From positions 3,296,001 to 3,360,000 of the forward strand of contig NC_019701.1 in NCBI RefSeq assembly GCF_000317065.1: 64,000 nt of DNA. Direction: 5' to 3'. The notes beneath the pieces are model-generated. The model did not search any database. It had not been told where the DNA came from and saw only the letters and a list, made by a program, of their open reading frames with translations. The DNA is from Pseudanabaena sp. PCC 7367 (GTDB taxonomy: Bacteria > Cyanobacteriota > Cyanobacteriia > Pseudanabaenales > Pseudanabaenaceae). This document shows positions 1-64,000 of the stretch, in pieces. Numbering within the stretch: the stretch's first letter is position 1; each line of letters starts with the position of its first letter. The position numbers and the translations under genes are program-made.

Positions 1-2720
1 CGCATCCCAATCATAAACCACCTGGCGATCGGGATTATTAGCGCTGAGCAAATTGCCGTTATCATCATAGGCATAGGTAGTCTCTACCCCATTCAAGAAC
101 GAAGTTAAGAGGCGATCGTTATCATCGTAGGTGTAGGTAGTGAGCCCCTCGATCGAATCATCACGGCTGAGGCGATTGCCCACCTCATCATAGGTATAAG
201 TAATTGTGCGATCGCCATTGACCGGGTCAGTAATTGTCTCCTGGGTCAGGCGATATAAATCATCGTAGGTAAATTCAATGATCCGACCGCTGGATTCTTC
301 CACCCTGGTGCGATTGCCCAGTTCATCCAGGGTATAGATATAGCTGGATAAAATATTTCCATTAGCATCGGTATTAGTAACACCAACTAAACGATTGAGA
401 TCGTCATAACTCATCGTCTCAGTTACACCATTAGCTAATATAATCTGAACTAAATTACCCGCATCATCAAATTCGTAGTCGGTTACCTCGCCATCCTTAG
501 AAATAGTGTCAATTCGATTAACCTCATCATAGGTGTAGGATGTGGTGCCAGTGGGCGTAGTAATCGATTCGATCGCGCCACCGGAAACGTAGGTATAACT
601 GATTTCAGTACCGTCAGGTTCGAGCCTGGAAGCAAGGCGATTGCGATCGTCATAGTTATAGGTAGTGATGCCGCGATCGTCAGCGTAGGTGGCTAGCTGT
701 CCTGAATCATAGTAAGTATATTCAAACAGTCGGCTCTCATTGACATAGTTCTTCGCACGAAGGCGATCTAGCTCGTCATATTCAAATTCAATTACATCAC
801 CATTGAAATTGGTAATACGATCAACCCGCCCAACTTCGTCATAGCTCATCTCCTCGCGTTGGCCTAAGGGACGTTCGACCGCAATCCGTCTGCTAAGGCG
901 ATCGTATTCATATTTAGTAAGGCGATCGTTGGCATCTTTTTGCTGAATCAGATTGCCTAGCTCATCATAACTATATTCAGTGCGTTCACCATTCTCATCG
1001 GTAACTGCCACCAGGCGATCGAGCACATCATATTCATACTGGCTGCTGCGGCCAGCTTGATCAGCTAAAGAAGTAACATTACCAAACTGATCGTAAACTA
1101 CAGCAATACTCTCGCCATCAGGAGTCTCTACTCTGGTAACCCGGTCTAACTCGTCATAATCAAATAAGGTAGTGCGACCGAGGGGATCGGTAGTGGCGAT
1201 CGATCGACCTGCAGCGTCATAAACTGTGGTAACTGAATCATTGAGGGTGTTACTTGAGCCAACTAACTGACCCGCCGCATCATAAATTAGCTCAACCGGA
1301 TCGCCATCTTCATCCGTTAATCCTGTAGCTAAACCACGCTGATTATAGTCAGACAGGATTCTTTGATTGTCAGACAAATCCCCTGGTGTATCATCCGGCG
1401 AGATAGTCTCAGTGACGAGGTTGATCGGATTATAAACATAGTTAGTTGTCTTGCCACTCGGATCAACGATCGCCGTTCTATTCCCCACCACATCATATTC
1501 ATTCCTCAATCGCAAGTTATCTAACAAATCACCAGGTGTTCCATCTGGGAAAATAGTTTCCGAAGGGCGATTCAGATCGTCATATACCTGCTCAGTACGG
1601 CGACCCAGCGGATCGATAACCACGGTGCGATTGCCATTGCCATCATACTCAAACCGAGTCAAATTATCTTCCGCATCTAGAACTGAAGTGACTCTATTAT
1701 CATTATCGTAGGTTACTGTGGTTGTGAGTGTTCTCTCTCCCTCGGGAGTAGTTTGGGTTCTGGTCTCGGTCAGTGGGTTGCCATTCTCGTCATAAGTTAG
1801 GGTGGTCTCGTGACCTAGGGCATCAATTAGGCTGCTTAAATTACCAAAACTATCGTAGTTAAACTCGGTAATATCTCTACCGGCATCCTCAACAATTAAC
1901 TTAACCCTGCCAACAGGATCGTAAATGTAAGAGCGAGTATAACCAGTAGCATCAGTTTCCGCAGTTAGATTACCTCTACTGTCATATTCATACGATGTGG
2001 TGTGACCAAGCGGATTAATAATTGTCGAGAGCTGGTTAAATGAATTATATGTATATCGGTTGGTGCGATCTAGAGGATCAGTCTCAGTTAGAACATTGCC
2101 ACGACTATCATAGGTAAACTTACTAACAAATCCATCAGAGCCACTTTCATCCGTGATTACCTTCTCAGTCAGGATATTATTATCAGCGTCATAGGTGCGC
2201 TCAGTTACCTTGCCAACCGGGTCAGTCTCCTTGACCACATTGCCACGGTTATCATATTCATAGACCGTATCAAAGCCCCGTTTGTCCTTAACAATCTGAA
2301 GAGAATTATCAGGGTCATAGGTCATCTCAACCGACTCACCATTGACATCCAGAATTTGTTTCAACCTGCCCTTGTCGTCATATTCAGTTCTGGAGGCAGG
2401 CCGATCGAGCGGGTCAATAATGTCTGTGAGGAAGTGATCTCTGGTGGGTTCGTTGTATTGGAACTCAGTTTGATTATTCTCCCGATCGGTCACGGCAATG
2501 AGATCGCCATTGGCATCATAGTCATAGGTGATGCGATTGCCCGCTGGGTCTATTAGTGCAGTAATCCTGCCCTGAGCATTGCGCTCAAATACCACCTGCT
2601 TGCCAGTGCTGCTTTCTACGCCAGCATCGGTAAAGGTGAGTTGATTGCCATTGCGATCGGTCACGGTGAGCAGATCGCCAGTATTACCATCAATCTCATA
2701 GACAATCCCTTCCTTGGTCG
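1..2720 (-). repeat. YD/RHS repeat array inside the giant gene
   Basis: About 35 consecutive units of roughly 20-23 residues carry the core (Y/F)xYDxxG/N(N/R). Examples read from the minus strand are YEYDNRGNV, FEYDGNGNR and YTYDEVGNR. The array is still running at base 1. The units differ clearly at the DNA level, so this is an old array rather than a fresh expansion. Confidence 0.9.
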
Positions 2721-5700
2721 TCAGTACAAACGTGCCACCAAAGAAGCCATCGGCAGGATTATATAGCTGCCCACCCAGACCAATAAACTTGCCATTAGAG
2801 CGGGTTAGCCTGGTATCCTTAACAGTCAAGGTATTGTAAGAACCAGCCTCCGATTCAAACGCAGGTCTGTAAATAGTGGTATCTTCACCATCCACCACTG
2901 GTGGGAAGAAATTAGAGAGCGGATCGCGCTCTGGCTTGAAGGTATAGACCTCCCGATCGCCACCAGGCAGCGTAATGAATACCTTGGTGCCTTCCTGATA
3001 TGCTTCAGAGCGAATCCCAAGCTGTTCAAACACTTCATCTCTGCCCAGGCTGGTACGCAGGTCTGTATCCCTGAACTCCATCCGCCAGCCAAAGCCAAAG
3101 TCATCACTGTTTTTGCTGGTCAGTGAATCATAGGTGCGAGTAACAGTAATTGGAATACCTGTGACTGGAATTTGCAGGTCGGTGAAGGAGAGGCGGAAAT
3201 TGCCCAGCTTCAACTCACCAACTACATTCACCTGCCGATCGACGATCGCAATATTACCTGCTACATCTGTCGCTTCTAGCCTGAGGGTGTAGGTATCATT
3301 CTGGAGAACAGTCGGGTCAAATTCACCCAGGGCAGCGCCATTGACTGTGTCACTGCCACTAGCGATCTCGGTAAAATTATCACTATCGAGTGGCGCTACA
3401 CTGAGGCTGTAACTGGTCAGGTCATCATCCAGCACTGAACCGATAATATCTTCTGGGGCAGTGAACTCAGTGCCTTCAATTACATCCAGTGAGATATCAG
3501 GAGCATTGTTCATCGTAGGATCAATGACCCCGAACTCCTGCTCCACTGTGGCCATATTGCCTGCCGCATCGGTAGCGATCGCCTGGGCAGTGAATACCCC
3601 TGACTGGGTTGGTGTATATTCAGCCACACCATTGGCATCGAGGGTAATTGATTCACCATCTATGATCAGCAAGAGTTCAGTCACTCGGATATTATCCGTT
3701 GCCGTAACCACGATATTGGCAGGTTCATTGATGTTGACATTGAAGGGGGCACTGAGATTGATGACGGGAGCCTGGTCATCGCCACTGACGGCAATGTCAA
3801 AACTCTGTTGTACCGATGCACCACGATTATCAGCTACGGTAATGGTGACAGGTTGGAGTACATTTAATCCTAGTGGTACATCCCAGCGCAATCGACCGAG
3901 ATTATCAATCGTCATTCCCTCTGGTGCTTCCGTCAGGGTGTAGGTAAGTGGATCGCCGTCGGGCTCTTCTACCCTCAGATTATAGAGATAGGTATCACCC
4001 GATTGAATTCCTGTAGCTGGGGTAGAAAGGATTACTGGTGCACTGTTGACGATTGTACTGACCACAAAACTCTGGGTTGCTGTGGCACCATCTGGATCAG
4101 TGACAATTACTTCAATACTGAAGTCACCAGTTTGGTCAGTGGTTGGTGTCCATTCAATTAGACCAGTGTTGGCATCGATCGTCATGTCCGTTGGACTATT
4201 GCCCAGTGAGAAGGTAAGCGTACCATCTTCTGGATCGCTGGCCGTGGCTTGATAGGTGTAGGGTTCATCGATCGCCGCTGCGTAGATTGGCTGTGAGGTG
4301 AATGCAGGCGCTAGATTGGCAGCAGTATCACTAATCAACAAATCATAGGTTTGCGTGGCAATGCCACCCTGGCCATCATCTACCCTCACCTCGATCGTGG
4401 CATTGCCCAGGTCAGTGGCAGTCGGTGTCCATTCAATCAAGCCAGTACCAGGATCAATAATCATGCCAGTGGGGGCATTGATCAGCTCATAGCTCAATTG
4501 GCCATTATCGCTATCTTCTGCCTGCACCAGATAGCTATAGGCTTTATCCTGAGCTGCTTCTGTAATTGGCGCAGAGGTAATGATTGGCGGAATATTGACC
4601 GCATTAACAGTAACGGTGAACTCTTGTAATTCAAATGCACCCTGGGAATCGGTCACCCTGATTACCACATTATTGGTGCCGATATCATTCAAACCTGGTG
4701 TCCACAATAATCTGCTGGTGGCAGGATCTAAGAACATGCCATCGGGGGCAGTATCGAGAGTCAATAGTAAATTGTCATTGACGATGTCAGTATCATTGAC
4801 CTCGATTTGATATTCATAGTCCAGGTTGGCAGTGGCATTCACCCTGGGATCAGAGACAAAGAATGGTGGTGTATTGGGGATGGTGCCAGTGCTGGCTACT
4901 GTCAATTCATAGGTGTCACTGACGATCCCACCGCGACCATCATCCACTTCGACTGTGACAATATGAGTACCCACCTGGTCTGGCTGGGGAGCCCAGAATA
5001 TGTTGCCATTTGGTTCGATCGTCATTCCCGTTGGTGCTTCGGTGAGGCGATACTCCAAGGGGTCATTATCGGGATCGCTGGCTATGACTGTGCCTACATA
5101 GGGAATGGCCTGAGTAGTAATGCGGGGTAGCCCTTCAATATTCAGGGTCGGCGCATCATTGGGCAGGTTATCTACTACTTCAATCTGGAAACTAGTTGCA
5201 GCTGTACCACCTTCTCCATCATCGGCAGTAATTGAGAAGTTAAAGATACCGGTTGTATTGGGTTGCCACTTGAATAGAACATCCTCAAAGGTATTAAATC
5301 TTGGCAATCGCGGATCTTCATCAACTACCGTGGCGCTGGTACCATCGGGCTCAAGGATAAAGGTAAGCGGGTCTGATTCTGGCGTGCGGGCTTCCACCAG
5401 GAATTGAACATTTTGGCCGATCGCGGCTTGGCTGGTAGCTGGCGGCACTGTGTAGAAACGAGGCGGTAGATTCTGTGGTACTACCTCGATCTCGAATTCT
5501 TGCAATGTCACCGCACCTCTAGCATCAGTAGCACGGATAATCACTGTTTCGGTGCCTACCTGGTCAGCAGTAGCACGCCAGGCCATGATATTGCGATCTA
5601 TATCAAAGGTCAGTCCTTCTGGGCCACTGACCAGATCAAAGGTAATCAGATCGCCGTCTAAGTCGATCGCTTGAGGGCGATAGAGGATACGTTCATCTAC

Positions 5701-8700
5701 CTGGGCTAGGTTAGGGCCATTGGTAATAAACTCTGGAGCTTCATTCTCATCGGGCGCTGGTGGCACGATGAAGTTGCGCACATTACCGAAGTTATTACCA
5801 GTTAAGACTTCACCACTGGCCAGAGTGAGGTTATAGTTGTCGCTTTCAGGGCTGGTAACCTCAAAACCCTCTTGCACTTCCTGGACCACTTTGTAATCGC
5901 CAGGAGCCAGGTTGAAGTTGTAGATACCGTTATCATCAGTGGTAGTCCAGATCTCGCCTGAATCGCGGAGGTTGTTATCGTTTTCATCGATGAAGACTAC
6001 TTCATTAGCTAGGCTCAGTGGTTCGACTGCAGGAATATCGCCGATCGCAACTGGGGCAAAGGTTCTATCTTCACTGAATGTTCCATTTGCTAAACCACCA
6101 TCCAGGGGAGGGAATTTAGCTGGAACCTGAACTATCCTGACATTTTCTCCATCCCAGTACATTAGGCGTGATCTAGAGCCACCACCACCATCTCTAAGCG
6201 CCATTAGATCGCCAATATATGGCTGGAAGTAGTCAGCCCCTATGGCAGACACACCAGGATTCAAACCAATACTAGGAACAGCAAAATGATTTGCAACTAG
6301 ATTTTGATTTGGTTCAACCAACCTAAATCCAGCCTGCTTAAATTCTAAATCACCAGGAATAAGGGAAGTCACGATATAAGGGACTTCTTCGATCACTCCA
6401 GATGGATCTATTGTGTACAGAGTTGTCCCATATGTTGCAAGAATCTTGCCAGCTAAAGGACCATAAGAAAGATCATTTGGGACGATATCACTTACTACTG
6501 AAGTAGAGATTTCAACATTGGCTATATTTGACACCTCACCTTCAGAATTTACCCTGTTAATCGCAAGATTAAATCCTGCAGTCCCAGCTTTTGAATACCA
6601 AGACGAAGTTATTAAATCACCACCAAAAAGCCCCGTTTCATCAAAAAGAATACGCTGAATCTCTTGAGAAGTTGTATTTGGATCATCGGTAAAAGAGAAT
6701 GGAGGTCCACCAATATCAGCAAAATCTGGCTCGAATTCAAAGCCACTTTCACCAGTAGTTATTTTCTGAAGTCCAGTTTGCACTAAGAAGTCCCTTGTTA
6801 CAAACTTGTCACCAGGATTAAAGTCACCAATAAAGTCTTCTGGAACTACCGCAAAACCATCTCTACCTAGGATAATTCCAGGTTCTGGTGTAGCTGAGAC
6901 AATTTGAGTTAGACTGCCATCTTGTTCAAGCGCAACAATATCTCCCAAACCAACCCTTAAACCAGGAGGATTAACTAGGGTTGCTAGTAGTTGCCCAGTC
7001 GTATCATCATACGCAAAGCTATCAATACCGAATGTAGGGTCTTGATAGCTAATATCTACGATCTCAACATTGCCACTATTCAACTCCGGTGGCGTGAGTC
7101 GGTTATTCGTTCTAGGTTTAAATACCTGCGGTTGATTGAGCAAATCCTCAGGTGGCTCAAAACTGTCATAGAACACCCGACCCCAGATTTGGCCTGGCTG
7201 CTCACTGGAAAGGTCAAGGGTAAAGGAAAGATTATCAAACCCACCCCTGCCATCATCCACCATCACCGAGATATCATGGGCACCAGCATTTTCAGGCTTG
7301 GTCGTCCAGGAGATCCAACCCGTCTCAGGATCGATCGCCATCCCTGTTGGTGCTTCGGTCAGTGTGAAGGAGAGGGCATCATCATCAGGATCGATCGCTT
7401 CGATCCGTTGCACATAGCCGGTCGCGGTGAATCCATCGGTCTGTGGTTCAGAGATAATAATTGGGGCATTATTACCTTCCTCTGCGGCCGTGAAAATCTT
7501 ATAGGTCTGGAGCGCTTCACCACCACGAACATCAGTTACCTGCAGGGTCACATCAAACGTACCCGCCTGCTCACCCGTGGGAGTCCAGGTCACCAAACCA
7601 GTATCCGCATCAATTGCCAGACCATCCGGTGCGTCTACGACCGAGAAGATAAAGCCATCCTGGTCGGGATCGCTAGCCGTGGCTTGATAGGTATATTCAG
7701 CATTGATCGCTGCCTGCACAATCGGCGTGCTGGTGAATAGAGGCGGGCGATTACGATTGCCATCGAGCACACCCAGGTTATAGCTCTGCTCAGTGATACC
7801 ACCATTGCCATCACTGACCTGCACCGTGACTGTGTAGTTACCGACATTATCAATAATCGGTGTCCAGGAAATAGCCCCAGTGCTGGCATCGATCGCCATG
7901 CCATCTGGTGCCGCTAGTAGCTCATAGGTGAGCTGGTCATTATCTGGGTCGGTTGCCTGTACCTGATAGGTGTAGGGTCTATCAACAAATGCTTCTACCC
8001 CTGGCTCAGAGGTAATATCAGGGCTGCGATTGGTGCTGGCCAGTACTCTCAGGTTATAGGTGAATTGCGATTCATTGGGATTGAAGAACGAAAGCGTCCG
8101 CTGATCGCTAGTAGAGCCGATTGCTAAGCCTTGCTCGTTAATTAAGTTAGTGAAGTCAAAATAGGGAATCCCATCCGGGGTAACGCCATCGAAGTTTTGC
8201 ACCTGCACGGTTGGATCACTGAGGTTGTCGATCGCCACCAGCAATGGCCCATTAATGTCATATTGACCAATATTCTCCAAACTAACTTCCGTGGAGAGCA
8301 CCTTATCCTTGTTCACATAGGAAGTGCGACCATATTTCGCTTCCAGGCTGGGTGTCACCTCGGTGATGCTGCTGAAGTCTATATCTGCTGAAACTGGTGT
8401 TTCTGAAGTTGGCGTAACTGGGGTACTGGTGCCTGTACCACCGGGCAGAATTGCAATATCAGAAATGGTGAAGGTGGTCTGGGTATCGCTGTCGTTATTG
8501 ATTAATTCAAAGATTAAATTGGTAGTTTGCCCCAGCGTAAATGCAGGTAGGTTCAGAGTTACGGTCTTATCCACCAGGCTGGCATCAATGCTGAATGCAG
8601 CACCTTCGCCTTCGGTCAGATTAAAGAAAGCATCTCTACCCGTAGCAAAGGGTTGCACCAGCGGATCGCCATTGGCATCAACGATCGCTACTTCCAAGGC

Positions 8701-11463
8701 ATCATTAATGCCAGCGGTATCAGTTAAATCAAAATCATCATCATAGGTGAAGGTGAGGATTGCTGGTTGCTCCAGGATATCAAGCGATTCAGTTAAATCC
8801 ACCTGGAACGATTGCCCCTCTTGCAGGATTAGTGTTCCTTCTTCTAAGCGCGTAAAAGTCTGGGTGGTGGTGACCTCATTGCCCGCAATATCGGTTGCGA
8901 TCACATCAAAGGTATTCTCACCTAGAATCAGTGGCACATCGGTAAAGGTATATTGACCAGTAGAATCGGTGGCCGTGACCTGATTCGTCTGCACCAACCT
9001 GACCTGGGTATTTGGATCGCCCTGGCCTGTGAGCGTGACAATTTCGGCAATGGTTCTGCCATCACCCAGTGGCTCCGTATCAAAGACAGGGTCTAGCTCA
9101 AGAGTGGGGGCAGCAGGTGGCGTGGTATCGAGTGTAAAGGCAATGTCAACGTTGCCAGAGGCATTGCCAAATTCATCGGTGGCTTGCAGATTTAAGGTGT
9201 AGTCACCATCTACCAGTGGTGCGCCATTGATAGTTTCTAAATCCGCCTGGTCTAGATTAAAGCTACCATCGGGCAACAGTTCAGGAATCAAGCCAGTATA
9301 TTCACCCACTGGAATATCGCCAAACCCAGCGATGAATTCGTCAATGTTGCTAGCATCGGTGACTGTACCCGTAATCGTTGGGTCTGAGGTAATGCCATCC
9401 CCATTAGTGCCGCCGATCGCTGTATCATTTGCCAATTGCCCCGTAATCACCGGTGGGTCAGCGTCTACAGGCAATCGGGTGAAGGTTGGCGAGATCGTAG
9501 TTTCATTCCCAGCAATATCTGTTGCCTTTACATCAAAGCTATTATCACCGAGTGCTAAGGCTACATTGGTAAAGGCATATGCACCAGTGCCATCAGCAGT
9601 AGTGGTCTGTCCAGTTTGAATTAGTTCTATCTGGGCACCAGGATCACTTTGACCCGTGAGGGTAACAATCTCAGCCGTGGTTTGCCCATCACCAACGGGG
9701 TCTGTATCAGAGGCAGGATCTAAGCCGATATCAAGATTGGGAGCAGTTGTATCGAGGCTAAAGTCAATCGTAAAATTAGAGGTATTGCCAAACTGATCAA
9801 CCGCTTGCAGATTGAGGACATAATCACCATTCGCTAACGGTGCACCATTGATTTGCTCTAACATAGTCTGGCTCAGCGTAAAACTACCATCACTTTGCAG
9901 TTCGCTCAGGATATCAACATAATCGGCAACTGGAATACTACCAAAACCTGCAGTTAGCTCTGTAATTGTGCTGTCATCGGTTACAGTACCGCTGATCGTT
10001 GGATTTGACGTAATCCCATCACTGACTCCTGTATCATTTGCCAATTGCCCGGTAATAATTGGGCTATCTTGATCTGAGACGATCGCTGTGACCGTAGCAT
10101 TATTATTAAAAATGGCATTCCCTTTAGCACCGATCGAACCAATTAGCTCTGAGCCATTATTGGAAATAAAATTCTTCGCGGTTAGGAATTCGCCTCTGGT
10201 TGCCGATGCCCCATTGAAGATGATGTCACCCTGGGCGATCACAGTCAGGAAATCAGCCTCATCGGTAGTCGTCGTAGCACCATTGAAGATAATGTTTTGA
10301 GAACCTGCGGCAATCAAACTTTCACCACTAAACCTGGCTCCGTTATTCAGGTTGATCGATCTAGAAGCCAGAATCGCACTATTGTTAACTTGCGTGTTCG
10401 CCAGATTAACACCGCCATTGTTGGCTACGATCGCCACATTATTGAGGGCATGGTTATTACCATTGAAATTAATGTTGCCCCGCTTAACAATGATGACCGT
10501 ATTCTCGATCGTCACGCCATTGGGAATATTCAATCCACCATTCGTGATTTCAACCACCGTGGGATTATCTGCAGTTCCACCAGCAGGGAAGTTCTGATTC
10601 CAATTGTTGGTATTGTTGAACTGATTTGCACGATCAAAAACAATCGGCGTGATGCCTGCAGGAATCCGATCCGCTAGCTCTTGATCCTTAACTGTATTAA
10701 AGCCAGGTACATCGACAGTCTGCGGGTCTACGATCTGTGGTGGCAGTAGATTGCTGTAGGGATTATTGGGGGCATTAGCTACGTTATATCCTTCAGAAAC
10801 AGCGACCGCAAAGGGCACCAGAATCGGTTTGCCCTCACTATCAAGCACAGGATTACCCTGGCTATCTCTTTCTACTGGCAGGGTGGCAGACTTGTTAATC
10901 GTAAAGCCTTCTTTGCCATAAACCAGGGCATCGTCACTGGTATCCAGGGGTGCACCATCAAAGTCGCCACCATTGTTGATCGTGATTCTACCCTCAGCTT
11001 TGATCGCAAATTCGGGAATGCTAGTTACTGCCGATGCTGCTAGAGGACTTGATGATAGCGGTGGTGAGGATAGCTCGCTTGATTCTGGGCTGCTACTGAG
11101 CGATTCCTGGACTTGCAATGACAAATCACTACCAGCAGAGATGGGTGCGATCTGCTCGTCGTCTAGATTAAAGGTAGGGATGCGATCGCCAAATCCATTA
11201 CCACTGGTTGGATTAGTCAGGCGGCTCTGGGCTGGTACTAGCAGATCGTCTGTAATGCCTGCTAAACCATTAATATTACTGCCATTACCTAGATCTAGAT
11301 ATGGGCTATTTGGTTGCAGTGGATTGCGTTGGCTACCACTTTTATAGCGGGATGGATATTTAAGTGGTGCATCAAGACTGGCATCTAATAATGGATTCCC
11401 TAACGTTGCTGCATCCAACAACGATGGCGTGTTTGCTAATAACGCCTCATTACTTATTTGCAT
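1..11463 (-). CDS. Giant RHS/YD-repeat protein with Ig-like and cadherin-like domains (3' end beyond window)
   Basis: The frame is open for 3,821 codons from an ATG at 11463 and the C-terminus lies outside the window. In order I read: a low-complexity Ser-rich N-terminus without an obvious Sec signal; an Asn/Gly-rich beta-helix-like stretch (about residues 275-460); two sets of bacterial Ig-like modules with the phrase DGITSNPTISGTV; three cadherin-like/putative-Ig repeats of about 90 residues; a unique segment (about 1430-1790); an SdrD B-like prealbumin fold (about 1815-1895, FIDENDNNLRDSGE); seven more cadherin-like repeats; an RHS entry region near residue 2750 (VTRTYDSLTSK); and about 35 YD repeats to the edge. 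RHS proteins encapsulate or display C-terminal cargo; cadherin-like arrays act as stalks or adhesins. The type I secretion genes upstream on the same strand are the likely exporter. Whether the C-terminus is a toxin, an adhesive tip or a secretion signal cannot be seen. Confidence 0.93.
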   Translation of the reverse strand, partial: MQISNEALLANTPSLLDAATLGNPLLDASLDAPLKYPSRYKSGSQRNPLQPNSPYLDLGNGSNINGLAGITDDLLVPAQSRLTNPTSGNGFGDRIPTFNLDDEQIAPISAGSDLSLQVQESLSSSPESSELSSPPLSSSPLAASAVTSIPEFAIKAEGRITINNGGDFDGAPLDTSDDALVYGKEGFTINKSATLPVERDSQGNPVLDSEGKPILVPFAVAVSEGYNVANAPNNPYSNLLPPQIVDPQTVDVPGFNTVKDQELADRIPAGITPIVFDRANQFNNTNNWNQNFPAGGTADNPTVVEITNGGLNIPNGVTIENTVIIVKRGNINFNGNNHALNNVAIVANNGGVNLANTQVNNSAILASRSINLNNGARFSGESLIAAGSQNIIFNGATTTTDEADFLTVIAQGDIIFNGASATRGEFLTAKNFISNNGSELIGSIGAKGNAIFNNNATVTAIVSDQDSPIITGQLANDTGVSDGITSNPTISGTVTDDSTITELTAGFGSIPVADYVDILSELQSDGSFTLSQTMLEQINGAPLANGDYVLNLQAVDQFGNTSNFTIDFSLDTTAPNLDIGLDPASDTDPVGDGQTTAEIVTLTGQSDPGAQIELIQTGQTTTADGTGAYAFTNVALALGDNSFDVKATDIAGNETTISPTFTRLPVDADPPVITGQLANDTAIGGTNGDGITSDPTITGTVTDASNIDEFIAGFGDIPVGEYTGLIPELLPDGSFNLDQADLETINGAPLVDGDYTLNLQATDEFGNASGNVDIAFTLDTTPPAAPTLELDPVFDTEPLGDGRTIAEIVTLTGQGDPNTQVRLVQTNQVTATDSTGQYTFTDVPLILGENTFDVIATDIAGNEVTTTQTFTRLEEGTLILQEGQSFQVDLTESLDILEQPAILTFTYDDDFDLTDTAGINDALEVAIVDANGDPLVQPFATGRDAFFNLTEGEGAAFSIDASLVDKTVTLNLPAFTLGQTTNLIFELINNDSDTQTTFTISDIAILPGGTGTSTPVTPTSETPVSADIDFSSITEVTPSLEAKYGRTSYVNKDKVLSTEVSLENIGQYDINGPLLVAIDNLSDPTVQVQNFDGVTPDGIPYFDFTNLINEQGLAIGSTSDQRTLSFFNPNESQFTYNLRVLASTNRSPDITSEPGVEAFVDRPYTYQVQATDPDNDQLTYELLAAPDGMAIDASTGAISWTPIIDNVGNYTVTVQVSDGNGGITEQSYNLGVLDGNRNRPPLFTSTPIVQAAINAEYTYQATASDPDQDGFIFSVVDAPDGLAIDADTGLVTWTPTGEQAGTFDVTLQVTDVRGGEALQTYKIFTAAEEGNNAPIIISEPQTDGFTATGYVQRIEAIDPDDDALSFTLTEAPTGMAIDPETGWISWTTKPENAGAHDISVMVDDGRGGFDNLSFTLDLSSEQPGQIWGRVFYDSFEPPEDLLNQPQVFKPRTNNRLTPPELNSGNVEIVDISYQDPTFGIDSFAYDDTTGQLLATLVNPPGLRVGLGDIVALEQDGSLTQIVSATPEPGIILGRDGFAVVPEDFIGDFNPGDKFVTRDFLVQTGLQKITTGESGFEFEPDFADIGGPPFSFTDDPNTTSQEIQRILFDETGLFGGDLITSSWYSKAGTAGFNLAINRVNSEGEVSNIANVEISTSVVSDIVPNDLSYGPLAGKILATYGTTLYTIDPSGVIEEVPYIVTSLIPGDLEFKQAGFRLVEPNQNLVANHFAVPSIGLNPGVSAIGADYFQPYIGDLMALRDGGGGSRSRLMYWDGENVRIVQVPAKFPPLDGGLANGTFSEDRTFAPVAIGDIPAVEPLSLANEVVFIDENDNNLRDSGEIWTTTDDNGIYNFNLAPGDYKVVQEVQEGFEVTSPESDNYNLTLASGEVLTGNNFGNVRNFIVPPAPDENEAPEFITNGPNLAQVDERILYRPQAIDLDGDLITFDLVSGPEGLTFDIDRNIMAWRATADQVGTETVIIRATDARGAVTLQEFEIEVVPQNLPPRFYTVPPATSQAAIGQNVQFLVEARTPESDPLTFILEPDGTSATVVDEDPRLPRFNTFEDVLFKWQPNTTGIFNFSITADDGEGGTAATSFQIEVVDNLPNDAPTLNIEGLPRITTQAIPYVGTVIASDPDNDPLEYRLTEAPTGMTIEPNGNIFWAPQPDQVGTHIVTVEVDDGRGGIVSDTYELTVASTGTIPNTPPFFVSDPRVNATANLDYEYQIEVNDTDIVNDNLLLTLDTAPDGMFLDPATSRLLWTPGLNDIGTNNVVIRVTDSQGAFELQEFTVTVNAVNIPPIITSAPITEAAQDKAYSYLVQAEDSDNGQLSYELINAPTGMIIDPGTGLIEWTPTATDLGNATIEVRVDDGQGGIATQTYDLLISDTAANLAPAFTSQPIYAAAIDEPYTYQATASDPEDGTLTFSLGNSPTDMTIDANTGLIEWTPTTDQTGDFSIEVIVTDPDGATATQSFVVSTIVNSAPVILSTPATGIQSGDTYLYNLRVEEPDGDPLTYTLTEAPEGMTIDNLGRLRWDVPLGLNVLQPVTITVADNRGASVQQSFDIAVSGDDQAPVINLSAPFNVNINEPANIVVTATDNIRVTELLLIIDGESITLDANGVAEYTPTQSGVFTAQAIATDAAGNMATVEQEFGVIDPTMNNAPDISLDVIEGTEFTAPEDIIGSVLDDDLTSYSLSVAPLDSDNFTEIASGSDTVNGAALGEFDPTVLQNDTYTLRLEATDVAGNIAIVDRQVNVVGELKLGNFRLSFTDLQIPVTGIPITVTRTYDSLTSKNSDDFGFGWRMEFRDTDLRTSLGRDEVFEQLGIRSEAYQEGTKVFITLPGGDREVYTFKPERDPLSNFFPPVVDGEDTTIYRPAFESEAGSYNTLTVKDTRLTRSNGKFIGLGGQLYNPADGFFGGTFVLTTKEGIVYEIDGNTGDLLTVTDRNGNQLTFTDAGVESSTGKQVVFERNAQGRITALIDPAGNRITYDYDANGDLIAVTDRENNQTEFQYNEPTRDHFLTDIIDPLDRPASRTEYDDKGRLKQILDVNGESVEMTYDPDNSLQIVKDKRGFDTVYEYDNRGNVVKETDPVGKVTERTYDADNNILTEKVITDESGSDGFVSKFTYDSRGNVLTETDPLDRTNRYTYNSFNQLSTIINPLGHTTSYEYDSRGNLTAETDATGYTRSYIYDPVGRVKLIVEDAGRDITEFNYDSFGNLSSLIDALGHETTLTYDENGNPLTETRTQTTPEGERTLTTTVTYDNDNRVTSVLDAEDNLTRFEYDGNGNRTVVIDPLGRRTEQVYDDLNRPSETIFPDGTPGDLLDNLRLRNEYDVVGNRTAIVDPSGKTTNYVYNPINLVTETISPDDTPGDLSDNQRILSDYNQRGLATGLTDEDGDPVELIYDAAGQLVGSSNTLNDSVTTVYDAAGRSIATTDPLGRTTLFDYDELDRVTRVETPDGESIAVVYDQFGNVTSLADQAGRSSQYEYDVLDRLVAVTDENGERTEYSYDELGNLIQQKDANDRLTKYEYDRLSRRIAVERPLGQREEMSYDEVGRVDRITNFNGDVIEFEYDELDRLRAKNYVNESRLFEYTYYDSGQLATYADDRGITTYNYDDRNRLASRLEPDGTEISYTYVSGGAIESITTPTGTTSYTYDEVNRIDTISKDGEVTDYEFDDAGNLVQIILANGVTETMSYDDLNRLVGVTNTDANGNILSSYIYTLDELGNRTRVEESSGRIIEFTYDDLYRLTQETITDPVNGDRTITYTYDEVGNRLSRDDSIEGLTTYTYDDNDRLLTSFLNGVETTYAYDDNGNLLSANNPDRQVVYDWDA
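3530..8060 (-). repeat. Ten cadherin-like/putative-Ig repeats in two blocks
   Basis: Protein-level repeats of about 90 residues start with a P-I/F-x-S-x-P phrase, continue with YTYQVxAxDPDxDxLTYxL and APxGMxID, then xGxIxWTP. Three lie at about 7200-8060 and seven at about 3790-5740. They are separated by a unique segment and one SdrD B-like domain near 5770-6010. A related Ig-like unit follows at about 3530-3790. The acidic DPDxD motifs suggest calcium binding, which is inference. Confidence 0.8.
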
Positions 11464-11711
11464 GTTTTGTTAATAACCCAGTGCAACCCTATCGATATCT
11501 ACTTAGCGCCAGCTTTAAGTAAATTCACTTATCAATATTGCAGGATAAGCTTTTACTTAACTTACCCTCTCTATTGAAATTATCATCTCCAGGTTAAATT
11601 TTGACCAAATAACATCCAAATTTATGTTTATTCAGCACTTTTATGGCGATTGGTATTGCTTAATCACCATGTAAATATTTGTTGCTCCGTAATGAGACCT
11701 TGGTCAGATAC
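11464..11711. other. Spacer between the giant gene and the first Uma2 gene
   Basis: These 248 bases are AT-rich. They should contain the promoter or leader of the giant gene, but no convincing -35/-10 pair or strong Shine-Dalgarno sequence is visible, and no terminator hairpin separates the two genes. Confidence 0.4.
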
Positions 11712-12437
11712 TCAAAGATCATTTGGATCAATACCTAGCTCTTTAAGTTTTTCTGCTAGTCGATCTGCTCTTGCTCGTTCTTGCTCTAATTGCTGTTTAG
11801 CCGAGTTGGCCTGCTGTTGAATAATTTCTGCAGGTGATGGATATCTGTTTCCATCCTGGCCATACCAGAACAACCACTCCCGCTCCCAGGAATCAAAGAT
11901 ACTATCGGCTCTACCAATCCCCAGGTTTAGTTCCGGTAGCCATACTGGTTCGCCTGCTTGCAATACATATTCACCCTCAATCAGCTTATAAACTTCAAAT
12001 GGTTCATGCCGATCGCGTCGATAGAACTGTGGGTTATAGAGTACATAGTAGAGGGCACCCAACTTAGCATACTTAAGCATCTTGGCATCGTATTCACCAC
12101 CATAGGCATGGGAAACATGCTCAAATACCATAATTGGCGGGATGAAGTTTTCTTCCCACATCACATAGCTCTTACGGCCAAACTCACCCTTGTGTTTGGT
12201 CACACCAACGCTGAGAAACCCATCCGGCACGATCGGCACCCTGGGGTTGTCCAGGTCATAATAAATACCCATATCACAGGCCAAAATCCAATCCTGGCGA
12301 TCGGCCCATATAATTGACAATATGGCTCGTAGTAGGGCGGGAACTAAATCCTGGAGTTCATTATCCACAGGTGTATCGTCAGAGTCGGGTAATTCATCTG
12401 AACTGGGCAGACGCAGCAGCGCGTTGTACTCTACCAT
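11712..12437 (-). CDS. Uma2-family (DUF820) putative endonuclease, copy 1
   Basis: This 241-aa protein belongs to the Uma2/DUF820 family, which has a PD-(D/E)XK restriction-endonuclease fold and is hugely expanded in cyanobacteria; the cellular role is unknown. Recognisable parts are the RLPSSDELPDSDDTPVD N-terminus, the core IVPDGFLSVGVTKHK, the motif VFEHVSHAYGGEYDAKMLKY and the WYGQDGNRYPSP region. The C-terminus is an Ala/Glu/Gln-rich coiled coil ending KLKELGIDPNDL. The start is an ATG preceded by GGAGG seven bases upstream. It lies 90 bp downstream of a close paralogue on the same strand, between a type I secretion operon and the giant RHS gene. Its C-terminal coiled coil is longer than that of copy 2. 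Confidence 0.88.
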   Translation of the reverse strand: MVEYNALLRLPSSDELPDSDDTPVDNELQDLVPALLRAILSIIWADRQDWILACDMGIYYDLDNPRVPIVPDGFLSVGVTKHKGEFGRKSYVMWEENFIPPIMVFEHVSHAYGGEYDAKMLKYAKLGALYYVLYNPQFYRRDRHEPFEVYKLIEGEYVLQAGEPVWLPELNLGIGRADSIFDSWEREWLFWYGQDGNRYPSPAEIIQQQANSAKQQLEQERARADRLAEKLKELGIDPNDL

Positions 12438-12527
12438 GACGATCCTCCTGACTGACTGGCTAAATACAGCAATTTAACTCTGAACTAATCTTGACTTGAT
12501 TTTAGCTGATCCATTTAAATCAATGTC

Positions 12528-13220
12528 CTAAAGAGTATCGGGATCAATACCTAGCTCTTGCAACTTCTTGAGTAATTTCGCATTTTGAGTTTCTTGCTGT
12601 TGGATTACTTCCACAGGCGATGGATATCTGTTTCCGTCCTGGTCATACCAGAATAACCATTCTCGCTGCCAGGCTTCAAAAATGCCACTGGCTCTACCTA
12701 TACCTAGATTTAACTCTGGCAACCAAACTGGCTCACCTGATTGCAATATATACTTGCCTTCAATCAACTTATAGACTTCAAAGGGTTCATGCTGATCACG
12801 GCGATAAAATTCAGGGTTATAGATCACATAGTAAAGCGCGCCTAGCTTGGCATATTTTTGGATTTTCTGGTCATACTCGCCCCCATAGGTATGGGATACA
12901 TGTTCAATCACCATAACTGGCGCAATGAAATCCTCTTCCCACATCACATAGCTCTTACGCCCAAATTCACCCTTGTGTTTGGTCACACCAACGCTGAGAA
13001 ACCCATCCGGCACGATCGGCACCCTGGGGTTATCTAAGTCATAATAAATGCCCATATCACAAGCCAAAATCCAATCCTGGCGATCTGACCAGATAATTGA
13101 CAATATGGCTCGCAACAAAGCAGGGATTAAATCTTGCAGTTCACTATCCACAGGCGTATCGTCAGAGTCGGGTAATTCATCTGAACTGGGCAGACGCAGC
13201 AGCGCATTGTACTCTACCAT
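12528..13220 (-). CDS. Uma2-family (DUF820) putative endonuclease, copy 2
   Basis: This 230-aa paralogue of the neighbouring Uma2 gene shares almost the whole first 150 residues (same N-terminus, same IVPDGFLSVGVTKHK core) and diverges more toward the C-terminus, where its coiled coil is shorter and ends KLQELGIDPDTL. Both genes have the same GGAGG-ATCGTC-ATG start region, so the duplication included the translation signal. The gene begins 46 bp after the HlyD-like adaptor stop, so read-through from the secretion operon is plausible. The family has a PD-(D/E)XK nuclease fold; no target can be read from sequence. Confidence 0.88.
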   Translation of the reverse strand: MVEYNALLRLPSSDELPDSDDTPVDSELQDLIPALLRAILSIIWSDRQDWILACDMGIYYDLDNPRVPIVPDGFLSVGVTKHKGEFGRKSYVMWEEDFIAPVMVIEHVSHTYGGEYDQKIQKYAKLGALYYVIYNPEFYRRDQHEPFEVYKLIEGKYILQSGEPVWLPELNLGIGRASGIFEAWQREWLFWYDQDGNRYPSPVEVIQQQETQNAKLLKKLQELGIDPDTL

Positions 13221-13266
13221 GACGATCCTCCTGGTTATGAGGTTTAGGGGTGAATGTAGTTCGATT

Positions 13267-14805
13267 CTATCTTACAAACTTAAACCCATCAGTAGTATTA
13301 ATAAACAAGTCAGTAAACAGACTGATTACTCGCCGATCGCGCACCAGGATATTGACAGAAAGTGACATACCCGATTGCAGGTTGACGGGCTTTTCGCGGA
13401 TCATAATATCCTGGCGTTCTAATTCAATGTGGGCAGGATAGCTATAGAATGGCCTGATTTGATCCGGTGGCAATGAGTCAGAGCCAATGAAAACTACTTT
13501 GCCTTTCACATCGCCGAACTCACTGAATGGGAATGAATCAATCCTGACATCCACTGACATCCCCTCTTCTACAAACCCAATATCCTGGCTACTGATATAA
13601 ACTCTGGCGATCAAAGTCTCGTCAGGTACTAACTTGAGGATAGGCTCATTGGCAGCAGCTACAAACCCTGCCGAGGTGGGCTGGAGGTCAAATACTTTAC
13701 CTGCTACCGGGGCTCTCACTTCTTCATATTTGATTGTTTGCTCGGTCTGGGTGATGCGACTATCGATCTCGGCGATCTCCCTGGTGTTGGTGACAATCTC
13801 CCTGGAGATATCGCTCTCTATTTCGGCAATGCGTTTACTATTTTCGGCGATCTCAGTGAGTAGATTCTGACTGGCAGTGGCCATGATGCTATCGGCGGTT
13901 GTTTTAGCTCTGATAATGCCAACCTGTAATCCCTGCTTTTCCTGCTGCAATTGATCGATTTCCGCCTGGATATTCTGTACCTCTAATTCCTGACGGATAA
14001 ACTGCACCCGCGATACCACACCATCGGCCAGGAGTGGTTTTAAATTATCCAGTAGCTCTTGATTGATATCTCTAACCTTAGTTAAATTAGCAATCCTGAT
14101 ATCGGTTTGCTCTACTTGCTCAGCCAGTTGATCAGCTTCCAGGTTGGCCACCTTAAAGCGGAGATTCAAATCAGTTTGATGAGCCTGTAAGCGCTGAATT
14201 TCGGCAGGATTAAACTCGCCATTGGTTACACCCTGCAATTGAGCCAGGAGTAATCTATTCTCTCGTAGCAGCGTATCGCGGTTAATCGTGAGGGTTCTCA
14301 GTCTAGGTGAGGCTGTTTCACTTAGCTCTGGCTCCACGCCATCCATCTTGGCTTCATAGTAGGCACTTTCTTGCTCAATAATTTCCTTGACCTGCTTAAG
14401 TGAGTCGAACTGAGAAGATGAAACCGTGGTATCAAGGCTCACCAGCAGATCGCCTGCTGCCACTTCCTGGCCATCAACCACATGGATCGCACTGACTACC
14501 CCACCTACTGAAGATTCGATTTCTTTCACTGCCCCCTGGGGTTCTAATTGACCCTGAGCAGGTACTGCTTCTTCAATCCTGGCAATGCTAGCCCAGGTGA
14601 TCGCTGCCGTAGTCACGCCAAGCAACGCCCAAAGGATAGAACGTGACCATTGCCCCGATTGCTCGAGCGTAACAGGCTGATCAAACTGGCCCAGCCGTGT
14701 TGCACCTGGGGTGAGCTTTCTAAGTGGTGATAAGGCTGAGCTGGGCGGAATATTTTGCGGCAGGGAAATTGAACCCGCACCATTGGTTTGTTTGGGAGTA
14801 CTCAT
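13267..14805 (-). CDS. HlyD-family membrane fusion protein (type I secretion adaptor)
   Basis: This 512-aa adaptor links an inner-membrane ABC exporter to an outer-membrane TolC-like channel. A short cytoplasmic N-terminus precedes one transmembrane helix (about residues 55-77, SILWALLGVTTAAITWASI). Then come the first lipoyl half (VSAIHVVDGQEVAAGDLLVSL), a long periplasmic coiled-coil hairpin (about 125-345, rich in Leu/Gln/Glu/Ile), the second lipoyl half (VRAPVAGKVFDLQPTSAGFV) and a beta-barrel C-terminal domain. The coiled coil is of the long type found in protein exporters such as HlyD. It lies 142 bp downstream of the ABC transporter gene and is the natural partner of that protein. The TolC partner is not in the window. 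Confidence 0.92.
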   Translation of the reverse strand: MSTPKQTNGAGSISLPQNIPPSSALSPLRKLTPGATRLGQFDQPVTLEQSGQWSRSILWALLGVTTAAITWASIARIEEAVPAQGQLEPQGAVKEIESSVGGVVSAIHVVDGQEVAAGDLLVSLDTTVSSSQFDSLKQVKEIIEQESAYYEAKMDGVEPELSETASPRLRTLTINRDTLLRENRLLLAQLQGVTNGEFNPAEIQRLQAHQTDLNLRFKVANLEADQLAEQVEQTDIRIANLTKVRDINQELLDNLKPLLADGVVSRVQFIRQELEVQNIQAEIDQLQQEKQGLQVGIIRAKTTADSIMATASQNLLTEIAENSKRIAEIESDISREIVTNTREIAEIDSRITQTEQTIKYEEVRAPVAGKVFDLQPTSAGFVAAANEPILKLVPDETLIARVYISSQDIGFVEEGMSVDVRIDSFPFSEFGDVKGKVVFIGSDSLPPDQIRPFYSYPAHIELERQDIMIREKPVNLQSGMSLSVNILVRDRRVISLFTDLFINTTDGFKFVR

Positions 14806-14947
14806 GAGTTTGTATCTTTTGCCCTAGATGAATACTGCCACCCGATTATTCAGTTGTTCTACATTTCTACTATTACTACTAATATCACGGATAAGTTACG
14901 CATTTGCGCTTAATATTTCTAGCTAGCTTGGCATAGAGGTCAAACAC

Positions 14948-17941
14948 TTACATCTGGGCACTTTGCTGTTGATAGAGACAGTAATAACTACCTTGACTTT
15001 GCATCAATTCTGGATGGGTACCCTGCTCAATCAATCGCCCTGCTTCCAGCATCAAGATCTGGTCGGCATTCTGGATCGTCGGCAATCGATGGGTGATAAA
15101 AAGTACCGTCCGGTCTTGAAAAGTATGGCGAATATTTTCGCAAACCTGGCGCTCGGTTTGGTAATCCAGCGCACTGGTAGCTTCATCAAATATCAACAAG
15201 CGCGGATTCTGGAGAATCGTTCTAGCGATCGCAATCCGTTGCCGTTGCCCACCGGATAAATTAGCGCCCCGCTCACCAACTCTAGTGTTATAGCCCGCTG
15301 GCAGAGTCATAATAAAATCATGGGCACAGGCGATCTGCGCTGCTTCAACGACTGTTTCTGGTTGCACATCAGGATTAGATAGCATGATGTTTTCCTGCAC
15401 CGTGCCATCGAATAGCATTGTTTCTTGCAAAATGATGCCAATCTGGGTGCGCAGTGAATACAGCTCGACTTTGGCAATGTCATATTGATCGATTAATATG
15501 CGACCGCTATTGAGTTCGTAAAGTCTGGGCAGTAACTTAGCCAGGGTGCTCTTTCCTGCCCCGCTCTGGCCAACAATACCCACAAAGGCTCCAGTGAGGA
15601 TTTCAAGGTCTAGATTAGTGAGTTGAGGTTGGTCAGTTTCATTAAAGCTAAATGTAACGTTTTCATAGACAATTTGCCCCTTGATATAGGGCATGGGGAT
15701 ATTCTGCTGTTCGATTTCATCTTGCTCTTGCGGGGTATCGAGGATATCGCTAAGGCGTTCCAGTGAAAGGGCAGTTTCCTGGAAATTCTGCCACAGTTGA
15801 ATCAATCGCAGCAGCGGACTGGTGGTATAGCTGGCAATGATCCGAAAGGCGATCAATTGCCCCAGGGTCAGCTCCTGCCGGATTACTAGATATGCACCCA
15901 CCCACAGCAACAGCAGGCTGGATAAATGATTGAGAAAATTACTCATCGATCCGGCGGCGGTGGAGGTAAGCACCGACTTAAACCCAGCGCTTACATATTT
16001 GGCATAGTGCTTTTGCCAGCGCCATCTGGATAGTAGTTCAATATTCTGAGCCTTAACGGTTTGGATCCCAGCAATTACTTCCACAAAATAAGCCTGGGTC
16101 TCGGCATTACGCTCGGCTTTGGTGCGCAGTTGTTGTCTAATTAAGGGCGCAACGATCAGTGTCAACAAAGCAAATAAGGGCACCGTGGACAGGGCGATCC
16201 CAGTTAGCAGCACACTGTAGAACAGCATCACTACAATGTAAATCACCGAAAAGATCGCATCCAGAACTACGGTTAAGGCTGTACCAGTTAGGAATTGGCG
16301 AATGTTTTCTAATTCATTGACGCGATTTGATAGCTCACCAACGGGGCGACGTTCGTAGTAACGTAATGGCAATCGCAACAGGTGATCAATCACTTCTGCG
16401 CCCAGGTTCAGATCAATTCTATTCGTCGTATCCACAAATAGATTGGTGCGGATCGCGGAGATTATTGCTTCAAATACCGCCACCACAATCACGAATGAGC
16501 CCAAAAAGTTAAGCGTTTCTACCCCATTCTGGATAATTACCTTATCAATAATAATTTGAGTAACCAGGGGATTAGCGAGACCAAATAGCTGCACAAAAAA
16601 CGAAGCAATTAGAACTTCAATTAATACCCGACGATGGCGGATGATCGAGGGGATGAACCACTTCAGGCCAAACCTTTGCTGTGGCGTATGCTTGGAAGCT
16701 TGCAATAACAATACCTGCCCCTCTTCACCCCAGGCTGCAATCATTTCCGCAATTGTGTAAGTAACAATCCCCTGTTCTGGGATCGCCAGGGTGAGATTAT
16801 TATTGCCCACCTCATGGATAATCGCACCGCTATCCTGCCAGGCAATCATTGCTGGTACGCGGATCCGATTGATGTTCTGGGTCGGTAGATGCACCAGTTG
16901 TGATTTCAATCCCATCAGCTCTGCCAGCGCACCGCAATATTGCAGAGGAATACTACCATTACGATCAAACTGGTTAGCGATCGCCCTCCTGAGCACATCT
17001 CTTCGCGGTGGCATTTGCCAGTATTTGGCCAGCATCTGAAAACAGGCCAGAGTGCCATTGATTGGCCCCTTGCCAGGAATGAACTCAAACCGTGGACTAT
17101 TAGTTACAGTAGTAATTGCAACGGTTTCGCTGGTTTCTGGATAATCAGGTGCATAGGGGACATCAGCCAGTTCATCTTCAGGCTCTTCCTGGTTAGCTGT
17201 TTCCACATCCACATCAAACATCTGACTCAGGTCGATTTGCAGCCAGACCTGCGGATTAATACCAATCAAACGCGCATTGCCAGGTTGCTTAATCTGGATT
17301 GACTCTCTCGGATCATTTGGCTCTAAAACTTCACCGGGCTTAAAGTTGATGACACTACCACCGCTATAGAACCAGGTCAGGTTCGGGTCTAGCTGTGACA
17401 GGGCAACCTTACTGCGCGAGGCATATTGCACCACGCTATGCTCCAGGGCATAGGAAGATAATTGCTTTAAGCTGATATGACTTAGATCTGGTCGGCGCTC
17501 TAGTTCTGTACCCAGAATGTCATAGATTTCCACCAGCGGGATTTGTCGCGTTATAGCCTGGGTGAATTCAGCGCTTTGCTTTAATAGGCCAGAAAACACT
17601 TTAGCGGGAATCGCCAGACAGGCGGTATCAGTCGTGGCGATCGCAGTCTCGCAGGACACTTGCCTGATTAAGCTCAGCCACCCGGTCAGATCGCCTGGCT
17701 CTAATAGCTGCAATGTCTCAGGGACATTACTATTTGGTGGTTGCCCCAGGATTCTGGCCTGGCCGCTGTAAATTACATACACATGGCTGGGCATTAAACT
17801 ACGCACCAGGATTGCTTGTCCCATCCGATAGCGCAGCGGATGGATGTGTTGAGCAAGTCGGTCTAGGCTATTGGGTTCAAGTTGACTAAATAGGGCATGT
17901 TGACTGAGAAACTCACGCAGGGGCAGTTTGGTATTAGTCAT
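14948..17941 (-). CDS. Type I secretion ABC transporter with cNMP-binding-like and degenerate C39-like domains
   Basis: I place the start at the ATG at 17941, 8 bp after the upstream stop, giving 997 aa; an in-frame ATG at 17992 would add 17 residues and overlap the upstream gene. Domains: cyclic-nucleotide-binding-like module (about 11-133); linker; C39-like domain (about 284-413); ABC transmembrane domain with six helices (about 430-705); and ATPase with Walker A GQSGAGKST (791-799), signature LSGGQ (895-899), Walker B LLIFDE (915-920) and H-loop His951. In the C39-like domain the catalytic Cys position (usual DCGLAC) reads NGTLAC, so Gly296 replaces Cys; His376 is kept. As in HlyB, this implies chaperoning of a substrate without double-glycine cleavage. 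The exporter probably serves the giant RHS protein, which is inference from position. Confidence 0.93.
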   Translation of the reverse strand: MTNTKLPLREFLSQHALFSQLEPNSLDRLAQHIHPLRYRMGQAILVRSLMPSHVYVIYSGQARILGQPPNSNVPETLQLLEPGDLTGWLSLIRQVSCETAIATTDTACLAIPAKVFSGLLKQSAEFTQAITRQIPLVEIYDILGTELERRPDLSHISLKQLSSYALEHSVVQYASRSKVALSQLDPNLTWFYSGGSVINFKPGEVLEPNDPRESIQIKQPGNARLIGINPQVWLQIDLSQMFDVDVETANQEEPEDELADVPYAPDYPETSETVAITTVTNSPRFEFIPGKGPINGTLACFQMLAKYWQMPPRRDVLRRAIANQFDRNGSIPLQYCGALAELMGLKSQLVHLPTQNINRIRVPAMIAWQDSGAIIHEVGNNNLTLAIPEQGIVTYTIAEMIAAWGEEGQVLLLQASKHTPQQRFGLKWFIPSIIRHRRVLIEVLIASFFVQLFGLANPLVTQIIIDKVIIQNGVETLNFLGSFVIVVAVFEAIISAIRTNLFVDTTNRIDLNLGAEVIDHLLRLPLRYYERRPVGELSNRVNELENIRQFLTGTALTVVLDAIFSVIYIVVMLFYSVLLTGIALSTVPLFALLTLIVAPLIRQQLRTKAERNAETQAYFVEVIAGIQTVKAQNIELLSRWRWQKHYAKYVSAGFKSVLTSTAAGSMSNFLNHLSSLLLLWVGAYLVIRQELTLGQLIAFRIIASYTTSPLLRLIQLWQNFQETALSLERLSDILDTPQEQDEIEQQNIPMPYIKGQIVYENVTFSFNETDQPQLTNLDLEILTGAFVGIVGQSGAGKSTLAKLLPRLYELNSGRILIDQYDIAKVELYSLRTQIGIILQETMLFDGTVQENIMLSNPDVQPETVVEAAQIACAHDFIMTLPAGYNTRVGERGANLSGGQRQRIAIARTILQNPRLLIFDEATSALDYQTERQVCENIRHTFQDRTVLFITHRLPTIQNADQILMLEAGRLIEQGTHPELMQSQGSYYCLYQQQSAQM

Positions 17942-17949
17942 GGGTAGGC

Positions 17950-18657
17950 TTAATCGGGGGATGGCTGCATCCGGAGTTGCTGCTCTAACCATTGCTGAAA
18001 CAATTGTCCCAACAGGCTTTGGCGCATCACATCATCCAGCACAGCGGCTTGCTTTTGCTCCAGTCGAAGCAGAATATACCACTTATCGATCGATATGGGC
18101 GGCTGGATCTGACCTGGCTTAGCGATCAATAAATGCTGGGCAATACTGGGATGTAAGTTATGCAGCGGGGTTGGCCCTAACAGCCCACCAGTCTGAGCCT
18201 CTGGCCCCTCAGAATAGGTGCTGGCTACTTCGGTAAAGCTCTGCTCACCATCCTTGATCCGAAAGTACAATTCCTGCACTACTTCTGCACTGTTGGTGCG
18301 AATCAAAGAATAAGTAACTATGTCTAGTTGACTGCGCTGGGTCAGAAAGATCGATTCCAGCTTATGCCCCCAGGTTTGCTGCTTATAAATCTCAATCCTG
18401 GCTTCACGATCAGCAATCTCAACTAGCTGATCTCCTGTCAGGCCGTAATAGTTTAAATAGGCTTGCTGGGCTTCCGGTTCACTAATTTGATATTTCGCCA
18501 AAAATTGCTGCTGTGCCTGTTCTTGCTGCGCTGCGGTTAGGTGGATATCAGCGATCGCTTGATCAATAATCAATTCCTGCTTCAGCTTTGGCAGCAATCG
18601 ATATTTGGCCAGTAATGGCAGCAGTTCACCAGCCTGAATTGGAATATCGTCAACCAC
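17950..18657 (-). CDS. Parvulin-type (PpiC/SurA-like) peptidylprolyl isomerase
   Basis: This 235-aa protein combines a SurA-like helical N-terminal chaperone region with a C-terminal PpiC parvulin domain (about 115-215; FTEVASTYSEGPEAQTGGLLG, GQIQPPISIDKWYILLRLE). It has no signal peptide or transmembrane segment, so it is predicted cytoplasmic, where it could keep a very long substrate export-competent. The start is a GTG five bases after the upstream TAG; the stop is 8 bp before the chosen ATG of the ABC gene. This spacing indicates translational coupling. Prolyl isomerases of this kind commonly sit beside cyanobacterial peptidase-like ABC exporters, which supports one export module. Confidence 0.9.
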   Translation of the reverse strand: MVDDIPIQAGELLPLLAKYRLLPKLKQELIIDQAIADIHLTAAQQEQAQQQFLAKYQISEPEAQQAYLNYYGLTGDQLVEIADREARIEIYKQQTWGHKLESIFLTQRSQLDIVTYSLIRTNSAEVVQELYFRIKDGEQSFTEVASTYSEGPEAQTGGLLGPTPLHNLHPSIAQHLLIAKPGQIQPPISIDKWYILLRLEQKQAAVLDDVMRQSLLGQLFQQWLEQQLRMQPSPD

Positions 18658-18662
18658 TGATC

Positions 18663-19433
18663 CTATTGTTTAGCTTTGCTAGTAGGTTGTTCTGGCTTGG
18701 CTTGATCGCTACCGTTATCATTAGCCAGACTCGCTTTTTGATTCTGGGCAAAGCTACCCACAATATCTGAATAGGCTTTTATACTCTCTGACCAACCATC
18801 AATCCGTTGTTGTAATTCACTTAGTCGTGTCGATTGCTCTTCACCAGCTAATTCATATTGGATACTCCCACCAAATAAGATCGCGGGTCTGGTTTCCTGA
18901 CCTGGCATATTGACCCGTGCTTCGCTCACGGTTAGACGCAGTTGCCCTTCGGCCAGGGTAAAAATGTAGTTGATCGTGGCACCGATCGGCTCTTGGCTAT
19001 GCTCATACCAGGGGCCAGGTTTTAATAATGTTTCAGTGATGTATTTACGCGCTGCGGTTTCTTCCCCTTCAAAACTCAGCACCGCACTGGGGTTAATGCT
19101 GATCGCCATATATTCTGCCAATGGTAGCGATTTACAGCATTTGCTAGCAATGTCAATTATCTTTGGCTGTTCCTGACGCTTAGCCGGTTGCGAGAAAATC
19201 AGCCGATTTGACTGGGCGGCGATCACCAGATTACCTTCAAAGGTTAGCTGAGAAACATATTCGGTTTGAACTGGCTGACTGATTAGTTGTAGATCTCCTG
19301 GGACTATGCCGCTATACCTCAGGAAATCATAATTAATCACACCTGGGTTTAAGTTGTTGACAATTAATACGATTGAAATCTCCGCCAGGTCAAGATTGCG
19401 GTTGGTTTTACTATTGGTGCTCTCGGCATTCAT
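18663..19433 (-). CDS. Unrecognised 256-aa protein, first gene of the type I secretion operon
   Basis: I do not recognise a family. The protein has no signal peptide or transmembrane helix. Its central part (about 25-190) looks alpha/beta: VSQLTFEGNLVIAAQSNRLIF resembles a strand pair, and KCCKSLPLAEYMAISINPS gives two adjacent cysteines. Residues 185-215 (RLSELQQRIDGWSESIKAYSD) are probably a helix, and the tail is polar and low in complexity. It is followed five bases later by the prolyl isomerase gene, so it is the promoter-proximal member of the export operon. A role as a substrate-specific chaperone or assembly factor would be a guess from position only. Confidence 0.7.
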   Translation of the reverse strand: MNAESTNSKTNRNLDLAEISIVLIVNNLNPGVINYDFLRYSGIVPGDLQLISQPVQTEYVSQLTFEGNLVIAAQSNRLIFSQPAKRQEQPKIIDIASKCCKSLPLAEYMAISINPSAVLSFEGEETAARKYITETLLKPGPWYEHSQEPIGATINYIFTLAEGQLRLTVSEARVNMPGQETRPAILFGGSIQYELAGEEQSTRLSELQQRIDGWSESIKAYSDIVGSFAQNQKASLANDNGSDQAKPEQPTSKAKQ

Positions 19434-19953
19434 ATATCTAGTTTGCTACGGCTGGTTTATAGCAAAATCCTATGCCAATTCGCTTACCATCTATCTCTTC
19501 TATATGCTTTCTTTAGGTTTCAATGATCACTCACTGTAAGTAATCTAGTGTAGCCCTGAGCATAGTTTCAACTAGCGAAGGAGACTGAAATGACCGTCTC
19601 TATTTTTAGCAATCAAAATTGTCTAATAACTCAACATCTTCATGCGTGGTGGCTCGTTGAATTATAGTATTGCTTATTGCCGTTCTACTTACCGAGACCA
19701 CTACAATGCAGACTATCGTTATTTGGGTAGTCATGCAGTAGTAAGGATAATTGGCAATCGATTTAAAATTCGGAGCTTAGCTTATTTGGGTTATGGATAT
19801 TCAACTATCTCCTAGATCCTTACTTGTTCAGCACTACCCGTTATTTTAATGTTGGCTTTAGGGTTGTTTGTGAAAACCAGTAATTTAAGTCGATAAGCTC
19901 AAGCTTATATTTGAGTTCTTATACATGCTTTACCGCAAATTTCAAGTTAATCT

Positions 19954-19993
19954 CAAATGCTTGAGATCTCAAGGAAGTGATTTTGAGATCTCA
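19954..19993. promoter_or_regulatory. Cluster of GAGATCTC palindromes, possible operator
   Basis: CTTGAGATCTCAAG (19960-19973) is a perfect 14-bp palindrome. TGAGATCTCA (19984-19993) is a second perfect dyad whose centre is 22 bp, about two helical turns, away. An overlapping inverted pair TCTCAA/TTGAGA precedes them. The arrangement fits two dimers bound on one DNA face. It is about 530 bp upstream of the secretion operon start and 80 bp past the chorismate mutase stop, so its target is uncertain. Confidence 0.4.
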
Positions 19994-20035
19994 CTCCGAA
20001 TGAGACGCTACAGCCGCAAAAAGAGCAGCCTTTAT

Positions 20036-20062
20036 CTGGATAACTGGATAACTGGATAACTG
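20036..20062. repeat. 8-bp direct repeat x3 (CTGGATAA)
   Basis: Three perfect tandem copies of CTGGATAA are followed by a partial CTG. They lie just past the stop codon of the minus-strand chorismate mutase gene. Confidence 0.9.
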
Positions 20063-20073
20063 ATTAAATAGGG

Positions 20074-20457
20074 CTAGCAACTTCTGAGCGAGGTAAGATC
20101 GGGGCGCAGATGGCTAGCATCCTTCAGATAAATATGTTGGATTTGGCCTTGTTCTAGCTCTGTGTTGATGTGCATGAGTACCCTAATGCAGCGCTTTAGA
20201 TCACCTTCGACGTGCATATGCTGCACATCCAGCAATGGCACATGTTCCCACTGAGGTAGCGATCGCGCTATTTTGGCTGGAAATACACTATTAATATCAG
20301 TAGTAACAGAAAAGGTTACACTTACAATATTTTCAGGATCGATATTATTGCGATCGGCGATCGCGGTTAACATTTCCAATACCGCAACCTGCACCGCTTC
20401 CGGGGTGTTTGCATCTACAGTTGTTGCTCCACGTACGCCACGCACTCGCCAACCCAC
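20074..20457 (-). CDS. aroH: Chorismate mutase, AroH type
   Basis: This 127-aa enzyme converts chorismate to prephenate, the first committed step to phenylalanine and tyrosine. It matches the compact trimeric AroH class: WRVRGVRGATTV at the N-terminus with the active-site arginine, NIVSVTFSVTTDINSVFPAKIAR in the middle, VPLLDVQHMHVEGDLKRCIRVLMH and the C-terminal YLKDASHLRPDL. Length is normal for the class. The start is a GTG; no in-frame ATG precedes the conserved N-terminus. It is a single gene, divergent from the alpha/beta hydrolase downstream in coordinate order. Confidence 0.93.
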   Translation of the reverse strand: MGWRVRGVRGATTVDANTPEAVQVAVLEMLTAIADRNNIDPENIVSVTFSVTTDINSVFPAKIARSLPQWEHVPLLDVQHMHVEGDLKRCIRVLMHINTELEQGQIQHIYLKDASHLRPDLTSLRSC

Positions 20458-20843
20458 GTTACCTACATCCTCTAACGCCCTGTACTGTCAAGCATAGTGA
20501 GATCTAATGAGCAGATCTTACCCATGCTTCAATCACTAACTACCAAACTAATTCTATAGCTCTAATCTGGGATTATCTGTACTAAACCTGGCCATTTGAT
20601 CCCAGTTAATATCAACTCATGCCAACTAATCAATAAATCATGTCCATCAGTACCGATCGCCAAATATTTTAGTAACCAGATAACCAACTACTTAAACTAT
20701 TACCTAACTATGTACACAAGGGGCAATAGTTTGCCAAAATTATTATCTAATTACAAGCGGCCAGAACTTGCTTTAGTTGATAAGATCGATATTAAACCAT
20801 CAAATCAAAACTAATATTAAGCGATCGCGTAAAGTTATTCTTC
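20458..20843. other. Divergent promoter spacer, 386 bp
   Basis: This lies between chorismate mutase (minus) and the alpha/beta hydrolase (plus), so it must carry both promoters. It is AT-rich. A 72-codon plus-strand frame here has no recognisable features and no ribosome site and is not accepted. Confidence 0.4.
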
Positions 20844-21698
20844 ATGCCAAGTGTGATCATTGCTGGGGCAAGACATAATTATGCACTTACTCCCCAAACT
20901 GATACCCCGACTACGCTGGTTTTCTTGCATGGCTGGCTACTTAGTCAGGTCTATTGGCAACCGTTGGTTAATTTACTCAGTTGTCATTATCGGTGCCTAA
21001 CCTATGATCTGCGTGGGTTCGGTCGATCGGGAGTTGGCGATCGTCGCACCTATAGCCCCGCCTGCTATGCCCAGGATCTCAGTGAGTTGCTCGACCAACT
21101 GGAAATAAACTCAGCCTGGCTGGTGGGGCATTCACTGGGCGGTGTGATCGCGCTGTGGGCGGCCAGTATGCTGAGCGATCGAGTGGTAGGCGTGGCCTGT
21201 CTTAATTCCGGTGGCGGCATTTACCTCAAGGAAGAATTTGAGAAATTCCGGCAGGCTGGTCAAACGATTCTTAAGTTTAGACCCGTCTGGCTCGATCGAG
21301 TGCCCTTATTGGCCAATCAATTTGCCAAGGACAGTGTTAAATTTCCCCTTGCCAAACAATGGGGGAAACAACGCATTCAAGATTTTGTGGGGGCTGATTT
21401 TGAAGCAGCAAAGGGAACCCTGCTCGATTCGACTAGTGCCGAACAGGTACATCTGCTGCCGCAGGTGGTGGCAAAACTAACCCAACCAGTCTATTTCTTT
21501 GCCGGTGCGGACGATCGGATTATGGAGCCCAAGTATGTGAATCATTTGGCCAGTTTTCATTATTTGTTCAATGGCAGTGGTGAGAATGTCTTTGAACTTA
21601 ACGATTGTGGCCATATGGGGATGTTGGAACAACCCGATCGCATTGGTCAAAAGTTATTAACGCTGTTGCCACCGCCACAAATCAAAAATGTGGCCTGA
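20844..21698 (+). CDS. Alpha/beta-hydrolase fold protein
   Basis: This 284-aa protein has the full catalytic set of the family: oxyanion region HGW (29-31), nucleophile elbow GHSLGG with Ser97, acid at GADDR (Asp223 or Asp224) and His257 in NDCGHMGM. RGFGRSG is the usual strand-4 motif. Predicted cytoplasmic, with no signal peptide. Hydrolases of this sort in cyanobacteria include esterases and haloperoxidase-like enzymes; the substrate cannot be assigned from sequence. It is followed 107 bp later on the same strand by a bilin lyase gene, and there is no sign that the two form one functional unit. Confidence 0.9.
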   Translation: MPSVIIAGARHNYALTPQTDTPTTLVFLHGWLLSQVYWQPLVNLLSCHYRCLTYDLRGFGRSGVGDRRTYSPACYAQDLSELLDQLEINSAWLVGHSLGGVIALWAASMLSDRVVGVACLNSGGGIYLKEEFEKFRQAGQTILKFRPVWLDRVPLLANQFAKDSVKFPLAKQWGKQRIQDFVGADFEAAKGTLLDSTSAEQVHLLPQVVAKLTQPVYFFAGADDRIMEPKYVNHLASFHYLFNGSGENVFELNDCGHMGMLEQPDRIGQKLLTLLPPPQIKNVA

Positions 21699-21805
21699 CT
21701 CTTGCCCAGATCTTTTTAATGTCCGCAATGGTTTATGCCAATAAGTTAGGCAGACAAGCTACGCAGGTAGTAATCTAGAGAGACTAAAACTTCGTCAAGA
21801 CAAAT

Positions 21806-22342
21806 ATGGATATTGTGGAATTCTTTCAGCAATGTGCTGGAGAATGGATGATGCAGCGCACCAGTCGCAACTTGAATTTAAATACTTCCGAAGCCAGCCG
21901 CACCAAGTTACTGGTAGAAATTTTGCCGCAGAGCGATCCAAATATTGCCCAACTATGCCAGCAACAGGATCTTGCTCCCACGGCGATCGCCCTGGCCACC
22001 AAGATTAGCTGGGATGGGGATATGGATTTTGGCAAACAAAAATATACAGGTAGTAATATTGTGGCGATCGCGCCAGATGCTCAATCCCCAGAACTAGGTA
22101 AGTTAGTTAGCCTTAAAAATGGCAATGGTAGCGATCGTGGGATCTTGAGTAGTTATGTACTGCGCAATGATGGCACCCTGGTGATAACCACCATGCATAA
22201 CCAAACCCACCTAGAGGAGCGGGTCTGGTTTGCCAGCGAGAATTTTAAGCTCCGCACCAGTTTGCTAACTCAACCAGATGGGCAGCGGGTGGCATCTTTT
22301 TGCACCGAAATTAGAAGGGTACCCATGCCTGCCAGTGCATAA
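21806..22342 (+). CDS. cpcS: CpcS/CpeS-family phycobiliprotein lyase
   Basis: This 178-aa lipocalin-fold lyase attaches phycobilin to a cysteine of phycobiliprotein subunits. Family signatures are the N-terminal FFQQCAGEWMMQRTSR, the mid-strand phrase KISWDGDMDFG, LVITTMHNQTHLEERVWFASENFKLRTS and the C-terminal ASFCTEIRR. Length is normal. Subtype (CpcS, CpcU or CpeS) cannot be settled without alignment, so the symbol denotes the family. It lies between a hydrolase and hemF on the same strand, so two tetrapyrrole-related genes are close together, though 346 bp separates them. Confidence 0.88.
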   Translation: MDIVEFFQQCAGEWMMQRTSRNLNLNTSEASRTKLLVEILPQSDPNIAQLCQQQDLAPTAIALATKISWDGDMDFGKQKYTGSNIVAIAPDAQSPELGKLVSLKNGNGSDRGILSSYVLRNDGTLVITTMHNQTHLEERVWFASENFKLRTSLLTQPDGQRVASFCTEIRRVPMPASA

Positions 22343-22688
22343 ATTTGGCTAGGTAGGATATTAAGAGCTGTAAAGAAAATCTAAGTTAGCAGCCAAAAGG
22401 CCAACAGCTAATTAGACTATTTATGGAGCTTAATTAATGCCTGAAGGCTTGATCTGCTCTAAATCAAAGCAGGATTAAAGCAACTTCAATGTAGTTTTAA
22501 TTATCTTTTTAGTAGATCGAGGTAGTAGATCGGGGTAAGCAAAAAATCAGTGGCGATCGCTTCCCATTTAAACCTGCCCCTAAGCTCTTACGCTGGACAT
22601 CAAGCATTGAATTTAAGCATTGAATTTTGCTTTGATTATTTTTTAATCTCCATTTGCAACTATTTGAAAGCAGTTCTAAACGTAAATT
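22343..22688. other. 346-bp spacer upstream of hemF
   Basis: AT-rich and presumably the hemF promoter and leader. It contains a direct repeat near 22600-22630 (aagcattgaattt twice). I see no clear terminator or regulatory box. Confidence 0.35.
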
Positions 22689-23696
22689 ATGACTAGTACC
22701 GCCCCTGCATTGCCAAAGGTTCCCACCGATTCAAAGGAACGCATTAGCCAGTTTATGCAATCGCTGCAAGATGATATTTGCGCTGGCTTGGAAACCGTTG
22801 ATGGTGGCGCTGAGTTTAAACAGGATACGTGGGAGCGGCCTGAAGGTGGTGGTGGTCGATCGAGAGTGATCGAAAATGGCAATATTTTTGAAAAGGGTGG
22901 CGTTAATTTCTCCGAGGTGTATGGCTCTCACCTGCCCCCCAGTATTCTTAAACAGCGCCCTGAAGCTGCTGGACATACTTTCTATGCCACGGGTACCTCA
23001 ATGGTGTTGCATCCGCTCAGCCCCTATATTCCTACTGTGCATCTCAACTATCGCTACTTTGAAGCCGGCCCAGTGTGGTGGTTTGGTGGCGGCCTCGATC
23101 TCACTCCCTATTATGGGTTCCGCGAAGATGCTACCCATTTGCACAATATGCTAAAGCAGGCTTGCGATCGGCATAATCCCAGTTACTATCAGGTGTTCAA
23201 GCCCTGGTGTGATGAATATTTTTACCTCAAACATCGTCAGGAAATGCGCGGCGTGGGTGGAGTGTTCTTTGACTACCAGGATGGTACAGGGCAGCTTTAT
23301 CGCGGTAAAAATCCCGAAGGCAATGCGGCCAGGATTAGTAATGAAATTGGCGATCTGGCTCCTCGTTCCTGGGAGGAGATTTTTGGGTTTGTGCAATCCT
23401 GTGCTGGTGCGTTTTTACCCGCCTATACAGAAATTGTCAATCGCCGCCGGGGCATGGAATGGGGCGATCGCCAGCGTAATTTCCAGCTCTATCGCCGTGG
23501 TCGCTATGTGGAATTTAATCTGGTCTACGATCGTGGTACTATTTTTGGCTTGCAGACCAATGGCCGCACCGAGTCGATTTTGATGTCATTGCCACCCCTG
23601 GTACGTTGGGATTATGACTATGCTCCTGAAGCAGGCACACCAGAGGCAGAGCTTTATGACGTGTTTATTAAGCCTCAGGATTGGGCTACTGTATAG
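22689..23696 (+). CDS. hemF: Oxygen-dependent coproporphyrinogen III oxidase
   Basis: This 335-aa enzyme decarboxylates coproporphyrinogen III to protoporphyrinogen IX using O2, on the way to heme and chlorophyll. Diagnostic stretches are SVMLHP-like [56 protein letters not shown] and [21 protein letters not shown]. Length matches the family. The start ATG at 22689 directly precedes a short variable N-terminus. The gene stands alone, with 61 bp to the next plus-strand frame. Confidence 0.96.
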
Positions 23697-23757
23697 TTAC
23701 GCTATAGTATTTGATTATTTGAATTTAAGTTCAGTTACAGCAAAGCATTAAGGCAAC

Positions 23758-24780
23758 GTGGCGCGATCGCAGCATAAGGGCACTGGTAGCAAAAAAGGCG
23801 ATCGCCTCCGTGCTAGTCATGCCCTCAATCGGATTCAAGCGATGCCGCCACCCGGTAGGCCACCCTACGGCTATAAGCGGGGTAAGGATGGCTATGTGGT
23901 CGATCGCGCTGCTGTGCCAGTGGTGCGCGAGTTTTTTGATCATTTTTTGCTCTATGGCTCCTTGCGGGGGGCGGTACGGCACATTGGCCAGAAGTTCAAT
24001 AAAAAAATCTCGGTTTCAACTGGGCGCTACTGGTTGCGAAATCATACCCTGCGTGGCGATCTGGCTCACCAAACCGAGCAAGAAACCAAAATTATCCGCA
24101 ATACCCACAAGCCGATCATCAACCGGGAAGAAGCGGCTCAGGTCGATCGCCTCTTGCGCCGGAATAAATCCTTACCACCGCGAACGGCCAGTGCCCCGCG
24201 ATCGCTAGCTGGGTTGGTCAGTTGTGCTAGCTGCTCTGGCAAAATGACCGTGATTTCAGCCAAGCCTGCCAAGGTGACCCAGGTTAATTCCAGCAAATCT
24301 AAAAATTATTTATATTTGCGTTACCAGCAATGCCCGTTGCAACCAAAATGTAAATCGATCGCCTATGAGCAGGTATTAGAGCGGGTGATCAATAAAATTT
24401 GCCAGGATTTACCCCAGGCGGTTAGTGGCATGGGTATGTCGGGGTTGGGGCGAATTAAGGCGCAAATTGAGGGGGCGATCGCCCAGAAGCAAGATTTAAT
24501 CAACCAGCTTCCTGCCCTATTAGAATCGGGTATCCTGGATGCAGAAACGGCGGATCTAAGGATTTATAATCTGCGTACCGAGATGGCGAAGCTGGAGGAT
24601 CAATTGGCGCAACTGCCACCACTTAATCTACCGGCGATCGCTAAAACCCTCTCGATTCCTCAGTTCTGGTATGACCTCTCGGAGGCAGAACGGCGTTTTT
24701 ATTTGCGTGAGTTTATTCGATCGGTGCAGATCGATGCAAGAGAGCCAGAGAATGAGATCAAGATTATTTTTGTGTTCTAA
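23758..24780 (+). CDS. Serine-recombinase homologue lacking the catalytic domain
   Basis: This 340-aa protein resembles the C-terminal DNA-binding half of large serine recombinases: a Recombinase domain (about 30-130; GRPPYGYKRGKDGYVVDRAA, STGRYWLRN), a zinc-ribbon region (LVSCASCSGKM with a second Cys pair QQCPLQPKC), a coiled coil (about 225-285) and a C-terminal LREFIRSVQID segment. The N-terminal resolvase domain with the catalytic serine is absent; the frame begins with a GTG in a basic stretch (MARSQHKGTGSKKG). Such shortened homologues recur in cyanobacteria, so this may be a domesticated DNA-binding protein rather than a fresh truncation. It cannot catalyse strand exchange alone. Confidence 0.85.
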   Translation: MARSQHKGTGSKKGDRLRASHALNRIQAMPPPGRPPYGYKRGKDGYVVDRAAVPVVREFFDHFLLYGSLRGAVRHIGQKFNKKISVSTGRYWLRNHTLRGDLAHQTEQETKIIRNTHKPIINREEAAQVDRLLRRNKSLPPRTASAPRSLAGLVSCASCSGKMTVISAKPAKVTQVNSSKSKNYLYLRYQQCPLQPKCKSIAYEQVLERVINKICQDLPQAVSGMGMSGLGRIKAQIEGAIAQKQDLINQLPALLESGILDAETADLRIYNLRTEMAKLEDQLAQLPPLNLPAIAKTLSIPQFWYDLSEAERRFYLREFIRSVQIDAREPENEIKIIFVF

Positions 24781-24793
24781 TAATTAATAATAA

Positions 24794-25570
24794 TTAAGCG
24801 CCCATAATCTCGTAACCGCAATCGGCATAAATAATCTGCCCCGTGATCGCTGTGGCCAGATCGCTACCCAGGAATGCGGCAATATTACCCACCTCTTGTT
24901 GAGTTACTAAGCGCTTCAATGGTGCTACCTCTTCAAAGTGATGCAGCATTTTGTGAATATCACCCACCGCCGAAGAAGCCAGGGTTCTAATCGGGCCAGC
25001 AGAAATACCATTTACCCGTACATTCTGCGTTCCCATTTCCTGAGCCAGATAACGCACATTCATCTCCAGCGCTGCCTTGGCGATCCCCATGATGTTGTAG
25101 TTGGGCACCACCTTCACCCCACCAATATAGGTGAGCGTAATCACACTGCCGCCATCGGTCATCATTGGCTTAGCACCTTGACACAGCCGGATCAGCGAAA
25201 AAGCACTCACATCTAGCGCTAACTTGAAGCCATCGCGGGAGGTATTACTAAAATCACCCGACAACTCGTCTTTTTTCGCAAAGGCAAGGCAATGCACCAG
25301 AATATCGATCTTCTCCCAGGCTTTGCCAATCTCGGCGTACATGGCATCGATCTGGGCATCGTCCTGCACATCACAGGGCAAGACAAAACTGGGCGAAAGA
25401 TCCGCAGTCAGCTTGGTGACCTTGTTTTTGCCCCGATCGCGGTCATCGGGCAAATAGGTTACGCCGAGCTTCGCACCAGCTTGATGTAGTTGTTGAGCAA
25501 TGCCCCAGGCGATCGAGCGATCGTTAGCGATGCCAGTTACCAGTGCGGTTTTGCCGCTTAAATCCAACAT
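24794..25570 (-). CDS. fabI: Enoyl-[acyl-carrier-protein] reductase (NADH), FabI
   Basis: This 258-aa short-chain dehydrogenase-type enzyme performs the last reduction of each fatty-acid elongation cycle. It has the FabI cofactor motif TGIANDRSIAWGIA near the N-terminus, the active-site Tyr/Lys pair spaced Y(X)6K in YNIMGIAKAALE, and SAGPIRTLASSAVGDIHKM before the substrate-binding loop. Length is normal. It is convergent with the recombinase homologue (13 bp between stops) and likely transcribed alone. Confidence 0.96.
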   Translation of the reverse strand: MLDLSGKTALVTGIANDRSIAWGIAQQLHQAGAKLGVTYLPDDRDRGKNKVTKLTADLSPSFVLPCDVQDDAQIDAMYAEIGKAWEKIDILVHCLAFAKKDELSGDFSNTSRDGFKLALDVSAFSLIRLCQGAKPMMTDGGSVITLTYIGGVKVVPNYNIMGIAKAALEMNVRYLAQEMGTQNVRVNGISAGPIRTLASSAVGDIHKMLHHFEEVAPLKRLVTQQEVGNIAAFLGSDLATAITGQIIYADCGYEIMGA

Positions 25571-25648
25571 TATATTCGGTATATTCGGTTAAAAAATGTA
25601 ATAAAAACGCAATAAAGTAATTTAATTCAAACTAGCTAAAACTACCTA

Positions 25649-25918
25649 CTAGTAACCAATTGGGCTACTTACCTGCCATAGGGCTTGAACAACCATGTTT
25701 AGCAAAATAAACCCCAAAATTGGTGAGAAGTCCATGCCCCCCAATGGTGGAATGATGGCGCGGAAAATATTTAGATAGGGGTCAGTGATTTGGCTCAGTG
25801 CGGCAAAGGGTTGGTTATACCAATTTACCTGCGGGAACCAGCTTAGCAAAACGCGGATCGATAGCAGAATCAAATACAAGGTGATCGTGTAAGCAAGGAT
25901 TGTAATCACAAAAGACAT
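25649..25918 (-). CDS. YggT-family integral membrane protein
   Basis: This 89-aa protein has two hydrophobic segments separated by the family hallmark DPYLNIFRAIIPPLGGMDFSPILGF. YggT/Ycf19 relatives in cyanobacteria and plastids are linked to thylakoid or nucleoid organisation and cell division. The ATG at 25918 is chosen because a GGAGG motif sits eight bases upstream; the longer frame would need a TTG inside that motif. It follows fabI upstream on the same strand with a short spacer. Confidence 0.88.
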   Translation of the reverse strand: MSFVITILAYTITLYLILLSIRVLLSWFPQVNWYNQPFAALSQITDPYLNIFRAIIPPLGGMDFSPILGFILLNMVVQALWQVSSPIGY

Positions 25919-26210
25919 GGGTTTAGCCTCCAAAGGGCGATCGCTTCAACAAGATTATATAGATGATTGCAAATATTTTGGTCAGAGGAAGCATGAGTAT
26001 ATGTATATCTTAAACTTTTAGCAACATTCGGCTAGGAAAATCACAACAGCTCAACTATTGCCCTACTTAACTTAAATATACTTAATTATCCTACGCCAAT
26101 CTGAAATCAAACCTTATACGGTAATACCTAATTGCGATCGCCCTGCTTTTTTCGGTAACTAATACATTACTAATGTCAAATCTAAGACCAAATCATAGGA
26201 GCACTAAGTA

Positions 26211-28115
26211 ATGGCTGAAAAAGGCAATATTACGATACATACCGAAAACATATTTCCGATTATTAAAAAAGCGCTCTATTCCGATCGGGATATTTTTCTG
26301 CGGGAGCTGATTTCCAATGGTGTTGACGCGATTAGCAAACTAAAAATGGTTTCCTATGCGGGGGAAACCACCGGCGATCTGCCAGAGCCAGAAATTAATG
26401 TGACCGTGGACAAGGAAGCAAAAACAATTACGATCGCTGACAATGGCATTGGCATGACCGCCGATGAGGTGAAGAAATATATCAACCAGGTGGCATTTTC
26501 TAGTGCTGAAGAATTTGTCCAGAAATATACTGGCGCAAAAGATAGCGATCAGCAAATTATTGGCCACTTTGGTCTGGGCTTCTATTCTTCATTTATGGTG
26601 GCCAGCAAAGTGGAGATCGATACGCTCTCCTATCAAGCTGATGCTAAGCCGGTGCGGTGGAGTTGTGATGGCACCACTGAGTTTGAACTGGACGATGGCG
26701 ATCGCACTACTGTCGGCACTACGATCACGCTGCATTTGCAAGAAGATGCCGAGGAATTTTTGGACTCTGGGCAAGTGGGCGGTATCATCCGCAAATATTG
26801 CGATTTCATGCCGGTTAAAATCACCCTCGATGGTAACGAAGCCAATAAGCAAAAGGCGCTCTGGGATCGATCGCCCCGTGAGATTACCAAAGAAGAATAT
26901 TTAGAGTTCTATCGCTATCTCTATCCCTTCCAGGAAGATCCGCTGTTTTGGATTCATCTCAATACTGACTATCCCTTTATTATCAAGGGCATCCTTTATT
27001 TCCCTAAAATTAAGGCCGACATCGATCCCAACAAGGGGCAAATCAAACTATTCAGTAATCATGTATTTGTGAGTGACAATTGCGAGGAAGTGATCCCGCG
27101 CTTTTTGCTGCCCTTGCGCGGGGCGATCGATAGTACGGATATTCCACTCAACGTGTCGCGCAGCTTCCTGCAGGGCGATCGGAAGGTACGCCGGATCCAG
27201 GATTACATTGCCAAAAAGGTGGCCGACCATCTCAAGGGACTATTTGCCGATGAGCGCGAAGAATATTTGCGGTGCTGGCAAGACATCGCCATGTTTATGA
27301 AGTTTGGCTCGATTAACAACGACAAGTTCTATCAGCAAATCAAAGATATTCTAATTTACCCCAGTTCCAGCGAGACAGCGGAGATTACCAGCGCTGATTA
27401 TGGTAACTACACCACCCTGTCTAGTTATTTAGAACGAAATAAAGAACGCCATGAAAACCGCGTTTTCTACACCTCTGATGCGGTGACCCAGTCTACCTAT
27501 GTGGAACTGCACAAGAATCAGGGCTTGGAGGTAATTACGCTCGATTCGTTTATTGACAGTCATTTTGTGCATTTCCTGGAGCGCGAATATACCGATGTGA
27601 AGTTCTCGCGGGTGGATGCGGAGATTGATCCTAGCCTGATTAGCGATCAGTCCCAAGCTGAGGTGGTTGATCCGACAACTAATCAAACCAAAAGCGATCG
27701 CCTCCAAGAGCTATTCCGCAACGCGCTGGATCGGCCCAACCTGACGATTCGCACCGAATCATTGAAGGTAGAAGATGCAGCCACTTCGCCACCCGCAATG
27801 ATCCTGTTGCCAGAGGAAGCCCGCCGAATGCAAGAGATGGCGGCATTGTTGCAACAAACCAATGCTGATTTTCCCGCCGATCACATTTTGCTGGTGAATA
27901 CGGCGCATCCGTTGGTGGATAATCTATTAAATCTTGATAAGGGCAGCATTTTGCTTGCCAGTGGCCAAACTTCGGAGTCGGCGGAATTGGCGGATATGAT
28001 TTGTAAACATGTCTATGACCTGGCGCTGATGGCACAAAAGTCCTTTGATGCGGCGAGTATGCAGGATTTTTTGCATCGATCGCACAAGCTGCTAACTAGC
28101 CTGACTAGTAAATAA
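26211..28115 (+). CDS. htpG: Molecular chaperone HtpG (Hsp90)
   Basis: This 634-aa ATP-dependent chaperone has the N-terminal GHKL ATPase with LRELISNGVDAISKL, DNGIGMTADEV and GHFGLGFYSSFMV, a middle domain with the catalytic arginine region NVSRSFLQGDRKVRRIQDYI, and the C-terminal dimerisation domain. Bacterial Hsp90 aids stress tolerance and, in cyanobacteria, phycobilisome and tetrapyrrole enzyme stability. The start is preceded by AGGAG. No CIRCE-like inverted repeat is visible upstream. Monocistronic; an IS remnant lies downstream. Confidence 0.97.
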   Translation: MAEKGNITIHTENIFPIIKKALYSDRDIFLRELISNGVDAISKLKMVSYAGETTGDLPEPEINVTVDKEAKTITIADNGIGMTADEVKKYINQVAFSSAEEFVQKYTGAKDSDQQIIGHFGLGFYSSFMVASKVEIDTLSYQADAKPVRWSCDGTTEFELDDGDRTTVGTTITLHLQEDAEEFLDSGQVGGIIRKYCDFMPVKITLDGNEANKQKALWDRSPREITKEEYLEFYRYLYPFQEDPLFWIHLNTDYPFIIKGILYFPKIKADIDPNKGQIKLFSNHVFVSDNCEEVIPRFLLPLRGAIDSTDIPLNVSRSFLQGDRKVRRIQDYIAKKVADHLKGLFADEREEYLRCWQDIAMFMKFGSINNDKFYQQIKDILIYPSSSETAEITSADYGNYTTLSSYLERNKERHENRVFYTSDAVTQSTYVELHKNQGLEVITLDSFIDSHFVHFLEREYTDVKFSRVDAEIDPSLISDQSQAEVVDPTTNQTKSDRLQELFRNALDRPNLTIRTESLKVEDAATSPPAMILLPEEARRMQEMAALLQQTNADFPADHILLVNTAHPLVDNLLNLDKGSILLASGQTSESAELADMICKHVYDLALMAQKSFDAASMQDFLHRSHKLLTSLTSK

Positions 28116-28249
28116 GTCAATCTGGCAAGTAATATAGCGATAATTTAAATTGGGCGATCGTAGCGATCTTAAGGGTTTCTGCGATCGCTTAGGTTTGATG
28201 ATGAATGCTATCTAGAGTCAGCTAATACAAACAAAATGCCACTCATAAA

Positions 28250-28779
28250 CCTACATTTCGCGGTTAGGTCAGCAAAGTAGATAATATTTCTGACAGGGAG
28301 CAGCAAGGAAATTCAGGATCAGCAAACGTTCCTCAGTAAGATTAGAAATTTGCTTCGCGCCAGTGATTTGGAGCAAATGGACGGCCTGAAAATGCTGAAA
28401 AACCCATCGCAGCGTGGGACGGTCAGTAGGTTTGCTAAGTTGATTAGCAATCGTCGCCTGAGCCTGGTTGAGAGCAATTCTCAGTTTGCGTTGCCCCAGC
28501 GAATAGACCAGTAAACATAAACCCATCACCATCGCCATTGCTGCCACTCGGTGAGGATATTTAACAAACACACTAGAGATGAAAAACAAAGGGTCTTCGA
28601 GGAAGCAAAAACCGCGTTCAACTATGAAATTTGCTGTAATACATTCGGCTAGTCCCATTGCGTCCATGATTCCGGCTACGATGCCTAAATGGTCTAGGTT
28701 TTCTACTTTAATTTCCACTACCCTGATTTGACCCTGTCTCGAAATTATCTAATTCTATTCCTTAACCGCGAAATGTGGG
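28250..28779 (-). mobile_element. Internally deleted IS1634-family-like insertion sequence (530 bp)
   Basis: The element is bounded by near-perfect inverted ends: CCTACATTTCGCGGTTAGG at 28250-28268 and, in reverse complement, CCCACATTTCGCGGTTAAGG at 28760-28779. Inside is a short transposase frame joining the extreme N-terminus and the C-terminus of a DUF4277-type transposase. I see no clear target-site duplication. It cannot move by itself, but intact ends could allow mobilisation by a full copy elsewhere. Confidence 0.85.
28269..28718 (-). pseudogene. Truncated DUF4277/IS1634-type transposase
   Basis: The 149-aa frame starts with the DUF4277 opening MEIKVENLDHLGIVAGIMDAMG and jumps near residue 30 to the C-terminal part (RGFCFLEDPLFFISSVFVKYP, MGLCLLVYSLGQRKLR, TLRWVFQHFQ). 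It ends with LTEERLLILNFLAAPCQKYY. Full transposases of this type exceed 500 residues, so most of the catalytic DDE core is missing. The deletion is in frame, which kept the reading frame open. Confidence 0.85.
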
Positions 28780-28854
28780 ATATATCTGGCAGCCTTATAG
28801 ATTAGGAATTACTTTATGAATTAACCTTGATGAATTAACAAGTAAGACTAGTTT

Positions 28855-30972
28855 CTAATGGGTAGAGCTAGATTCAAACTCAGCTAAGTTGGACTTTGAG
28901 CCACCAGGTTTAGGTTGAAGTTGCTTAGTCGGTTGCGATCGCTTTGCTTGAGCAGCCTGAGTTGATTTCTGAGTTGGCTGCAAGGAACTAGCCTGATTTA
29001 ACTTTCCTTGGTTCTTTTTATGTTCTGGTTGCGAATTAGGGTCAACCTGCCTGGACTTTTGCTGGTCTTGCTTGGCCCAGGGCATTGATTCAAGGCGATC
29101 GGTGGTATTTTTGCGGCGATCGCCCGATAGCTCTGGCTTGCCTAATTTTAATTTCTTCTTTTTCTGCTTATTCTTAGTAATTAAAAGATTTGACTCATTG
29201 GCCTCCGGCAAAAGACTGTAGGGACCCATGGGTGCTGGCAAATGGCAAGCAATATCAGGCCGGAAATCAGCATAACGGCCGCTGCGAACACTATTGATCT
29301 CATTTAATACCGCTTGGTCGCTCTCACCCATTTTTAATAGCAGGTGGGTAGAAAGCTCCAAACTGGCTTCAAACTCTGGGTGGACAACCTCGGCTGCCCC
29401 CAATTGATAGAGCGAGTCAATATCCCCATCTTCTGCTGCCATCGCCACAATATCTAGCTCAGAAGCCAAAGAGAGCGCCCTTTGCACACATAGCCTTGTA
29501 TTCATGGCATCACCGATCGAAACCACCATTGATCTGGCATGGTGAACATCGGCTTTCTCCAGAATCAATGGACTGGAGCAATTGCCATAAATATAGGGGA
29601 TCGATTGATCACGCAGCATTTGCAGCTTGGTTTCTGACTGCTCGATCACCAGAATTGGATAGCGCCTGGCCTGCAAAAGACCAACAATATTTTGCCCCAC
29701 CTTGCCATAGCCGCAAACCACCACATGTTCTTCTAGTACCGCAGATGGGGAAATCTCCTGGGGGATATCTAGTTTGTTTAACCAGGCACGCATGAACGGG
29801 ATTTTTTCGAGCAAGTCAAAAACGATCGGCGTAGCTTGTAGCAGGAATGGAGTCAGGATTAAGGTTACTGCAGTTGTACCCAAAATCAATAAATAGAGTT
29901 GGCGGGAAACTAAGCCCAGCTTTTGGCCTTCACTGGCCAGCACAAACGAAAATTCACCAATCTGCGCCAGCCCCAAACCAGCCGCGATCGCTACTCTGGC
30001 GGGATAGCGAAATAACACCACTAGTGGGGTAACGATCAAGAATTTACCCAGCATGGCGATTCCTACCAGCCCCATGATCAAGCCCTTGTTTTCCCACAAG
30101 AATAGCGGATCAATTAGCATACCGATCGCCGCAAAAAACAGCGTCGCAAATACATCGCGGAGCGGCTCTACATAATCCAGGGTTTGATCGGCATATTCCA
30201 CCTCGGAGATCATCAAACCAGCTACGAATGCACCCATTTCGATCGATAAGCCCAAATGCTCAGTCGTCAGAGCAATTACCAGGCAGAGGGCAATCACACT
30301 GAGTAAAAACAACTCCCGACTTTCGGTGCGTGCCACCATTCGTAACAGAGGCGGAATCAACCAGATCCCCACTGCGATCGCTGCTCCTGCAAACAATGCC
30401 GTTACTAAAACTGCCTTGGCTACGGCGATCGCCACCACATCAGCGGGCTGATCGAGCGCTGGCAACACCGCCAACATTAATCCCAAGGCCAAATCCTGCA
30501 CAATCAAAATGCCCAACATGACCTGACCCTGGGCAGAATCAGTTTCGTCATTTTCCATCAGACTGCGCAACACCACCGCCGTCGAAGACAAAGACAGAAT
30601 TGCGCCCAAGAAGATCCCCTGCACCGGACTGGTGACCATGCCGAACGCCGTAGAAGCAATTGCCGTGATGCCAATTGTAGAAGCGATTTGCAAGGAACCA
30701 CCGCCCAGGGCGATCGCTTGCACTTTTTTTAATTCTCCCAGCGAAAACTCGACCCCCAGTGCAAATAGCAAAAATGCTACGCCAAACTGAGCCAGAGTTT
30801 CTACTTGTATCAGTTCCTTGATCAAGCCCATGCCAGTGGGGCCAACGACAATCCCACCGAGCAAATAACCAATGATCACCGGTAGCCGCAGTTTTGCTGC
30901 CACCAATCCACCGATCGAGGCAGCCGCTAGGACGGTAACCAAATCTACAATTAGCCTAAAGTCTTCTTGCAC
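28855..30972 (-). CDS. KefB/CPA2-type cation:proton antiporter with TrkA-N domain
   Basis: This 705-aa membrane protein exchanges monovalent cations for protons. Residues about 5-400 form roughly twelve transmembrane helices with the CPA2 phrases LGGIVVGPTGMG, FLLFALGVEFSLGELKK and EMGAFVAGLMISEVEY. Residues about 415-550 form an RCK/TrkA-N Rossmann domain (VVVCGYGKVGQNIVGLL) that binds nucleotide. The last 120 residues are a Lys/Gln/Ser-rich low-complexity tail with no recognised domain. The gene is transcribed alone; a tandem 15-bp duplication lies just upstream. Confidence 0.93.
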   Translation of the reverse strand: MQEDFRLIVDLVTVLAAASIGGLVAAKLRLPVIIGYLLGGIVVGPTGMGLIKELIQVETLAQFGVAFLLFALGVEFSLGELKKVQAIALGGGSLQIASTIGITAIASTAFGMVTSPVQGIFLGAILSLSSTAVVLRSLMENDETDSAQGQVMLGILIVQDLALGLMLAVLPALDQPADVVAIAVAKAVLVTALFAGAAIAVGIWLIPPLLRMVARTESRELFLLSVIALCLVIALTTEHLGLSIEMGAFVAGLMISEVEYADQTLDYVEPLRDVFATLFFAAIGMLIDPLFLWENKGLIMGLVGIAMLGKFLIVTPLVVLFRYPARVAIAAGLGLAQIGEFSFVLASEGQKLGLVSRQLYLLILGTTAVTLILTPFLLQATPIVFDLLEKIPFMRAWLNKLDIPQEISPSAVLEEHVVVCGYGKVGQNIVGLLQARRYPILVIEQSETKLQMLRDQSIPYIYGNCSSPLILEKADVHHARSMVVSIGDAMNTRLCVQRALSLASELDIVAMAAEDGDIDSLYQLGAAEVVHPEFEASLELSTHLLLKMGESDQAVLNEINSVRSGRYADFRPDIACHLPAPMGPYSLLPEANESNLLITKNKQKKKKLKLGKPELSGDRRKNTTDRLESMPWAKQDQQKSRQVDPNSQPEHKKNQGKLNQASSLQPTQKSTQAAQAKRSQPTKQLQPKPGGSKSNLAEFESSSTH

Positions 30973-31398
30973 TGTCCCCTATTATTCTTTTAATGATGGT
31001 TTAAACTTGAATATTTTATATATTACTTTTAAATATATTGCTTTTAAATATATTGCGATCGCACATATAAGCTAACCTGCTTCAAACCTGGTTTTGAAGC
31101 TTTGCTGCCAATAGTATTTTTAAAGATGTTGGATGTTTGAATTTAAATAACAGTTAAGAACAGAAGTGAGCCACTGCTATCTAAAATTGCTGTTGCTAAT
31201 TCCATAACTAACCAAAACTAATAATTTGTATTAATCTGGCTAGCTTAAATTCCTTTACCCTACTAGTTCCAAGATACTCTGAGTCACCCACCCTGCGCCA
31301 CAGCCTAAAGCGGTAGAAGCTGGCATGTTCAATTAAAAAATAAAACATCAACGCGATTTGTCTGCACACAGCCGATCGATCCACGAGAGCCAAACTTG
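30973..31398. other. 425-bp spacer with tandem 15-mer and hairpin
   Basis: It contains CTTTTAAATATATTG twice in tandem (31026-31055), next to a HIP1 site, and a perfect hairpin GCTTCAAA-N6-TTTGAAGC (31079-31100). A minus-strand 61-codon frame at 31208-31393 is not accepted. Confidence 0.5.
31026..31055. repeat. 15-bp tandem duplication upstream of the antiporter
   Basis: Two perfect adjacent copies of CTTTTAAATATATTG lie about 55 bp upstream of the antiporter start and may overlap its promoter. Confidence 0.9.
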
Positions 31399-31773
31399 CT
31401 AGCGAATACTATCTAAATTTTGCTCCCAGTTTTTGCCATCAAAAGGCTTAATTGCAAATTGCTGCACTGCATCATTGTCCAAACAACGGGCATTGACATC
31501 ATATTGATCGGGGTGCGATCGGGGTCGATAGAACGGATGAATACCGCAGGTGCTACAAAAGTGATGCTTGGCAATGCCAGTATTAAAGGTGTAGGTACTC
31601 AGGGCATCAGCCCCCTGGATCAGTTCAAATTGCTCCGGCGGCACAATTAAATGCAAAAATCCTTTCTTTTGGCAAATAGAGCAATTGCAATCGACTACCT
31701 CATGGCGATCGACCCTGACCGCAAAACGCACTGCGCCACAATGACAGCCTCCCTGGTAAGTTTTAAATGCCAT
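31399..31773 (-). CDS. GFA (glutathione-dependent formaldehyde-activating-like/CENP-V) zinc protein
   Basis: This 124-aa protein carries the seven-cysteine zinc signature of the GFA family: GGCHCGAVRF (Cys10, Cys12), DCNCSICQKKG (Cys29, Cys31, Cys34) and FCSTCGIHPFYRPRSHP (Cys73, Cys76). Founding members bind S-hydroxymethyl-glutathione, but most homologues have no proven reaction. Length is normal. No formaldehyde dehydrogenase lies nearby, so the substrate is unknown. Confidence 0.92.
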   Translation of the reverse strand: MAFKTYQGGCHCGAVRFAVRVDRHEVVDCNCSICQKKGFLHLIVPPEQFELIQGADALSTYTFNTGIAKHHFCSTCGIHPFYRPRSHPDQYDVNARCLDNDAVQQFAIKPFDGKNWEQNLDSIR

Positions 31774-32126
31774 GATTATTTAAGTCCAACTCAATTCCTT
31801 TACTTTGGTTTAATCACTACCAGAATCAAGGTAACGCTTTAGCCTACTTCTGCCAAAATAAAAGCCTCTAGAAAACATTACTGCTTTAGAGGCTTTGCCC
31901 AAATTTATGAGCTTTAGCTATACCACGCTGTAGTCTCAACGATAAAGCATCAGATATGCAAATATTAGGTCTTTTGAGACAGAACATTCAACGCACTGAA
32001 AGGCCCACTGAAAGGCTCACCTGGTAGAGACTTTAATCATTACACCTCAAAACCAAACAAATGATTGCTAGGACTAGCTTTCCAGTATTTTTATGTTTGC
32101 CGCCCAACAACTTCGTAATTCAAGTT
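31774..32126. other. 353-bp spacer with a terminator
   Basis: This lies between the GFA gene start and the end of the zinc-ribbon gene, both minus strand. The only clear feature is the hairpin terminator at 31850-31896; the rest is AT-rich without visible signals. Confidence 0.45.
31850..31896 (-). terminator. Rho-independent-type terminator of the zinc-ribbon gene
   Basis: AAAGCCTCTA (31861-31870) and TAGAGGCTTT (31887-31896) form a perfect 10-bp stem with a 16-nt loop. On the minus strand the stem is followed by TTTTATTTT, a convincing T-tract. It lies about 230 bp past the stop of the zinc-ribbon gene. Confidence 0.75.
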
Positions 32127-32504
32127 TTAATGGCGAGCTACAAAAAACTTACGCCGCTTGCCCACACTTTGGCTAAGAAAAATTTGCATATTGTTATTAC
32201 TAACTGGAGTTAGCTCCACACCACGACATTGGGGCACTTTTGGTTTGTTAGCTTGATTGGCCTTAGCCCGTTGGTGATCAACTTCAGGCTTAGTAGTTGG
32301 CATTTCGATCGATCGCCGCTCTGAGATCTGGCTAGCATAGATGCCAGGAGCATAGGATTCAACCACAGAACCACTGCGGGTTGAGATCACCATCAAATAG
32401 TCGCACGCATCGCATTGGGTTTTGACCTGAGCCAGCATATGAAGATGATGCCGCTCTGCCAGGTAACCACAATTTGGACAGTTGACAGTTTCGATAATAG
32501 ACAT
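32127..32504 (-). CDS. Conserved cyanobacterial zinc-ribbon protein of unknown function
   Basis: This 125-aa protein starts with a zinc ribbon (MSIIETVNCPNCG with Cys9/Cys12 and TQCDACDYLMV with Cys31/Cys34) followed by GSVVESYAPGIYAS, a phrase I associate with a small cyanobacterial family often mislabelled PriA-like. The remaining C-terminus is basic and low in complexity, ending SVGKRRKFFVARH, compatible with nucleic-acid binding. It is monocistronic with its own terminator. The specific role is unknown. Confidence 0.8.
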   Translation of the reverse strand: MSIIETVNCPNCGYLAERHHLHMLAQVKTQCDACDYLMVISTRSGSVVESYAPGIYASQISERRSIEMPTTKPEVDHQRAKANQANKPKVPQCRGVELTPVSNNNMQIFLSQSVGKRRKFFVARH

Positions 32505-33656
32505 GAGAAGATTCCCAAAAAATTGTTACTAAATTGAATATAAAAAATGAGGTCGGACAAAACCGATCTACATGGCTAAAAAATTGATTTTATGTTGATT
32601 TACTTTATTATGTATAAACAACTTAAACGCGAGATGTAGCTATAGAAATACCTTTGACTTTAAATTATGTTATGTGGCTTTATGTGGCTGGAGTGTTAAT
32701 TACGTGTAAAAACCTAAATGATACTTTTCTGGGGTAGCTGTGAACAGCAATAGTTCTGGATTGCAAACAATAAATAACTTAAGAGATGTTAACAGAACTT
32801 AACTGCAAAGTGTTTAACTGCGCGCTACTTATGGATTACTTTGTTTATCTTGTTTTTTCAGGCTTAGTTGTTTAACTCTTTCACGATTTTAGTCAAGCAG
32901 CAAAAGCACTTGATAACCTATTATAGCAGATCAATTATTGCTGGCAAAACTTGGGGATCGCCTTTCTACTGTGCGATTGGCGCATAGAATTTGATAGAAA
33001 TAAATCCATCTAAGCCCGACAGATAACATATTTCACGATCGTTTTTAGTAATGTCTTAAGCGTGATCTATTGTTTATTTGTTGTTAATTTACCGTTACTG
33101 AAATTAGAAAATATATACAAAAGTTTTTAAACGTAAGTTGTTCAAAGCCAGTGCCTCAATCGATCGTATCGATCATCAATAAAGCCGATTTTCAAATATT
33201 AATAAATCATTAAATCTGGCGATCGCTGCTTAGGCGTTTTAGCTTTAAATATTAATTATTTTGTTGCCCTGGTTGGCGCAATCCTGAAAAGACTGGCTAA
33301 GACTAATAAGACTAATTGGCTTGCAGACATAGATATACAGCTATGGTGATAATAGATTTAAATTTATGGTTAAAAATTTTTAACCCATTTACTTTTCTCG
33401 ATCGCCGCGCTGCGGTATATTTTGTGCTTCCTTAAATTATAATTTTCGATTAGGTTATTGATGCTGGCTTGTGGCTCAGCGATCGTCACCCGATCGAACC
33501 TAAGCTAGGATATCTGGTGCTTTTGCTAGACATTTGCTATGTATTCGTTAGACATTCGCTAGACATTCGCTAGATATTGGCTAGATATCGGTCAAGCATT
33601 AACCAGGAATTAATTCAGCAGCAACGATCTACTTAATCCCTATCCGAGAAACCAGC
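32505..33656. other. 1,152-bp spacer upstream of argF
   Basis: A long AT-rich region between divergent genes. I find no coding signal, tRNA or known riboswitch. Its one structured element is an array of six 11-bp units at 33527-33592, about 65 bp before argF. Confidence 0.5.
33527..33592. repeat. Six tandem 11-bp units upstream of argF
   Basis: Contiguous 11-bp units share the consensus TAGAYATTCGC; two are identical and the others differ at one to four positions. The period is close to one DNA helical turn. The array ends 64 bp before the argF start, within the likely promoter or leader. Confidence 0.85.
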
Positions 33657-34577
33657 ATGAGCAATCTAAAAGGACGCGACTTACTTGGCATTGCCGACCT
33701 CAGCAGTGATGAGCTTAATCAATTGCTCACCCTGGCCAAATCATTAAAAGTGGGTGATCCGGGGCCAGATTTTAGTCAAAAGAGTCTGGGATTATTGTTT
33801 AAAAAAGCTTCTACCCGCACCAGGGTCAGCTTTTCGGTAGCGATGCATCAGTTGCGGGGGCATGTGATCGACCTATATCCCAATGTGACCCAGGTAAGTC
33901 GAGGTGAGCCAGTTGAGGATACAGCCAGGGTACTCGATCGCTACGTTGATGTTTTGGCGATCCGTACCTTTGATCAATCGGAGCTGGAAACCTTTGCTAA
34001 ATATTGCCAAATCCCGATTATCAATGCCCTGACTGATTTGGAGCATCCCTGCCAGACGATCGCTGATTTGCAAACGGTGGCCGAAACCTTCGGCAAGGTG
34101 GCTGGGTTAACTATGACCTATGTGGGCGATGGTAATAATGTGGCGCATTCTTTGATGCTGGGTTGTGCGCTGGTGGGGATGAATGTGCGGGTTGCTGCGC
34201 CAGCAGGATTTTTGCCAGATCCAACGATCGTGGCACAGGCGGAGGCGATCGCCAAACAGGTCAATAATTCAGAAGTGATTGTCACCAACGACCCCAAGGC
34301 GGCGGTTGAGGGCGCTCAGGCAATTTATACGGATGTGTGGGCGAGCATGGGGCAGGAATCGGAAGCGGACGATCGCATTCCGGTTTTCAAGTCCTATCAG
34401 GTGAATCAAGAGCTGATGGCCTTGGCGGACAAAGAGGCGATCGTATTGCATTGTCTGCCTGCCCATCGCGGTGAGGAAATTACCGCCGAGGTGATCGAGG
34501 GGGCTCAATCACGGGTGTGGGATCAGGCGGAAAACCGTTTACATGCGCAAAAGGCTTTGCTGGTGAGTGTGCTTTAA
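33657..34577 (+). CDS. argF: Ornithine carbamoyltransferase
   Basis: This 306-aa enzyme makes citrulline from ornithine and carbamoyl phosphate. It shows the carbamoyl-phosphate motif KKASTRTRVSF, the HPCQ motif and the ornithine-loop motif HCLPAHRGEE. Length is normal for the trimeric enzyme. Its stop codon overlaps the glyS stop on the other strand in the shared palindrome TTAA (34574-34577), so the two transcripts collide. An 11-bp repeat array precedes the gene. Confidence 0.97.
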   Translation: MSNLKGRDLLGIADLSSDELNQLLTLAKSLKVGDPGPDFSQKSLGLLFKKASTRTRVSFSVAMHQLRGHVIDLYPNVTQVSRGEPVEDTARVLDRYVDVLAIRTFDQSELETFAKYCQIPIINALTDLEHPCQTIADLQTVAETFGKVAGLTMTYVGDGNNVAHSLMLGCALVGMNVRVAAPAGFLPDPTIVAQAEAIAKQVNNSEVIVTNDPKAAVEGAQAIYTDVWASMGQESEADDRIPVFKSYQVNQELMALADKEAIVLHCLPAHRGEEITAEVIEGAQSRVWDQAENRLHAQKALLVSVL

Positions 34578-36706
34578 GAAGAGACGATCGCACTAAAGTC
34601 CGCCAAAATGCGGCTGTAATTACGAATAATCCCCAGCATATTCAAGCGGTTTTGTTTGACCTTTTCGTCTTCCACCATCACCAACACATGATCAAAGAAT
34701 TTTGCTAGGGTAGGCGCGATCGCTACGATCGATGCCAATAGTTGATCAAAGCTGGGATCGGCAGGAAGTTGGGCGATCGCCTGAAATAATTCCTGCTCCG
34801 CTGGCTCGCTTAACAGCGTTTGATCGACAACCTTTTCAACCCTGAGCAAATCAGTGGCCAGATCCCCCTGGGTAGCTAGTTTGGTGGCACGATTGACCAC
34901 TTCGTAAATACCATCTAAGGTTTTGTCCTGGCGCGCTTGTTGTAAAAATAGAGCCCGATCGCGCAACAGCGCCAGATTAGTCAGAGCCTGGGTGGCGTAT
35001 TCAGGATCTTTGTCGCCAAACACCGCATTCACCAGATCATAGTCAACCCCAGCTTCTTGCAAAAGGGTGTCGCAACGCTGTTGAAACCAGTGGTAAAGAT
35101 TGCTCAGTAGTTTCTCCGTTGGCTCAGTTAAAACATCCTGCTTGGCATAAACCTCAATCACGGCGGGGAGTAGCTTGGTCAGGTCGATCGCCAGATTACT
35201 ATCCCAGGCAATTTGCACCACGCCTGTAGCGGCTCTCCTGAGTGCAAAGGGATCGCGCGAGCCACTGGGAATGATGCCAATGCCATAGATGCCCACCAGC
35301 GTATCCAGGCGATCGCTAATTGCCACCAGCTTTCCGGTCAGGCTTTGCGGTAAATCATCCCCTGCGCCACGGGGTAAATAATGCTCCATGATCCCCTGCG
35401 CCACCAATTGATCTTCACCGCTGGCCTGGGCATAATATTGTCCCATCACGCCTTGTAATTCAGGGAATTCATAGACCATCTGGCTCACCAGATCGGCTTT
35501 GCAAAGTTGGGCGGTGCGATCGACTTTCTTTTGCTCGGCTGGGGCTAACTCCAGATTGGCAGTTGCATCAACTACTGCTGTGGCGATCGCCCTGATCCGT
35601 TCTACCTTCTGAGCTACTGAACCTAGTTTTTCCTGGAAAGTAACCGTGGACAATCGGGGCAGGAAAGTTTCCAGGGGATGTTGGCGATCGGCATCATAGA
35701 AAAACTTACCATCCGCCAGCCTGGCTCGGATCACCCGACCATTACCATCGGCAATCAGGCGAGACTTTTCCGGATTACCATTGGAAATCGTAATAAAATA
35801 GGGCATTAGCTGCGTCGGATCTTCCAGCGAATTCATCGGGAAGTAGCGCTGATGGCTGATCATCTCAGTTTTAATTACTTCAGCCGGTAAATTCAAAAAT
35901 TCGGCATCGAAATTACCAACCACAGCCGTTGGCCATTCTACTAACTGATTTACCTCATCCAGGAGTGAATCTGGGATCTCGGCTTTGGCGGCAATTAATT
36001 CAGTTACAGCCTTGATCTGGATTTGGATTAATTGTTTGCGTTCAGCCACATCAGCAATCACAAAGGCTTCTTTGAGTGTGGCGGCATAATCAGCAGCAGT
36101 ATCAATGATTACATCACGGGGATGCAACACCCGATGACCACGACTACACCGATCGCTGGTCAGGCCTTCTAGCTCCAGCGGCAAAATCTTTTGATCAAAC
36201 AAAGCCACCAGCCAGCGGATTGGGCGGGTAAACTTGAGTTCTCGATCGCCCCAGCGCATTTGCCTTGGCCCTTCTAGATCAGTAATCCAGGAGGGAGCCA
36301 GCTCCGCTAAAATTTCGGTGGTGGGTTGGCCAATAATTTCCTGCAGGGCAAAGATAAACTTACCCTTGGCCGTTTCTTTGATTTCTAAATCGGCAATATC
36401 AACCCCACGCGATCGGGCAAACCCAATGGCGGCTTTGGTGGGTTTGTCATCAACAAAAGCGGCAGCCAGAGCCGGTCCTTTTGCCTCAAGGGTGCGATCG
36501 GGCTGTCGATCGGGCAGGCCACTGATTACGACCGCAAGGCGACGTGGCGTACCATATACCTTAACGTGCTGATCGGCGGTGGCGGGATCGAGCAGGTAGC
36601 GATCGCCTAAAACAGCGGGAATAACTTTTTGCCACTGCGCCAGGGCACTGGTTACAAAACTAGCTGGTAACTCTTCGGTGCCAACTTCAAGTAAAAATGT
36701 GGCCAT
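34574..36706 (-). CDS. glyS: Glycyl-tRNA synthetase beta subunit
   Basis: This 710-aa subunit of the alpha2beta2 glycyl-tRNA synthetase starts with the family hallmark LLEVGTEELPASFV and contains RMRWG-like RQMRWGDRELKFTRPIRWLVALF, an HD-like region and a C-terminal anticodon-binding DALR-type domain. The beta subunit carries tRNA binding. The alpha subunit gene glyQ is not in this window. Convergent with argF through overlapping stops. Confidence 0.97.
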   Translation of the reverse strand: MATFLLEVGTEELPASFVTSALAQWQKVIPAVLGDRYLLDPATADQHVKVYGTPRRLAVVISGLPDRQPDRTLEAKGPALAAAFVDDKPTKAAIGFARSRGVDIADLEIKETAKGKFIFALQEIIGQPTTEILAELAPSWITDLEGPRQMRWGDRELKFTRPIRWLVALFDQKILPLELEGLTSDRCSRGHRVLHPRDVIIDTAADYAATLKEAFVIADVAERKQLIQIQIKAVTELIAAKAEIPDSLLDEVNQLVEWPTAVVGNFDAEFLNLPAEVIKTEMISHQRYFPMNSLEDPTQLMPYFITISNGNPEKSRLIADGNGRVIRARLADGKFFYDADRQHPLETFLPRLSTVTFQEKLGSVAQKVERIRAIATAVVDATANLELAPAEQKKVDRTAQLCKADLVSQMVYEFPELQGVMGQYYAQASGEDQLVAQGIMEHYLPRGAGDDLPQSLTGKLVAISDRLDTLVGIYGIGIIPSGSRDPFALRRAATGVVQIAWDSNLAIDLTKLLPAVIEVYAKQDVLTEPTEKLLSNLYHWFQQRCDTLLQEAGVDYDLVNAVFGDKDPEYATQALTNLALLRDRALFLQQARQDKTLDGIYEVVNRATKLATQGDLATDLLRVEKVVDQTLLSEPAEQELFQAIAQLPADPSFDQLLASIVAIAPTLAKFFDHVLVMVEDEKVKQNRLNMLGIIRNYSRILADFSAIVSS

Positions 36707-36767
36707 AAATGCGTGGTCATCAAACTCATAAACTAACCCAGTTTACCCTGCTAGATGTAGGTTATGA

Positions 36768-37076
36768 CTAATACTTAATTTCAAATCCTTTTAAACCTAG
36801 GGGCTGCTCATGGGCAATCGTAATATCTTTGACGATCGCATAGTCGGGGCCTTGATAACACCAGCTCAGCATTTTTTCTACGGTTTCTTTGGCTCCCTCG
36901 AAGGTGGCTTCAACTCTGCCATCGAGCAAATTACGCACCCAACCGGCAAGACCTAGTTTTTTGGCCATGCTCGCAGTCGAAAAGCGATAGCCCACCCCCT
37001 GCACATTACCGGAAATGAATAGGTGAACGCGTATTAAGCGGATTTGTTTTTGAACTTGTTTTTGATGATCGCCCAT
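36768..37076 (-). CDS. acyP: Acylphosphatase
   Basis: This 102-aa protein has the acylphosphatase signature SGNVQGVGYRFSTASMAKKLGLAGWVRNLLDGRVEATFEG, including the catalytic Arg of GYRF and the Asn of WVRN. It hydrolyses acyl phosphates such as acetyl phosphate or carbamoyl phosphate. A short basic, Gln-rich N-terminal extension precedes the core. It lies 61 bp upstream of glyS on the same strand, so co-transcription is possible. Confidence 0.92.
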   Translation of the reverse strand: MGDHQKQVQKQIRLIRVHLFISGNVQGVGYRFSTASMAKKLGLAGWVRNLLDGRVEATFEGAKETVEKMLSWCYQGPDYAIVKDITIAHEQPLGLKGFEIKY

Positions 37077-37237
37077 CTAGCTGCCTATGTAATTCATTAT
37101 GTTTTGATTGTGCTACTGGTTTATTAGTTTTATTAGTAAATATTGATTAAATATCGGCTTAAGTTGCTTGAATATTGCCCCGACTATTTTCTCTACCACC
37201 TCTATTACTGGTTGAATACCAATACGTTTGAATCTTG

Positions 37238-37732
37238 CTACTTTTGAGTGCCACCGCTGCGGGTAAAATCTTCGGGGCTAATATCAGATAAGAATTCCCG
37301 AAATGCCCGCCGTTCTGCCTCATCGGCATCCTGATCAACCGGAATCGATGCTTCCGAGATCACCTCTTCCATTACCCAGATTGGACATTGGGCGCGCAGT
37401 GCCAGGGCGATCGCATCACTTGGCCTGGCATCAATTTCCTTCTTGCTCTCCCCCTGTTTAACGGTCAGTAAGGCATAGAAAGTGCTGTTTTTGAGCGAGT
37501 GGATTACAATGCGCTCCAGAGCTGCTCCCATATTATCGAGAATACTGGTGAGCAAATCATGGGTCATTGGTCTGGCTAGGGGTTTTGGGTCAAGCGCCGA
37601 AACTATCGCCTTTGCCTCTGCTTCACCGATCCAGATCGGCAATGCCCTGCGATCGGCCACATCTCTTAATAGGACGATTGGATTTCTGCTTACAGCATCG
37701 ATCGCAATCCCGGCAACCTTCATCTCGATCAT
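37238..37732 (-). CDS. Bifunctional nuclease family protein (BFN/DUF151)
   Basis: This 164-aa protein carries the BFN core: PIVLLRDVADRRALPIWIGEAEAKAI, RPMTHDLLTSILDNMGA, and DARPSDAIALALRAQCPIWV. Plant BFN relatives have DNase/RNase activity; the bacterial function is not established. The acidic C-terminus (DQDADEAERRAFREFLSDISPEDF) is typical. Starts at Met1 and Met4 are both possible. A weak GGAAG favours Met4, but MIEMKV is the usual family opening, so I keep Met1. Confidence 0.9.
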   Translation of the reverse strand: MIEMKVAGIAIDAVSRNPIVLLRDVADRRALPIWIGEAEAKAIVSALDPKPLARPMTHDLLTSILDNMGAALERIVIHSLKNSTFYALLTVKQGESKKEIDARPSDAIALALRAQCPIWVMEEVISEASIPVDQDADEAERRAFREFLSDISPEDFTRSGGTQK

Positions 37733-38796
37733 CTTCCAAAAGCCTCTCGAAATTAGCTAAACCTCAAAAAATATGAGTCATTTTTAATTTAACTCAATCG
37801 GAACCAAGTGCGCACGGGCTATATATACCTAGAGACATCCAATCTTAATTTAATTATTTAGTAATTATGTTAGTAACTATTGATAACTAATCAGGATCTA
37901 AATCTATAAGATCTACTAGTTCACTACCGCTAGTTTACTGCCGCAAATTTGATCATTAGCTTACGCCCTCGATCTCCATTTTGCCGCATTACCACTAATC
38001 ATAATTAACTAGTCATAATTAACTGGGATAAACATAGCTTAAGGTTGGTAACTTGGCTTGCACTTGAGTGCTTCATAATTTGAGTAAAATCATGTGTAAT
38101 GCACTCTAGCAGTTCTTTTCAAGTGATGGCGCTCATTATATCACCTGAGTCATAATGGCCTAATTCAATTATATTTACATCCCTTTACGTCACCACATAA
38201 TCAACTAAACAACTTAATAAACTCGGCTTTAGCTCGATCGCCCGAATTACTTGAATTTGCAGGATAAACGTCATTATTGATCCCTATGCCGATCGACTAA
38301 GCTCTAGATTAAGTGGGCAATAGAGCCAGTGATCGATCGCCCCAGATGGACATTGGCTGCCAACAGAAGTGGCAAAGTTGAGCCAGAGGATTAAGCCAAA
38401 TTTTCAGGCTTGAGCAAGTGACTTAGTTGGTTAAAGCTTAATTATTTTTGAATATCCGCTTTTATTTACTTGTCAGGATTTAACTGCTTATACACCCAAC
38501 TTTTGTGCAGTATGGAGAGCTCAGATAGCTTTTGAAAGGATAGAATTAGATCCCAGGCTTTGGCTAACTGACTCATCTGTATTTAGTTAGCAAAATTAGT
38601 AATCAAATTAGTAATCAAATTAGTTAGCAAACTAGTCAGCAAGTTAGTAATCTAAATTTTGGTTGCCCCTATTTACTTTATTTACCTAAGTTGATTATGT
38701 TGCTCATTTAGATTAGAGCGAGAGAAACATAAGGCAATTCCAGGAAAACAGACAAAGCCAAGAGCCAAGCGAATCAAATTATCAACCCAACTATTT
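37733..38796. other. 1,064-bp spacer upstream of metG
   Basis: A divergent promoter spacer, AT-rich. It contains a tandem 14-mer pair (about 37999-38026, TCATAATTAACTRG) and a 12-bp array of five units (38591-38651). I recognise no RNA gene or T-box-like leader. Confidence 0.5.
38591..38651. repeat. Five tandem ~12-bp units upstream of metG
   Basis: Units of consensus CAAATTAGTAAT follow one another; the first is 13 bp and the last three carry two to four changes. The array ends 145 bp before the metG start. Confidence 0.85.
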
Positions 38797-48080: not shown

Positions 48081-50882
48081 ATGCCAGCCAGAATAATGGT
48101 GGTGGACGACGATCGCCAGCTTGAATCACTTATAAACAGCCTGTTCAGGGGCAAAATCATCAACGGTGATTATCGGTTTTGTTTCGTCTCCGACGGTCAA
48201 CAGGCATTAGAATTACTGAGCGCAGATGATGCGATCGATATGGTGCTCACTGCGATTGATCTGCCACGGATGGGCGGTTTGGAGCTTTTGGCACAGCTTG
48301 AGGGAGATGAATTTTCTAGATATAGGCAATATGGCTTAAAAACTATAGTCATGTCTAGCTGTGAGGATATTGCTAATATCAGGACAGCAATGAACCTGGG
48401 GGCAGTGGATTTTCTAACCAGGCCGATTAACCCCAAAGATTTAGAAATTACGATCGCCAATACGCTCGAAAAAGTAGCACGCGATCGGGAAAATCAACGA
48501 TTCCGACGGATTAAGGAAGCAGAACTAAACCAGGTCGAGGCCAAATATCGGCACATTTTTGAAAATGCCGTAGAGGGCATGTTCCAAGCCAGCCCTGGGG
48601 GTAGTTTTATTGATGTCAACTCAGCCATTGCCGAAATGCTGGGCTATGCCACATCGCAACATTTGCTGGCGCAGATCAATGATATTGGCATCCAGGTTTT
48701 TGCTGAACCAGGGCAGTATGAACAATTCAGTCAATTAATCGAGACCCAGGCACGGGTCAAGGGATTTGAGTTCCAAGCCAAGTGTGCTGATGGGAGCCTG
48801 ATTTGGGTTTCCGCCAATGCTCGCGCGGTCAAAGAGCCCCAGGGCAGTTTGCTTTATTACGATGGTAGCCTGATCGACATCAGCGATCGCATTACCGCCC
48901 AGGAAGCCCTGAAGCGATCGCAAAAAGACCTGGAGCAACGGGTGAAACAACGCACCCAGGCACTCGCCTATGCCAATGACCAGATGGTAGTCGAGGTGGC
49001 GGTGCGCAAACATATTGAACAATCACTGCGCCAGAGCGAGTCAAAGCTGCGCCATGTATTTGAGCAAGCCCCAGTGATGATGATATCCGTGGACGATCGC
49101 GGTCGGATTTGTGATGTCAACGACAAGTGGCTGGCCGAGACTGGCTATGCTAGGGCGGAAGTGATGTATAAATCCGCTGATTTTTTAATTTCCCTGCAAC
49201 CAGATGAGCCGGAACCAGAGTTTGGCACTGAATTTTGGCAAGCCGATCATATTCAAGATATCCCCTACTGCTATCGCACCAAAGACGGCGATGATATTGA
49301 TGTATTGATCGATTGTGTGGCCACGGTTGACCCCACGGGCAAAGCAATTAATTTGGCCGTAGTCCGCAACATTACCGCCCAAAAGCAAGCAGAAAAGCAA
49401 CTCCAATTTGCCATGTTTGCCCTGGAGCGATTGTCTCACCTGGTGGCCTGGTGCCGCCCCGATGGGCAGATTACCTATGTGAATAAGGCTACTACCAAGG
49501 CGTTGGGCTATGCCAAAGATGAGCTATTAAACATGAGCATTAGCCAGATTGATTCTAGTATTTCTGCTTCCCAGTGGCAATCCCATTGGCAAGAGCTCAA
49601 GACCAGAAAATACCTTTACTATGAAACCACCATGTGCCGTAAGAACGGCAGCATTTTCCCAGTGGAGGTAACGGCCAACTACCTGGAATTTGGCGGCGAG
49701 GAATATAACTTTGTGTTTGTGAAGGATATTTCCGATCGCAAACAGTTTGAATCAGCCTTGCAGCGTAGTAACTCCCTCCTGAAGGCTCAACGCGAAGTGG
49801 CGATCGATGGCATTCTGGCGGTGGATGAACAGGGGCGAATTGTCAGTTTCAATCGCCGCTTTTGTGAAATGTGGGATGTGCCCGAAGCGCTGTTAAACGC
49901 AGGTGAAGCAAATCGGTTGCTCTCTTTCCTGCTCACTGCCGTCGGTTTACCAGAACCACTCACTGATCTGATTGAGCGTACCTATGATGACCCCAATGAT
50001 TTCCAACGCGATGAAATTAGATTGCCCGGCGATCGCATTTTTGATTGTTATTCTGGCCCAGTAATGGCTAATGACGGCAAGTATTTTGGCATGATCTGGT
50101 TCTTCCGCGATATTACCGATCGCGTGATCGCCGAAGAAGCTTTGCAAGTAGAGAAAGAAAAATCGGAGCGGTTGCTGTTGAATATTCTGCCGGAGCCGAT
50201 CGCCAACCGCTTGAAACTAGAACAAGGCGCGATCGCCGATCGGTTCAGTCAGGTATCGGTTTTGTTTGCCGATATTGTTGACTTTACGCGGGTGTCGGCA
50301 CGCATGTCACCGCAGGAATTAGTTTCCATGCTCAATCAAATTTTCTCCGCCTTCGATCACCTGGCCGATCAACATGGCCTCGAGAAAATTAAAACCGTTG
50401 GTGATGCCTACATGGTCGCAAGTGGTTTGCCCTATTACCGGGAAGATCACATGGCGGCGATCGCCCATATGGCTCTGGACATGCGAGAGCAAATGCAGCA
50501 ATTTAACGCCAGAACCGGCGAATCATTCCGGATGCGGATTGGCATTAATGCGGGACCAGTGGTGGCGGGGGTAATTGGCACCAAAAAGTTTATTTATGAC
50601 CTGTGGGGCGATACGGTGAATATTGCCAGCCGGATGGAGTCCCAGGGCACTGCCGATCGGATTCAAGTGTCGGAAATTATCTACGAGGAACTAGCAGACC
50701 AGTTTGATTTTGAACCCCGTGGCGCGATCGAGGTGAAGGGGCGTGGCCAGATGACAACTTATTTCTTGACCGGACGCAAGCCTGGGGCTAAATCGGCAAC
50801 TGATTCTAGTTATGATTTAGATTTAAGCCATAATGTGGAAGCAAATCAAGATGTAAGTCAATCGGTGCGATTGAGCAGTTAG
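48081..50882 (+). CDS. Pseudo-receiver/multi-PAS class III adenylate cyclase
   Basis: This 933-aa protein makes cAMP. Domains: receiver-like (about 4-125), coiled coil, PAS (about 155-275), coiled coil, PAS (about 325-440), PAS (about 440-560), PAS-like (about 570-680) and a class III cyclase domain (about 720-905). The cyclase has the metal site FADIVDFT, and Lys771 (KIKTVGD) and Asp840 (YDLWGDTVN) occupy the adenine-specificity positions, so adenylate rather than guanylate cyclase is expected. In the receiver the phospho-acceptor position is Ala58 (VLTAIDLP) and the conserved Lys is Arg114 (FLTRPIN), so it cannot be phosphorylated conventionally. No membrane segment is visible. Confidence 0.93.
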   Translation: MPARIMVVDDDRQLESLINSLFRGKIINGDYRFCFVSDGQQALELLSADDAIDMVLTAIDLPRMGGLELLAQLEGDEFSRYRQYGLKTIVMSSCEDIANIRTAMNLGAVDFLTRPINPKDLEITIANTLEKVARDRENQRFRRIKEAELNQVEAKYRHIFENAVEGMFQASPGGSFIDVNSAIAEMLGYATSQHLLAQINDIGIQVFAEPGQYEQFSQLIETQARVKGFEFQAKCADGSLIWVSANARAVKEPQGSLLYYDGSLIDISDRITAQEALKRSQKDLEQRVKQRTQALAYANDQMVVEVAVRKHIEQSLRQSESKLRHVFEQAPVMMISVDDRGRICDVNDKWLAETGYARAEVMYKSADFLISLQPDEPEPEFGTEFWQADHIQDIPYCYRTKDGDDIDVLIDCVATVDPTGKAINLAVVRNITAQKQAEKQLQFAMFALERLSHLVAWCRPDGQITYVNKATTKALGYAKDELLNMSISQIDSSISASQWQSHWQELKTRKYLYYETTMCRKNGSIFPVEVTANYLEFGGEEYNFVFVKDISDRKQFESALQRSNSLLKAQREVAIDGILAVDEQGRIVSFNRRFCEMWDVPEALLNAGEANRLLSFLLTAVGLPEPLTDLIERTYDDPNDFQRDEIRLPGDRIFDCYSGPVMANDGKYFGMIWFFRDITDRVIAEEALQVEKEKSERLLLNILPEPIANRLKLEQGAIADRFSQVSVLFADIVDFTRVSARMSPQELVSMLNQIFSAFDHLADQHGLEKIKTVGDAYMVASGLPYYREDHMAAIAHMALDMREQMQQFNARTGESFRMRIGINAGPVVAGVIGTKKFIYDLWGDTVNIASRMESQGTADRIQVSEIIYEELADQFDFEPRGAIEVKGRGQMTTYFLTGRKPGAKSATDSSYDLDLSHNVEANQDVSQSVRLSS

Positions 50883-50941
50883 GCTCTGATATCTTGCAGT
50901 GGGTTTAGAAAATGAGAGAAAAGGGCATGAAATAAACTTAG

Positions 50942-51289
50942 AAAGTAGAAAGTAAGCAATTGATCACCCGCACGCCCGATCCCCATGACAAGCGATCGGT
51001 ACGTTTAGCGCTTACACCCCAGGGTGAGGCGATCATTAATCAGCTTAAACGCACGATCCCCAATCAATCCGAAAATAGCGATAATAGCGACAATATAGAA
51101 AATCAACTGCGGGAATTACTGCGCGATTGGCAAAAACAAAGTGGCTGGCAGGTTTTTGGTCTCTGTCAAACTTGCCAATTCAATCAAACTCTTGCAGATG
51201 GTGGGTTCCGATGTGGTTTGACTCAAGAAAGACTAGCATTTGCAGAAACCCAGCAAATTTGCGCCGAACATGACTTTGCGATCGATTAG
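50942..51289 (+). pseudogene. 5'-truncated MarR-family regulator
   Basis: The frame opens at about 50942 and reads directly into the MarR wing phrase LITRTPDPHDKRSVRLALTPQGEAII, then the C-terminal helices and a Cys-rich tail (FGLCQTCQF, FRCGLTQERL, QQICAEH) typical of some MarR proteins. The entire helix-turn-helix part is missing; the only available start is a TTG at 50960, just before the wing. It lies 60 bp after the adenylate cyclase stop, so a deletion probably joined the two. Not expected to bind DNA as a normal MarR dimer. Confidence 0.75.
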
Positions 51290-51460
51290 CGCCACAGAAC
51301 TTAACAAAATATTCCCATGTGTCTCAGTCTCTATTAATAATAGCTGATCAGACGAAATACCCAGTTCTAAAGCCACTTCGGGGAGTGAAACTGTATACAA
51401 ATAAAAAAACTTATGTAAAACTGTCTTTATTATCAATGTAGTAATTGCTTCGTGAGCGAG

Positions 51461-52057
51461 ATGGGTTCAAAGACTTTTTCTGCTGTATTCCTAACGTTGG
51501 TGCTAGGCGCGATCGGTTCGGTTAGTAGTGCTAAAGCGGCTGACTTCCCGGAAGCAGGAGTTTTTGATTTTAGCGATTTTGTTGCCTCCCCTGATCAACT
51601 GATTCTTGAAGGAGGAGTGAATACAGTTAGTGGAGACACAGGACCTAGTGGTACGGATCAAAACGACTATTTCCAATTCGATTTAACCAATGGTGAGCCT
51701 CCGTTTACTTTTATCCTGACTTCATATACACCAGGTGCCGGTAACACTAGTACGAGTTTTCGTTTAAACCGAGATGATGATAACAGTCAGGTTGGCTTAA
51801 TTGGTACCTTAAGTGATGCTACCGTTGGCACTGATTTCTTTCCCGCAATCAGCTCTTTACTTACTGCCAACAGTGTCCCCCTTTCCGACGCTATTTATCA
51901 TATTGATGAAGGTAGTGGGCCAGCCTCCTGGCGTTTTACGGTTCAAGCCGTGCCGTTTGAGTTTGAATCTGGTCTTGGTTTGCTAGCTTTTGGTGGATTT
52001 GGGTTTGGTCATTATTTCCTCAAAAAGCGGAAGCGGAAGCAGAAGAAATTAGCTTAG
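51461..52057 (+). CDS. PFE-CTERM-type exported protein
   Basis: This 198-aa protein has a signal peptide (FSAVFLTLVLGAIGSVSSAKA), an Asp/Gly/Ser-rich beta-type ectodomain with the pattern TDQNDYFQFDLTNG, and a C-terminal sorting tail: VPFEFESGLGLLAFGGFGFG followed by a basic cluster KKRKRKQKK. This tripartite tail is the cyanobacterial PFE-CTERM signal, related to PEP-CTERM and processed by exosortase-like enzymes. An upstream GTG would add three residues. It is convergent with the Wzc-type gene, and exosortase substrates are often linked to exopolysaccharide loci. Confidence 0.82.
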   Translation: MGSKTFSAVFLTLVLGAIGSVSSAKAADFPEAGVFDFSDFVASPDQLILEGGVNTVSGDTGPSGTDQNDYFQFDLTNGEPPFTFILTSYTPGAGNTSTSFRLNRDDDNSQVGLIGTLSDATVGTDFFPAISSLLTANSVPLSDAIYHIDEGSGPASWRFTVQAVPFEFESGLGLLAFGGFGFGHYFLKKRKRKQKKLA

Positions 52058-52082
52058 ATTGATTGTACCTGGCTTAACCGAG

Positions 52083-55000
52083 CTAGTTTAATTTGCGGGT
52101 GCGATCGAGAAACCATTTATTAGAGATTGATTTAGAAATTGATTTAGAAGCAGAATCCCCACGATCTGCCTCTGTGTTTTTTTGGCTATTTTGATTTTGT
52201 ATTTGTAGATTTTGCCCTAGTTCGCTCTCATTATCTAGAGCCTGTCTGCGCGATTCTGATTGATCGCTTCGCCGATCGCGGTGGGGTTCAAGGGATTCCT
52301 GCGGTTGGGTTTCCAGCTCCAATTCATCTAGATCATTGCTAAGCTCAGGTACATAGGTGATTTCAACTGCCTGATCTATTTCTAAGTCTTCTAAGTCGGT
52401 GAAATTATCAAGTCCATAGGGATTGGAAATAGGCTTAACTGGTTTAATCTCCCTGGGCAGAATTGGTGAAACTACCGATGATTCAACCACGATCGTTTGC
52501 TGAATTGGAACATTATCGATCGCAGGATCGTTTTCTAAGTCTTCTAAGGACTGTGCCGATGTAGCTAGTTTAAGCGAATGGTTGGGTTGCTCTTGTTGAT
52601 CTGGCTCAGGTGATAGATGGGGCGATCGCTGCTCCAGGAAAGATTCCAAAGCATCTAGCTCAGCATCAAATTCATCACTGATATCTAGATTTAGATCAGC
52701 AACTTGATCGATTTCTAGCTCTCCGTCACAATCAACCTGCTTAGGAGGATCAGATTTTAAATTACTTTCAGTGAAATCATGCTCATTATGCAAATCTTGG
52801 TCGGCTTCAGGATTTCGATCGTCTAAGTTTTGATCGTCTAAGTTTTGATCGTCTAAGTTTTGATCGTCTAAGTTTTGATCGTTTAAATAAGTCAGGTAAT
52901 TACCAGTTTCTAGATCATTCCCAGTAGCCTGATCGTTAATTAGTGGTTTGAAATTATTTGGCTGATTGGGATTCTGTTTAATTCTGGCGATCGGGGTGCG
53001 ATTGTTAAGTCGATTCGAGCTATTGGAGCTATTAGGATTGTTGTCGCTATTAGTAATTTTGCCAGTAGTTAGATTTGCTGGTTTAATTACCGCGATTCCA
53101 TTAGGGTTATGGCGGCGATCGCCTAAAGCTTCTTTAGTTTGCGCTGCATCCACCGCTTGATAATATTCCTGATTGAGGGAATAGTTCTCACCAGGCTGAC
53201 GCGGCATCACCCCATTGGCGACCAAACCCAACACATGCTGGCGCGATCGGGTCAGGGTATCTTTGGCGGCGGCAAAACTATCAATCTCAGTTAGGCCAGG
53301 GCGTACCAATAGCACCACCCCATCGGTTTTCTTACCCAAAACCGTAGTATCAGCAGCAACGGTTACTGGTGGCGTATCTAATAACACCAGGTCATAGTTT
53401 CTTGCGGCCACGCTGAGCAAAGAATTCATTGGCCTTGAATCCAATAGGGCAGCCGGATTGGTGGGCAGGGTACCAGCGGTGAGTAATTCCAGGCGCGGTT
53501 CTACCTGTTGAGTGGTGGTATAGAAATTGGCACTACCAGCCAACACATTACTAAGCCCTTGGGAATTGGGAACTTGCCACAGTTGATGTTGGGTTGGTTT
53601 GCGCAAGTCCGCATCGATCAAAAGCACTTTTGCACCCATTTGCGCCGCCGCGATCGCCAGGTTGGCTGTAAATGTAGACTTACCCTCTTTAGCGATCGAG
53701 CTAGTAATGGCAATAACTTTTGGTGCTTTGCCAGGTTCAAGGAATTTGAGATTAGTATGTAAAATTCGGAACGTTTCGGCCAAAGTTGATTGGGGCATGT
53801 CCCTGGTGATCAATACCGAGCCTTTAGCTAATTTTGCCGACTTGCGCATCATTTGATCATGCTTGGCCACATAACCAAAATCTGGCACAATCCCCAGCAG
53901 GCTATAACCAGAAATATCACTGGCCTGCTCAGAGGTTTTGATTGATTTATCGATCGCCGCCAGAATAAAGGTGACTAAGCCAGCAAAAGCAAGTCCCAGG
54001 ATTGCCCCCAATGAAAGATTTAAAGGAATATTTGGCGCGATCGCATTGGTGGGAATGGTGGCCGGTGAAACAATCCTGGCTCCAGCACTAATCTGACGTA
54101 GTTGCGATCGCAGGCTGGTTTGTTGTTGCAACAGATGATCGTAATTGACACGAGCTAAGGTTAAATCCCGCTCTAGTTGCGATTGTTGTTGTTCTATTTT
54201 GGGTAAACTATCAATCCGTTTTTGGTAGTCTTGATGCAGTTTGGAGAGTGCTTCCAACCGACTGCGCAGGCCATACTTGCTAGTTTCCAAGTTAGCCAGA
54301 TTACTAATTAATTGAGCCTGGGTATCAGAAATACGCAGGTTTTGAGTAGTCAGATTCTCAAGCAAATCCTCTCCCACTCGACCTTGCAACACCACCTGCA
54401 AAGCTTCCCGTTGGGCGCGCAGATCGATGATCGAAGGATGCTCCGCACCATAGCGAGTGCTTTCCAGGGCGATCTGCTGTTCGATCGCTTGGAGTTCTTC
54501 GAGTAACTGCTGCGCCGAGGGCGAACTCCAGGCCACACTCAAACCCGCATCCATCCCCAATGATTGCTGTAATTGCTTGGATCTTGCACCCACCTCAGCC
54601 AGTTCTGCCTGCAAGCCGAGCATTTGCGCTTCAATCTCTTTGATCGCCTTAACCGTAGTAACTTTCTCGATTTCCAGGTCAACCAATCGATAGTTTTCTT
54701 TAAACTGGCGCAGCTTAATTTCCGCACTTTCCAGGGCACTTTTGCTGGTGGGTAGTTGTCTCTCTACAAATTGCAGGAGTGATTTTGCTTCCAGGCTCTT
54801 GGTTTCAAGGTCTGAGGCAATGTAAATTTTAGAGACCGTATTGACAATACTGGCGGCACGTTTGGGATCTGGATCGTGGTAGGAAATCTCCAGGATTTCG
54901 CTGTCGGGTAGATTCGTTACTTGCAGGTTTGCTAAGAAAGACTCGATCGATTGCTCTGCCTCCAGCTCATTCTCGGTTGCAGTTTGATTAAGTACCCCTA

Positions 55001-55349
55001 CTACTTCTTTAGCGATCGCATTGGACTTAATTACGGCTGCTTCATTGGCAAGCCGATCGCCAGGGGGAATGGTCGAGATGGCAGTATCGGTTGGCAAAGG
55101 AGGCAAACCTTCACTGGAAGCAATATTATCTTGGTTAGGGTTAGGAATCGATGCTGTTGTTGTGGGTGCAGCTACCGATCCAGTTGTTGATTCAATTGTC
55201 GATTCAATTAGAACCTGACCCTTCGCTTCATAAATAGGTTGAATCCTGACTGTAACAAGAGCCGCACCGCCAAAAATGATTCCAAATGCTACAAGTGCTG
55301 GAAATTTATGTTGCCTGAGCGCTACCCAGCCGCGATTTAGTTTATTCAT
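52083..55349 (-). CDS. Wzc-like polysaccharide co-polymerase/BY-kinase with long C-terminal extension
   Basis: This 1,088-aa inner-membrane protein controls exopolysaccharide chain length and export. It has a first transmembrane helix (about 15-37), a Wzz periplasmic domain with long coiled coils (about 40-440), a second helix near 450, and a BY-kinase domain (about 500-730) with Walker A IAKEGKSTFTANLA near 553, Walker A' VLLIDADLRKP near 575 and Walker B LVLLDTPPVT. From about 730 a 360-residue acidic, Asn/Gln/Asp/Leu-rich extension of low complexity follows, with an NLDDQ repeat at about 820-843. Standard Wzc proteins end soon after the kinase with a Tyr cluster; only a short YSLNQEYYQA is seen. 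No wza or polymerase gene is adjacent. Confidence 0.92.
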   Translation of the reverse strand: MNKLNRGWVALRQHKFPALVAFGIIFGGAALVTVRIQPIYEAKGQVLIESTIESTTGSVAAPTTTASIPNPNQDNIASSEGLPPLPTDTAISTIPPGDRLANEAAVIKSNAIAKEVVGVLNQTATENELEAEQSIESFLANLQVTNLPDSEILEISYHDPDPKRAASIVNTVSKIYIASDLETKSLEAKSLLQFVERQLPTSKSALESAEIKLRQFKENYRLVDLEIEKVTTVKAIKEIEAQMLGLQAELAEVGARSKQLQQSLGMDAGLSVAWSSPSAQQLLEELQAIEQQIALESTRYGAEHPSIIDLRAQREALQVVLQGRVGEDLLENLTTQNLRISDTQAQLISNLANLETSKYGLRSRLEALSKLHQDYQKRIDSLPKIEQQQSQLERDLTLARVNYDHLLQQQTSLRSQLRQISAGARIVSPATIPTNAIAPNIPLNLSLGAILGLAFAGLVTFILAAIDKSIKTSEQASDISGYSLLGIVPDFGYVAKHDQMMRKSAKLAKGSVLITRDMPQSTLAETFRILHTNLKFLEPGKAPKVIAITSSIAKEGKSTFTANLAIAAAQMGAKVLLIDADLRKPTQHQLWQVPNSQGLSNVLAGSANFYTTTQQVEPRLELLTAGTLPTNPAALLDSRPMNSLLSVAARNYDLVLLDTPPVTVAADTTVLGKKTDGVVLLVRPGLTEIDSFAAAKDTLTRSRQHVLGLVANGVMPRQPGENYSLNQEYYQAVDAAQTKEALGDRRHNPNGIAVIKPANLTTGKITNSDNNPNSSNSSNRLNNRTPIARIKQNPNQPNNFKPLINDQATGNDLETGNYLTYLNDQNLDDQNLDDQNLDDQNLDDRNPEADQDLHNEHDFTESNLKSDPPKQVDCDGELEIDQVADLNLDISDEFDAELDALESFLEQRSPHLSPEPDQQEQPNHSLKLATSAQSLEDLENDPAIDNVPIQQTIVVESSVVSPILPREIKPVKPISNPYGLDNFTDLEDLEIDQAVEITYVPELSNDLDELELETQPQESLEPHRDRRSDQSESRRQALDNESELGQNLQIQNQNSQKNTEADRGDSASKSISKSISNKWFLDRTRKLN
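52816..52890. repeat. 15-bp coding repeat in the Wzc tail (NLDDQ)
   Basis: Four nearly identical 15-bp units (TGATCGTCTAAGTTT on the plus strand) are followed by a degenerate fifth. They encode tandem NLDDQ. The near-identity implies recent expansion, and changes in copy number keep the frame. Confidence 0.9.
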
Positions 55350-56335
55350 GCTAAGTTCTGCCAGTATTGCTCACTACTTACATGGTTTCGATCAGCGCAA
55401 AGCTGCGATCGTTTTTGAATTAGATGAATTAGATTGAAGTAATAAAACTTTAATCCAGTAATCCAGGGAGTAAAGTAATTAGGTCAACAGCTAAATATCT
55501 ACAAAGCACCGGAATAGCATAGGTAAGCAAATATCGAGAAATCACTCAATTGTGATCAGGTCTGATTGCAGCTTAACCCTAAAACACCCCGTAACTAATC
55601 AGCTAAAAACCAACCATTAACAATTCTACTAATTCAAAAAGCCTTATGTGAGCCATACAGATTGGTAAGATATCCCCATTCAAATACCCAATCAGTTAAC
55701 ATCAAAACAAACTTCTCTTGAGTATGTCAATCAGCATAATGTCGTAGATGAAATACCAAAATAATAATAATTAATATTAGTGATTATTGAAAGCAGAATC
55801 GATCGCATCTATGCATATTGGCCAAACGATCGCCAATCAATCGCCAATTAATCAACTTAACAAAAATTCATAATCACTCATGCTGTTGGTGGATGACAAC
55901 TACCATTGAGTTCACACCCAAAAAAGCCAAAACCATAATCAGAGGCTAATCTAGCCATTGAGTCATTCTCTTGAAACATTGTGCCAAAACCCTTGAAACC
56001 GCTCATTTTTCCCTAAGATCCAGCCTGAGTATTCAGAACTAGTCGCCGATCGCCTAAAAAGTATATAACAATAATAAATAAGGCCATAAATTATGAGTAC
56101 AATTGGCTTAATGCATCTAATTAGCCTAATTTAATTAGCTATGATTAGTTAAGCTAACTAGGTATGTATCAATTTATATATCAGGGTATTTGAGGCGTTT
56201 GGTGAACGACGCTGAGGCATATAATAACGACATTTTCTTGCAATAATTATGCCAATAGTTATTAACTTTGATGGAACTGTCTGTTTTTGTCTGCCGTCAG
56301 CTATTTAGGTTAGGTAAATTAACAAAATAGTTGAG
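55350..56335. other. 986-bp divergent spacer
   Basis: This lies between the Wzc-type gene (minus) and the FHA-LuxR regulator (plus). It is AT-rich and scattered with GATCGCCAAT-type words. I see no gene, tRNA, terminator or convincing operator. Confidence 0.4.
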
Positions 56336-57064
56336 ATGCAAACACAAAACTTGTCGAACAACCCTGGATCTTTATCCCATGACTTCCCACATCTGATCAT
56401 TCATGCCGAAGACGGCGATCAGTTGTTTCCGCTTTCCAATGCCGACTTTTGGACGATTGGTCGCGGTTTCAATAATTCGATCGTGCTCAATGATAAGTGG
56501 TCGTCGCGCAACCATGCCACCTTGCAGATTGTGCGTCCACCTAATTATGAAGCTCCCGATTCTTTTGGCTCTTCCCTTGGATCAGGTGATGGTAGTAAAA
56601 GCAATGAAACAACTGAGCAAAAACCATCAATGGTCGGTAACTTTTATTTAGTTGACCTGGGTAGTCGCAATGGCTCTTTCTTAAGAGGGCAAAGGGTGAC
56701 CTTCCCAATCTTGCTAAAAAATGGCGATCGCTTGACGATTGGCAAAACGGACATGGACTTTTTCTCGCCGTATAAGCCAGAAACCAAGAAAGGCAATGTA
56801 CCGGAAGGAATGCACCTGTTCCAGCAGCCAACCGCACCAGTATCCCGATCGACCCTGACTCCTTCGGAAGAACGAGTATTTTGGCAAGTGGTGCAGGGCT
56901 TTACTAATAAGGAAATTGGCAAACGGTTGCAAATCAGTCCACGGACTGTGCAAACCCACCTGAGCAGTATTATGACCAAGTTGAACTTGGAAAATCGCTC
57001 TCAGATTGTTCGATTTGCCTTTGAGCATAGCCATCGCCCACCCAACTCTAGCGATACCTATTAA
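56336..57064 (+). CDS. FHA-domain LuxR-type transcriptional regulator
   Basis: This 242-aa protein joins an N-terminal FHA phosphothreonine-binding domain (about 25-140; WTIGRGFNNSIVLND, SSRNHATLQI, LVDLGSRNGSFLRGQRV) to a C-terminal LuxR/FixJ helix-turn-helix (about 172-235; LTPSEERVFWQVVQGFTNKE, RTVQTHLSSIMTKL). The FHA core is interrupted by a Ser/Gly-rich insertion (about 78-100). The design suggests control by a Ser/Thr kinase instead of a histidine kinase, since no receiver is present. Divergent from the Wzc-type gene, so control of exopolysaccharide is possible but unproven. Confidence 0.92.
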   Translation: MQTQNLSNNPGSLSHDFPHLIIHAEDGDQLFPLSNADFWTIGRGFNNSIVLNDKWSSRNHATLQIVRPPNYEAPDSFGSSLGSGDGSKSNETTEQKPSMVGNFYLVDLGSRNGSFLRGQRVTFPILLKNGDRLTIGKTDMDFFSPYKPETKKGNVPEGMHLFQQPTAPVSRSTLTPSEERVFWQVVQGFTNKEIGKRLQISPRTVQTHLSSIMTKLNLENRSQIVRFAFEHSHRPPNSSDTY

Positions 57065-57700
57065 AATCACGGGGGCATTGCTTAAACTTTTTTACTTTAG
57101 TTTAGATAATTAATTAGATACTTAAGGCTTAGTTTTACGAAATTAGGCATTAAGTAGACCTAATGAACCATAGGTAGGCTAAAAGTAAACCAGATATTCA
57201 GAAACATATAGGGCTGGTTGAGTATTTTTCACTTTCTATAACTTAAACAACGTTCTCACTCCTGATATTTGATGACTTCCCGATTTGGGAATCTAGTTCA
57301 GGCCAACGAAACATCTTGTTGCTGCATTGTTCTCAGGCGCTTTAGCTCCGATCCGATTAGCTATCCTTAATCAAAATATGTGTAAGTTCTGAATCTTGCT
57401 ACATTGCCTGGGTGGGAAAGCTAGAGGGTGTGACTTTGATTTTGCGCCGTAATCATCAGTTGGCTTACTGATATATTCAGATGTATTCAGATATTTGTTG
57501 GATTTAGATATTTGTCTAATTCTATGATTTTGGATTGTTGTAGAGATCTGGGCGATCGCTAAAATTAGTCCCCAGCAGCCATCTAATGTCAGCATATCTT
57601 GACAAATTTCTAAAAACTTAGCATTTGCAAATCCCATTCTCTGGTATCCTTCCTGCGTTGCAGGCGTTATCCCTGCAGTCTAGAAGTAATCATGTAGGGA
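57065..57700. other. 636-bp spacer upstream of the beta-barrel gene
   Basis: It contains the dispersed decamer pair (57471-57492) and a GC-richer stretch with inverted CTGCAG/CTGCAA words just before the beta-barrel start (57651-57679), perhaps a leader hairpin. The minus-strand frame at 57371-57637 is made partly of the decamer repeat and is not accepted. Confidence 0.4.
57471..57492. repeat. Dispersed decamer pair (ATATATTCAG)
   Basis: Adjacent units ATATATTCAG and ATGTATTCAG plus a partial third copy. Same decamer family as 40449-40478 and 47943-47963. Confidence 0.7.
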
Positions 57701-58222
57701 ATGAGATTCGTGAAAAACTTACTAAAAGTTTCATTGGGTACGATCGCTGCTAGTGCAGTGACATTAGCGATCGCAGCTCCTAGCCATGCGCAACCTGCCT
57801 ATGGTAGTTATGTGGGGATTGGTGCTAGCTTCGGCCTCACCGATGGCAATGTTGATGCCGGTGAAGAGAGTACGATCGGTGGTTTGATCGCCGCCCGTTA
57901 TAAATTCCTGGAGATCCCTATTTCCGTGCGCGGCCAAGTGCTAATTGGTGAAAGCACTGCCTTTGTGCCCACTGTTTCCTATGATATTCCGGTCAACTTC
58001 AACACTGATATTTACGTGGGTGCTGGGGTGGCACTGGCCAATACCCGCGAAGTTACACCGGTGGGTAATGAAAATAGCTTTGTGATTCAACCTGGGATCG
58101 ACTACACCGTACCCAATAGCAATTTAGTTGTGTTTGGGAATGCGATCTTTGCGTTTGATGCTTTCCGCAATAGCGATCGAACCGCCACCGCCTTACAAAC
58201 TGGGCTTGGTTTTCGCTTTTAG
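57701..58222 (+). CDS. Small outer-membrane beta-barrel protein
   Basis: This 173-aa protein has a clear signal peptide (LGTIAASAVTLAIAAPSHA, cleavage after SHAQ region) and then alternating hydrophobic beta strands (YGSYVGIGASFG, GGLIAARYKF, TDIYVGAGVALA, NLVVFGNAIFAF) ending GLGFRF with a terminal Phe, the usual outer-membrane insertion signal. An eight-stranded OmpA/OmpW-like barrel fits the length. A GTAGGGA motif precedes the ATG, and a strong terminator follows. Function beyond an envelope protein cannot be read. Confidence 0.87.
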   Translation: MRFVKNLLKVSLGTIAASAVTLAIAAPSHAQPAYGSYVGIGASFGLTDGNVDAGEESTIGGLIAARYKFLEIPISVRGQVLIGESTAFVPTVSYDIPVNFNTDIYVGAGVALANTREVTPVGNENSFVIQPGIDYTVPNSNLVVFGNAIFAFDAFRNSDRTATALQTGLGFRF

Positions 58223-58275
58223 TTAACCGGGCATTATTGCCGCTCAGTTGAATTTAATTTAATTATGATCTAGTT

Positions 58276-58328
58276 CCACCTCGCTTGGGTTGTCTATCTA
58301 TCTTGGCGATGGTGGCTGTTTTTTTTTG
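58276..58328 (+). terminator. Rho-independent terminator of the beta-barrel gene
   Basis: CCACCTCGC pairs with GCGATGGTGG (one bulged base), with a 21-nt loop. The stem is followed by CTG and nine T residues. It lies 54 bp after the stop codon. Confidence 0.8.
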
Positions 58329-58435
58329 ATAGATGAATTGATATTGGGTGTGGTGAAAACAGGGTTGGTAGGTAAGAATTTTTAGCAAGCGAATAAACGC
58401 ATCTTGAATCAGTCTTAATCAATTGGCAACCAAAA

Positions 58436-58942
58436 TCACAGGCTGTTTAGAGCTGTTCGCTTGACCATTTCGCCCAGAACCGATTTAGGTATCGCTCCAT
58501 AGACAGTCTTGAGCGCCTGGTTTTGCCGATCGAGAAAAGTAAGTTGCGGCACTGCGGTGGCATGGAAGCTTCGGGCGATCAATGCATCAGCAGGTTCATC
58601 CACGTTCAACATCACAAAATTAACCTGATTGCCATACTTGTGGTGCAGGGCTTGCATGGTGGGCGCGAGCGATTGGCAGGTGGTACACCAATTGGCATAA
58701 AACTCCACGATGCTAGGTTTATTATTAGCGATCGCATTTTGGTAAGTGACACTCTGGCGCGACATTTGTTTTAGGGTTGCCAGCCCAGAAATAGAAGAAC
58801 CATTAAAAATGCTGGCATTAGTGCCGGAGGTGAAAAAGATCACTAGACTAAACAGAACCGCGATCGCTACTACACCGATCGCCGTGAAATTTGGCTTTGC
58901 TTCCTTTGCTTCCATTGTGTCGCTTTCTTGATCTGGGGTCAT
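58436..58942 (-). CDS. Membrane-anchored thioredoxin-like protein (TxlA/HCF164 type)
   Basis: This 168-aa protein has an N-terminal transmembrane anchor (about 21-40, AIGVVAIAVLFSLVIFF) and a thioredoxin domain with redox motif WCTTC (Cys86, Cys89), VNFVMLNVDEP and the cis-proline region TAVPQLTFLD. HCF164/TxlA proteins work on the lumenal or periplasmic side, receive reductant from CcdA and help reduce apocytochrome thiols for cytochrome c and b6f assembly. Its position downstream of multiheme cytochrome c genes suits that role, although 244 bp separates it from the cytochrome b gene. Confidence 0.88.
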   Translation of the reverse strand: MTPDQESDTMEAKEAKPNFTAIGVVAIAVLFSLVIFFTSGTNASIFNGSSISGLATLKQMSRQSVTYQNAIANNKPSIVEFYANWCTTCQSLAPTMQALHHKYGNQVNFVMLNVDEPADALIARSFHATAVPQLTFLDRQNQALKTVYGAIPKSVLGEMVKRTALNSL

Positions 58943-59186
58943 TCTCTCTGGTTAGGCTTTACTAAATTAAGGCGCTAAGTTAAGTCCAAATTGTCAAATT
59001 TAGGTACTTGCACTCAATTATATCTATTCTCAATTCTTGCCAAAGACAATACAGCAAATTTCTGCCTGGAATATGATGGAGCCACTTGGAGTTAAGGCTT
59101 CCAGCAATAGCTCTACCGATCATTTCCATATGCGAACCATACGATGCGACTGCTTGAGTGGAATTAGGCGGCGATCGCTACTGATA

Positions 59187-59807
59187 CTACTGATAATAGT
59201 AGGCAATGAAGATATGAAAGCCCAACATCACAAAAAAGATCGCCACTAGAATGATATGGGTGGGTAGCCAAAAATCGCGCATCTTGGCGATCAACTTGCC
59301 CTTAGAAATCCCAAATCCCCTCTTTTTCCCTTCCTTCTCTGGATTCTTGGCAGGGGGTGTTCCATAATAGCGGCGCGACGATTCCAGGACCCCGGTTTCA
59401 GCAACCACACCCACCAAAGCAGAAAGGGTGACCGCAAAAAACACCCACAGAAAGATCGCATTGAAATTCAAACCATTCGCACCGATCGTGTGAATTAAAG
59501 TTGCCGCGACCAAACCCACACCAATAAATATATGCAAACTGCGCCAGAAAATAATCGAGCCAGGAATAGTAATCTTCATTAACCAACCCCGTCCTCGCTT
59601 TCGCACCGTCAGTACCATCTCAAATAGCACAAAGGCGAGCGAGACATAACCCGTGACCTGCTTATAAATCTCACCTTGAAAAACCTGATAGAGATTAAAA
59701 GACTGCTCCCGCAACGTGGGTAAATAGTTGCCACTGATCGCAAATGGCAGCAGCAGCAACGCAGTAATAAAAGTAAGAATAATCAGGGTGGAAAATTTTG
59801 GTTTCAT
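59187..59807 (-). CDS. Di-heme-type membrane cytochrome b
   Basis: This 206-aa protein has about five transmembrane helices. Two helices carry histidine pairs with equal spacing: His92 and His106 (LHIFIGVGLVAATLIHT), and His184 and His198 (HIILVAIFFVMLGFHIF). This arrangement binds two stacked b hemes across the membrane (His92-His184, His106-His198), as in cytochrome b561/ferric-reductase-like proteins. A basic loop (PPAKNPEKEGKKRGFG) lies between the pairs. It probably moves electrons from quinol across the membrane. It is the next gene after the multiheme operon on the same strand, beyond a terminator. Confidence 0.83.
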   Translation of the reverse strand: MKPKFSTLIILTFITALLLLPFAISGNYLPTLREQSFNLYQVFQGEIYKQVTGYVSLAFVLFEMVLTVRKRGRGWLMKITIPGSIIFWRSLHIFIGVGLVAATLIHTIGANGLNFNAIFLWVFFAVTLSALVGVVAETGVLESSRRYYGTPPAKNPEKEGKKRGFGISKGKLIAKMRDFWLPTHIILVAIFFVMLGFHIFIAYYYQ

Positions 59808-59952
59808 ATCGGGCGATCGCCTAGATCGGCTGTCAACTAGTCAGAGCGAAGGTTAGGAATCCACTTTCCTAAACAAAGAAATTAATCCAGGTTATAGTTC
59901 ATCTTATTGCCGGGAAATTCATTTGGTAGTTAACTAGGCACAATTTCTCTAT

Positions 59953-59972
59953 ATCTATCAACATCTATCAAC
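59953..59972. repeat. 10-bp tandem duplication
   Basis: ATCTATCAAC occurs twice in tandem upstream of the cytochrome b gene on its 5' side. Confidence 0.8.
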
Positions 59973-60012
59973 ATGGAATATAAAAATATCCAGCAGCAGA
60001 AAATATAGATAA

Positions 60013-60057
60013 CCAAATAGACAAAGGGATGCGCCATTATTCACGAACGCACCCCTT
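60013..60057 (-). terminator. Terminator closing the globin-multiheme operon
   Basis: AAGGGATGCG (60024-60033) and CGCACCCCTT (60048-60057) form a 10-bp stem with one G-T pair and a 14-nt loop. On the minus strand it is followed by TTTGTCTATTT. It starts 16 bp after the stop of the Tll0287-like gene. Confidence 0.7.
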
Positions 60058-60073
60058 CCAACTAGATGAGCAA

Positions 60074-60745
60074 TTATGAACTACCCAAAGGCAGGTTGAT
60101 CATAACCCCACCCATTACATCACCCAGGACAAATACCTTATCGGGATATCTTTCCTTGTGGACTGGATGTTCGTTGTGGCAAGTGACACAGGCTTCGGCC
60201 ACGGCAACATCAGGATAGAGGGCTGAATAGTATCTTTGGCCAGCAATCTCCTGAAAGTCTTTGTATGGTTCGCTAGTCTCTTCCACCTGCTTCATGGCAG
60301 TCTTCTCAAACTCGTTTCTAGGAGCCTGATTATCGTTAATGTTCCAACTTGAGATCAAGCCATAGGTAAAGGTGTCAGCTTCTAGGGCGATCTCTGAGCC
60401 CAAACGGAACATCTGCGCCGGCAAGGGAACTCCGCCGGTCTCTTTCCAGGCTTCGGTTGCTTCTGCATCAACTACACCATCGGGTTTCTCTTTCCCTTCT
60501 AGTTTGGTCAGCCTTGAGATCACATGCTTGGTATAGGCGGTGCGATCGGCTTCCAGGACAGTATGAATATAGTCGGTGACCAATTCAGGGGAAATGCCAA
60601 CCTCTGCTGTAGCGGTAGGCGCAGGGCCACTACTACAGGCCGATATAGTAATTAGGGCAACAGAAATTAGCGCAACTAAGCCGAAGGTTTTAGTTCTGAG
60701 CCAGTTTGTCCAGTTTTTAGGACGATTTCTACGATTTCTATTCAT
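60074..60745 (-). CDS. Tll0287-like (DUF3365) monoheme c-type lipoprotein
   Basis: This 223-aa protein has a basic N-terminus, a hydrophobic segment and a lipobox ISAC ending at Cys37, so it is predicted to be a membrane-anchored lipoprotein facing the periplasm. The body is the helical Tll0287-like/DUF3365 fold, and the C-terminal part has one heme site, CVTCH (Cys186-His190), followed by NEHPVHKERYPDKVFVLGDVMGG. Such domains are seen in redox sensors and small electron carriers. It is the last gene of the multiheme operon, 57 bp after the hexaheme stop. Confidence 0.87.
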   Translation of the reverse strand: MNRNRRNRPKNWTNWLRTKTFGLVALISVALITISACSSGPAPTATAEVGISPELVTDYIHTVLEADRTAYTKHVISRLTKLEGKEKPDGVVDAEATEAWKETGGVPLPAQMFRLGSEIALEADTFTYGLISSWNINDNQAPRNEFEKTAMKQVEETSEPYKDFQEIAGQRYYSALYPDVAVAEACVTCHNEHPVHKERYPDKVFVLGDVMGGVMINLPLGSS

Positions 60746-60802
60746 AGTTAGTTTCTCTCTACCTACCTTTGTGTTGTGTGTGTTGTTGATGGAAGTTCGG
60801 AT

Positions 60803-61648
60803 CTACTCGCTAGGCGAGCCAGATCTGCGCTCCTCTAGCTCTCTCACCAGCTCAAAGGTTTCCATCTCCAGGGTGGGCGATCGATTAAAATTCGCTTCCA
60901 CCATCTCATCGTCGAATATACTTTTATAGGCATATTCCATGCCGTGGCAATTCATACAGACTTCCGAAACCATGCGATCGCGCGGCAAAAGGGTAAAGGT
61001 GTTGTTGTGGTTAACATGCACCCAATCCCCGTTTTCTGGTATCTGCCGGGGTAAATGACAGGTGGCACAGGTCACCGATTCACGATCGGGGCGGGGGATA
61101 TTTCCCTTTGCCCTGAAAATCTCGGCATGTCTAGACTGCTCATAGTTAAGGGAATGGTTATCGTTATGGCAGGTGAGGCATGAATCCGCCGCTGCCACAG
61201 TTGTGTTAGCCGAATGAACATCATGGCAGGTATTACAAGTCATTTGCTTGTCCATTGCCGCTTCCTTCATCGGAATCTGAGCCATCGCTGGAGTTAGCGG
61301 TGTCATACCTTCGTTAAGCCGAATGCCATGTTTACCCAACAGGAAAGTAGCTACGGCTTGCTCGTGGCAAGTGCGACAGCTTTCATGATCTGGCTTGCTA
61401 ATCAGCGCCTCGGTCTCTTGATCCAGATGGCAACTAGAGCAATTGATATTGGCGATCGCATGGGCACTACCCTGCCACTGCTCGGTAATTTGGGCTAAAT
61501 CTTCCTGACTGGGAGATGTACCATTTTGGGCAAAGGCAGAATAACCTTGATAACCAGGATGGCTATAGCTATAAAAGAAAAATACCGCTAGCGCCACCAG
61601 GGCGATCGTGACTAGCTTTTTGAGGTCTAATTTGAGCGCAAATTTCAT
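60803..61648 (-). CDS. Membrane-anchored hexaheme cytochrome c
   Basis: This 281-aa protein has an uncleaved or signal-type N-terminal helix (about 11-27) and six CXXCH heme sites: Cys70, Cys91, Cys138, Cys157, Cys194 and Cys231 (first cysteines). The motifs read CSSCH, CRTCH, CNTCH, CLTCH, CATCH and CMNCH. Additional histidines between sites could be distal ligands. No CXXCK site is present, so it is not a standard NrfA. Its start has AGGAGG nine bases upstream, embedded in the end of the pentaheme gene two bases away, which indicates translational coupling. Likely a periplasmic electron conduit or reductase; the substrate is unknown. Confidence 0.9.
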   Translation of the reverse strand: MKFALKLDLKKLVTIALVALAVFFFYSYSHPGYQGYSAFAQNGTSPSQEDLAQITEQWQGSAHAIANINCSSCHLDQETEALISKPDHESCRTCHEQAVATFLLGKHGIRLNEGMTPLTPAMAQIPMKEAAMDKQMTCNTCHDVHSANTTVAAADSCLTCHNDNHSLNYEQSRHAEIFRAKGNIPRPDRESVTCATCHLPRQIPENGDWVHVNHNNTFTLLPRDRMVSEVCMNCHGMEYAYKSIFDDEMVEANFNRSPTLEMETFELVRELEERRSGSPSE

Positions 61649-61650
61649 TG

Positions 61651-62292
61651 CTAGCCACCTCCTAGAAATTCCTGACCTAGATCAGCGGCAGGAGCGCGAT
61701 CGAGCTGTGGTTTCACCGTCCGATCGGGATAGGTCGGCACCGGCAACATATCCGGTTGATCTAGATTCTGGCGAATGAATCCGGTCGAGATCGATCGATG
61801 ATCATGGAAGTTGTGACAACCAGCGGTCCAACAGCCGTCAGGTGAGAAGCCCTCATGGCTGGCCAGATCGCCGTTAATTACACCTTCATGACAATGCATA
61901 CATAGATCCGGATGCAAATGCACACCGCGACTAAATATATGCACATGCTCGTTATGACAGGCCGTACAGGTGAGTACCTCGATCTCTTCCATCAACTCGG
62001 CCCAACGCGGATCGCGGAACTTCTTAGTACCATGTTCATCCTCTGCCATTTCCGCCTCATGGCAGCGCAGGCAGGTTTCATTCGTGATCGGCTTAAACCC
62101 TTCATGACAGGAGCTACAGGAGGCTTCGATCACCATGTGTCCATGGGAGGTTTCACCGGGCAAAAAAACGCTGCGCTGATCCAGGGCAAATGCAGCAGCT
62201 AACCAGGTTGTCAAAACAACCAGCAACACCATCACAATTATGTTGGCTCGGAATAACCTACCTAGCCTGAATCTCCCTGGGGAATTACTCAT
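61651..62292 (-). CDS. Membrane-anchored pentaheme cytochrome c with a CX4CH site
   Basis: This 213-aa protein has an N-terminal transmembrane helix (about 17-37, IIVMVLLVVLTTWLAAAFA) and five heme sites: CSSCH (Cys59), CLRCH (Cys74), CTACH (Cys109), CMHCH (Cys131) and CWTAGCH (Cys154), the last being a CX4CH variant known from cytochrome c3-type proteins. The anchor suggests a NapC/NrfH-like quinol-facing role, but the sequence is closer to small c3/c7-like heme proteins. The tail is Pro-rich and ends in three Gly. It lies between the globin gene (28 bp) and the hexaheme gene (2 bp). Confidence 0.9.
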   Translation of the reverse strand: MSNSPGRFRLGRLFRANIIVMVLLVVLTTWLAAAFALDQRSVFLPGETSHGHMVIEASCSSCHEGFKPITNETCLRCHEAEMAEDEHGTKKFRDPRWAELMEEIEVLTCTACHNEHVHIFSRGVHLHPDLCMHCHEGVINGDLASHEGFSPDGCWTAGCHNFHDHRSISTGFIRQNLDQPDMLPVPTYPDRTVKPQLDRAPAADLGQEFLGGG

Positions 62293-62320
62293 TTGTTCCT
62301 AGGTCAATTGTGCCTTTACC

Positions 62321-62764
62321 CTAGCCTGCTGCACCTTCTAAGTTGAGCACCTCCGGCGGGTAATCAGCCCCATCCAGCATAATTGCTGTAATGGCACCGT
62401 ATGCGGCAACCCAGGCTTCCTTGACCTCAGGAGTCCAATCAGCTTTTAAGTATTGCTCTAGGGTAGCCAGTAACGCATTCCCAACTAGTGGATAGTGGGC
62501 AGGTAGCGCCCCATATTTGACATGTCTGGCACCTAAACCTTTTAACTCGCTAGTGAGCACTTCTGGATTAGTGAGGTTATCGATCGTCATCACCAATGAA
62601 CCCACCAGCATTTGCTTTTGTTTACCCATTGCGGTGTGGGCAAACAGTGGCTTAGCCTCGGGATACATCGTGAATAGGTTCTCGTAAAAGCGATCGCCTA
62701 ATTCACCCGCATAGGGCTTGACCTTGTTGAAACTTTCTTGCAAGATCTCAACTGGTAGTGACAT
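62321..62764 (-). CDS. Single-domain globin (flavohemoglobin-like)
   Basis: This 147-aa globin resembles Vitreoscilla hemoglobin and the globin half of flavohemoglobins. Key residues are Tyr27 in FYENLF (B10), Gln49 (E7) and proximal His81 in ARHVKYG (F8), then PAHYPLVGNALLATL and WTPEVKEAWVAAYG. The Tyr-B10/Gln-E7 pocket is typical of O2-binding, NO-dioxygenating bacterial globins. There is no reductase domain, so an external electron donor is needed; the cytochromes in the same operon are candidates. It is the first gene after an NtcA-type promoter. Confidence 0.93.
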   Translation of the reverse strand: MSLPVEILQESFNKVKPYAGELGDRFYENLFTMYPEAKPLFAHTAMGKQKQMLVGSLVMTIDNLTNPEVLTSELKGLGARHVKYGALPAHYPLVGNALLATLEQYLKADWTPEVKEAWVAAYGAITAIMLDGADYPPEVLNLEGAAG

Positions 62765-63417
62765 CTAAAGTTACTCCATATCTCTTTATTTTGCACCGTC
62801 ACTCACATAAATCACAGAACTGAAAGTTATTTGCGGCGACCAACCAGCATAACAATCCGTTCAGTTGATGATTTGTTTGGCGGTGCTTTACTGCCTATTT
62901 ATAGTTTTTTAAACCGTTGTAATTAGTAAATTTAGTTACAATTACTAATTTAGTGATGCGGGTTCTTCATGCTTGGAATGCATAAGATGCAAATATTGAT
63001 TTTAGTTAGCGTGGCGAGCCTCAAATACTTTGGACAAAAGACGATCGCCTGTGGATTGAGCAACTAAGCAACTAAATGAGATGTTAAAGTTATGTCTATA
63101 AATAAACCATCGGTGCTATGGGAGTAAGGATATTTAGTAAGCATATTTAGTAAAGAATCCTTGGTTTAGTTTTTAATCTCTTGGCCGAATACGATTGCAG
63201 ACCCAATAATTACTAACAAGCCAAACAAGCCACTGGCTTGAGCATGTGAATTGGTTAGGGGTTCCCTAAGGACCTGATCTGAACTTAATTTTTGGCATAA
63301 GACTTAATTTTTGGCATAAGTATGATTCGGCAGCAAAACAACCTCCGAGGAAATAAAGGGAATAAGAGGTGGTATGTTGCTTCAGCTAATTGGCTTACTA
63401 CGCGCCGCTACTACTTA
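62765..63417. other. 653-bp spacer with the globin-operon promoter
   Basis: The left part carries the NtcA-type promoter of the globin operon (62898-62939). The right part has a tandem-like duplication of GACTTAATTTTTGGCATAA-type sequence (about 63283-63320). An 82-codon plus-strand frame near 63322 overlaps the pentapeptide gene antisense and is not accepted. Confidence 0.5.
62898..62939 (-). promoter_or_regulatory. NtcA-type activated promoter of the globin-multiheme operon
   Basis: On the minus strand GTAACTAAATTTAC (62939-62926) matches the NtcA box GTAN8TAC exactly. After 22 nt comes TATAAA (62903-62898) as -10. This spacing is that of class II NtcA-activated promoters, where the box replaces the -35 element. 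Transcription should start near 62890, giving a leader of about 125 nt before the globin ATG at 62764. Confidence 0.65.
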
Positions 63418-64000
63418 CTACTTAGGTACATTCAACGCCCCATTTCCCCGCAGCCAGTGTTTTTGTTCATCGCTCAAGCCCTCCGCAAAAGTAAACTCTG
63501 CCCCCATCACATCGCAATCGGCAAAATCCACTGCTTCCCAGCTACTATGCTCCAGGTTGGCATCACGTAAACTGGCCTCAGCTAAATTAACCTGCTTGAA
63601 CTGAGTCCCCTCTAGATTAGTACCGAACAATGCAGCCCCGGTTAAATTAGTCTGGCAGATTAAGGCTTTGCCCAGCTTGGCTTCGTGTAGTTGTGCCCCT
63701 TGCAGATTTGCCTCAGTCAGGTTGGCTTCTTGCAGGTTGGCGGCAATCAACTCAGCATCAGTAAATTGAGCCTTACTCAAGTTAGCCTTTTCCATGCTTG
63801 CTTGCTCTAGGTTTGCACCCTCAAAATTTGCGCCTTCGCAATTTGCTGCCTTCAAGCTAGCTAATCTCAGTCTGGCCTTACTAAAGTCTGCGTTAGTGAA
63901 CAAGCCATCATCTAGTTTAGCTTTGATTAATTTGGCTTGCCTAAGATCAGTGGCGATCGCTTTGGCTTCCCGCAAGTCCGCTTCTTCAAGGTTGGCGGCG
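63418..64000 (-). CDS. Pentapeptide-repeat protein (5' end beyond window)
   Basis: The frame remains open to the right edge, so the true start lies outside. The visible 194 residues are a run of A(N/D)Lxx pentapeptides (ANLEEADLREAK, ANLSKAQFTDAELIAANL, ANLQGAQLHEAKL), which fold into a square right-handed beta-helix. It ends in a non-repeat tail EQKHWLRGNGALNVPK. Such proteins are abundant in cyanobacteria and usually have no assigned function. Confidence 0.88.
   Translation of the reverse strand, partial: AANLEEADLREAKAIATDLRQAKLIKAKLDDGLFTNADFSKARLRLASLKAANCEGANFEGANLEQASMEKANLSKAQFTDAELIAANLQEANLTEANLQGAQLHEAKLGKALICQTNLTGAALFGTNLEGTQFKQVNLAEASLRDANLEHSSWEAVDFADCDVMGAEFTFAEGLSDEQKHWLRGNGALNVPK

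Follow-up and report, generated by a model that had tools for sequence, protein, structure and literature searches.

Receivers that lack the phospho-accepting aspartate are already known, and the domain described here adds one more of them. According to a review from 2025, pseudo-receivers make up about 6% of bacterial receivers by direct count, the same authors having earlier inferred about 13% for prokaryotes, and aspartate-less domains account for about 4% of receivers across all life; the on/off switching of bacterial pseudo-receivers was called a mystery in this review (PMC12632262). Alanine represents 9% of the phospho-Asp replacements in aspartate-less receivers (PMC4395418), and arginine is described as a common substitute for the conserved lysine (PMC12632262). 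The word 'cyclase' is absent from the main text of the paper on aspartate-less receivers (PMC4395418), and no adenylate cyclase featuring a pseudo-receiver was found in our literature search, most subscription journals being outside its coverage.

The closest studied parallel to the receiver of this study is FrzS of Myxococcus xanthus, in which alanine occupies the aspartate site, an aspartate follows two residues on (Ala53, Asp55), and the fold is intact (PMC1974792). The FrzS receiver was reported to bind neither Mg2+ nor BeF3, the alpha carbon of Asp55 lies 5.4 Angstrom off, and the residue is dispensable, the D55A variant being unimpaired in motility (PMC1974792). However, FrzS has serine for the second acid and glycine for the threonine and keeps the lysine (PMC1974792), and a coiled coil is predicted for its C-terminal region (PMC12632262), whereas the protein analyzed here ends in a cyclase domain. 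A phosphate-free receiver within a nucleotide cyclase is known from PleD, the second receiver of which is a pseudo-receiver; in PleD, however, this domain is preceded by a true receiver that drives dimerisation when phosphorylated (PMC12632262), whereas the present protein has a single dead receiver with PAS domains behind it. Its receiver aligns to both PleD receivers and has the motif 'RPI-x-P-x-x-L' in common with the second. CyaC-type cyclases carry a kinase module and a canonical receiver ahead of the cyclase. Pfam detected neither HisKA nor HATPase_c within the protein of this study, which therefore falls outside the CyaC type, and a separate 1164-aa protein bearing receiver, GAF, kinase, receiver, and cyclase domains, which we take to be CyaC, is encoded at L252:3386-6877 in the same genome.

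The gene in question is located in a window of 64,000 nucleotides, representing the whole stretch of Pseudanabaena sp. PCC 7367 DNA that was analyzed. Its frame (48081-50882, forward strand) is uninterrupted over 933 codons and encodes 933 aa. An in-frame stop is found two codons 5' of the ATG, so the start can lie at most one codon farther upstream and the N-terminus cannot be much longer. The features are listed below in window coordinates, where the relatives are the 51 other members of the receiver subfamily described further on, and where the PAS coordinates refer to the best stretches among the Pfam PAS matches of the protein.

48081..50882, + strand: whole gene, pseudo-receiver, four PAS stretches, and probable class III adenylate cyclase (ORF, Pfam)
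48093..48449, + strand: receiver-fold domain, aspartate-less, residues 5-123 (Pfam Response_reg, AlphaFold2, Foldseek)
48105..48110, + strand: retained acidic residues D9 and D10, invariant in 51/51 relatives
48252..48254, + strand: A58 (GCG) at the phospho-acceptor position, Asp in 51/51 relatives
48273..48275, + strand: G65 (GGC) at D+7, Asp in 51/51 relatives
48354..48362, + strand: S92 (Thr/Ser position, kept), S93 (Ala in 51/51 relatives), and C94 (Tyr or Phe in 51/51)
48420..48422, + strand: R114 (AGG) at the conserved Lys position, Lys in 51/51 relatives
48432..48566, + strand: predicted continuous helix, residues 118-162, leading from alpha-5 of the receiver into PAS1 (residues 1-300 modelled with AlphaFold2)
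48543..48881, + strand: PAS1, residues 155-267 (Pfam PAS)
49044..49208, + strand: PAS2, matched core residues 322-376 (Pfam PAS_8)
49452..49736, + strand: PAS3, residues 458-552 (Pfam PAS_9)
49803..50126, + strand: PAS4, residues 575-682 (Pfam PAS_4)
50238..50771, + strand: class III cyclase catalytic domain, residues 720-897 (Pfam Guanylate_cyc, 230.1 bits; phmmer to PDB)

Residues 5-123 were recognized by Pfam Response_reg (PF00072) with 62.9 bits (cut-off 30.2), and together with the predicted fold this identifies the domain as a receiver which, like other aspartate-less receivers, has its phospho-Asp replaced. The span of 48081-48425 given for it in the original prediction was too short, since the domain extends to at least residue 123 (48449) and its alpha-5 reaches residue 162 in the model. 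PleD was the best solved match by sequence, and the phmmer alignment placed A58 against the Asp of 'LLDVMMPGMDG', i.e., in the column of the Asp ending beta-3, and R114 against the Lys of 'FLTKPID'. The same columns were obtained for both residues in a MAFFT alignment of the window receiver with eight close relatives, so that the alanine and the arginine named in the original prediction are borne out at the phospho-Asp and Lys positions. The proposed alignment check gave the expected outcome, as neither of the two neighbouring aspartates falls into the phospho-acceptor column: D53 lies five residues ahead of it, and D60 is located at D+2, where the relatives carry N, R, Q, Y, or S. Either residue as the true phospho-acceptor was ruled out by the alignments to PleD, to the eight relatives, and to the 51 subfamily receivers. 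The claim that a pocket of three acids (DDD) is kept holds for the metal-binding pair D9 and D10; D11, however, sits where 50/51 relatives have Glu, and it is the third member of the acidic triad that has been lost. Retention of both acidic-pair residues distinguishes the domain from most pseudo-receivers, about 80% of which are non-acidic at the second (PMC12632262).

With respect to the canonical five-residue set (DD, D, T/S, K), D9, D10, and S92 are present and the Asp and Lys are gone, which places the domain outside canonical receivers; the aromatic and Ser switch positions, F111 and S92, are retained. Further residues are replaced, among them L61 (Met in 51/51 relatives) and G65, which replaces the invariant Asp of 'MDG'. 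Judged from the alignments, L61, G65, and S93 beside A58 and R114 represent a departure from the relatives that amounts to more than one chance change. A six-residue insertion (residues 76-81) is also found between alpha-3 and beta-4. Sequencing error is an unlikely source of these differences, because several separate codons around the pocket changed together and the frame is open.

Across 38 searched genomes of the family, receivers about 50% identical to that of the window were retrieved at E 1e-30. A profile (A1) was built from the window receiver and eight close relatives, which are 40-49% identical to it in the underlying alignment. Across 338 genomes of the class, with 12 candidates scored in most genomes and the best matches listed, subfamily members reached at least 161 bits and other receivers at most 114 bits among the matches listed. 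By these scores, the window receiver belongs to a sharply separated subfamily, for which 52 distinct receivers scoring 160 bits or more each, the window receiver included, were assembled from the collected loci. The outputs of the 51 others were assigned by motif to GGDEF and/or EAL in 26 and to a kinase in 19 cases, and by Pfam to receiver-PAS-AAA in four and to a receiver only in two; a cyclase of the class III type occurs in 1/52, namely the window protein alone. Receiver-GGDEF/EAL, receiver-kinase, and receiver-PAS-AAA proteins thus hold the nearest receivers by sequence, all 51 of which keep both the Asp and the Lys, unlike the window protein. A tree of 56 rows placed the window receiver inside the subfamily with the longest end branch (1.38 vs. 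a median of 0.12), owing to which its exact place is unsure. Loss of the Asp is derived, because it is kept in 51/51 other members.

At L244:3818-7744 (- strand), three tandem genes, each opening with a subfamily receiver, lie behind a receiver-kinase gene, the tandem outputs being GGDEF-EAL and GGDEF by motif and a kinase by Pfam. In four genomes (L182, L187, L191, and L192), a small stand-alone receiver from a sister group, with A1 profile scores of 105-114 bits, adjoins the larger subfamily gene.

Within its own genome, which consists of two contigs, the window receiver has no subfamily sibling among the 79/79 candidates scored: the next best reached 45 bits vs. 296 bits for the receiver itself, and with the same single-receiver query, subfamily members listed as loci in other genomes scored 79-107 bits. 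With the A1 profile, for which 12/79 candidates were scored, the next best in this genome was 75 bits. The idea that the domain acts as a decoy for a canonical sibling was rejected, as none of the 79 candidates in this genome is such a sibling. No same-genus genomes are listed among the genomes compared, and when named genomes were scanned once with the full window protein as query, the 45 loci obtained were PAS-, receiver-, or distant cyclase-level matches, with no full-length orthologue among them. In total, 99 receiver matches were detected in the genome, at least five of them without the Asp. The other 98 comprise 92 with Asp, two with Asn, two with Glu, both weakly aligned (14.9 and 23.6 bits), and two partial matches not covering the site; the Asn and Glu cases are located at L289, L313, L314, and L315, those at L313 and L315 being the weakly aligned ones.

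The C-terminal half features the motifs FADIVDFT, EKIKTVGDAYM, and YDLWGDTVNIASRM at residues 728, 768, and 839, which we take to be the metal-Asp, adenine-type Lys/Asp, and Asn/Arg motifs. All of these class III motifs are present, and the domain aligns to solved adenylate cyclases in the PDB (phmmer), suggesting that the window protein is probably a cAMP-making enzyme, one of 15 cyclase matches in the genome. Residues ~548-901 share 58-59% identity with the cyclases L010-L016 from a single sister genus. Two of these (L010 and L011) are GAF-PAS-cyclases by Pfam, with a GAF domain replacing the receiver, and the N-termini of L012-L016 look alike by eye. In two other genera of the family, L017, L019, L020, and L021 have a different kind of receiver at that place, with the Asp kept, and L018 has no usable receiver, its front half being apparently out of frame (by eye). 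As related cyclases bear such varied N-termini, the window protein is a chimaera, with a cyclase half of separate origin from its receiver, and the receiver is exchangeable.

CyaC-type cyclases and receiver-PAS-cyclases resemble the window protein in that a receiver precedes a class III cyclase. Unlike it, those sampled keep the phospho-Asp: among 252 loci, Asp was found in 14/14 and Lys in 13/14 of the other receiver and cyclase genes. This sample was drawn largely through resemblance to the window protein, excludes a pair of window gene copies and a duplicate of L006, and may miss genes whose frames are truncated at the ends of loci. The exception with respect to Lys is the L017 cyclase, which has Arg and yet keeps Asp; judged by this case, Lys to Arg alone is no sign of a dead receiver.

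AlphaFold2 predicted a (beta-alpha)5 fold for the receiver (pLDDT 95.0, pTM 0.89), and the model matched solved receiver domains in Foldseek (best E 6.5e-10), so the receiver fold is predicted to be intact. In the model of residues 1-300 (mean pLDDT 91.8), the helix 118-162 runs unbroken from the last receiver helix into PAS1, with block-mean pLDDT values of 82-96 along its length, and a second helix (268-299) follows PAS1. Signalling helices have been described to run from receivers to catalytic or PAS domains (PMC1592074). However, the pTM of the same model was 0.63 despite its high mean pLDDT, and thus the placement of the receiver relative to PAS1 is not settled by it. For the PAS domains, the nearest solved chain was 3ewk (E 4.8e-11), followed by weaker matches to DosP and FixL. 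We take 3ewk to be a flavin redox sensor; likeness to these three chains is a lead only as to the PAS cofactor.

A nearby cognate kinase gene is usual, albeit not obligatory, for a canonical response regulator. At the window locus, no histidine kinase was found near the cyclase gene among the frames scanned between 34574 and 63975, a scan that left out short and antisense frames. In contrast, a HATPase_c gene lies adjacent to or near the subfamily gene on the same strand in 9/9 neighbourhoods of relatives (L242-L250), which were chosen by us and are not all independent, some representing one cluster in sister species. Together with the FrzS parallel (PMC1974792), this difference supports the original prediction of a pseudo-receiver that is not an ordinary Asp-phosphorylated output. 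Overall, that interpretation is partly supported, its negative half being right and its positive half, input from PAS domains or a partner and binding of a ligand or protein, being a candidate reading.

As a tentative explanation, which we favour while regarding it as somewhat short of probable, the derived aspartate-less receiver would serve as a phosphate-free N-terminal dimerisation or docking domain on a PAS-controlled cyclase. The ancestor was a phosphorylatable receiver from the subfamily described above, the examined genes of which adjoin histidine kinase genes, and it became joined to a PAS-cyclase module. Phosphorylation chemistry would have been lost by the changes of Asp to Ala and Lys to Arg and by alteration of the pocket neighbours, whereas the predicted fold, the acidic pair, and the switch positions F111 and S92 were preserved. 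Acting without phosphate, the receiver would dimerise or dock a partner; alpha-5, continuous with the helix into PAS1, may set the register of the cyclase homodimer, and the four PAS domains would provide the signal. The architecture, the residue losses, the ancestry, the predicted fold, the cyclase motifs, and the lack of a kinase among the scanned neighbours are in support of this explanation.

Some of the same evidence would also fit a functionless receiver, drifting since it was fused to the cyclase or since its partner kinase was lost, with the PAS domains alone in control of the enzyme. Among the 35 near-invariant columns (at least 95% conserved in the 51 other subfamily receivers), the window receiver has lost nine, compared to a mean of 0.41 and a maximum of three for the other members, each measured against the remaining 50. 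These losses and the longest branch of the subfamily are also compatible with plain relaxation, and the N-terminus that is exchangeable in related cyclases of the family, with GAF in L010 and L011, also fits a vestige, as does the missing kinase among the scanned neighbours. However, the 933-codon frame is intact, 26/35 near-invariant positions are retained, the fold is predicted with high confidence, and S92 and F111 are kept, which makes such a vestige rather unlikely in our estimation.

Slightly less credence is given to a ligand- or redox-sensing pseudo-receiver, in which the emptied pocket with R114 and C94 would bind a small molecule or be oxidised, thereby altering the cyclase dimer. 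C94, at T+2, stands where all relatives have an aromatic residue, and precedents exist in CikA, KaiA, and ShkA for ligand binding and in RitR and Hp1021 for Cys redox chemistry (PMC12632262). However, the redox Cys of RitR and Hp1021 is located elsewhere (PMC12632262), no ligand site was found in the alignment, and Cys is not rare in the subfamily, at least one being present in 24/52 receivers, the window receiver included. We consider it unlikely, and more so than sensing, that the domain mediates localisation or partner docking without any effect on dimer geometry, by analogy with the phosphate-free FrzS receiver in polar localisation. The alanine at the Asp site, the Asp at D+2 (PMC1974792), and the conserved receiver fold agree with such a role; no partner gene is linked, however, and FrzS is without the second acid and the Thr (PMC1974792), whereas the window receiver keeps both positions (D10 and S92).

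Similarly doubtful, and if anything a shade more so, is the combined scenario of a receiver captured from a c-di-GMP (GGDEF/EAL) or kinase system, the pocket of which, with C94 and R114, would sense redox state or a small molecule and gate the cyclase via helix 118-162. If true, this would represent an adenylate cyclase controlled by a phosphate-free receiver, with a new kind of input domain. A residual phosphorelay with T57, D60, or a Ser accepting the phosphoryl group is very improbable: D9 and D10 are kept and D60 lies at D+2, but D60 is outside the acceptor column, its FrzS equivalent is displaced by 5.4 Angstrom and dispensable (PMC1974792), and R114, S93, and G65 are altered as well. Regarding the favoured dimerisation or docking role and its alternatives, one dead member against 51 live relatives, on an easily measured enzyme class, provides a clean test case, in which the cyclase can be assayed with the receiver intact, removed, or swapped for that of a live relative.

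Further observations concern the remainder of the window. The sequence GCGATCGC, presumably the cyanobacterial HIP1 repeat, occurs in 72 copies vs. 0.76 expected. Near the gene of the putative cAMP enzyme, a CBS-GAF-GGDEF-EAL protein is encoded at 42072-45035 (- strand). Directly 3' of the cyclase gene, a TTG frame of 109 aa (50960-51289, + strand) has no Pfam match; it resembles, in our assumption, the wing part of a MarR regulator, and is possibly a remnant. A giant frame of at least 3821 aa (1-11463, - strand), in which numerous Ig-like domains and 15 stretches of RHS repeats were recognized, runs off the window. Finally, the run of genes at 58436-62764 (- strand) encodes thioredoxin, a Tll0287-like protein, two multihaem cytochrome c3/c7-like proteins, and a globin, along with a weak DUF4405-like match below its cut-off, and by these assignments appears to represent a haem and electron-transfer cluster.

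Follow-up and report, generated by a model that had tools for sequence, protein, structure and literature searches.

A conserved globin–multiheme cytochrome cassette of cyanobacteria as a possible nitrogen-controlled membrane redox chain

What is a globin gene doing beside two multiheme cytochrome genes in a cyanobacterium? Although cyanobacteria are believed to make do with few c-type cytochromes, a linked multiheme–globin system is carried by 36 of the 390 cyanobacterial genomes that we sampled, mostly together with heme-attachment genes of its own. The example discussed here lies in a stretch of 64,000 nucleotides from Pseudanabaena sp. PCC 7367 (“the window”), for which an initial annotation had proposed a redox system that disposes of NO, nitrite, hydroxylamine, or O2, or that exports electrons. 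Our best answer, with a rough probability of a little under two in five, is a nitrogen-controlled membrane chain that would feed electrons to globin hemes at the cytoplasmic face, where NO (or O2) is consumed. In broader terms, the cassette probably removes NO or O2.

All six minus-strand genes are indeed present at 58436–62764. The globin, pentaheme, hexaheme, and Tll0287-like lipoprotein genes are packed together and end at a hairpin, and a cytochrome b and a membrane thioredoxin follow; from globin to thioredoxin, the intergenic gaps are 28, 2, 57, 266, and 244 nt. The hairpin 3′ of the lipoprotein gene (60023–60058, minus strand; z = -2.75) is real, and may be a terminator or attenuator. 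The tally first given for the six genes, 12 c-type sites, two b hemes, and one globin heme, is upheld by the conservation of motifs and histidines.

This gene order is kept in 46 other distinct cyanobacterial cassettes, and the cluster is therefore not a product of chance. The initial annotation had staked its proposal on synteny of the globin with the two multihemes, and the synteny holds: in 40/40 cassettes whose contig reaches far enough the globin adjoins the multihemes, which never occur there without it. The pentaheme and hexaheme genes overlap by 4 nt in 25/26 cassettes. Most cassettes additionally have ResB, CcsA, and pentapeptide-repeat genes, and a Rieske lipoprotein gene is frequent (18 cassettes). 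In the window genome, the recurrent pentapeptide-repeat neighbor (63418–64000, minus strand; 308 aa in all) runs past the window end, and genes for a Rieske lipoprotein, CcsA, and ResB lie beyond it on the same strand. The Rieske and cytochrome c synthase genes had been missed earlier. Taken as sequence evidence, this makes a conserved, linked membrane redox system a well supported description of the cassette. The open-access literature that we searched contains no description of a system of this kind, nor of tandem or transmembrane globins, or hexahemes, in cyanobacteria; a search for the hexaheme on plasmids found no match. Several carriers are named isolates, including Leptolyngbya sp. PCC 7375, Hyella patelloides LEGE 07179, and Coleofasciculus sp. 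LEGE 07092, so the system is testable.

The window globin (62321–62764, minus strand) matches PF00042 (E=1.2e-19), with Phe26, Tyr27 (B10), Phe41 (CD1), Gln49 (E7), and His81 (F8), and has all of the marks of an F-type globin (a globin domain with HisF8 and PheCD1; 3/3). TyrB10, GlnE7, PheCD1, and HisF8 are retained in 78/78 globin domains, and together they form the pocket of bacterial NO dioxygenases (PMC3820574); conservation thus supports an NO-dioxygenase-type pocket in the cassette globins. The best profile is NO-inducible flavohemoprotein, and the best matches are flavohemoglobins and single-domain F-type globins. The protein is not itself a flavohemoglobin, as the C-terminal FAD/NAD(P)H reductase domain is absent and the globin scores 81 bits against a cut-off of 432. 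Globin-coupled sensors were rejected because no C-terminal signaling output domain is present, the tail being a transmembrane helix only, or nothing. The globin is also not a truncated hemoglobin (PF01152), of which the window genome has none, and unrelated Pfam matches of the five-domain globin are repeat artefacts.

Relatives of this globin are mostly tandem “polyglobins” of two, three, or five domains (29/40 complete globins), and most of the 40 (33) close in one C-terminal transmembrane helix. The tail-anchored polyglobin does not appear in the initial annotation; a membrane-anchored form in bacteria would stand as a natural parallel to the polymeric hemoglobins of invertebrates. The window globin is the exception, a short, soluble, single-domain protein of 147 aa that has no transmembrane tail, so the tether is absent in this genome unless a tail-anchored paralog at C2:1673351 serves.

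Expansion to as many as five domains suits storage or buffering better than catalysis, and the tail anchor places the globin at the membrane. Both would fit a membrane polyglobin that buffers or delivers O2, with the chain as a side branch of respiration or photosynthesis that oxidizes quinol and keeps local O2 low, a role proposed for the cyanoglobin of Nostoc commune. We consider this possible but doubtful, given that O2 bound in a TyrB10/GlnE7 pocket is usually held too firmly to be delivered and that the cassette is without an oxidase gene.

Regulation bears on the choice. An NtcA-type promoter, not noticed earlier, precedes the window globin: the site is exact (GTAACTAAATTTAC, 62926–62939, minus strand) and the -10 box TATAAAT, 22 nt downstream (62897–62903, minus strand), is one base off TAN3T. 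Among 40 globin upstream regions, GTAN8TAC occurs in 26 against a background of 13.9% (p about 2e-13, kinship ignored), and a -10 box at N20–24 from it in 18 against 2.4%, with the distance peaking at 22 nt. Only the N8 spacing is enriched (other spacings, 0–4/40), the site is found in 19/23 sequence groups, and FNR/NnrR-type sites (TTGA-N6-TCAA) lie upstream of two loci only. From this pairing of a GTAN8TAC site with a -10 box some 22 nt further downstream, the cassette is apparently switched on by NtcA, that is, by nitrogen control; if so, an undescribed connection would couple membrane electron flow to nitrogen status. Such control fits nitrogen stress generally and not NO specifically, which weakens the NO-consuming reading. 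It would also fit an O2-sensitive nitrogen process, and so the handling of O2, but protection of nitrogenase is not the general role: nifD is present in 16/36 cassette genomes versus 114/354 others (Fisher p=0.14) and absent from the window genome.

The pentaheme cytochrome (61651–62292, minus strand; N-terminal membrane anchor) has four CxxCH motifs and one C-X4-CH (C154..H160), invariant in 27 sequences, and the exported hexaheme (60803–61648, minus strand) has six CxxCH, all invariant. Conserved candidate distal histidines outside the motifs number six for the six hemes of the latter and six for the five of the former, assigned by count and not by structure. Because each heme has a candidate histidine partner, the two proteins look like electron wires rather than nitrite or hydroxylamine reductases. 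Least probable of all the readings that we weighed is that they reduce nitrite, NO, or hydroxylamine directly, in the manner of NrfA or the octaheme enzymes, with the globin mopping up leaked NO. Short stretches of the hexaheme profile do match NrfA, octaheme nitrite reductase, and HAO-like chains, but the matches cover no catalytic domain, no CxxCK occurs in the multihemes, and by count no heme is left open for catalysis; assignment to the NrfA/ONR/HAO reductases was rejected on that count.

The hexaheme also shows a weak but consistent profile similarity, far below cut-offs, to the DmsE and GSU2203 decaheme families (26/26 members). We rejected an MtrCAB/DmsE conduit, with six hemes in place of ten, 48.5 bits against a cut-off of 192, and no conserved beta-barrel around the cassettes. 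Nor is any porin or outer-membrane partner conserved beside them, which argues against export of electrons to the outside. AlphaFold models were poor (mean pLDDT 46.7 for the hexaheme and 45.8 for the pentaheme), with confidence in the N-terminal helices only. The redox system first proposed survives as a conserved, linked set whose globin has an NO-dioxygenase-type pocket, and loses electron export and the idea that the multihemes reduce nitrite or hydroxylamine.

The mono-heme lipoprotein (60074–60745, minus strand) belongs to the Tll0287-like (sCache_heme) family PF11845 (E=1e-17; 65 bits against a cut-off of 24.1). Its CxxCH is invariant, and the only invariant cysteines are 37 (the lipobox), 186, and 189; it is therefore not a canonical Cys/His-ligated Tll0287, lacking the axial Cys. 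Proteins of this family fused to signaling modules bind NO tightly, whereas a redox function is argued for members that stand alone (PMC12889525). The first property and the missing Cys ligand favor a scheme in which lipoprotein and globin sense NO or O2 and tune the electron-transfer module; the second, and a cassette with no signaling output domain, make it improbable.

The membrane cytochrome b (59187–59807, minus strand), weakly DUF4405/cytochrome b561-like, has four invariant histidines (92, 106, 184, and 198) that form two pairs, each with a spacing of 14 residues, and fit two b hemes; its PDB match to a designed PPR protein (5iww) is spurious. The last gene (58436–58942, minus strand) encodes a membrane-anchored thioredoxin that is CcsX/ResA-like by context. 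It had been read as an HCF164-type aid to cytochrome c maturation. The WCxxC membrane thioredoxin stands, not as a bare HCF164 but as a partner of the linked ResB and CcsA in System II (ResB, CcsA, and thiol oxidoreductase), whose PF05140 and PF01578 matches are above cut-off just past the window end; the TIGR03144 match at cassette-linked System II genes, at 163 bits, is below its cut-off of 187.6.

The diheme cytochrome b, the Rieske lipoprotein, and the 11 bis-His hemes could instead be the core of a quinol:acceptor (or donor:quinone) oxidoreductase akin to Alternative Complex III or the bc-type enzymes, with the globin in an accessory role as sensor, protectant, or heme reservoir. The hexaheme profile weakly matches a multiheme subunit of Alternative Complex III and the menaquinone reductase QrcA, and the globin family also occurs without multihemes, fused to pentapeptide repeats. 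We think this rather unlikely, since the conserved gene set shows no ActB/ActC/NrfD-like or Qo-site subunit and, in testable cassettes, the multihemes always come with the globin. Alternative Complex III proper was rejected, its ActB Fe-S/molybdopterin-like and ActC/ActF NrfD-like subunits being absent among the genes conserved around the 46 cassettes.

In the nitrogen-controlled, NO-consuming chain that we prefer, NtcA would turn on the cassette under nitrogen limitation. The anchored pentaheme, the exported hexaheme, and the Tll0287-like and Rieske lipoproteins would form a relay in the lumen or periplasm, and the cytochrome b would move electrons across the membrane, in exchange with the relay, the quinone pool, or both. 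The globin array, usually tail-anchored at the cytoplasmic face, would take up electrons that keep its hemes ferrous, and these hemes would eliminate NO by dioxygenation (NO + O2 -> nitrate); maturation of the c hemes, the unusual C-X4-CH site among them, would fall to ResB/CcsA and the thioredoxin. Support comes from the gene set with its order and adjacency, the heme sites and bis-His counts, the polyglobin and its tail, the pocket, the NtcA signature, and the linked ResB, CcsA, Rieske, and thioredoxin genes; topology, electron direction, the cytochrome b–globin contact, and NO as the substrate are what we infer. A bolder version, which we hold only tentatively, is a new kind of membrane electron-transfer complex, in which a polyglobin tail-anchored at the cytoplasmic face would connect through the cytochrome b with the 11 relay hemes of the opposite face, the whole serving as a nitrogen-regulated respiratory branch that consumes NO (or O2). 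It is important to remember what weakens the chain: reduction of the globin by the multihemes or cytochrome b is again something that we infer, and globins can draw on soluble reductases (PMC3820574). The host genome has no NO synthase, which removes that enzyme as its NO source, and NO dioxygenation needs one electron per turnover, for which 12 c hemes across a membrane seem excessive.

Comparison with known systems places the cassette among several relatives. With MtrCAB it has in common the faint decaheme likeness, but not the ten hemes, porin, or outer-membrane cytochrome. NrfHA, octaheme nitrite reductase, and HAO are likewise multihemes, and the linked System II synthase has a parallel in NrfI of Wolinella (PMC12285233); the cassette differs in lacking a catalytic heme or CxxCK, and the matches are short and local. 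Alternative Complex III and the bc-type oxidoreductases resemble it in a membrane-anchored pentaheme, b-heme or Rieske components, and a p-side heme relay, whereas the cassette is without ActB/C/D/F, shows no Qo-site subunit, and has a globin and a Tll0287 lipoprotein. GlbN and the SyNOS globin-NOS of Synechococcus PCC 7335 offer a precedent, in that globins of cyanobacteria have been proposed to convert NO to nitrate (PMC6104048), though the window genome has no NOS and the cassette globin is not of the truncated type. Finally, flavohemoglobins and F-type globins (Hmp, VHb, and Hell's Gate globin I) have the same fold and TyrB10/GlnE7/HisF8 pocket; in place of a fused FAD/NAD reductase, the cassette globins have tandem domains, a C-terminal transmembrane anchor, and multihemes and a cytochrome b as partner genes.

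All six genes that the initial annotation named or implied are present on the minus strand, and family searches concur, with weak matches to multiheme families: a globin (62321-62764; PF00042), a five-heme protein (61651-62292), a six-heme protein (60803-61648), a Tll0287-like lipoprotein (60074-60745; PF11845), a cytochrome b (59187-59807), and a thioredoxin (58436-58942; thioredoxin family). The hairpin it claimed 3' of the Tll0287 gene is real, and its heme counts are correct: four CxxCH motifs plus one C-X4-CH (GCWTAGCHN) in the five-heme protein, invariant across 27 sequences, and six CxxCH, all invariant, in the six-heme protein. Cassette and window do not differ in G+C. Downstream of the thioredoxin gene, the plus strand encodes a small outer-membrane beta-barrel-like protein (57701-58222), not conserved with the cassette. 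Another plus-strand gene (56336-57064) combines an FHA domain with a LuxR-type DNA-binding domain, an uncommon regulator architecture.

Scanning a collection with one genome per species identified hexaheme homologues (53-69% identical) at 25 loci, in cyanobacterial records only (Symploca, Moorena, Coleofasciculus, Leptolyngbya, Adonisia, Acaryochloris, Hyella, Spirulina, Halomicronema, and MAGs), with identical gene order on a single strand at every locus. By profile search it is present in 36 of 390 class members, matches being strong or absent with no intermediate relatives. Among the genomes listed, none of the same family other than the host has the cassette, so either the host lineage gained it or the lineages around it widely lost it. 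After pooling and duplicate removal, 46 cassettes remained besides that of the window. The globin–multiheme synteny proposed for checking holds: in all 40 cassettes whose contig extends far enough, the globin gene is immediately upstream of that for the pentaheme. The two multiheme genes overlap by 4 nt in 25/26 cases. Pairwise divergences are correlated (Spearman 0.37-0.76 among non-globin genes, 0.32-0.53 against the globin), as would be expected from co-inheritance; shared species descent would give the same.

The putative NtcA promoter upstream of the globin, on the minus strand, has an NtcA-type site, GTAACTAAATTTAC (62939-62926), followed after 22 nt by a -10 box, TATAAAT (62903-62897). 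NtcA-activated promoters, according to PMC3898017, carry GTAN8TAC centred near -41.5. This motif occurs in 26/40 globin upstream regions versus 13.9% of 374 others from the same loci, and together with a -10 box in 18/40 versus 2.4%; the same half-sites at other spacings occur in 0-4/40. Site-to-box distances peak sharply at 22 nt, and at several of the other loci near-matches are arranged alike. When cassettes are grouped at 80% hexaheme identity, 13/23 groups carry the full signature and 19/23 the site, and the result is therefore not owed to a handful of closely related sequences. Nitrogenase protection as a general role was rejected (nifD in 16/36 cassette genomes versus 114/354 others, p=0.14; the host lacks nifD).

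In both multihemes, conserved non-motif histidines are at least as numerous as hemes, and therefore each heme can be bis-His; this rests on the count, structure models being too poor for pair assignment. The count argues for electron transfer over catalysis, and direct nitrite reduction, one route to the nitrite disposal suggested initially, is unlikely. In cytochrome b, His 92/106 and His 184/198, each pair 14 apart, fit a stacked pair of b hemes spanning the membrane. Canonical Tll0287 is ligated by an additional Cys, which the cassette lipoprotein does not have; a recent study of the family found NO binding in signalling versions and redox-like behaviour in stand-alone ones (PMC12889525). 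Elsewhere in this genome (C2:3190410), a 530-aa protein joins a Tll0287-type heme-Cache domain to an apparent SpoIIE-type phosphatase and is likely a heme-based sensor.

In relatives the globin gene encodes a tandem polyglobin: among 40 complete genes, window included, 22 encode two domains, six three, one five, and 11 one. Phe26, TyrB10, PheCD1, GlnE7, and HisF8 are kept in 78/78 domains. In 33 of the 40 proteins a single very hydrophobic C-terminal helix, with almost nothing beyond it and no signal peptide, predicts a tail anchor, with the globin domains facing the cytoplasm; the window globin is one of seven short forms without the helix. A second globin of this genome (L064:2822-3496, at C2:1673351; 60% identical) has one domain followed by a C-terminal TM tail, absent from the window globin, and no NtcA site was found upstream of it. 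In other cassettes, divergent second globins near the thioredoxin gene (L008:7066-7608, L023:10573-11103, L079:5331-5861) share a conserved C-terminal tail, GELTFYEWLDLYGESSP, without a TM helix.

Similarity between domains of one polyglobin often reaches 90-98% (L005, L007, L018); the array therefore undergoes repeated expansion. Such expansion suggests capacity, which makes O2 buffering by the array the main rival explanation; next comes a quinol oxidoreductase to which the globin is an accessory. The most economical reading is NO consumption: a lumenal or periplasmic heme relay, a transmembrane diheme cytochrome b, and cytoplasmic NOD-type globins would form one chain, under nitrogen control, that keeps the globin hemes reduced to consume NO.

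Recurrent neighbours of the 46 cassettes, often transcribed divergently from the globin, are ResB (29), CcsA (27), a Rieske lipoprotein (18), and a pentapeptide-repeat protein (28); a ChaN-type heme-binding protein occurs in 13. In the window genome these four genes run from 63418 onward on the cassette strand, mostly past the window end (L063), and a separate ResB encoded elsewhere presumably has the housekeeping role. Wolinella has special CcsA-type synthases for unusual heme motifs (PMC12285233); by analogy, the cassette-linked synthase may serve the C-X4-CH site. Its CcsA (L063:3739-5502), like the other cassette CcsA proteins inspected, has an N-terminal extension of ~300 aa (motif LDGRKKPLDTVARE). 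At L010:2985-3563, the first third of a globin continues in frame into a Rieske lipoprotein and resembles the remains of a second globin gene. Related globins elsewhere in cyanobacteria are single-domain or join one or two globins with a TM segment and with pentapeptide repeats (468-672 aa at L065, L066, L067, L070, and L078, recurrently adjoined by a small conserved protein of ~105 aa); the fusions echo the pentapeptide gene adjoining the cassette.

We found no description of the system in the open-access literature searched. Tandem globins in prokaryotes are mentioned in passing in a 2015 paper (PMC4503718), and for this reason we do not claim a first bacterial polyglobin. All parts of the system fall into known fold families. 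By membership tests the system is not a flavohemoglobin, ACIII, MtrCAB, Nrf/HAO, or a globin-coupled sensor; the novelty lies in the system and not in its parts.
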